A stretch of 27,940 nucleotides of DNA from a virus. The DNA lies in the IMG/VR virus record IMGVR_UViG_3300031787_000665, positions 1 to 27,940 of that record; one strand, given 5' to 3'. Position numbers and translations under genes: made by a program. Below the pieces are notes generated by a model. The model did not search any database and had not been told where the DNA came from. It saw only the letters and a list, made by a program, of their open reading frames with translations. How positions within the stretch are numbered: the stretch's first letter is position 1; every line of letters starts with the position of its first letter. Positions 1 to 27,940 of the stretch are shown piece after piece.

Positions 1-78
1 GCTGCGGAGTGCGAAGTACGCAATCCGGTCAAACGCTACCTGATCTGTAAGAAGATCAGTCGTCTGAGTCTTAGTCAT
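1..78 (-). CDS. Probable major capsid protein, N-terminal 26 codons only
   Basis: An open frame begins with ATG at 78 and runs off the left edge of the window, so only 26 residues are visible, starting MTKTQTTDLLTDQVAFDRIA. It lies directly downstream of the scaffold gene, where the major capsid protein normally sits in tailed phages. The opening, a short Thr-rich tail followed by DQVAFDRIAYFALRS, resembles the starts of actinophage capsid proteins as I remember them. The upstream GGGAGAAAG is a rather distant ribosome binding site, with a closer AGG just before the ATG. The call rests mainly on position; another head protein cannot be excluded from 26 residues. Confidence 0.5.
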   Translation of the reverse strand, partial: MTKTQTTDLLTDQVAFDRIAYFALRS

Positions 79-94
79 TACCTGTTATTTCTTT

Positions 95-112
95 CTCCCG
101 ACAGGACGGGAG
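95..112 (-). other. Short intergenic hairpin before the capsid gene
   Basis: Perfect inverted repeat CTCCCG-TCCTGT-CGGGAG (6-bp stem, 6-base loop) between the scaffold stop at 122 and the capsid start at 78. It is followed by an A-rich stretch rather than a T-tract, so it is not a classical terminator. It could tune scaffold-to-capsid expression or mRNA stability. Confidence 0.4.
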
Positions 113-121
113 TCCCGCGGG

Positions 122-577
122 CTAGAGGTTTTCTGCTTCTTGCCTTGCTTGGGCCAAGAGAGTCATAACCTCGTCCTGCGAGCGAGCGTTGTTGATGCGA
201 GCGGCCCAGTCGACCGGAGGTTCGCTAGTCTGACCCGCCCTCTGTGCCTTCTGCAGTCTGTTCCAGGCGTTCTGTTCGGCCTGGACTTCCGGCTGCTTCT
301 GCTGAGATTGGATGAGATTTGCTTCTTCCAGCGCTGCCCGAATTGCTTCGGGTGTGAAGTCACCGTCGTAGCCCTTGATGAAGTACTTCGAAGCCGGGTG
401 GTCCATCGGGACTCCCGCCTTTACGAAGGCCAACTCTTTCTTGGCTGCTTCGGCTTCGGCTGCTGCTTGGCGCAGTGCCTTGACCTCTTCTTCCAGTTTT
501 CTCAGATGCGAGCGAACTGGATTCTTGGCTGACTGATCAACTGTCTCGTCTTCGAACGTGTCATCGACTTCCGACAT
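122..577 (-). CDS. Prohead scaffold protein (probable)
   Basis: The 151-aa protein has an acidic N-terminus (residues 1-15), an Ala/Glu/Lys heptad-type coiled coil at about 22-50 (KLEEEVKALRQAAAEAEAAK), a central segment GVPMDHPASKYFIKGYDGDF and a Gln/Ala-rich helical C-terminus. This small, charged, helical layout directly before the capsid gene is typical of scaffold proteins, which guide procapsid assembly and then leave. The start at 577 is preferred over an open frame reaching 634, because a strong AAGGAG lies 7 bases upstream of the 577 ATG. A promoter-like sequence at 694-722 precedes it, which would allow extra transcription of scaffold and capsid. No protease is visible in the window. 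Confidence 0.68.
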   Translation of the reverse strand: MSEVDDTFEDETVDQSAKNPVRSHLRKLEEEVKALRQAAAEAEAAKKELAFVKAGVPMDHPASKYFIKGYDGDFTPEAIRAALEEANLIQSQQKQPEVQAEQNAWNRLQKAQRAGQTSEPPVDWAARINNARSQDEVMTLLAQARQEAENL

Positions 578-693
578 GACCCACTCCTTCTGCCCACTCC
601 ACAGACGGAGGTCCTGTGAAGGCTGCAATCTCACCCTTGTGAACTGCTAAAGGCGGGGATTCTCTAGCAGGCTCCCTGTTCGGGATTGATTAG

Positions 694-722
694 ATGTTAT
701 GTACAAATAGTCCTTGCGTCAA
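694..722 (-). promoter_or_regulatory. Promoter-like sequence upstream of scaffold and capsid
   Basis: On the minus strand TTGACG (722-717) and TAACAT (699-694) are separated by exactly 17 bases, a good match to the vegetative -35/-10 pattern (TTGACA, TANNNT). It lies in the only sizeable gap of the late block (635-726), 117 bases before the scaffold start. Inferred role: to boost the most abundant head proteins independently of read-through. Confidence 0.55.
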
Positions 723-726
723 GGAT

Positions 727-1767
727 CTACTGCGCCATGCCCACGCCGGTCTCGCGTGAATACGAAGTGGCACCGGTCGTTGCGGTGAATCCACCGCCAG
801 CCTGAAATTCAGACAAGCGTCGACGCTGGCGCTGTAGCAACTGCTGCTCTGCTGCCGTATCGAATCCGAGTGCGGCTCCGACCTTCTGCTCGGTGGTCAG
901 TGCCTCTTCGCCAGCCATCTCCTGGTACAGACCACCAAGCGCACCAGCCGTCTGGAACGCCTGTTGTGCAGCCTCAGCGGTTATGCCGCGCTCCACGAGT
1001 TGTTCAGCCGTCTGTGCGGTGAGAGTGAATCCTGCCTGCTCCTGGGCACGCGCTGCGATGCGGGCGGCCTGAGCCTCACGCTGGATCAATGGGGTAGCCC
1101 GAGTTGGGTCAAGGAAGTAGGCAGCCAACTGCCCCTCGCTCACGTTGTAGAGGCGCTGCATCTGCTGCTTGACAGCAGGATCTGCCTCGGCAACAGCACG
1201 GTATCCATCCTGGATGCGAGCCTGAAGTTCAGCGGGGGACACGTCGTTTTCGATTAGCGCCTGGAAGTCCTCCTGCTGGTCATAGAAGCCAGTTGGCATT
1301 CCGTTGGCGCGCATGAGATCGCGGTACTGCTGCTCCAACTGGATGTAGGTGTCGGGCGTCAGGGCGGGCAAGCCCTTTGCTGCACGGCGTGTGTTGGCTG
1401 CAAAGCGGGTCTTGTACTCCTGAGTGTCACGCAGTTCGTACAGGATTGCGTCAGCGTCCTCGATACCGCGGGTGACGAGATCACGCAGACGCGTCTCCAT
1501 ACCAGGCATGCCAGCACGCGCTAGGAATGCCGACAGGCGGGCGAATGCGTCCTCGTTGAATGAGGGGGCGGCAGGCGTAGTGTCGCCATCTCCGGTGTCG
1601 TCTGGTGTCAGGTCGACGCCATAGAGCGGATCTCCCCACGGGCGACCGTACTGGTCCGGCGGCTGGTTGCCACGACCACCTTGACCAGCAGTGTCTCCTG
1701 GCCCGGGAAAGAAAACCTCGTCCGGCCTCGTGATGCCACCAAAGAAGTCTGCCCTTACGTCACTCAT
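727..1767 (-). CDS. Conserved-type phage structural protein of unknown function (346 aa)
   Basis: The product is a soluble 346-aa protein. Residues 1-65 are Gly/Pro/Asp-rich and probably disordered. From about 70 to 315 the chain is mainly helical and Ala/Gln/Glu-rich, with a Tyr/Phe-containing core (YIQLEQQYRDLMRANGMPTG, FYDQQEDFQALIENDVSPAE). The C-terminus is Gly/Thr/Ser-rich. The ATG at 1767 overlaps the previous stop by 4 bases, giving tight translational coupling. It is the last of a run of large unknown proteins between portal and scaffold, so a virion role (internal or minor head protein) is likely. I recognise the general type from other environmental phages but no function. No catalytic motif or membrane segment is evident. 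Confidence 0.8.
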   Translation of the reverse strand: MSDVRADFFGGITRPDEVFFPGPGDTAGQGGRGNQPPDQYGRPWGDPLYGVDLTPDDTGDGDTTPAAPSFNEDAFARLSAFLARAGMPGMETRLRDLVTRGIEDADAILYELRDTQEYKTRFAANTRRAAKGLPALTPDTYIQLEQQYRDLMRANGMPTGFYDQQEDFQALIENDVSPAELQARIQDGYRAVAEADPAVKQQMQRLYNVSEGQLAAYFLDPTRATPLIQREAQAARIAARAQEQAGFTLTAQTAEQLVERGITAEAAQQAFQTAGALGGLYQEMAGEEALTTEQKVGAALGFDTAAEQQLLQRQRRRLSEFQAGGGFTATTGATSYSRETGVGMAQ

Positions 1768-2795
1768 CGCACCATCCCAAATGCTTTCTCAAGACTCATG
1801 ATCGTGTTGCGAACCTGGTCGTTGGCGTTCTTCGTGAAGCGCCAGTTGTAGCGCGGGTCTTGCTTGATGCGCTGAGCCCACGCGAGGCCGGACATCGGTC
1901 GGCCATCGGGACCAGCATCAAGAGCGGCGGCAAACAATTCGTTGTCCAGTGTCACTTCTTGTGGGTTCAGTTCCAGGACCTTGGTGGCAATTTCTTTGTA
2001 GGGCTCAAATATGTCCTCGACCGTGAAGTCCTGGTCAAGCAAATCCGACAGGTGGTTGTACTTGGCCTTTGCGTATTGCTTGGCCTTCTTGATGAGCAGA
2101 TCCGAGGTCTGGGTAACGCCGTCCATGACCTGGCCACCGAGGGCAGCCTGGATGCGATCATTGATATCAGCGGGTGAGTAGCCGTATGCCTTGAGTGTGC
2201 GGCGCAGTTTGTCACCCTCAGTGGTCGTGGTGGCCACGGCACCAGCGCCACGCTCGCCCACCTTGTTGTAGGCCAGGTACTTGATCTCAAGATCGCTGGC
2301 CTTGTTCTGCTCGGCATAGAGGGCCAGGTCGGCAACCTCAGTCTCAGTCAGTTCAAGATCACCAAGTGCGGCAGCAAGGGTACGGCGGCGCTCACCAAGA
2401 CGCGCCTGCTGGTCGACGGGCTTGAGAACGTCCCACTCGATCCGGGCTTGCTTTGTCTTGTTGTAGTAATCCGTCGCCTGCACGCGGCCAGTGAATGCAG
2501 CCTGGCCAGCCTCGCTAGTGAAGTCAAAGCCGTCCGGGTTCTTGGCCACCTCAAGGAACAAGTCGATGAGTTGGTTGCCAAACACTGAGCGTGCTTGCTG
2601 CTCACCCTCTGCACCGTCGATCATCCCCGCCAGTTGCGGGAACTGCTGACGGAAGTAAGTGCGCCAGTCCTCGGACGATCCGCCCAGGTAGCGCTTGTCG
2701 TATTCAGCACTGAGTTTCTTTCGGTTGGCGGCGGTGTTTGCCATCCCACGCGCGGTGAGTTGCTCAGTTACGTAGGTGTCTTTGGTTACTGCCAT
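1764..2795 (-). CDS. Putative virion-associated protein, unknown function (343 aa)
   Basis: The start at ATG 2795 (MAVTKDTYV) lies just after the previous stop at 2800, with AGGGA close upstream. A longer frame to 2978 would overlap the preceding gene by about 180 bases, and its extra N-terminus is Arg/Leu-rich shadow sequence. The 343-aa product is charged, helical and soluble, without membrane segments or Cys pairs. Notable blocks are EYDKRYLGGSSEDWRTYFRQ near the N-terminus and LRRTLKAYGYSPADINDRIQ in the middle. It belongs to the portal-to-scaffold run of unknown proteins, each coupled to the next by overlaps or tiny gaps, which suggests assembly into one virion substructure. Confidence 0.78.
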   Translation of the reverse strand: MAVTKDTYVTEQLTARGMANTAANRKKLSAEYDKRYLGGSSEDWRTYFRQQFPQLAGMIDGAEGEQQARSVFGNQLIDLFLEVAKNPDGFDFTSEAGQAAFTGRVQATDYYNKTKQARIEWDVLKPVDQQARLGERRRTLAAALGDLELTETEVADLALYAEQNKASDLEIKYLAYNKVGERGAGAVATTTTEGDKLRRTLKAYGYSPADINDRIQAALGGQVMDGVTQTSDLLIKKAKQYAKAKYNHLSDLLDQDFTVEDIFEPYKEIATKVLELNPQEVTLDNELFAAALDAGPDGRPMSGLAWAQRIKQDPRYNWRFTKNANDQVRNTIMSLEKAFGMVR

Positions 2796-2799
2796 GTCC

Positions 2800-3603
2800 C
2801 TAACCCGCCAGTGCGCGGAATGCCAAGTTGATTGCTTGTCCGACAGAGTACGCGGCACGCTCGCCAGGGGCAGCCTGCTGAGCCTGAGCCTGAGCAAGTA
2901 CGGACGTAGACGGAGCCGTAGTGCCCCTGCCAGAAGCGGCACGTTCGGCATTCTGGATGTACTTGATGGCTTGGTCAACCTCGGCCTTTGTCGGCATCCG
3001 GCCCAAGTTTGACAGCGACGCTTGTTTCATGTAGTAAGCAATGTCTTCTTTCGGGGTCACCTTGACAGTCGTTCCACTTGAGACCGCGCTGTACTTCATA
3101 AGTTCGGGCAACATCGCACGAATCGTTTTCTGATTCACATTGGAGTCACGCATGAAGCGGAGCATCGCCGCCATGTCGGTTTCGTTGAATCCACTCTTGC
3201 GAATGATGGACTCACTTACGTCGGCTGACCCGTAATAGCCGACACGCTTGAGTTGCTGCGCGAACAGCAGGCGCTCATCTGCGGTCAGGTTCATCAACTC
3301 GGTGTTGGCGGACTCTGTGTCCAACTCGTATACGGGCCTGGCTATGTACCCCTCTTCATCGAGGAGGGCTGGGCCATTGAAGAACACCGCACCGGGGAGA
3401 CTTTGTGGAAGAACCTTGATGGCTTTATTGTCCAGGTCCTGCTTGATTCTCGCGGCCCAAGTTCCGGTGGTCCTAAAACCATTTGCCTTACGCGTCGGAT
3501 AGTTCACTGCCTCTTCGTATGTGGGCAGCGTTGAGGGGAACTGGGACGGATCAACAGGAGTCTCACGGGTTGTGTTCGGCGGTGTAGTTGTATCTTCAGC
3601 CAT
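2800..3603 (-). CDS. Putative virion-associated protein, unknown function (267 aa)
   Basis: The start is ATG 3603, which shares one base with the preceding stop (TAATG). An open frame reaching 3639 merely overlaps the giant gene. The protein begins with a disordered Thr/Pro-rich segment (residues 1-35) and continues with a mixed region containing TWAARIKQDL and LTADERLLFAQQLKRVGYYG. A helical C-terminal part includes YYMKQASLSNLGRMPTKAEV, a short pattern I have seen near the end of other phage structural proteins, and an Ala/Gln-rich tail follows. No enzyme motif is visible. Position and coupling suggest it is made with the 1744-aa protein and works with it. Confidence 0.78.
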   Translation of the reverse strand: MAEDTTTPPNTTRETPVDPSQFPSTLPTYEEAVNYPTRKANGFRTTGTWAARIKQDLDNKAIKVLPQSLPGAVFFNGPALLDEEGYIARPVYELDTESANTELMNLTADERLLFAQQLKRVGYYGSADVSESIIRKSGFNETDMAAMLRFMRDSNVNQKTIRAMLPELMKYSAVSSGTTVKVTPKEDIAYYMKQASLSNLGRMPTKAEVDQAIKYIQNAERAASGRGTTAPSTSVLAQAQAQQAAPGERAAYSVGQAINLAFRALAG

Positions 3604-6600
3604 TACAGTTCCACTTCCTGGGACAAGAAACGCGACCAAATTCTATCAAATTCCGGCTCGACGCTGGAAAGTGACTCACCCAACTGGAATAGATAGTCGC
3701 GATATGGAGCGGCTTTCTTGCTCTTCAGACTTCGCGCACCGATGCGGGACAGGGCCTGTTTGCGTGCATCCAAGTACTGCTTCACAATTGGTGTGATCTT
3801 GTTGCTCTGCAGGCGGGGATCATCGATTGCATCTTGTAGTTCAAGAATGCTGTTCTCAAACTTGTTGGTAGTAAACACGGGTAGCGCCGGGAATCCGGGC
3901 ATCAACTCATTCAGGTAAGTCCGGTATGCCCTGAGAACCTCTTGCTGCTTCTCGCTGGGGTTGGCACCAAACATCTGGCGCATCTGTCGGTACTTGACCG
4001 AACCAATGCGCAATTGTGCAAGATCCACCAATTCGCGGTCGGTGAGCCGCTTGCGCTTGCCCTGGTTCAGTTGGCGCTCCCACACCGAAAAGTTGTACTC
4101 AGCACCCATCGGTGCGAAGTAGGCACCGACGTTGCGGTACTGCTCGATAATTCCCTTGTTGTTGCGCTCCCAGACGCCGAACTCCTCGGTCGCCTCAATA
4201 CCGTCGGCCAGCGCCTGGCTCTTGGACGAAACGTACAAAGCAAGGTCGTCGCCGTAGAGATCCAGAAAGCGGTCGATGGAGGTGTCGTAGTTCTCCTGCT
4301 GGAACCGGCGCAGTTCCTCCAGGAGTACGCCGACGTACTGGTCGCCAACCTTGGTCGGCACCTTCCATTCCTGCGTACCAGCGGATGGTCCGAGGAACTG
4401 GGACACAGCCCTCATCATCGTCATGATCCTGGCCTTCTGCTTGGCATCAGCAAAGAGTTCGATACGGCCACTCTCGGTGCTGAGGTCGTACTTCGGATTC
4501 ACCGACAGCGAGCGCATTGTCTCAAGGTACGTCTGTGCGAACTGGGTGGTCATGTCCTCGGTATTAGCGGTGAACACATCCTTGAGTTTGCGTATCGTTC
4601 CGGGGATCAAGGACGAACCAAGTTCACCAATCGTTGTTTCTCCGTACGGGAGGAACATCTCCTTCAGCGAGTCATAGTTGGGGGTGTCTGGAACAAACTG
4701 GCTGAGTCCGAACTGTGCATAGGGTCCGAGCGCTGGCATGAAGTTGATGCCCTGCGACAAGCGCCCGAGCGGGGCCGACAGAGGGGCATCGATACCAGTC
4801 ATCAACTTGCTCAGCGATCCCGACAGCGGGAACTGGAACTGAACCTCATTGGTTGTCGGGTCGCGGAAGAATACGCCGCGTCCATCTTGATCCGGATCGG
4901 CTTCCTCAAGTCCGGTGTAGACGCGACCAAACTTACGCACAAGGTGGATGTTGTGCTGCGCGCCAAGGGTCATGTAGGTGCCGAGAACTTCTTTCCATGC
5001 GTCGGCAAAGGGCATCACGATGCGCAGGGCATCCACAATGTTGTTGCGGTCCGATGCGTCGTACAGGAGTTCCTTCGTCTTGCTAATGCCCATGAACCGC
5101 GAGTAGTCGTCGAGTTCTCCAACCGTCAGGGTGCCGGTTACATTCTTGCGATTCGGCAGACCCTCGATGATCTTCGTGATCTTTGTTCCACCGGTGATCT
5201 TTGATTCACCGATGTACTGGGCAATGGTTTGACCCTGTTCTTTAGCCTTAGCAGAAATATCTTTGTACAGCCGAACGCCCTCGTCATACGACAGGCGATC
5301 TGCGTTCTCTGCGATTGTCTCGTAGTAGAAGCCACGGTAAGTAACCGACCGCTCCAACTTGCGTACAGCCGGGTCGTTCAGCAGATTGAACAACCAGTCC
5401 GTAAGGGCGCGAGGAACAGCAGTTGAGTATTCGCGCCAGTCTGCGTTTGGACCCTCGGTGAGGATTTGCTCCGCCGGAATCTTGACTGGCAGTCCGCGAC
5501 CAGTCAGTTGGTCGTATTCAAACTCGCGACGCTCCAACAAGCGCTTGGCCTTGATCGAAGCATTGCCTGCGTCGTAAGAACGCAACGCATGCTCCTCTTC
5601 AATCGGGACGATCGTGGCCAGTGGGCGCGATGAGGTGGACTCATCAATCTGGGTGATGATGCTGCGCTCTTCACCGATCTCCACCTTGTCGCCAACGTTC
5701 CACTTCTTCTTTGTTCCGGTCAGCGGGATTTCATCGAGGAAGATTGTTTTGGCTGCCTTGAAGTTTGGAACTGCGTCGTAGGCCAAGAGGAACTGAATCT
5801 CGGGGATTCCTCCAGTCAACTTCTGGATGTCGTCGTACCAGACCGAGGTGACGTAGCCCCTGAGCAGGCCACGGACCTCATCTTCCCTGCCACTCTCAAG
5901 CAAACGCTTGAGGTTGATTGACGCAGAGATGTCGGAGTACTGGGTGTTCTGCTTGCGGAACTCAATGCCGTCGAAGAACTTCTGCTCAAGGTTGCGCCAG
6001 GACTGGCTGTTGCGGTTCTTCAGAAGCCAGTCAACAACCTTATTTACGGAGTCGTCAGCGGAATCTCCCGCAGCGATAGAACGTGCGAGGATGCGAGTCG
6101 GCTCAAGGGACTGCTTCATCTGCAACTGTTCAATCATTCCGCGGGTCCATCGCCCGCCACCATCTGCTTTGCTGAATGTGGGGAACGAACCGGTGCGGGT
6201 CTTGTGCCGGAGTTGGTCGGTCACCGTCATGCCGACGCGCTGGCCGTTTGCACCAAGGCTGCGCAGCAACTGCTCGTGGACTTCGCTCGCTGCGGTTACG
6301 TCGTCGAGATCAACGCCGTCGTCGATTGGGTAGAAGATGGGGCGGTTGGTGCGCTTTGAGTGGGCTGCCGCGCGACGACGACCGCTCAGTGTGTTCGGGA
6401 ATTCGCGCCCAGCAACGCGCAGTTTGTCGCCATCCTGACCACCAATGATTGGCTGAATGACGCCTTTTCTCGTTTGTCGCGCAACTCCAAGTTGCGACAT
6501 GTCAACACCCGTGATGCTCCGGCCATACTTCATGTTCTTGCCCGGCAGCCCGAAAGCGATGGAAATGTAGTCAAGCGGGTTTAGGTTGAACATTGATGCC

Positions 6601-8837
6601 GGTCCACCCATTGCCATGCGGATCTGGGCGTCGATGCCGTTGCGCACGATGTAGCCAATGGTCGCCAAGTTGAGAGGCTTCCAGATTCGTGACTGGATAA
6701 AGTCCGCCAATTCGATTGGTGCGCGGGCACGACCGGTCAGGGTCTTGACAACTTCCTTGTACTCAAACGATTCCAGTTCTCGGTTGAGTTCGTCAATCTG
6801 CATAATCGCAGACCGCTTGTTCTCGCCCTGCATTGACTTGGCGCGCTCACGGAGTTCTTTAATCTGGCCCTTGAGTTGCTTTGCCTTTTCCGGGTCGCGG
6901 TAGCGAGTGACCTCGCGCAGTTCTCTTCGGCCAGCAATCGGAAGTTTCTTCAGACCCTTGACCTCTCCGTCCGCACCGGTCTTGGTCAGCAACTTGTTGA
7001 ACAGCGGATTGCGAGTGACGCGCCTGAGTTCGCGGACATCGGGGAGAACCTGAACGCGGTTTAGCAACTGGATCAAGTCGGTCGGGCTGGCGAACACAAC
7101 GTCGTCACCCATCTGCCCTGCGCGCTCAAGGAATTCGGCGTACACCTTTGAGTCGGCGCTGTGCGCAAGTTGATACATGACTGTCTTGAGCAGTCCGTTG
7201 TCAGTCTCGATTCCCTGTCTGTCGCTGAGGTACGACTTGACCTGATCGATATTGCTACGGGCGCGGCGGAGGATCTCGTTTGCCGCTTCCTCCACGACAC
7301 CGTTGGCAACCATGATCTCGCGCACTGCTTCCTGGTATGACTCATACGCGCGGAATCGCTCGGTCTGGGTACCACCGCTGGTGAATGCCAAGAGGGCTTT
7401 GTTGCCCCACTGATTGATCTTCTCGGTCTTGACTCCGGCACTGCGCATTGAGTTGGCCATGTTGCGCACGGCATCAACGTTGTCTGCGTCATCAAGACCG
7501 GTGACGATGATCGTGTTCCTCGGCATCTGCGTGAAGAAGCGCATGTTCTGGACCATCAACTTGGCAGGGTTGCGGTCAACCTTGTATCTGCCGATGTTTG
7601 AGTTGAGGGTGTTTTCACCAAGGGTGAAGGGCTTGGTCAGCGCAGCAATAACCTCATCTTCGGTCTTTGCTTTGGACAGGTCGTATGCCGTGTCTGTGCT
7701 GATCTTGTAGCCGAAGGTGTCCTTCATGATCTTGAAGGCGTCTTCTTCTTCGCTCAGGTCCTTGACCAGTTTCTTAGCCCAAGAGTTGGTGCGCATGAAG
7801 TTCACGAACTTCTCGCCATCCATAGTCGGACCAGTGATCGTCTTGGCCATTCCAGCCTGAGACTTCAGATTGCCGCTGATGTTGCGCATTGCCCCTCTCA
7901 CGCTTTCTGCATCTTCGGCACTGAGTAGCGGGACAAGGCCCCGCATTCCACCACCAGACTTGATTGCATCCATGATGTCGTCGCCGGTAGCAAGTGCGCG
8001 TGCAGCACCCGGAAGAACGCGGCCAGCCGTATAGATACTCTTGGAGATGATCTTTGTAGGGTCAGGTACTGCCATCATGACAATGGCGTCGATGACTCCA
8101 GATCCGTACTTGTAGGCCATTGACTGCTCGCCAAAGATGGAGGTAAGTGCGCGGCCTGCGGTGAACGCGTTTCCGTAGACGGTGCCGCGGAAAGCACGCG
8201 CACGCTTTGCCTGCTCCTCTCGGAGTGTCTGGCTCATAAAGAATCCGTCGCCCTGGTCGTCCGGATTGTCAAGCATTGTTGCCAGTGACGTTGACTCCCA
8301 CAACCCCATCAAGTCCATGTTCGAAGATCCAAAGATCATCGACAGTGAGTTCTGGACTGTTTCCGGGATGATGTCGAGAGTTGCCGTGGACCAGCGGATG
8401 GCTGGCTTGATGGCGGTGTCCATCACCTCGGTCGTGACTTGCCTAATCGGATCGAGCACATACTTGATTGCACCGCTAGCGCTCTTGGGGATGGTGTATT
8501 CGGCAACCTTGTTTGCCGTCTTGGCCATGTACCCAACAGCATCAAAGGCCCATCGCAAGGGTCCGGGCATATTGCCAACGGCGTTTACCTTCTGGTCGTA
8601 AGACTGCGCTTCTCGCTGTGCTGCATACTGCGCGGCAAGGTCAACAGCGTCGTCGGAAGCCTCAGCCTTAGCAAGAGCAACGACGGTTTCCGGAGCAAGC
8701 CACGGGCTGCGCTGAGCAATCTGCTGCGCGCGCTGTGCCTGCCAGTAGCCCATCGGTGTAACCGAAGCCATTGGCTTTGCAGAATCCGCAATGGCGACCT
8801 GCTCTTCAGTTGTGAACAGATTGTTCTTGTCGACCAT
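3603..8837 (-). CDS. Giant putative internal or ejected virion protein (1744 aa)
   Basis: The largest gene of the window starts at ATG 8837, sharing one base with the previous stop (TAATG). The N-terminal 330 residues contain several amphipathic or weakly hydrophobic stretches (around SGAIKYVLDPIRQVTTEVMD and YGSGVIDAIVMMAVPDPTKI). A charged coiled coil lies near residues 640-690 (KQLKGQIKELRERAK), and a moderately hydrophobic segment near 715-750 (WKPLNLATIGYIVRNGIDAQ). The C-terminal third is largely helical and charged. I see no convincing catalytic motif. Length, position two genes after the portal and membrane-active-looking segments recall ejected internal proteins such as gp16 of T7-like phages, or phage-borne large polyvalent proteins. 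This comparison is by layout only, not by recognised homology. Confidence 0.85.
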   Translation of the reverse strand: MVDKNNLFTTEEQVAIADSAKPMASVTPMGYWQAQRAQQIAQRSPWLAPETVVALAKAEASDDAVDLAAQYAAQREAQSYDQKVNAVGNMPGPLRWAFDAVGYMAKTANKVAEYTIPKSASGAIKYVLDPIRQVTTEVMDTAIKPAIRWSTATLDIIPETVQNSLSMIFGSSNMDLMGLWESTSLATMLDNPDDQGDGFFMSQTLREEQAKRARAFRGTVYGNAFTAGRALTSIFGEQSMAYKYGSGVIDAIVMMAVPDPTKIISKSIYTAGRVLPGAARALATGDDIMDAIKSGGGMRGLVPLLSAEDAESVRGAMRNISGNLKSQAGMAKTITGPTMDGEKFVNFMRTNSWAKKLVKDLSEEEDAFKIMKDTFGYKISTDTAYDLSKAKTEDEVIAALTKPFTLGENTLNSNIGRYKVDRNPAKLMVQNMRFFTQMPRNTIIVTGLDDADNVDAVRNMANSMRSAGVKTEKINQWGNKALLAFTSGGTQTERFRAYESYQEAVREIMVANGVVEEAANEILRRARSNIDQVKSYLSDRQGIETDNGLLKTVMYQLAHSADSKVYAEFLERAGQMGDDVVFASPTDLIQLLNRVQVLPDVRELRRVTRNPLFNKLLTKTGADGEVKGLKKLPIAGRRELREVTRYRDPEKAKQLKGQIKELRERAKSMQGENKRSAIMQIDELNRELESFEYKEVVKTLTGRARAPIELADFIQSRIWKPLNLATIGYIVRNGIDAQIRMAMGGPASMFNLNPLDYISIAFGLPGKNMKYGRSITGVDMSQLGVARQTRKGVIQPIIGGQDGDKLRVAGREFPNTLSGRRRAAAHSKRTNRPIFYPIDDGVDLDDVTAASEVHEQLLRSLGANGQRVGMTVTDQLRHKTRTGSFPTFSKADGGGRWTRGMIEQLQMKQSLEPTRILARSIAAGDSADDSVNKVVDWLLKNRNSQSWRNLEQKFFDGIEFRKQNTQYSDISASINLKRLLESGREDEVRGLLRGYVTSVWYDDIQKLTGGIPEIQFLLAYDAVPNFKAAKTIFLDEIPLTGTKKKWNVGDKVEIGEERSIITQIDESTSSRPLATIVPIEEEHALRSYDAGNASIKAKRLLERREFEYDQLTGRGLPVKIPAEQILTEGPNADWREYSTAVPRALTDWLFNLLNDPAVRKLERSVTYRGFYYETIAENADRLSYDEGVRLYKDISAKAKEQGQTIAQYIGESKITGGTKITKIIEGLPNRKNVTGTLTVGELDDYSRFMGISKTKELLYDASDRNNIVDALRIVMPFADAWKEVLGTYMTLGAQHNIHLVRKFGRVYTGLEEADPDQDGRGVFFRDPTTNEVQFQFPLSGSLSKLMTGIDAPLSAPLGRLSQGINFMPALGPYAQFGLSQFVPDTPNYDSLKEMFLPYGETTIGELGSSLIPGTIRKLKDVFTANTEDMTTQFAQTYLETMRSLSVNPKYDLSTESGRIELFADAKQKARIMTMMRAVSQFLGPSAGTQEWKVPTKVGDQYVGVLLEELRRFQQENYDTSIDRFLDLYGDDLALYVSSKSQALADGIEATEEFGVWERNNKGIIEQYRNVGAYFAPMGAEYNFSVWERQLNQGKRKRLTDRELVDLAQLRIGSVKYRQMRQMFGANPSEKQQEVLRAYRTYLNELMPGFPALPVFTTNKFENSILELQDAIDDPRLQSNKITPIVKQYLDARKQALSRIGARSLKSKKAAPYRDYLFQLGESLSSVEPEFDRIWSRFLSQEVEL

Positions 8838-9223
8838 TACATCCCGTACCTAGAAAGCAGATCCTCCAGATCGTCGCTCGGGAAATACTGGGCGATCATG
8901 CGAAGTTCCTCAAGTGCCTGGCCGCGCGGGTTGTACATGGGAATGCCTGCTTCGACGGGACCCATGCCAGCACCGAATGGCGCTCCTGCAGTAATCGGCT
9001 CGTCAGGACGACCAGTTGGTGCGGTGATGGGCGTAGGCGGCTTTGGCGCAGTCTTTGACTGACGAGATGCAGCGACATCCGTCGGTGCTGATCCCATCGG
9101 GACAACAGCCTGCGATGCCATCTGTTGTCCGGCTTTGCCGTATGTTTGACCAGGTGCAGCCTGGCGCGCAATCTTCTGTGCCGGGTTGTTCAGGTCAACC
9201 CGGTTTCCTTTCGCTTCTGCCAT
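8837..9223 (-). CDS. Small protein between portal and giant gene, unknown function (128 aa)
   Basis: The 128-aa protein starts at ATG 9223, immediately after the portal stop (TAAATG). Residues 1-75 are Ala/Gln/Pro-rich and look disordered (SQAVVPMGSAPTDVAASRQS). A Gly/Pro/Met segment with TGRPDEPITAGAPFGAGMGP follows, and a short amphipathic helix ends the chain (EELRMIAQYFPSDDLEDLLS). Small proteins of this composition follow the portal gene in other actinophage-type genomes, to my recollection. A role as portal partner, neck linker or head-internal peptide is inference only. Confidence 0.72.
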   Translation of the reverse strand: MAEAKGNRVDLNNPAQKIARQAAPGQTYGKAGQQMASQAVVPMGSAPTDVAASRQSKTAPKPPTPITAPTGRPDEPITAGAPFGAGMGPVEAGIPMYNPRGQALEELRMIAQYFPSDDLEDLLSRYGM

Positions 9224-10981
9224 TTATATCCCCAGTTGCGCCAGTAGTTGATCGATTCCAGGCTCTCCAGCAGGCGGCGCAACCGGCGCTTCAGCGCCCA
9301 TGCCGGGCATTGCTAGGCCAGGCATTGTCTCTGGTGAACCCATTGGCATTGCCATCGCCTGTCTGTCTTGTGCTCTTTGATTCGTTCTGCGTACTGCTTC
9401 ATACAGCGTAACGTCCTGCTCAAGCACCAACTTGGCAAGGTACGCGAGATCTTCAGGCTGGTACGGTCCGTTAGGGTTGACTGCCTGCTCCTGGATGGAT
9501 GACAGCAGCGCTGCCTCGACGCCTTCCGCAATGATGCGGTCGTGCTCAAGTTCCGGATCGTCGATGAGCGGATCTGCCTCGCGTGCGGACTCCTTGCTGA
9601 TCATGCCGGTGCCCAAACGCTGGCCCAAACCAACGATGAGGCTGTTCACGTCAGAACCGGCAGCCGAGTACGACACGTAGTGGAAGTCGGTCTGGAAGAT
9701 CTTCTCCGGAACGTATGTCTCTTGGCCCACCGAACTGCGCGACGGGATGAAGAATGACTTCTCGACGTTGCCCCAGTACGCGCGCTCGATGGCGATGGCA
9801 ATCTTGTCTTCCTCGACGAGCGACTGCTCAAAGATGTGCTGTGCTTCTTGGACGCGGAAGTCCACAGTTGCGGACAGTACGTTTTCGCCACGGCGACCGG
9901 TGCGGATGTTGGTGGCTGACTCGCCACCGAACTCTGCCGGGATTGCACCTTCCAGGCGCTCCTGGCGCTCTAAGCGATCAAGTGCCGTGTCGGTCTTGTA
10001 GCCAGGGTTCAATTGCAACTGCTGGATGTCGCCACCTTTGACGACGCCAAGGACGCCAGATTTGCCGTCCGCCAACTGCAGAATCTCCGGCTGCTCACCT
10101 GTACGCGCAACGAGGTATTCCTCGGGGAAGATGCCGCGCTCGATGGCGATCTCGGTCAGCGCCTGCAAGCGTGCACGCGTGTAGTACATGCCAAGCACAC
10201 CGTCGAACTGACCGCGCGGCTTGTCCAGCGTGATGCGGTTGGCAACTACGGCAAGCGGGCGGCCAGTCCGGTTGGGAATTTCCTCAAGCGTCATGGCCTC
10301 CAGGCCAACGCGCTCAGCGGAATTGAGTTCTGGATTGTCTTCGGCACCAAGAACCAACAACTGGATGGTGTCTGCATCAACGTACTCAAGCATCGTGTAC
10401 TTGGAGTCCGCATCAACGCGGCCCATGCGCAGTACGCCAGACACCATGTCGCCGTAGTTCGACAACAACCAAGAAGCCGTAGCCTTGTACGTGAAGATGC
10501 AGTTCTCCGGAAGCATGTCGTCCGGATCGTCAACTGGCGCAGCGTAGGTATCGAGCGGATTGCGCACAACCCAACGCGGGTTGAGCGTGCGAAAGTCCGG
10601 GCGCAGCATGACCGTGCTCTGCGAATAGGCGAGCAGGTGGCGAGCACGACGACGAAGTTTCATCTTCATCTTGTTCTCGTCCCACATTGCGATCATGGCG
10701 CGGCGACGCGTGCGCGCGTATGACTTTGCTCGCTCGCTGCCCTCCTTGACGGGCGGGAAGTACGGCGTCGGCATCGTGGATGAGACGCGCATCGACATCT
10801 GATCGAGGCCCTGCACGAGAAGGTTGGCAACCGAAGCCTTAGCGTTCTTGTCCAGTTCGTTCAGCGGGATGATGATCTCGCCGTTAGCCATGTCGCGGAC
10901 GCGGCGCATCTGCTCATGGATAGGACCCATCGCCAGACGGCGCTGGTTATAAAGTTCAACAACTTCTTCTGTTGATGGCAC
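9224..10981 (-). CDS. Portal protein
   Basis: The 585-aa product has the size and layout of a tailed-phage portal: a charged helical N-terminus (EELYNQRR-type helix, then MRRVRDMANGEIIIPLNELD), a mixed alpha/beta middle (NPLDTYAAPVDDPDDMLPEN, GRPLAVVANRITLDKPRGQF), a long C-terminal helical segment (VQEAQHIFEQSLVEEDKIAI) and a Met/Pro/Gly/Ala-rich tail. Portals form the dodecameric DNA gate of the capsid and dock the terminase. It is encoded two genes after the large terminase, the usual neighbourhood. Translation begins at a GTG directly after the preceding TAA. The call rests on architecture and context rather than a diagnostic short motif. Confidence 0.8.
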   Translation of the reverse strand: MPSTEEVVELYNQRRLAMGPIHEQMRRVRDMANGEIIIPLNELDKNAKASVANLLVQGLDQMSMRVSSTMPTPYFPPVKEGSERAKSYARTRRRAMIAMWDENKMKMKLRRRARHLLAYSQSTVMLRPDFRTLNPRWVVRNPLDTYAAPVDDPDDMLPENCIFTYKATASWLLSNYGDMVSGVLRMGRVDADSKYTMLEYVDADTIQLLVLGAEDNPELNSAERVGLEAMTLEEIPNRTGRPLAVVANRITLDKPRGQFDGVLGMYYTRARLQALTEIAIERGIFPEEYLVARTGEQPEILQLADGKSGVLGVVKGGDIQQLQLNPGYKTDTALDRLERQERLEGAIPAEFGGESATNIRTGRRGENVLSATVDFRVQEAQHIFEQSLVEEDKIAIAIERAYWGNVEKSFFIPSRSSVGQETYVPEKIFQTDFHYVSYSAAGSDVNSLIVGLGQRLGTGMISKESAREADPLIDDPELEHDRIIAEGVEAALLSSIQEQAVNPNGPYQPEDLAYLAKLVLEQDVTLYEAVRRTNQRAQDRQAMAMPMGSPETMPGLAMPGMGAEAPVAPPAGEPGIDQLLAQLGI

Positions 10982-13144
10982 TTAGATGCCCTTCCAGACG
11001 CCCTTGGTCTGACGCAGTTCTTTGACCTCTTTGGCAATCTTGCGCTTCTGCTTGTTGGCCTTCTTCTTGGTTTCGGCCTTGATCTGTTCGCGCATTCCGC
11101 CAGTGACGCGCATCATGCCAGCCTCTTCACCACTGACAGGAGCCATCATTTCCTTGATTGCCGACTCAAGGTCACCAGTGCGACCAGCGCGACGCTCAGC
11201 GAGGTTGAATTGACGGCGGCTCATGTTCGGGAACTTTTCTTTGAAGTATTCGAACTGTCCGGCAGAAACTTCTCTTGGTGATTCGCGCGGTCCAATGATG
11301 TCCGTCGTGCGCTCGGAGTGGGTCCTGGGAGGTTCAACCTCTCCGGTGTAGCGCTTTACTTGGTTCTTCTTGGCCGTGAAGAACTCGTCCTCTGCCTTGC
11401 TGAAAAGACGCTCTGCTCGCTCCTTGGGGAGACTCTTGCTGGAAATCGGGATCTCGGTGACCGTGGATGTCTTGATCTTTGCGGGACCAACGACATTGAT
11501 GTCTTTGCCGCCCACGGTCTGAACACTCAGTCCACTGCGTGACTTGACCTCTCCAACCGTCTTTGGTCCAGTCGAAGCCTTAGTCTTGATTTCAACGGGC
11601 TTCTTTGCTGGCTCAACCTTGGCTACGGGTGCCGTCTTTTGCTTGGGTGCCTTCTTCTGCGTGGGTGCTTTCTTCTTAGTGGGCGCAGCGGTTGTCTCAG
11701 GGATGTAGCCCTGTGACTTGAGGCGCTCGCTGAGCGAACCAGTAATGCGACCTTCGCCGCTCATGGCGACGCCTGTGCCCTCGTAGTCCTCTACCGCGGC
11801 AAGATCTGATTCGCGCACTTCAACGGTACGCGGCTTGGGCTCTTCATTGACAACTGAAGCCTTCTTCTTGGGCTGGTTCTTTTTGGCTGGAGCGGCTTTT
11901 ACTGATGTAGCGGGTTTGACAACTTCTTTGGTTTCAATAACTTTTGACTTGGAAAGACGCGACCTACCCTGGGCTGCGCTTTCCTTGTTCATCCATTCCC
12001 AGTTCTGGGGATGGCCGGGGTCCTCGATGTCAATAACTTGGCCAGATTGCACGTTCTTGGTTCGTGTGGTCTTGGTCGAAGTCTTTACCTCGGCAACAGG
12101 AGCAGCGGTCGTCTTGGCCTTTGTCTTAGTGCTTGCCTTGCTGCCGCGAGTTCGTGTTCCAGCACGCGTCTTGGGGGCAGTTTTTTCTGCTTCCCTGACA
12201 ACGTTTGTCAAGCCGCGCATTTCGGCTTCGACCATTTCTACGCTGTCAATTTTTCCTTTTCCAATTGGGCGATTGCCGGTGCCCCTTGCGCGGATGGTAT
12301 TGAGGGCACCGCTGCGCTCGGCCTGGAGCAGGGACTGGCGAATCGTCTGGTTCCTGGCGATGTTGCTGGCGGTGTACTGGGCACCCTGTCTGACGACCGA
12401 CGGGAGGATGCGGCTTTCTCCAGCGCGGATAAGCGCACGCTTGGCGGCACTGGAGAGAACGGCTCCGCCTGTCGCGCCAGTGGCGATACCAATGCCAACG
12501 TCAGCAGTGTTGATTGCGGCTTCTTTGAATCCACTCTGCGGGAGTGGCTTGAACTTCTGCTTGCCCTGAACACCACCAAGAACGTCGGCAATCCGTCCGG
12601 CAAGGTTGATGGTGGGGCTAATGAACGTGCGTCCGTAAGACTTGAACTGCTCGACGGTCCCACGACCAGTGGCAGCAAGATCTTTCTTGAGCGCTGAGAC
12701 GTTGGTCGGCAGTGCGTACGAGCCGCTGCCAAGATACGTCGGGCCAGAAGTCTTCTTCTGTGTCGTGGTCTGCGTGGTTGTCTTGGGCTTGACTGGACCC
12801 ATGTTGCCCATGCCGCGACGCGCCTGCATGCGCTGCGACTCGGTGTCGCGCATCTGTGGTGAGTAGAGGCTGCTGCCTGTGCTGCTGATGTCCCCACTGG
12901 CGCGGCTGGGCAGGTTCTGCGCGAGGCGCTGCTTGAACTCCTTGCGCTGCTCCGGCGTTGCCTGCGATAGAACTTTTTGTGCAATCGTGGTGCGACCCTC
13001 TTTTGTCTGCGCCAACTTGGCAAACCGATTGCGCAATTGTTCACGCTGGTCGGGTGTCATTTCCTCAAAGCCCTTTTCCTGGGCACGCGCCTGCACAAAC
13101 TGGCGTTGAGCGCGCTGGTAGGGGTTCTTCTTTTTCTGCGCCAT
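10982..13144 (-). CDS. Lys/Ala/Thr-rich basic protein, putative virion or DNA-packing protein (720 aa)
   Basis: The start is ATG 13144 (MAQKKKNPYQRAQRQF), 13 bases after the terminase stop. A frame to 13237 would overlap the terminase gene with shadow sequence. Residues 1-110 are Gln/Arg/Lys-rich helices. Residues about 190-250 contain a Gly/Ala-rich, weakly hydrophobic patch (VGIGIATGATGGAVLSSAAK). Residues about 310-560 are strongly enriched in Lys, Ala, Pro and Thr (KTKAKTTAAPVAEVKTSTKT, PTKKKAPTQKKAPKQKTAPV) and resemble histone-H1-like tails, and the last 60 residues are basic and helical. There is no recognised domain. Lying between terminase and portal, it may be packaged with the DNA or ejected, but this is inference. 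No Shine-Dalgarno sequence is visible. Confidence 0.78.
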   Translation of the reverse strand: MAQKKKNPYQRAQRQFVQARAQEKGFEEMTPDQREQLRNRFAKLAQTKEGRTTIAQKVLSQATPEQRKEFKQRLAQNLPSRASGDISSTGSSLYSPQMRDTESQRMQARRGMGNMGPVKPKTTTQTTTQKKTSGPTYLGSGSYALPTNVSALKKDLAATGRGTVEQFKSYGRTFISPTINLAGRIADVLGGVQGKQKFKPLPQSGFKEAAINTADVGIGIATGATGGAVLSSAAKRALIRAGESRILPSVVRQGAQYTASNIARNQTIRQSLLQAERSGALNTIRARGTGNRPIGKGKIDSVEMVEAEMRGLTNVVREAEKTAPKTRAGTRTRGSKASTKTKAKTTAAPVAEVKTSTKTTRTKNVQSGQVIDIEDPGHPQNWEWMNKESAAQGRSRLSKSKVIETKEVVKPATSVKAAPAKKNQPKKKASVVNEEPKPRTVEVRESDLAAVEDYEGTGVAMSGEGRITGSLSERLKSQGYIPETTAAPTKKKAPTQKKAPKQKTAPVAKVEPAKKPVEIKTKASTGPKTVGEVKSRSGLSVQTVGGKDINVVGPAKIKTSTVTEIPISSKSLPKERAERLFSKAEDEFFTAKKNQVKRYTGEVEPPRTHSERTTDIIGPRESPREVSAGQFEYFKEKFPNMSRRQFNLAERRAGRTGDLESAIKEMMAPVSGEEAGMMRVTGGMREQIKAETKKKANKQKRKIAKEVKELRQTKGVWKGI

Positions 13145-13157
13145 CAGTGAAACTGTA

Positions 13158-15116
13158 TCATGCGCCAATCCAGGACGGACGCCACAAACGGGGCGGACTC
13201 CTGAACGGCGCGAGTTGCGGAATGTGCAATTCGGCAAACCAGTGGGCCATCACCAAGTCTGTCCCGTTCTTCTTGCCGCGGGTCCACGAAGTCATCTCGT
13301 CGACGAACGCCATCGTCTTCCAGTTGTCACGCATACTGGGCAGACGTACCGCGCCCGTGCGCCAGAGCGGAGGAAGGAGGGCCTCGACGCCGAGTTCCTC
13401 GTCCATCTTGTTGCGGCCAGTTGTGTGGCCGATGATCTCCACACCATGTAGCGCCCGCCACTTGCGCACAAAGTCGTGGGCGAGGAGAAAGCGCTGGGCG
13501 GCGTTAACCTCTACTACCCAATGGGAGATGGGGTAGTTCATGAGGACGGATCGGTTCTGCCAGTCCTCCATGATCCCCGAGTACTCGCGGTAACTGGTGT
13601 CGTAGCCGAGCAGTTCTTCAGCCGTAAGTTTCACTCTCTCAATGTCGACCAGGTAGCGCAGGTTCGTGTGCGGCTGGAACAGCCACCACTGGATCGCCCA
13701 GAACATGGTCGGGCTCGGGTCAACCGTCGCAATGGAGATGATCGTCCCGTCAAGATCGGGCGGTGGGTACCCAGGTCGCCTGTCAACGTCAATACACCCC
13801 GGATACTCAAAGCCATCCGGTCCGATGCCGCCGGTAGCCCAAGCACGTTCAATGAGGTACGCGCCCTCAGCCATGTTCTCCTGTTGGTACACGATCTTGA
13901 ACTTGCTGGGGGAGTTGTACTTGATGTAGGAGAGGTCCTTCCAAGAGAGGCGGAAGGGCTCAAGAAGCGGGCCTTCTGGCCATGGCGCAGAAGTAGTGCG
14001 CCGCGAATCTGGACCGCTATCAAGTTCCTCGTAGTATGCCTTGTACACGAGGTGGTCGTACTTATGTTTTTTCAGTGGCTCACGTACTTCTTCATTGCCC
14101 TGAACGTCGCTGCCGTCGTAGTCATCGGGGTCTTCTTCGTACGTAATCTTGGACAGACAGTGCGCGTAGAGATCGTTGGGTCCGAGTCTCTGCCCGATGA
14201 CGGCAAGCACTCCACCTGGGTCGACACGCGCCTCCGCCATGGAGTCCCAACGTTCCAAGAGTTTATCTCGTGCTGCAGACTCTTTGGAATTTTCTGGGCT
14301 TGCAACGTCGTCGAACAAGCAGAGGTCCGCGCGGTGTCCGATGAATTCGGACTCGATACCGTAAGCAGAGACGGTTGGTTCCTTGTTGTCGAGCCCCGCG
14401 GAACCGTACTGCTCAACAATAAACTCCTCGGCCCGCCAAAGAGCCCCAACATGGGTTGGCTTGAATCGTCCGTAATCCAGGGCGAGGCAGGCTTCGGCAT
14501 TGAGGGCGAGCCCCCGTTTGATCATCTCGGGATCGGGTTGAAGCGGCGAGGTGCGCTCTAGGGTCTCGCGGATACGGCGCGAGTACATCTTGGCCAGGGT
14601 CTGGGAGATCGACCCGATCATGACGCGGATCGACCGGTTCCGCACGATGCACCATACGGCTACGTCATGGAACAGGGTGGACTTACCAGCACCCGGCGGG
14701 CAGTTCAGGACCAGGAACTCCTTGTCATTGGAGTACAACTTGTCCACGATCTTGTAGGCCGCATCGACCTGCCAGGGGCTGGGCACGCGGCCCAGGTAGA
14801 CCCGGCGGAAGTAGTCAAAGTCCTCCAGCCCGCGCTGGGCCCGGGGAGATAGACGGCCCGAGGGGATGACCGGGGGCACGTCCTTTTGGACCTGGAGGTC
14901 CTTGGCCAGCATCTTGCCGCCGTCTGGCTTTGAGGCCATCAGGTTCTGCAGGTCCCGCTCGGCAGCCGTAGCCTTTGCCTTGGCCACCCATTTGGTAGCC
15001 GAAGAGTACGAGATGCCAGCAATACGCGCAGCCTCGCGCATGGTCATCCCGGATTGCATGGACTGCCAGAACAGTGCCCTGTCCTCAGTCGCTACCGAAC
15101 GTCGCCCCTTAGCCAT
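13158..15116 (-). CDS. terL: Terminase large subunit with N-terminal helix-turn-helix
   Basis: The 652-aa protein pumps DNA into the procapsid and cuts it. Residues 12-45 look like a helix-turn-helix (ALFWQSMQSGMTMREAARIA, GISYSSATKWV), a DNA-binding role often held by a separate small subunit. The ATPase has Walker A NCPPGAGKST (138-147) and Walker B LCLFDDV (265-271). The RNase-H-like nuclease half shows likely metal ligands at D466 (SIATVDPSP), E536 (WVVEVNAAQ) and D620 (NGTDLVMAHW). No distinct small subunit is evident, so the fused HTH or the small basic protein upstream (15217-15507) may replace it. A long inverted repeat (15139-15199) stands just upstream. The ATG lacks a clear ribosome binding site. 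Confidence 0.95.
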   Translation of the reverse strand: MAKGRRSVATEDRALFWQSMQSGMTMREAARIAGISYSSATKWVAKAKATAAERDLQNLMASKPDGGKMLAKDLQVQKDVPPVIPSGRLSPRAQRGLEDFDYFRRVYLGRVPSPWQVDAAYKIVDKLYSNDKEFLVLNCPPGAGKSTLFHDVAVWCIVRNRSIRVMIGSISQTLAKMYSRRIRETLERTSPLQPDPEMIKRGLALNAEACLALDYGRFKPTHVGALWRAEEFIVEQYGSAGLDNKEPTVSAYGIESEFIGHRADLCLFDDVASPENSKESAARDKLLERWDSMAEARVDPGGVLAVIGQRLGPNDLYAHCLSKITYEEDPDDYDGSDVQGNEEVREPLKKHKYDHLVYKAYYEELDSGPDSRRTTSAPWPEGPLLEPFRLSWKDLSYIKYNSPSKFKIVYQQENMAEGAYLIERAWATGGIGPDGFEYPGCIDVDRRPGYPPPDLDGTIISIATVDPSPTMFWAIQWWLFQPHTNLRYLVDIERVKLTAEELLGYDTSYREYSGIMEDWQNRSVLMNYPISHWVVEVNAAQRFLLAHDFVRKWRALHGVEIIGHTTGRNKMDEELGVEALLPPLWRTGAVRLPSMRDNWKTMAFVDEMTSWTRGKKNGTDLVMAHWFAELHIPQLAPFRSPPRLWRPSWIGA

Positions 15117-15127
15117 TTACTGGTGCT

Positions 15128-15133
15128 ATAGTA
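15128..15133 (-). promoter_or_regulatory. Possible -10 element giving a near-leaderless terL mRNA
   Basis: TACTAT (15133-15128) on the minus strand fits TANNNT and ends 11 bases before the terL ATG, so a start about 7 bases downstream would leave only a few leader bases. The ATG has no Shine-Dalgarno sequence, which suits leaderless translation, common in Actinobacteria. No good -35 is present at 17 bases, so confidence is low. Confidence 0.28.
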
Positions 15134-15138
15134 CACAC

Positions 15139-15199
15139 GCCTGCCGGTACTCCGTCGAGCGTTGGGTTGTCGCTCCGGTTTCTCCTAGTACCGGCAGGC
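15139..15199. repeat. Perfect 13-bp inverted repeat with internal hairpin upstream of terL
   Basis: GCCTGCCGGTACT (15139-15151) is mirrored exactly by AGTACCGGCAGGC (15187-15199). The 35-base interior contains a second small stem (GAGCG...CGCTC, with flanking CCG/CGG). No T-tract follows on either strand, so a standard terminator is unlikely. It lies between the small basic gene and terL. It could be an RNA hairpin, a protein-binding site or part of a packaging recognition region. Confidence 0.7.
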
Positions 15200-15216
15200 A
15201 CTTTCGCCTGTTGCGA

Positions 15217-15507
15217 CTACTTCTTGCGCTTCGCCTGCGTCTTGCGCTTTGCGGGTTTCTTTGTCGGCCTCTTTGAGTTGGAGTACTCAGTCGCCGGATA
15301 TCCACCCATTGACGGGTACGCACCAAAACGCGCCAGTTCATCTGAGACGCTTACGCTCGGCTCGGGCATCCACTGAATGCCAGTGCCGGGGTTTGCGCGC
15401 TTGTTCGATTCACGCACAAAGCCACGACGTTCGACCACTGCCTGCGAGAGACGGCGAGCCTCGGCCATCTGGCCACGAGTGAGTTTTGTTTTCTTTCGTT
15501 CTGCCAC
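15217..15507 (-). CDS. Small basic protein, first gene of the late block (96 aa)
   Basis: The 96-aa product starts at GTG 15507 (MAERKKTKLTRGQMAEARRL) and ends in a Lys/Arg tail (KRPTKKPAKRKTQAKRKK). The middle contains a Gly/Tyr/Pro-rich stretch (ARFGAYPSMGGYPATEYSNS). The net charge is very high, suggesting nucleic acid binding. It is the first gene of the late block after the terminator at 15869-15911, and directly precedes terL, the classical position of a small terminase subunit, but I see no recognisable small-terminase fold. A downstream ATG at codon 14 is an alternative start; neither has a good ribosome binding site. Confidence 0.65.
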   Translation of the reverse strand: MAERKKTKLTRGQMAEARRLSQAVVERRGFVRESNKRANPGTGIQWMPEPSVSVSDELARFGAYPSMGGYPATEYSNSKRPTKKPAKRKTQAKRKK

Positions 15508-15548
15508 GGGAAAAACTTAGCACACGGGTTGCGAAGAGGGGTGGCATG

Positions 15549-15554
15549 TGTATA
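15549..15554 (-). promoter_or_regulatory. Possible -10 element of the late-block promoter
   Basis: TATACA (15554-15549, minus strand) lies 41 bases before the GTG at 15507, in the gap after a strong terminator where a new promoter is needed. A matching -35 is not seen at 16-18 bases, so this is a weak call. Confidence 0.28.
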
Positions 15555-15750
15555 CTGACCGCCACAACCTAACGAATACCGGACCCTAAACGGTTACATT
15601 CCTCCTCGCTTGCAACAGCCAGGGCAGCATGGTTAGACCGCACGGGATAAGTGGCCTGAAAAGGGGACCGTTGATTGTCGTCTTCTTTTGGTATTCAGAC
15701 AGACGGGTTCAGACGTGAAAGAGAACTTGGGGGGGCTAAAGAACTTGTGA

Positions 15751-15791
15751 CCAGTCGTAACCCAAGCATTGAAACTCGGGCTACCCCCTGG
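15751..15791. repeat. Two-tier hairpin in the late leader region
   Basis: A 10-bp stem pairs GTAACCCAAG (15757-15766) with CTCGGGCTAC (15775-15784), counting G-T wobble pairs on the minus-strand RNA, around an 8-base loop. It is extended by CCAG (15751-15754) with CTGG (15788-15791) across a small internal loop. This would be a stable RNA structure if the region is transcribed; function unknown. Confidence 0.45.
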
Positions 15792-15868
15792 CTACCAGAA
15801 TTACGTAGATGGAGAGGGAGGCATCGTCCCCCCCCTCCCTGCCACGGTAGCGGCAGATCACCGGTGCG

Positions 15869-15911
15869 AAAAAAAGACAAAAAAAGGGGCAGGGGCGTTA
15901 GCCCCTACCCC
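15869..15911 (-). terminator. Intrinsic terminator
   Basis: On the minus strand GGGGTAGGGGC (15911-15901), loop TAAC and GCCCCTGCCCC (15896-15886) form an 11-bp GC-rich stem with one mismatch. Two runs of seven T follow, separated by GTC (15885-15869). It sits 13 bases after the stop of the 93-aa gene and separates that unit from the late block. Confidence 0.9.
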
Positions 15912-15923
15912 TTCTTCGGCTAC

Positions 15924-16205
15924 TTAGCCTTGCGCCTTCACGCCGACGAAGTATCCATACTCAACGCCATTGCTGACGCCTTCACCGATCTTCTCGATCA
16001 GTGACATGATGGACACGCTTCCGTCCTTCTTCGTGATGAGTGCAACCCGTCCTGCCGACGGAATGCCGCACTTCTGTGCAAGTGCAAGGCTAAGGACGAA
16101 GCCGTCGCCGTGCTTCTTCCACGAGCCTTGCAATAGCATTGCCTTTCCTTCTTCGATCAAGGCAAGCGCCTTCTGATCGTTATTGGTGGATTTCTTCGCG
16201 GACAA
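15924..16205 (-). CDS. Small protein in its own transcription unit, unknown function (93 aa)
   Basis: I prefer the TTG at 16205 (reading MSAKKSTNNDQKALALIEEG) because AGGAAAGGGGA lies just upstream and a hairpin (16229-16246) sits in the leader. Frames starting at 16310 or 16262 would read through the hairpin and the repeat. The protein is a compact mix of helix and strand with Gly-rich turns (SWKKHGDGFVLSLALAQKCG, VSIMSLIEKIGEGVSNGVEY). It has a single Cys and no membrane segment. The gene stands alone between a 23-base repeat and a strong terminator, so it is probably expressed independently, perhaps strongly. I do not recognise the family; a small regulator or host-takeover protein would fit the position. 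Confidence 0.65.
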   Translation of the reverse strand: MSAKKSTNNDQKALALIEEGKAMLLQGSWKKHGDGFVLSLALAQKCGIPSAGRVALITKKDGSVSIMSLIEKIGEGVSNGVEYGYFVGVKAQG

Positions 16206-16228
16206 GGTATGTCCCCTTTCCTCTCGTG

Positions 16229-16246
16229 CCAAGCGGGATCGCTTGG
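16229..16246. repeat. Leader hairpin of the 93-aa gene
   Basis: Perfect inverted repeat CCAAGCG-GGAT-CGCTTGG (7 bp, 4-base loop), which can be extended by GTG/CAC across one bulged base. It begins directly after direct repeat copy A and ends just before the ribosome binding site of the 16205 start. It could be an operator or an RNA element. Confidence 0.55.
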
Positions 16247-16251
16247 TCACC

Positions 16252-16278
16252 ATCATCATGCCAGCCGTGTCAAGTACC
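16252..16278 (-). repeat. Direct repeat copy A (promoter-like TTGACA element)
   Basis: Positions 16252-16274 are identical to 20589-20611, and the match extends to 27 bases with one mismatch. On the minus strand it carries CTTGACACGG then CTGGCATGATGAT. The TTGACA at 16273-16268 looks like a -35, but no -10 occurs at normal spacing, and conservation covers the spacer instead. It lies upstream of the 93-aa gene. Confidence 0.75.
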
Positions 16279-16304
16279 CCGACCCCGCCGTACATAAATA
16301 AGGA

Positions 16305-16316
16305 ACGCACGTGCGT
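16305..16316. repeat. 12-bp perfect palindrome ACGCACGTGCGT
   Basis: A perfect 12-base palindrome lies 26 bases beyond the edge of repeat copy A, in the gap between the cassette and the 93-aa gene. The heptamer ATGTACG occurs at its edge and again 18 bases further on the minus strand. It is a plausible binding site for a dimeric regulator. The rest of the gap (16279-16462) holds only a weak CTTAGCGG/CCACTAAG hairpin near 16385-16410. Confidence 0.4.
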
Positions 16317-16462
16317 ACATGAGGAACAGTCGTATGCGCATAGTTCGGACTCGCATCGGTAGCGGTTATGCCCTAAGAACTAGCGACTTAGCGGTAGTTA
16401 GCCACTAAGCCGCCAGTTCTCGGGCTGTATCGGTACGCTTAGGCGATGTTGCCTAGAGAGAC

Positions 16463-16609
16463 TTAGGGCTTCCTAAGCGCAACCAATAGGCTCACCACCA
16501 TAGCGATAACTATGGCTGTTACTACGTAATCGCTAGTCGTTGGCTTATCCGCTACGACCTTAGCGATAGGCGCAGTAAGGATAACGAGTGGTAAATACTT
16601 CCACTCCAT
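16463..16609 (-). CDS. 48-aa membrane protein ending the MoxR-VWA cassette
   Basis: This short gene starts at ATG 16609, sharing one base with the preceding stop (TGATG), with a near-perfect GGAGGTGAG five or so bases upstream. The product begins MEWKYLPLVILTAPIAKVVA and has a clear hydrophobic helix at about residues 29-45 (VVTAIVIAMVVSLLVAL), ending in a basic RKP. A weaker hydrophobic stretch (LPLVILTAPIA) lies at 6-16, so one or two membrane passes are possible. Its coupling to the 226-aa gene makes it part of the cassette and could tether the complex to the membrane, or it could be a small toxin or holin-like peptide. No family is recognised. Confidence 0.72.
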   Translation of the reverse strand: MEWKYLPLVILTAPIAKVVADKPTTSDYVVTAIVIAMVVSLLVALRKP

Positions 16610-17289
16610 CACTCACCTCCATCTGCTTCACGCATACGCTGTTTCCATTCCTCGTACATCTTGGCGAATAGCCTCGGGTACTGCTGTCGCAGGGTCGATG
16701 GCGTCCCCCTAAACGATACGAGGTTCTGGACTAGCGACCTAGCGACTTGGGTTAGCGAGGTAGTGCTAAAGAAGTCGTCAGGGTCTATGCCGTCAGGTTC
16801 TGTGTAGTAGGTGACCGTCTCCGTCCCGATGTGCTTACGCACTACGAGACTTGCCCGATAGAGCAAAGCCTCTACCCGTTCACCGTTACCGATGTAGATG
16901 AGCACGTTACCCGTGTCGGGCATCGTCCCCTCATACGCCAGTTGGGTTGTCGGGTCAGTCATCATGTCGTTAGCCTCTTCGGCATTAGCGAAGTGATGGA
17001 CTTTCTCTATCTTGATGGCTTGGTAGTCACCTGCGTCTAACTGCTCGGTAGTAGGCGTCTTGCCGTCTAGGTCTACTGCCCCTGCGGCTTCTGCGTTCTC
17101 CCGTGAGTTAGGCACGATGGCATAGAGATAAACGCCGTCGCCGTCTAGGTCGTTGGCTACCTCCGTGCTATCCGCTACTACTGCTATGAACTTACGCATC
17201 TCCGACTCACGGTCAGCCTTGACGCTTTCCATTGAGCCGTTGATGATCTGTTCTAGTTCTGCCATAAGGGCATCGTGGTTGTCGCTCAC
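16609..17289 (-). CDS. Cassette protein of unknown function (226 aa, acidic)
   Basis: GTG start at 17289 overlaps the VWA stop by 4 bases (GTGA), with GGGAGG upstream. The soluble acidic protein has a helical N-terminus (ALMAELEQIINGSMESVKAD), a beta-rich middle (MRKFIAVVADSTEVANDLDG, GVYLYAIVPNSRENAEAAGA, TGNVLIYIGNGERVEALLYR) and a helical C-terminal 50 residues (LVQNLVSFRGTPSTLRQQYP). There are no Cys clusters and no membrane segment. Leu CTA and Arg AGG codons are conspicuous compared with flanking phage genes. It is always read with the MoxR and VWA genes here, so it may be the adaptor or substrate-recognition part. I do not recognise the family. Confidence 0.85.
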   Translation of the reverse strand: MSDNHDALMAELEQIINGSMESVKADRESEMRKFIAVVADSTEVANDLDGDGVYLYAIVPNSRENAEAAGAVDLDGKTPTTEQLDAGDYQAIKIEKVHHFANAEEANDMMTDPTTQLAYEGTMPDTGNVLIYIGNGERVEALLYRASLVVRKHIGTETVTYYTEPDGIDPDDFFSTTSLTQVARSLVQNLVSFRGTPSTLRQQYPRLFAKMYEEWKQRMREADGGE

Positions 17290-18659
17290 TTGCGCCTCCC
17301 TGCCTGAAGTCGCTTGAGCAACCTGACTGCCTGTCGTGGGTTAGGCACAACGTGAATGTCGTGCTTGTCTACGAGTTTCCGACATTGGCGATGTAGTTCT
17401 TGGCTGTAAGCATCACCGATACCAGTAACTTTCTCGTCAGATACCCAGACGATCGGGCTACCGCTTCGCTTGTACGTCAGGGCGAACTCCAACGCAGGGG
17501 CGTCTACGCCGTTACCGCCGGGGAAGTCTGGCAAGTAACGTGCCTGCCGTCCGTTCCTAGCGATGAGGTGTATGTTGCCGTTGAGTGCGTCGTCGCTACT
17601 GCCTGATGCTGAATAGCAGACGATCGTACAACCTGCGCTAGAGCGCATGATCGCACGAACGTCGTCCTCGCTAAGCGACATAGAGCCTGAGCAGTCCACG
17701 ATAACTACGCCACCTAATGCCCGTGTCTTACGGGTAAAGATGCGTCGTTCGGGGTCAGTCACCATACGGTAAAAGTGCTTGGGGAACTTGCCCTCTTGCG
17801 TAAAGATGTTACGCCTGCCCATCTTGCCCGTATGCGGTATGACCAACTCTGGCTTATGGACGAAAGCACGTTGCCAGCCCTCGCTACCCGTAAAGATCTC
17901 ACGGACGTTCTTGCCCGTAGAATACAACGAGTTACGTGGTGGTTGGTTAGTGCCTTGCTTCATAGCCTGAGCCTTAGCCCGTTCTTTCTCGTGCTGTTCT
18001 CTACGAGCACGGCTAACCGAACGATCAGCCGTACGCTTGAGATCCATGACGAGATCCTTGTAGGTGGCTCGTGCTTTCCTGCGGCTGTACGAGTTACTGC
18101 TATGTAACCCGTTGAGTGCTGCCAGCCTGTAGTTCAGGAACCACTCGCATTGCGTAGACATGGTGTCTAAGGCATCTACGATGATCGGATTAGTTACTGC
18201 CGATACGACTTCACCGTATGCCTTAGTGCCATACAATGCCTGAACCCGTAGCAGTAACTCAGGTGTGAGTGCTGTTTCGGGTGCGTTGATGGAACTGATC
18301 AACGCCTTGACGTTGACCGTATCCGTTGACGCATCGTCACTAAACACCTGCTCGTACATGGCGTTAGCGACTATGCGACAAGCGGCGTTGACGTAACTCA
18401 TACTTACGTCCCAACGCTTGGCAAGCATTGCCTTGTCCTCTAGTGACCAACGAGCAAGCACCGTGCCGTAGTTACGCAGACGCTCATCGACTTCGCCGTG
18501 ACCGTCAGGTGCTACGAACGTACCGCCAGTAGCATTAGTGCGAACGTCAACGTCTACACCGTCAAGGGTAGAGACGAAACCGTTACGCGCTTTGTATTTA
18601 TTGGTGGCTTGCGTTGGTCTCTTTGGTAATGCCTGAGGCATCATCTGTACGGGCTTCAT
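17286..18659 (-). CDS. VWA-domain protein with MIDAS motif (partner of the MoxR-type ATPase)
   Basis: The 457-aa protein carries a C-terminal von Willebrand A domain. Strand-1 MIDAS motif VDCSGSMSLS is at 321-330, the conserved loop GGNGVDAPAL at 381-390, and the third metal-site motif WVSDE at 405-409. The N-terminal 240 residues are mostly helical with a very basic, charged segment (KRTADRSVSRARREQHEKER, about 208-227), and there is a segment QEGKFPKHFYRMVTDPERRI before the VWA fold. ATG 18659 overlaps the AAA+ stop by 4 bases. This pairing and the C-terminal VWA position parallel CobT, ViaA, NorD and CbbO, which couple MoxR-family ATPases to metal-dependent or complex-remodelling tasks. 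The target in this phage is unknown. Confidence 0.9.
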   Translation of the reverse strand: MKPVQMMPQALPKRPTQATNKYKARNGFVSTLDGVDVDVRTNATGGTFVAPDGHGEVDERLRNYGTVLARWSLEDKAMLAKRWDVSMSYVNAACRIVANAMYEQVFSDDASTDTVNVKALISSINAPETALTPELLLRVQALYGTKAYGEVVSAVTNPIIVDALDTMSTQCEWFLNYRLAALNGLHSSNSYSRRKARATYKDLVMDLKRTADRSVSRARREQHEKERAKAQAMKQGTNQPPRNSLYSTGKNVREIFTGSEGWQRAFVHKPELVIPHTGKMGRRNIFTQEGKFPKHFYRMVTDPERRIFTRKTRALGGVVIVDCSGSMSLSEDDVRAIMRSSAGCTIVCYSASGSSDDALNGNIHLIARNGRQARYLPDFPGGNGVDAPALEFALTYKRSGSPIVWVSDEKVTGIGDAYSQELHRQCRKLVDKHDIHVVPNPRQAVRLLKRLQAGRRK

Positions 18660-19402
18660 GACTTGTTCACCGCCTTGCTAACGGATACCGCCAACGTGCT
18701 GATGATCTGCCCGTAGTCGTCAGGAAACACGACCTGCGTAGCAAGGTCGATGCTGCCTGACTTGCCGTACATCTCGTGGAAGTCTACGAACGAGCGCAGA
18801 CTGTAGCGAGTAGGACGTTCGGGGTCAGTCATAGTTACTGCGAGGGTACGCAGATACTCGGGCAATGAACTGATCGCATCGGGGTGAGGCGTATTGACCT
18901 CACACCTAACGATCAAGCGGTCAAGCACCGCAGGTGCTAGATCCTCGGGCAAGCCGTTCATCGTTGCGACAACGCTGAAGTCCTGATGAGGTGTAACTAC
19001 CTCGCCAGTATCGGGGTGTTGCCATGACGATGATGCGTTAGTGTCGATGAGTGCCATCATTCGGCTCTCAACGTCACCGTTCATGCGGTTGATCTCGTCT
19101 ACGACGAGACGAGCACCCTCACGCCATGCCTTGATGCCAACGCCCTCAGCGAACGACCAAGTGCCTTGTGCGTTCTGCTTGTACGTGCCGATAAGGTCAG
19201 CGTCAGTCATCTCCTCGGTACAGATGAGGCGATAAGACTTCTGCTGTGGCTTGAGGTTGCTGTTCAGCCCGAAGTAGGTCTTACCAGTACCGGGCAAGCC
19301 ATAGAGCAGGACTCGTGAGCCATGCGCCATAGCGAACTCAGCACGTTGCCATGCGGTAAGTTTCTCTTTGGGCTTTACGGGTGTTTCTGTTGTGGTATCC
19401 AT
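18656..19402 (-). CDS. MoxR/CobS-like AAA+ ATPase
   Basis: The 248-aa protein is a compact AAA+ module: Walker A GLPGTGKT (35-42), Walker B LVVDEINR (99-106), sensor-1 Asn in VVATMNG (144-150) and a likely arginine finger in LDRLIVR (160-166). The VDEINR motif and short length are typical of MoxR/CobS ATPases, which form hexameric rings and remodel protein complexes with a VWA partner. The partner is encoded next (4-base overlap). AGGAGAGA precedes the ATG. A CobS-type role in cobalamin synthesis is known for cyanophages, but no other cobalt-chelatase subunit is visible here, so a chaperone-like or conflict-related role is equally open. Confidence 0.92.
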   Translation of the reverse strand: MDTTTETPVKPKEKLTAWQRAEFAMAHGSRVLLYGLPGTGKTYFGLNSNLKPQQKSYRLICTEEMTDADLIGTYKQNAQGTWSFAEGVGIKAWREGARLVVDEINRMNGDVESRMMALIDTNASSSWQHPDTGEVVTPHQDFSVVATMNGLPEDLAPAVLDRLIVRCEVNTPHPDAISSLPEYLRTLAVTMTDPERPTRYSLRSFVDFHEMYGKSGSIDLATQVVFPDDYGQIISTLAVSVSKAVNKS

Positions 19403-19442
19403 TGGTGTCTCTCCTGTTTGTGGTTATTGCTATTGGGTTGTT

Positions 19443-19465
19443 GTGACTAACTAACGGGTAGTCAC
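19443..19465. repeat. Hairpin between the 240-aa gene and the AAA+ gene
   Basis: Perfect 7-bp inverted repeat GTGACTA (19443-19449) and TAGTCAC (19459-19465), loop of 9 bases. It overlaps the stop codon of the 240-aa gene. There is no T-tract, so it may adjust mRNA stability or partial termination inside the cassette. Confidence 0.4.
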
Positions 19466-20184
19466 TTGCCGTCTTGTTCCCTAAGCGTCTCCTGACGCTC
19501 AAGGACATCTTGGTAAGCAGCCTCGTACAAGTCTGGGCTAACTCGCTTCATCGTGTTGGGTACGGTGAAGTGTAGGAACAGAGCGTCTAGCACCCTGCCG
19601 TGTTCACCATGCTTGTATTCGCTAAGCGGTATGACCTCACCGAGTAGCACCTCGTTGGTGTCGTGCCTACGGACTGCCGTAGCCATAGCACTTGGCGTAA
19701 TCATGCCGGTAACCGTAAGGTCATAGCGGTCATCGCATTCGCTAGGTGCTTTGCCTGTTTCCATTGCCTCGTTGCTGCCCCATGCTTCCGTCCTAAACAC
19801 GAAACCGACACGGTTATCGGGCTTGTTGTAGTAGATGGCAGCATCTTTGTTGCCAAGCAACATGGCAATGTCGGGCATACCGCACTGCTCAGCAGTAACC
19901 AGTAGCGTCATCTCCAAGCAGGCATTGGCTTTACCTGCTTGGCGAGTGGCATCAACGACTACTGCGTTCTCTTTGTGGCTTTCTCGGATAGCGTCCACCT
20001 CAGCCTCTGTAGTAGCAGCCATGTCTAAGGCGTACAGTTCGTAAGTGCCACAAGCACCACGATCGTCCCAGATGGCTTTCTCAATAGTGCTGATGTGGAA
20101 CTTGGTTTCGTCGATCATCTCCTGATCTACGGTCTTAGCCGTGTCGTTCAGGATCTGACTAACTTCTTTCATCAGTTCGTCCAT
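19462..20184 (-). CDS. Cassette protein of unknown function (240 aa, acidic)
   Basis: ATG 20184 follows a good AAGGAGAAA. The acidic soluble protein starts with a helical segment (MDELMKEVSQILNDTAKTVD), has a mixed central region with CLEMTLLVTAEQCGMPDIAM and AAIYYNKPDNRVGFVFRTEA, then DLTVTGMITPSAMATAVRRH, and ends in a charged helix. Four Cys are scattered, not paired as in zinc sites. Together with the 226-aa protein it flanks the AAA+/VWA pair; both look like single-domain alpha/beta proteins of similar size, but I cannot show they are related. Function unknown. Confidence 0.85.
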   Translation of the reverse strand: MDELMKEVSQILNDTAKTVDQEMIDETKFHISTIEKAIWDDRGACGTYELYALDMAATTEAEVDAIRESHKENAVVVDATRQAGKANACLEMTLLVTAEQCGMPDIAMLLGNKDAAIYYNKPDNRVGFVFRTEAWGSNEAMETGKAPSECDDRYDLTVTGMITPSAMATAVRRHDTNEVLLGEVIPLSEYKHGEHGRVLDALFLHFTVPNTMKRVSPDLYEAAYQDVLERQETLREQDGK

Positions 20185-20196
20185 TGCTGTTTCTCC

Positions 20197-20484
20197 TTAC
20201 TCGTAGTTGATGTGATGACGGTTTGTGCCAAGAGCAGCATTGACCCTTGCCACAATGCGGTTGTATTCTTCCTCGCTACTAACGACCTCACCGAGTTCGG
20301 TGAAGTGCTGTAGGTATTCAGTAGGCGTAATCTCTACGCCGTCGCTATCAGACGCATAGTTGTAACGCTGATCGTCTGACCAGTTGATGAACAAGTCCCA
20401 GTCTTTATCAGACCAAGCCTTAGCCTCAAGCATTCGCATTCCCTGTACGTTGCCGTAAGCGAATGGTGTTACGAATAGTGCCAT
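20197..20484 (-). CDS. First cassette gene, unknown function (95 aa, acidic)
   Basis: ATG 20484 has an excellent AAGGAGATAG upstream and follows a long structured leader (20517-20586). The 95-aa product is acidic and rich in Asp, Glu, Tyr and Trp (WSDKDWDLFINWSDDQRYNY), with a helical C-terminal half (EVVSSEEEYNRIVARVNAAL). It has no Cys and no membrane segment. As first gene of the MoxR-VWA cassette it could be a small DNA-mimic or inhibitor type protein, but that is suggested only by charge and size. Confidence 0.8.
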   Translation of the reverse strand: MALFVTPFAYGNVQGMRMLEAKAWSDKDWDLFINWSDDQRYNYASDSDGVEITPTEYLQHFTELGEVVSSEEEYNRIVARVNAALGTNRHHINYE

Positions 20485-20516
20485 TGCTATCTCCTTGTTG
20501 TGGTTGTGAATAGATA

Positions 20517-20586
20517 CGCCCCGCCGAAGTCACGTACTTAGTTGCGAGAGGAATAAGCGAACTAAGTAAGCGACCCCGACGGGGCG
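20517..20586. repeat. 70-base symmetric two-stem hairpin in the cassette leader
   Basis: Outer arms CGCCCCGCCG (20517-20526) and CGACGGGGCG (20577-20586) pair at 9 of 10 positions. After 8-base spacers on each side, inner arms TACTTAGTT (20535-20543) and AACTAAGTA (20560-20568) pair perfectly around a 16-base loop. It ends about 20 bases before the Shine-Dalgarno of the 95-aa gene and abuts direct repeat copy B. A competing short stem CCCCG/CGGGG lies at 20574-20584. Confidence 0.65.
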
Positions 20587-20588
20587 AG

Positions 20589-20615
20589 ATCATCATGCCA
20601 GCCGTGTCAAGCACC
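20589..20615 (-). repeat. Direct repeat copy B (promoter-like TTGACA element)
   Basis: Identical to copy A (16252-16278) over 23 bases and one mismatch over 27, in the same orientation. On the minus strand TTGACA occupies 20610-20605. It marks the upstream border of the MoxR-VWA cassette, about 105 bases before its first start codon. No -10 at ordinary spacing is visible in either copy. Confidence 0.75.
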
Positions 20616-20656
20616 GCCCCCCATAACTACTCGTAGTTAGAGTACGGGCTAGTACT

Positions 20657-20698
20657 TACCGCACGCGCGCGCGAGGCTAAACGATCATGCGCGCGGTA
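20657..20698. terminator. GC-alternating hairpin, possible terminator of the early block
   Basis: TACCGC (20657-20662) plus GCGC (20665-20668) pair with GCGCGCGGTA (20689-20698), leaving a 2-base bulge and a 20-base loop. It lies between the last early gene (stop 20754) and direct repeat B, where termination is expected. There is no T-tract, so it would be an atypical, I-shaped terminator at best. The remainder of this 269-base gap also holds the tandem hexamers at 20729-20758. Confidence 0.35.
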
Positions 20699-20728
20699 TT
20701 ACATACAGTTGTAGTTGATTCTTTCTGT

Positions 20729-20758
20729 GGCAGTGGTAGTGGTAGCGGTAGCGCTACT
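20729..20758. repeat. Degenerate tandem hexamers GGTAGY
   Basis: On the plus strand five consecutive six-base units read GGCAGT, GGTAGT, GGTAGC, GGTAGC, GCTACT. They overlap the stop of the 68-aa gene. This may be slippage-derived sequence or an iteron-like site; nothing more can be said. Confidence 0.35.
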
Positions 20759-20960
20759 GTCCGGCAGCGACACGCGCCCGGTAGTTGGCGTACTCCATGC
20801 TGCGCTCCAGTTCCTCGATGCCGAGGATCTTCGTGAAGCCTTCAGCGAGAGCAACGAAGTACTCACGCAGGTGGGGGCTGACCGTCAGTGTCAGGTACAG
20901 GATCTCAGTCAGGACTTCCTGCGCGATCTCTTTGTCATTGGCTGTGAATTCAGTTGTCAT
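20754..20960 (-). CDS. Small helical protein, last gene of the early block (68 aa)
   Basis: ATG 20960 has GGAGAAAC upstream and overlaps the previous gene by 11 bases. The 68-aa product is almost entirely helical, with a Leu/Ile/Tyr-rich core (EVLTEILYLTLTVSPHLREY) and an amphipathic second half (KILGIEELERSMEYANYRAR). No known domain. It ends the overlapped early block before a 269-base gap. Confidence 0.75.
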   Translation of the reverse strand: MTTEFTANDKEIAQEVLTEILYLTLTVSPHLREYFVALAEGFTKILGIEELERSMEYANYRARVAAGQ

Positions 20961-21090
20961 TGGGTTTCTCCTGCATTGGGATATGGATACTGCTGTGTCT
21001 ATCTGGGTTGCTGCACATTGGGGCAGCGCTTGGCTTGACGTACAGGACGATGCTGCGTCCGCACTTCGGGCACTGCCACTCTGTCTTCAT
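20950..21090 (-). CDS. Zinc-ribbon mini-protein (46 aa)
   Basis: The start is ATG 21090 (MKTEWQCPKCGRSIVLYVKP), overlapping the previous stop by 4 bases and following a purine-rich GGAAGAAGAGGAAGAA. An open frame to 21168 would add a poly-Glu shadow segment. CPKC at 7-10, then Cys and His later (MCSNPDRH), form a plausible zinc-binding site. Such ribbons often bind nucleic acid or transcription machinery. No specific family. Confidence 0.68.
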   Translation of the reverse strand: MKTEWQCPKCGRSIVLYVKPSAAPMCSNPDRHSSIHIPMQEKPNDN

Positions 21091-21257
21091 TTCTTCTTCC
21101 TCTTCTTCCAGTTGCGATCCTCTGAGGTGAGGAGTCCCTTGGCATAGAGATGGCACCGGCATGAGCACTCATCGAGAATGCTGTCCGGCCACTTAGTCAA
21201 TGCCAGGGACACCTCGCCGCAGTGGTCACAACTAGAACGCTGGCTCTGCTGGTTCAT
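21087..21257 (-). CDS. Cys-rich mini-protein, probable zinc binding (56 aa)
   Basis: ATG 21257 (MNQQSQRSSCDHCGEVSLAL) is preferred; an in-frame ATG at 21287 would increase overlap with the previous gene from 26 to 56 bases. Two Cys pairs, CDHC near residue 10 and CSCRCH near 33, suggest a zinc-binding fold, and the C-terminus is very basic (NWKKRKKK). It overlaps the next zinc-ribbon gene by 4 bases, so two consecutive mini zinc proteins are translated together. A nucleic-acid or RNA polymerase binding role is inferred. Confidence 0.6.
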   Translation of the reverse strand: MNQQSQRSSCDHCGEVSLALTKWPDSILDECSCRCHLYAKGLLTSEDRNWKKRKKK

Positions 21258-21429
21258 CCTTGAACAGAGACCACAGTTCTGCGTCATCGAACTTGGCTAC
21301 ACGCTTGCCGAGGATTGCGTCCTTGACTTCGCCTGCCTTGTTCGTGACCTCGATGGCCTCGCCTTCGGTTCCTTGGTGGCGGATCTTGACGCCCCACGTA
21401 CCGTCTTTCAGTTTGTACCAAGTGTTCAT
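21232..21429 (-). CDS. Small beta-type protein of unknown function (65 aa)
   Basis: ATG 21429 has GGAAGGGAA upstream and overlaps the preceding stop by 4 bases. The chain looks like a small beta-barrel (MNTWYKLKDGTWGVKIRHQG, then EGEAIEVTNKAGEVKDAILG) followed by an acidic tail. An OB- or SH3-like fold is possible but unproven. No catalytic residues are evident. Confidence 0.72.
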   Translation of the reverse strand: MNTWYKLKDGTWGVKIRHQGTEGEAIEVTNKAGEVKDAILGKRVAKFDDAELWSLFKDEPAEPAF

Positions 21430-21614
21430 AGTTCCCTTCCTTGGCTAATGGCTATTTGTAAACGCTCCACCATGCTGTTCAGCGTGGCTACGTGTCCCTC
21501 TAGTTCCGCAATGCGTCGCTTGAGTTCGTCCTTGTCATCACGCAATGCCTCGATGGTGATCTGCTGCTCAGCGCACCACGATTGGTAGGTGATTAGATCA
21601 GGGTTTGAAGTCAT
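21426..21614 (-). CDS. Coiled-coil mini-protein (62 aa)
   Basis: ATG 21614 follows CGGAGGAAA and overlaps the WhiB gene by 17 bases. Residues 18-58 form an almost continuous heptad coiled coil (IEALRDDKDELKRRIAELEG, then HVATLNSMVERLQIAIS), so the protein probably dimerises or binds another helical protein. No other domain is seen. Confidence 0.75.
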   Translation of the reverse strand: MTSNPDLITYQSWCAEQQITIEALRDDKDELKRRIAELEGHVATLNSMVERLQIAISQGREL

Positions 21615-21876
21615 TGATTATTTCCTCCGGTGTTCGGCGTCGTTCTTCTGGTGTCAGCCCACCCCAGATGCCATGGTTGATCCCATTGACAATGGCGAAG
21701 CGCATGCACTCCTTGTAGACCGGACACTTGTAACAGTATTGCTTGGCCTTCTGCACGGAGAAGCGATTGCCACCACGCTCCGGATGGAACACGCTGGTGT
21801 CCACGCCCTTGCAGGCAGCATCGTCCATCCACTTGAAGTTGCGCTCAAGCAGCGCGTACTCACCCAGCAGTTGCAT
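21598..21876 (-). CDS. WhiB-family iron-sulfur transcription factor
   Basis: The 92-aa protein has the four-cysteine pattern of WhiB proteins, which bind a [4Fe-4S] cluster and contact the principal sigma factor: C22 (WMDDAACKG), then C48, C51 and C57 (YCYKCPVYKEC), followed by the WhiB turn GIWGG at 69-73 and a basic segment PEERRRTPEE. ATG 21876 is chosen because GGAAAG lies 9 bases upstream and overlap with the lysozyme-like gene is then 17 bases. An ATG at 21933 would add a basic KKRRK tail but overlap by 74 bases. Phage WhiB proteins such as that of TM4 down-regulate host division genes and affect superinfection. Confidence 0.93.
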   Translation of the reverse strand: MQLLGEYALLERNFKWMDDAACKGVDTSVFHPERGGNRFSVQKAKQYCYKCPVYKECMRFAIVNGINHGIWGGLTPEERRRTPEEIINDFKP

Positions 21877-22390
21877 GTACGTGTACTTTCCAGGGGCGCC
21901 AGCCGTTTTGCGACGCTTCTTCGGAGTAGTCATACAGGGCCTTAGCCGCCTTCAGGTTGACGAGGGGGTCGAACAACTCCGCACATCCCACGTTATCGAG
22001 CACACCCACCGCCTGCAAGTACCCCTGCGGGTACCACCGAGTGGGCAGGCACCATGACCTGTCGTTGATCTGCATCAGCCCGATGTCAGTCGAGCCGTCA
22101 GCATTCAGGGTCTTGTTGTGCGCGCTGGCCTGGCACCGGGACTCACGCCACATCACGTAGTCCAGGGTCAGCATGCTGTCGGCATGCCAGCCAGCCTCCC
22201 CCGCCAGGGCCTGCCACTCAGGGCAGTGCAGGTTCAGGGGTGGGGTTGTGGTGGTCGTGGTAGCGGTAGCCGACCACGTTCTAGCCCAGCCGTAGGGCTT
22301 GGGTTCTGGGGTCGACAATGGGTCCCCCCTGAAGCCAAGCACTGCGAGGCTGGCGGATGCGACGGCCATCAGCCGGACAATCCAATCCAT
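21860..22390 (-). CDS. Secreted lysozyme/transglycosylase-like muralytic protein
   Basis: ATG 22390 follows a good GGAGGAA. Residues 1-20 form a hydrophobic N-terminus (VRLMAVASASLAVLGF) that could be a signal peptide or anchor. A Thr-rich linker (about 41-50) comes next, and a lysozyme-like domain covers 54-176. The probable catalytic Glu is E83 in MWRESRC, and GLMQINDRSW at 104-113 is the usual second motif of this fold. Cys 56, 86, 114 and one near 135 may form disulfides, which fits export. It cleaves peptidoglycan glycan strands. It is encoded among recombination and regulatory genes, far from the M15 endolysin, and its end is overlapped by WhiB. A role in entry, exclusion or cell-wall remodelling is possible. 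Confidence 0.85.
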   Translation of the reverse strand: MDWIVRLMAVASASLAVLGFRGDPLSTPEPKPYGWARTWSATATTTTTTPPLNLHCPEWQALAGEAGWHADSMLTLDYVMWRESRCQASAHNKTLNADGSTDIGLMQINDRSWCLPTRWYPQGYLQAVGVLDNVGCAELFDPLVNLKAAKALYDYSEEASQNGWRPWKVHVHATAG

Positions 22391-22405
22391 TAGTTCCTCC
22401 AGATA

Positions 22406-22861
22406 CTAGTCGGTGATGAGCAGCGAGACAAGATCCGAGAACTCGTCAAGGTCCATAAGGACAATGCCCTTTGTTGTGCCGTCTGGCATGGCGACCATCA
22501 CGAACGGTCGTATATCACCAAGTGCTTTAGCCGCGTCGCTCTGACTCTTTGCGAGTAGGAACCGTGTCGCAATCGGACCAACCTGTGCGCCAGCCTTGAC
22601 CTCGGTACGAAAAGCACCGCCCCAGTTCTCTTCGTGACGGGTAAGGTGACCACCCAGCCCAAGTTTCTTACGCGCGCGACGGGCTTTCGCATCACCCTTC
22701 GCTCGATTCCGTTTCCCACGAGCCGCAGGATCACCACATCCCCTGACCCTACGTCGTCCTTGTCGATCGGCTCGACCAAGAGTTCCGTACCGGGGACACT
22801 GTTCCCCCAGAGAACACTTCGATCTGTCGCCTTGGCATTCACCTTTGCGATCATCGGTCAC
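22406..22861 (-). CDS. PD-(D/E)XK nuclease, Holliday-junction resolvase-like, with Cys-rich N-terminus
   Basis: GTG 22861 overlaps the previous stop by 4 bases (GTGA) and has AGGAG upstream. Four Cys (C9, C16, C22, C42) in a basic N-terminus suggest a zinc or iron-sulfur site. The strongly basic segment KRNRAKGDAKARRARKKLGL is followed by HEENWGGAFRTEVKAG (about 74-90), where acidic residues plus the E-V-K triad match PD-(D/E)XK nucleases. A Gln/Ala helix (LLAKSQSDAAKALG) then a beta strand (RPFVMVAMPDG) complete the expected fold. Resolvases cut branched DNA before packaging. Nuclease identity is inferred; I am less sure of substrate. A competing 118-residue frame at 22498-22854 is treated as shadow. 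Confidence 0.62.
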   Translation of the reverse strand: MTDDRKGECQGDRSKCSLGEQCPRYGTLGRADRQGRRRVRGCGDPAARGKRNRAKGDAKARRARKKLGLGGHLTRHEENWGGAFRTEVKAGAQVGPIATRFLLAKSQSDAAKALGDIRPFVMVAMPDGTTKGIVLMDLDEFSDLVSLLITD

Positions 22862-23457
22862 CGCTTACTCCTGGCGTCGAGCGCCTTGATCACCGTGTCT
22901 GCCTCGCCCTTGGTGAGTGCATCGAGGTTGGGCACGGAACGGTTGACGATCTCAGCGATGTAGTCGTGCTGGTCTGCGCGTGTGCTCAGGCCAGTCCCGT
23001 TCATCATGGCGCGGATCTTGCCAAGTTGCGCGGGACTGGCCTTTGCGGATGGGTCCTTGATTGCCGGAGTTGCATCGGTGGCAGACGGGAACACCTGTTT
23101 CACCTGCTCAACGATGGCGTCCTGCTGGCGCGCCACCTTGTTCATCTCCTCGCGCGACGGGCGCGGTGCTGTCTTGGACTGGAACTTCCAGTTGGCCAGG
23201 GCCCGGCCAATCGAGGAGGTCTCTGCATTTTCCACGTGGCTGGTTTTGTTGACCGGGTTGGAATCGCGCGTCTCCTCAGCAAAGCCGGTGGCTACCGGTC
23301 GTGGGTCTGCGATGTCCCTGTATACCTCGGCCTTGAACACGACCTTGTTGTCGTCGTAGTGGAAGATCGATGTGAAGATCTGCCCGTTGGGGAACTCGTC
23401 CCAGAACTTGGCGAGACGTGACTCGACGGTCTCGTAGTTGTCCAGATTGAATCTCAT
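22858..23457 (-). CDS. Single-strand annealing / ssDNA-binding protein (ERF-like)
   Basis: ATG 23457 (MRFNLDNYETVESRLAKFWD) follows a perfect AAGGAG and overlaps the exonuclease stop by 4 bases; the frame extends to 23850 but only as shadow. The N-terminal 95 residues show the pattern of phage ERF/Rad52-like annealing proteins: a beta-rich start with VVFKAEVYRD, then SHVENAETSSIGRALANWKF (about 73-92). The C-terminal 60 residues resemble the helical tail found on many phage recombination proteins (SPAQLGKIRAMMNGTGL ... LTKGEADTVIKAL). It probably coats or anneals the single strands made by the YqaJ-type exonuclease, forming a two-component recombination pair with it. Confidence 0.68.
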   Translation of the reverse strand: MRFNLDNYETVESRLAKFWDEFPNGQIFTSIFHYDDNKVVFKAEVYRDIADPRPVATGFAEETRDSNPVNKTSHVENAETSSIGRALANWKFQSKTAPRPSREEMNKVARQQDAIVEQVKQVFPSATDATPAIKDPSAKASPAQLGKIRAMMNGTGLSTRADQHDYIAEIVNRSVPNLDALTKGEADTVIKALDARSKR

Positions 23458-24404
23458 GACTTCTCCTTCGTCACTGTGAATGTTCGGTATGTGGTTGTCT
23501 TCTTGTACTTGGCAGCGAGGGCCGGGTGGTCCTGCTCCAGTTTCTTGGTGTCCAGCGATGAACGACTGGACTGCTTCCACTTGCACGCTACCTGTCCATC
23601 GACGGATGCCAACTCGGCATCGCCCATGTATTTGCAGATTCGTGCTTTCAGTTGCTCTTCGGTTTCCTTTAGTGCTTCGATGTGCGCCTTGACGCTTGAG
23701 TACTGGCGCAACAACTCTGAGTGCTCGGCGTCCAGCGATACTGACTTGCCAGACTCTGACTCTGGGTACAGTGCCTGCACTGTGTAGTACTCGTACTGCG
23801 CCCACTCGGGCACGTCGCCCTTGTCGATGGCGGCAAGGAACTCGCGGCATGCCTGGATGTGGGTGCCCTTCTCGTCGCTGTCCACCGTCTGGGTATGGAA
23901 GTGGAGCCTGAGTGATGTGTCAAAGATGACCCACTCGATCTTGTCCACGCCTGCGCAGATGGCCTGGTGTACGCCCTGCCAGTACCAATGCTCGGGCAGG
24001 TTGCCATCCCACCGGCGCTTTACCGTCTTGATCTCGAACACATTGTCCTGCATGTCCACTGCATCGAGGGTCGCGATCAGGCGGACGCCCGGCTCTTCGT
24101 ATACGTACATGACCTGCGGCTCGTACAGTTCGATTCCCTTGGTGTCGGCGGCCCACTGGCGAATGGGGCCCTCAAGCGTGGTGCCACGCTTCATGTCATC
24201 ATTCATTTCCTTGGGTTCCGGTGGCTCTTCGGCCAGCAGTTCCAGGGCCAGCGCACCCGCAGACATATAGGGGTGGCAGTTGTGGACGGCGGCAGCCACG
24301 GATGCGGAGATCCGGGCGTACCCCTCTTCATCGTGCCAGCGCACGCGCAGCCATTCGCGGCTGCCATGGGTCGGCTTGTCAATTGCTCTTCTTACTTGGT
24401 CCAT
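23454..24404 (-). CDS. YqaJ/lambda-exonuclease-type recombination nuclease
   Basis: The 316-aa protein shows the YqaJ-type order: HGSREWLRVR (13-22), RISASVAAAV (31-40), RGTTLEGPIRQW with E79, then the metal site D114 and E124-x-K126 (IATLDAVDMQDNVFEIKTVK) and a conserved YWQGVHQ (141-147). These nucleases resect double-strand ends 5' to 3' and hand single strands to an annealing protein, encoded next with 4-base overlap. ATG 24404 has a perfect AAGGAG. The C-terminal part (about 225-316) contains a coiled coil (SSVKAHIEALKETEEQLKAR) and a basic Lys-rich end, longer than lambda Exo. Confidence 0.88.
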   Translation of the reverse strand: MDQVRRAIDKPTHGSREWLRVRWHDEEGYARISASVAAAVHNCHPYMSAGALALELLAEEPPEPKEMNDDMKRGTTLEGPIRQWAADTKGIELYEPQVMYVYEEPGVRLIATLDAVDMQDNVFEIKTVKRRWDGNLPEHWYWQGVHQAICAGVDKIEWVIFDTSLRLHFHTQTVDSDEKGTHIQACREFLAAIDKGDVPEWAQYEYYTVQALYPESESGKSVSLDAEHSELLRQYSSVKAHIEALKETEEQLKARICKYMGDAELASVDGQVACKWKQSSRSSLDTKKLEQDHPALAAKYKKTTTYRTFTVTKEKS

Positions 24405-24444
24405 GTGGTTCTCCTTACCTTGGGACTCTATTGGCGGGGTGTGA

Positions 24445-24717
24445 CTAGGTTAGGTACACCACGCGCGTGATCATCTTATCCAGGATGTGGGTGACCATTC
24501 CAACAGTGGTGAGGTCCGGAAGTTCATCCGGGTCCCACGTTGATGTGACACTGTGGTATCCGGCCAGTAGATCGGGCAGGAGGAAACCAATGGTCCTAAA
24601 TCTGGCAACCTTCGGTTCGTAATCAGCCAGGTCGATCCACCCGTTGGGTGAGTCAAAGGCATCCTCCCAGTCGATCTGTACCAATTTCCATGGGCATTCA
24701 GTCAAGGAAGCAAACAT
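24445..24717 (-). CDS. Small conserved-type phage protein, unknown function (90 aa)
   Basis: ATG 24717 overlaps the phosphoesterase gene by 20 bases; no strong ribosome binding site is visible. The beta-rich product contains KLVQIDWEDAFDSPNGWIDL, RTIGFLLPDLLAGYHSVTST and a C-terminal MVTHILDKMITRVVYL. Small phage proteins with this W-D-x-A ... T-V/I-G-x-L ... M/V-x-x-I pattern are common in my memory but have no assigned function. Likely cytoplasmic. Confidence 0.75.
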   Translation of the reverse strand: MFASLTECPWKLVQIDWEDAFDSPNGWIDLADYEPKVARFRTIGFLLPDLLAGYHSVTSTWDPDELPDLTTVGMVTHILDKMITRVVYLT

Positions 24718-25711
24718 ACTCGGCGGTTACCCTACCCTTGATCGGGTCCACGAAGTGAAGGCGCTGGGATGGCTTGCCCACCGCAGCAACGAACGTCTTC
24801 GCGTACTGGTTGTCCGACTCGGGCGAGCCGGTCACCCAGATCCTACCCCCGTTGGCCATGGTCAGGTTCATGGGGGTGTGGAAGTGGCCGAGGATGGCGT
24901 CCTGGAAATCCAGGAAGGTAGCCCAAGCATTGATCTTGCGGAGGATCGAGTACGCCGGGGTCTGCCCACCGAAGGATGGAATCTCGTCTCCGTGAATAAC
25001 AAGGAGTCGGTACTCTCCGATCTGGACCAACTGGTGCCAGTCGTCGGAGTGCTGCCACGTTACGTTGCTGAGCATGGTCAGCCTGTCCTGTGCGATGCGG
25101 TAGGCCATGCGGTCCACGTTGTCGCCAGCAGGCATGTCGCCCTTGCGCCCGATGCGCCCGTGGTTGCCGTACTCACATACCACGTGCACGCGATTGAACT
25201 CGGACGCGAGCCGGACCACGACCGCTTCGATCAGGTTGGACACGGCGAACAACTGTTCGTACACGTGCGCGCCGATCTCGTACTGTTGGCCCGGGAATAT
25301 TCCGAGTCCCTCGACCATATCTCCACCCAGCACAAGCACACAATCATCGACTGGGTGGTGGGCTCGCTGGATGTTGGTGAGGTGGGTCACCTTGTCCATC
25401 ATCTGTGCCATGCGCGCGCGCAGGACATCGATGTTGTAGGACACGGACACCTTGCCTGCCTGCCAGTCGGTCAAGTGGAGAAGGGCGACCTCGGCCTTCT
25501 TGGACTCCTTATTCTTCTTGGGCGCGCGCGGAGGAATGACGACGGACGGACGGGGCTGTGCCAGCGCAGCATCTTTGGCTGCCATGTACACGGCCTCAAC
25601 GAGATCGGCAGTCTTCTTCTTGGCCCTGGCCTCGGCGCGTTGCGCGTTGGCCAGGGCACGGCGAAGTTCCGCTACCTCTTCTTCAGCAGAGAACTCGCTG
25701 TCGAGGCTCAT
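24698..25711 (-). CDS. Calcineurin-like metallophosphoesterase
   Basis: The 337-aa protein begins with an acidic-then-basic coiled coil (residues 8-45). The phosphoesterase core has LTDWQAG (80-86, DxQ in place of the usual DxH), GGDMVEG (129-135), YGNHGR (181-186), VIHGDE (238-243) and LGHFHTP (274-280), the ordered metal ligands of the family. DxQ variants occur in DNA-acting members. Likely role: nuclease or phosphodiesterase in DNA repair or processing (Mre11/SbcD-like in fold). It is encoded between an HTH mini-protein (4-base overlap) and the recombination block, which agrees with a DNA role. Confidence 0.85.
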   Translation of the reverse strand: MSLDSEFSAEEEVAELRRALANAQRAEARAKKKTADLVEAVYMAAKDAALAQPRPSVVIPPRAPKKNKESKKAEVALLHLTDWQAGKVSVSYNIDVLRARMAQMMDKVTHLTNIQRAHHPVDDCVLVLGGDMVEGLGIFPGQQYEIGAHVYEQLFAVSNLIEAVVVRLASEFNRVHVVCEYGNHGRIGRKGDMPAGDNVDRMAYRIAQDRLTMLSNVTWQHSDDWHQLVQIGEYRLLVIHGDEIPSFGGQTPAYSILRKINAWATFLDFQDAILGHFHTPMNLTMANGGRIWVTGSPESDNQYAKTFVAAVGKPSQRLHFVDPIKGRVTAEYVCFLD

Positions 25712-25941
25712 GCGTCTTGGCCTGCATTCAGGCGATCACGCATGTCTTCGATGGCGAAGCGCGAGATGGTGATCCCACGCTTGTTCAGTGCACGGGTAAT
25801 CGCAGCCACGGTGAAGCGGTTGTCCTTCAGTGCACTCAACAGTTCCTTGTATTCCTTGTCAGTCAGGGCTGTCTTCAAGATGTCGGTCTTGCGACGGCGA
25901 CGCTTGTCCCCTTCTGCAGCAATTTCAGTGAGCAGTGACAT
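25708..25941 (-). CDS. Small helix-turn-helix protein (77 aa)
   Basis: ATG 25941 follows GGGAGAAA and overlaps the preceding gene by 17 bases. A basic N-terminus (GDKRRRRKTDILK) precedes a helical region with a likely HTH: FTVAAITRALNKRGITISRF (about 43-62), in which a turn separates two helices. Small HTH proteins of this length next to the phosphoesterase gene occur in other actinophage-type genomes as I recall. It may bind DNA and assist the phosphoesterase or regulate transcription. Confidence 0.65.
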   Translation of the reverse strand: MSLLTEIAAEGDKRRRRKTDILKTALTDKEYKELLSALKDNRFTVAAITRALNKRGITISRFAIEDMRDRLNAGQDA

Positions 25942-26227
25942 TCTTTTTCTCCCTTACCATTTGTAGGCAGCCGAGATACCCGGCTGCATCGCGGGTGTTT
26001 TCTGGATTCCATTGCTTTGTTTCAAGTTCATGGGCGAGACGTGACAACTTCACGCCGATCATGAACAAGATCCCCTGTTCGACAGTCAGTTCAATACCTG
26101 TGACTGCCTTGAAGATTGCAACCGTGCGCTGGTAGTCATCCAGCGGATGCGAGTAACTCTGCTGACGGTCGCCAGTGATTAGTGCCAGTGCCTCAGCGAG
26201 GACTTCGGCTCCCTTGTGATTCTCCAT
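25925..26227 (-). CDS. DUF6378-like protein (100 aa)
   Basis: ATG 26227 follows AAAGGGGAAA. The chain matches the DUF6378 layout common in phages: ALALITGDRQQSYSHPLDDY near the N-terminus, a central helix (GILFMIGVKLSRLAHELETK) and a C-terminal DAAGYLGCLQM. The conserved HP, K and D-x-A-G-Y-x-x-C features suggest an all-helical fold of unknown biochemical role, perhaps nucleotide-related. It overlaps the 54-aa gene by 35 bases. Identification is from memory of the pattern. Confidence 0.7.
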   Translation of the reverse strand: MENHKGAEVLAEALALITGDRQQSYSHPLDDYQRTVAIFKAVTGIELTVEQGILFMIGVKLSRLAHELETKQWNPENTRDAAGYLGCLQMVREKKNVTAH

Positions 26228-26357
26228 GTTTCCCCTTTATCAGTGATTCTATCTTCTGAATCAAGAACCACAACTCGTCCTGTTGGCTAGTGCCAGGATA
26301 CACCTTCGTCAGGTAATCGCGTATCTTTCGCAGATCACCTTTGTTTAGCCCCTCCAT
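26193..26357 (-). CDS. Small protein of unknown function (54 aa)
   Basis: ATG 26357 (MEGLNKGDLRKIRDYLTKVY) is preferred, with AAGGGCGG upstream and a 23-base overlap with the preceding gene. An ATG at 26417 would overlap by over 80 bases. The product is helical and basic, ending in a disordered KGKHGESQGSRSPR. No family recognised. Confidence 0.6.
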   Translation of the reverse strand: MEGLNKGDLRKIRDYLTKVYPGTSQQDELWFLIQKIESLIKGKHGESQGSRSPR

Positions 26358-26592
26358 GTTTTCCGCCCTTCTCCTTTTCAGCGTGGAACTGTAGGTGGTC
26401 GGACAGGCGTTCATCAACCTTGTCGACCTTATCTTCTGTGCGCTGCTGGGACTTGTGCATGATCTTCAGCATGCCCATCACAACCTCATGGTCTTGGCTG
26501 TTCTCTTTCCGGAACTTGTCAAGGACGGCGACGATGATGGCTCCCACTGCCGTGACAATCGCGGCGAGGATCAGCGCCCAGCCCGCATCCAT
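26335..26592 (-). CDS. Membrane-anchored coiled-coil protein in the lysis block (85 aa)
   Basis: The start may be ATG 26592 (TGATG with the endolysin stop) or GTG 26595; I chose the ATG. Residues 3-24 form a transmembrane helix (WALILAAIVTAVGAIIVAVL). A charged helical coiled coil follows (EVVMGMLKIMHKSQQRTEDK, VDKVDERLSDHLQFH), then a Lys/Gly-rich end. Small one-helix proteins of this kind adjoin endolysins in many actinophages and may act as a second holin or lysis accessory. Direct function unproven. Confidence 0.72.
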   Translation of the reverse strand: MDAGWALILAAIVTAVGAIIVAVLDKFRKENSQDHEVVMGMLKIMHKSQQRTEDKVDKVDERLSDHLQFHAEKEKGGKHGGAKQR

Positions 26593-27146
26593 CACTCAGC
26601 AGCCTTGGACTTTTCTTCCAACCAATCGCGCACAGCCTTGGGGGTGTCATTGCCCGCCACGTAGCGCAGGTGCCAGGGCTCGCTCTGCACTTCCCATGAG
26701 AAGCCGAAGCGCTCAGCGTTCTTGAGCATCCACTCCAGGCGCTTGCCGCTTGCATTGGCAATGTCGATGGCAATGCCCAGGTTGTGGTTGCTGGTGCCCG
26801 GAACAGCCATCGGGGCTAGGCCCTTCTTCAGGTACCAGGCCTTCCCTTTGTAGATGCGGGGCGTTTGCTTCATCAACTTCTTGTTCGGCTTGTCCGTGTA
26901 CCGGGCGTAGAAGCCGTACTCTTGCGTCTCCAGCGAACGGTAGGTATCGGCTTGAGAAGTAGGCGCCAGGTCAATTCCGTCAGCGTTTGCTGCAGCATCC
27001 ATAGCCTCATAGGCGTCAGCCGCACAATGGTGCAGACGGCCCTTGCCCTCAATACCGCGAAGCAGATCCGCAGGTAGTTCACCCGGTTTGCAATCCTTGA
27101 GGTGGTCACAGAGTTTGACCTTGATGACTGGGTACTTGTCTGCCAT
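26592..27146 (-). CDS. Endolysin: M15-family (VanY-like) peptidoglycan peptidase
   Basis: The 184-aa protein carries the M15 zinc-peptidase signature: H121 and D128 in SNHNLGIAIDI, then E156-x-x-H159 in SEPWHLRY. These three ligands plus the Glu match D-Ala-D-Ala carboxypeptidase/VanY-type and phage L-Ala-D-Glu endolysins. The N-terminal 60 residues (CDHLKDCK, GRLHHCAADAYEAM) contain three Cys and lack a recognised wall-binding domain. No signal peptide is visible, so release depends on a holin, for which the gene two bases upstream is the candidate. It cuts peptide stems of peptidoglycan at lysis. Confidence 0.92.
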   Translation of the reverse strand: MADKYPVIKVKLCDHLKDCKPGELPADLLRGIEGKGRLHHCAADAYEAMDAAANADGIDLAPTSQADTYRSLETQEYGFYARYTDKPNKKLMKQTPRIYKGKAWYLKKGLAPMAVPGTSNHNLGIAIDIANASGKRLEWMLKNAERFGFSWEVQSEPWHLRYVAGNDTPKAVRDWLEEKSKAAE

Positions 27147-27148
27147 GG

Positions 27149-27397
27149 CTACTTCTTGAACGCTTCAGCGATTTCCTCGGACGTGAGCGAGCCATCCGTC
27201 GAGGCGGCAGCCAACTTCTGGAGCACTCCGGCAACGGCCATGAAGCCAGCAATGAGGGCCGACTTCACCACAGACACACCGATCACAGCGCCGCCAGTGA
27301 TGGCAGGCAGGGCCGTGGCAACGAACAACGAGAACAGGCGCTGGCCCAGGTCAAGCGTCTTCGCAATGGTCTTGTTGGCAACTTCCATGAATGTCAT
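27149..27397 (-). CDS. Holin candidate (82 aa)
   Basis: A hydrophobic region spans residues 20-65 (LFSLFVATALPAITGGAVIG, VSVVKSALIAGFMAVAGVLQ), enough for two membrane helices, between a charged N-terminal helix (MEVANKTIAKTLDLGQR) and an acidic end (TDGSLTSEEIAEAFKK). That layout and the position immediately before the endolysin fit holins of the r1t-like type. Start ATG 27397 overlaps the upstream small gene by 4 bases. Holins time lysis by opening the membrane. Confidence 0.7.
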   Translation of the reverse strand: MTFMEVANKTIAKTLDLGQRLFSLFVATALPAITGGAVIGVSVVKSALIAGFMAVAGVLQKLAAASTDGSLTSEEIAEAFKK

Positions 27398-27555
27398 GAG
27401 TCCTTCTCCCCTGTCGTAGCGGTAAGTACAGAATGTATCACGAGAGCCACACCTGTCAGCAGGAGCGCCTGTCGGAGGGTCGGGCCACTAAGTGTGATGA
27501 GGACAAGCCCTACCCCGGCGAGCGTCCATGTCTGTTCTTTAATGTAGTTCCACAT
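27394..27555 (-). CDS. 53-aa membrane protein upstream of the holin candidate
   Basis: This short frame starts at ATG 27555 and ends with TGA overlapping the next ATG by 4 bases (ATGA), strong evidence of translation. The product begins MWNYIKEQTWTLAGVGLVLI and contains two hydrophobic stretches (TLAGVGLVLITLSG and ALLLTGVALVIHSVL), with an acidic EKD end. Two short membrane helices with a small turn fit a holin or antiholin. No clear Shine-Dalgarno sequence. It shares the lysis block with the holin candidate and the endolysin. Confidence 0.68.
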   Translation of the reverse strand: MWNYIKEQTWTLAGVGLVLITLSGPTLRQALLLTGVALVIHSVLTATTGEKDS

Positions 27556-27568
27556 GGTTGGTCTTAGA

Positions 27569-27940
27569 TTACTTCATGCGCCTAGAAACAGGGACCGGGG
27601 CGGGCAACAAGAACACCACGGCTGTTGCTGCCACGATGGTCCGGCGCTCGGCCACGCTAATCGTTGACCCGGCAGGCACGTAGTCCTCGTATGCGCCGGA
27701 GTAGATGTCGACGGTCGACTCGAACTCTTCCTTCTGCTCTTGGGTTGCATCCGCCGGAGGAGGCGGTACGATATCCAGCACCGTAGACGCGACGGTGGTT
27801 TCAGTCGTTGTCTCTGGGGAACCAACATCCAACCGTGGGGGAGCCTCAGGGACAACGGCTGTAACATTTACAGGTGCACTGGTTTCTACGGTTGTGGATG
27901 ACAACGGGGCTTGTGTTGTTGTCGTTGTTCGCGGCACTGG
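27569..27940 (-). CDS. C-terminal part of a Thr-rich, membrane-anchored protein (truncated by window edge)
   Basis: The frame stays open to the right edge, so the visible 123 or so residues are a C-terminal fragment; a GTG at 27937 is not evidence of the true start. It shows Thr/Pro/Val-rich linkers (TTTTTQAPLSSTTVETSAPV, ETTTETTVAST), an acidic helical segment (ADATQEQKEEFESTVDIYSG), the motif YEDYVPAGSTISVAERRTIV and a final hydrophobic helix (VAATAVVFLLPAPVPV) ending in basic RRMK. This resembles exported surface or virion-fibre proteins with a stalk and anchor. The N-terminal domain that would define its role lies outside the window. Confidence 0.7.
   Translation of the reverse strand, partial: PVPRTTTTTQAPLSSTTVETSAPVNVTAVVPEAPPRLDVGSPETTTETTVASTVLDIVPPPPADATQEQKEEFESTVDIYSGAYEDYVPAGSTISVAERRTIVAATAVVFLLPAPVPVSRRMK

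What the first reader, a model, noticed from the sequence alone, without database searches (positions are those of the whole stretch)
3603..8837. 1744-residue protein without recognisable function after the portal
The gene takes up nearly a fifth of the window. Weakly hydrophobic and amphipathic N-terminal segments, a coiled coil near 640-690 and long helical regions resemble ejected internal proteins, but no enzymatic motif is visible. Its one-base overlaps with both neighbours tie it to virion assembly.
Basis: inference. Interest (0 to 1): 0.6.

Follow-up and report, generated by a model that had tools for sequence, protein, structure and literature searches.

The report
Probable giant DNA-injection protein of actinophages
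This is a real, conserved 1744-residue protein of a virus that infects actinobacteria; it is always encoded just behind the DNA-entry (portal) gene and is most likely packed inside the particle and pushed into the bacterium ahead of the DNA, although no experiment has yet shown this.

Summary
The ORF is real: window 3603-8837, minus strand, 1744 aa, with TAATG one-base overlaps at both ends. Fifty-two IMG/VR loci encode relatives. Of these, 46 are intact and full length (1617-1743 aa), and none was found in 84,980 prokaryote genomes. Gene order is invariant: portal, ~125 aa, this protein, ~270 aa, ~340-560 aa, ~350 aa, scaffold-like, major capsid.

No Pfam, NCBIfam, PHROGs or PDB sequence profile matches it. 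Profile-profile alignment shows it is a remote relative of gp09 of cultured Streptomyces podoviruses (Beephvirinae; hhalign E 6e-13), annotated 'hypothetical protein'. Head and tail genes are shared with those phages, and relatives lack a tape-measure-sized tail gene, so the phage is probably short-tailed. WhiB genes in the window and 17 of 23 relatives point to an actinobacterial host.

Predicted structure is low-confidence and mainly helical, with no transmembrane segment and no recognised enzyme. In Beephvirinae, proteins two and three genes downstream carry cell-wall hydrolase domains; the window's single counterpart does not. Best reading: internal virion (ejection) protein, analogous in role to T7 gp15/gp16 without detectable homology (about 0.6). 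MuF was tested and not met. Ejection proteins are reported missing from phi29-like podophages of Gram-positive hosts, hence the interest.

The parts
3603..8837 (-). The 1744-aa protein, remote homologue of Beephvirinae gp09 (phrog_10618 family); proposed ejection/internal virion protein
   Evidence: 46 full-length viral homologues; hhalign to gp09 E 6e-13, score 126.6, shuffled nulls 24.5 or less; Foldseek BFVD match to the Manuel protein, E 8e-8
8837..9223 (-). 128-aa protein directly upstream (phrog_8200; equivalent of Immanuel3 gp07)
   Evidence: present in 25 of 26 compared loci
9224..10981 (-). Portal protein, 585 aa
   Evidence: phrog_104, E 1.4e-16; conserved position
2800..3603 (-). 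267-aa protein directly downstream (ATG at 3603); equivalent of gp10 (phrog_13037, weak)
   Evidence: E 0.005; 26 of 26 loci
1764..2795 (-). 343-aa protein (start MAVTKD..), related to the C-terminal part of gp11/gp12; no hydrolase domain here
   Evidence: phrog_34303 E 1.9e-64, phrog_6654 E 7e-12; gp11 has NlpC/P60 and gp12 has SLT at the N terminus
727..1767 (-). 346-aa protein, equivalent of gp13 (phrog_8424)
   Evidence: E 1.1e-68
122..634 (-). 170-aa protein in the scaffold position (phrog_7813), just before the major capsid gene in relatives
   Evidence: E 2.9e-33; order
13158..15116 (-). Terminase large subunit, first gene of the head module
   Evidence: phrog_38 E 3e-65
21601..21933 (-). 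WhiB-like regulator, evidence for an actinobacterial host
   Evidence: PF02467 E 1.9e-20; E 3e-22

Best explanation
The protein is an internal virion (ejection) protein of a short-tailed actinobacteriophage. SHOWN: the gene is intact and under purifying selection; it always lies between the portal plus ~125-aa pair and three further module proteins, the scaffold-like gene and the capsid gene; it is homologous to gp09 of cultured Streptomyces podoviruses; it is predicted (low confidence) to be mainly helical with no transmembrane segment and no recognised enzyme; proteins two and three genes downstream carry peptidoglycan-hydrolase domains in the cultured relatives. INFERRED: it is built into a core on the inner face of the portal during procapsid assembly; on adsorption it unfolds enough to pass the portal and short tail with its smaller partners; it re-forms in the cell wall and membrane as a conduit or anchor that lets the DNA into the cytoplasm.
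For: Invariant gene order in up to 26 loci and in cultured Beephvirinae. Homology to gp09 over the C-terminal ~620 residues with a weaker collinear N-terminal match. gp11 and gp12, two and three genes downstream in those phages, carry NlpC/P60 and SLT domains fused to a shared domain (phrog_6654) of which the window has one copy. Shared major capsid (phrog_1357) and tail (phrog_7578, phrog_11667) families with Beephvirinae; the Beephvirinae member Abafar has a 16 nm tail by TEM (PMC11536984), and no tape-measure-sized gene besides this one is seen in the three longest genomes examined, apart from a 1014-aa gene downstream of the capsid in one of them. Long helical model, no transmembrane segment, no enzyme family. 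Ejection proteins elsewhere are clustered, helical, and mostly recognised by size and synteny rather than sequence (PMC8954989).
Against: No virion proteomics or ejection data for any member. No sequence match to any solved ejection protein. The models are low confidence (pLDDT 64 and 62, pTM 0.40 and 0.35), so a cryptic enzyme or another fold is not excluded. The location between portal and capsid genes differs from T7 and P22, where ejection genes follow the tail genes (own knowledge). In the window's own clade the associated hydrolase domains are missing from the module.
Confidence: 0.6

Rival explanations
1. It is an internal head protein that stays in the capsid: a portal-core or assembly chaperone that shapes DNA packaging and is not ejected.
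For: It sits between portal and scaffold genes, inside the assembly module. Beephvirinae hosts are monoderm, and ejection proteins are reported missing from phi29-like podophages of Gram-positive bacteria (PMC8954989).
Against: The module also holds peptidoglycan hydrolases in Beephvirinae, which suggests delivery to the wall. 1744 residues is very large for a chaperone.
Confidence: 0.17
2. It is a MuF-position or polyvalent-type carrier: an injected protein whose variable middle region carries anti-host or anti-defence activities.
For: It has the position typical of MuF proteins. The middle region (about 785-1130) is variable. The distant relative L072 has a stretch there that by eye resembles an ADP-ribosyltransferase.
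Against: No Phage_Mu_F domain in 20 records while the control genomes ring. No effector domain found in the window's protein. The ADP-ribosyltransferase likeness found no profile support.
Confidence: 0.12
3. It is a tail or tail-hub structural protein.
For: Very long helical proteins are often tape measures; weak Foldseek rows include tape measure proteins, none significant.
Against: The position is before the capsid gene. Tail families lie downstream of the capsid and are shared with podoviruses.
Confidence: 0.06
4. It is a virion-borne enzyme, such as a diverged virion RNA polymerase, too diverged for profiles to detect.
For: Giant ejected proteins of N4-like phages are RNA polymerases. The most conserved region here (about 1250-1640, including D-P-D-x-D-G-R-G) is partly modelled poorly.
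Against: No polymerase profile matches. The model is almost all helical. The D-x-D-G-R motif is not kept in Beephvirinae, which have D-x-D-G-N, or in L031.
Confidence: 0.05

Closest known systems
gp09 of Streptomyces phages Immanuel3 and FlowerPower, gp10 of Manuel and WRightOn (Beephvirinae; phrog_10618)
   Same: Same relative position after the portal, similar size (about 1635-1648 aa against 1744), collinear homology (hhalign E 6e-13), same neighbouring families, capsid and tail families shared
   Different: About 20-25% identity where alignable; not detected by direct HMM search of PHROGs; the Beephvirinae module has two hydrolase-bearing phrog_6654 proteins, several extra small genes before gp09, and a tRNA array before the scaffold
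T7 gp14/gp15/gp16 ejection proteins
   Same: Clustered large helical proteins of short-tailed phages; a hydrolase belongs to the module in the cultured relatives (in T7 it is part of gp16)
   Different: No detectable sequence relation; larger than T7 gp16 (1318 aa); located between portal and capsid genes; actinobacterial host
N4/DEV ejection complex with virion RNA polymerase
   Same: A giant protein ejected together with smaller partners
   Different: No polymerase profile or conserved polymerase motifs found
MuF minor head proteins
   Same: Gene position between portal and scaffold/capsid
   Different: No Phage_Mu_F domain

Membership tests
Beephvirinae gp09 family (phrog_10618) | Sequence homology | tested here: met
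   hhalign Prob 97.9, E 6e-13, score 126.6 against shuffled nulls of 24.5 or less; blastp E 2e-7 between members; a direct hmmscan against PHROGs did not list phrog_10618, so it is a remote member
Beephvirinae gp09 family (phrog_10618) | Same genomic position and partner families | tested here: met
Podoviral ejection (internal virion) proteins, T7 gp14-16 type | Present in the virion and expelled with the DNA | not testable with these tools
   Needs proteomics of full and emptied virions; none found in the literature searched
Podoviral ejection (internal virion) proteins, T7 gp14-16 type | Clustered with further internal proteins in the structural operon | tested here: met
   Portal, p128, this protein, p267, p343, p346, scaffold-like in the compared loci that reach far enough; that the partners are internal proteins is itself inferred
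Podoviral ejection (internal virion) proteins, T7 gp14-16 type | Short-tailed phage | tested here: inconclusive
   Inferred from tail and capsid families shared with Beephvirinae, Abafar TEM (PMC11536984) and lack of a tape-measure-like gene; the tail region is missing from the window itself
Podoviral ejection (internal virion) proteins, T7 gp14-16 type | Homology or shared fold with a known ejection protein | tested here: inconclusive
   No PDB sequence match; fold searches with low-confidence models gave only Z under 7
Podoviral ejection (internal virion) proteins, T7 gp14-16 type | Peptidoglycan hydrolase within the module | tested here: inconclusive
   NlpC/P60 and SLT on gp11 and gp12 of Beephvirinae, but not in the window clade
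MuF-type minor head proteins | Phage_Mu_F domain (PF04233) | tested here: not met
   0 of 20 records, controls ring
Polyvalent proteins (LPD domains) | LPD or enzymatic domains | tested here: inconclusive
   No Pfam domain; LPD38 searched in 7 relatives with no match, but its control did not ring
Virion RNA polymerase | Polymerase motifs and palm fold | tested here: inconclusive
   No family match; the helical model is low confidence

The most novel reading that the evidence does not exclude
Short-tailed phages of single-membrane actinobacteria carry their own ejection complex, built around a 1600-1750-residue protein with no detectable sequence relation to the T7, P22 or N4 proteins, and use it to cross a thick cell wall rather than a periplasm.
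Probability: 0.45. Interest if true: 0.6.

Novelty: new variant of a known kind. Interest (0 to 1): 0.42.

Why it matters
[quoted passage not shown] This family places a candidate ejection module in podoviruses of actinobacteria and ties uncultured relatives to Streptomyces phages that can be grown, so how short-tailed phages get DNA through an actinobacterial wall becomes directly testable. It also gives a working annotation to the largest gene of these phages, now 'hypothetical protein'.

Tried and rejected
Pfam, PHROGs and NCBIfam scans of the protein: only chance-level rows. tblastn of this protein and two relatives against 50,697 phage records: no match; the link to Beephvirinae came through neighbours and profiles. 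PDB profile searches: only designed helical repeats and chance rows. Structural matches: Z under 7 and limited to generic helix pairs and a small beta domain resembling the insert-in-flap domain of SlyD/SlpA (residues ~1023-1082, Z 6.5, 52 residues), not trusted. LPD38 search: no match, control silent. Calcium-loop idea (D1314-x-D-x-D-G, kept in nearly all 47 aligned sequences): partly lost in Beephvirinae and absent in L031, so not used. ADP-ribosyltransferase likeness in L072: no profile support. MuF: rejected. Search for relatives in bacterial genomes: none.

Full report
THE OBSERVATION. The frame at 3603-8837 is open on the minus strand for 1744 residues. The finding did not name the strand. 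Both junctions with neighbours read TAATG, a one-base overlap. The gene is not an accident of composition. IMG/VR holds 52 loci encoding relatives, of which 46 are complete, without internal stops, and 1617-1743 residues long; 25 of these remain after removing near-duplicates at 90% identity. dN/dS against the nearest relative is about 0.2, with dS near saturation. None of 84,980 prokaryote genomes encodes a relative by that search, so the family looks purely viral.

GENOMIC SETTING. All genes of the module run on the same strand: terminase, a 720-aa Lys/Ala/Thr-rich protein, portal, 128 aa, the 1744-aa protein, 267 aa, 343 aa, 346 aa and a scaffold-like gene. In 26 compared loci the order portal, p128, big protein, p267, p343, p346, scaffold holds wherever the contig reaches, apart from one p128 call that was missed. 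The major capsid gene follows in longer relatives. The same order is found in cultured Streptomyces phages of Beephvirinae, with extra small genes between portal and gp09, two phrog_6654 proteins instead of one, and a tRNA array. PHROGs families link p128, p343, p346, scaffold and portal of the window with gp07, gp11/gp12, gp13, gp62 and gp03 of Immanuel3. Capsid and two tail families of the relatives are also shared with Immanuel3.

HOMOLOGY. No family library names the protein, and tblastn against phage records is empty. Pairwise blastp between family members and Beephvirinae gp09 reaches E 2e-7. With 47 sequences on one side and 23 on the other, hhalign gives Prob 97.9, E 6e-13 and score 126.6 over residues 1118-1739 against gp09 959-1592. 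There is a second, weaker collinear match at 238-401 against 202-326 (E 0.003; 6e-4 when the N-terminal parts are compared alone). Ten column-shuffled controls score 24.5 or less. Foldseek of the C-terminal model against BFVD lists the Manuel protein at E 8e-8. A third lineage (L031/L072) aligns over residues 210-1498 at E 1e-29 and has a portal-like gene and a 147-aa gene directly upstream.

HOST AND MORPHOLOGY. The window encodes a WhiB-like regulator (21601-21933). WhiB is found in 19 of 25 records searched, namely the window, 17 of 23 environmental relatives and FlowerPower; among 14 control genomes only Corynebacterium rings. WhiB proteins are confined to actinobacteria and their phages (established knowledge), so the host is very likely actinobacterial. 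Short-tailed form is inferred, not shown: tail and capsid families are shared with Beephvirinae, a member of that subfamily (Abafar) has a 16 nm tail (PMC11536984), and the three longest genomes examined show no tape-measure-like gene; one has a 1014-aa gene after the capsid gene, at a place where relatives have variable 251-412-aa genes and Beephvirinae a minor tail protein.

ANATOMY. AlphaFold2 with 26 sequences gives low-confidence models (1-790: pLDDT 64; 545-1744: pLDDT 62). They are mainly helical, with a helical hairpin at 638-700 and a small beta domain near 1023-1082. There is no transmembrane helix. The most conserved parts are about 201-250, 701-750 and 1250-1640; 101-150 and 801-850 vary most. 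PDB comparisons by sequence and structure give nothing above generic level.

FUNCTION. Ejection proteins of podophages are encoded in clusters, are helical, refold on ejection, and are mostly recognised by size and synteny (PMC8954989). The present protein fits that description. In Beephvirinae, gp11 and gp12, two and three genes downstream of gp09, carry NlpC/P60 and SLT hydrolase domains, which makes a wall-crossing role for the module likely there. The window's clade lacks these domains in its single counterpart, so its wall-opening enzyme, if any, must come from elsewhere. MuF is excluded by the domain test. A retained portal-core protein, an injected effector carrier, a tail protein and an unrecognised enzyme remain as rivals in that order. 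Virion presence and ejection are the untested steps.

NOVELTY. The protein is a new remote member of an unannotated family already in PHROGs (phrog_10618). As a functional class it would be a new variant of podoviral ejection proteins, in phages of actinobacteria. The claim is inferential, but cultured relatives make it easy to test.

Noticed in passing
window 10985-13144 (-): 720-aa basic Lys/Ala/Thr-rich protein between terminase and portal (net charge +67), found only in the window's subclade and some relatives, length about 359-1006 aa at that position; no family match.
   Followed up: partly
L072 10001-14317, residues about 880-990 of the protein: The distant homologue has in its variable middle region a stretch (LRLFRGE...NWTHSYDFAKRFAGPDGKVL) that by eye resembles an ADP-ribosyltransferase; no profile confirmed it.
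   Followed up: partly
window 17289-19402 (-): MoxR-type AAA ATPase (18659-19402, AAA_5 E 3e-16) next to a 457-aa protein that looks like a VWA-type partner by eye, as in chaperone-like MoxR/VWA pairs.
   Followed up: no
window 21863-22390 and 26595-27146 (-): Two free-standing wall enzymes, a lysozyme-like SLT_3 protein with an apparent signal peptide and a VanY-type D-Ala-D-Ala carboxypeptidase, probably lysis or entry enzymes.
   Followed up: partly
window about 4857-4898 (-), residues 1314-1327 of the protein: D-x-D-x-D-G loop followed by R-G-F-F/Y-Y-x-D-P, nearly invariant in 47 family members, candidate metal-binding loop or beta hairpin; changed in Beephvirinae and absent in L031.
   Followed up: partly
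window 1764-2795 (-) and relatives L032, L039, L047, L057, L059: The gp11/gp12 counterpart has a long N-terminal extension (498-563 aa in total) in one clade and none in the window's clade, while Beephvirinae have hydrolases at that place: module swapping at one N terminus.
   Followed up: partly
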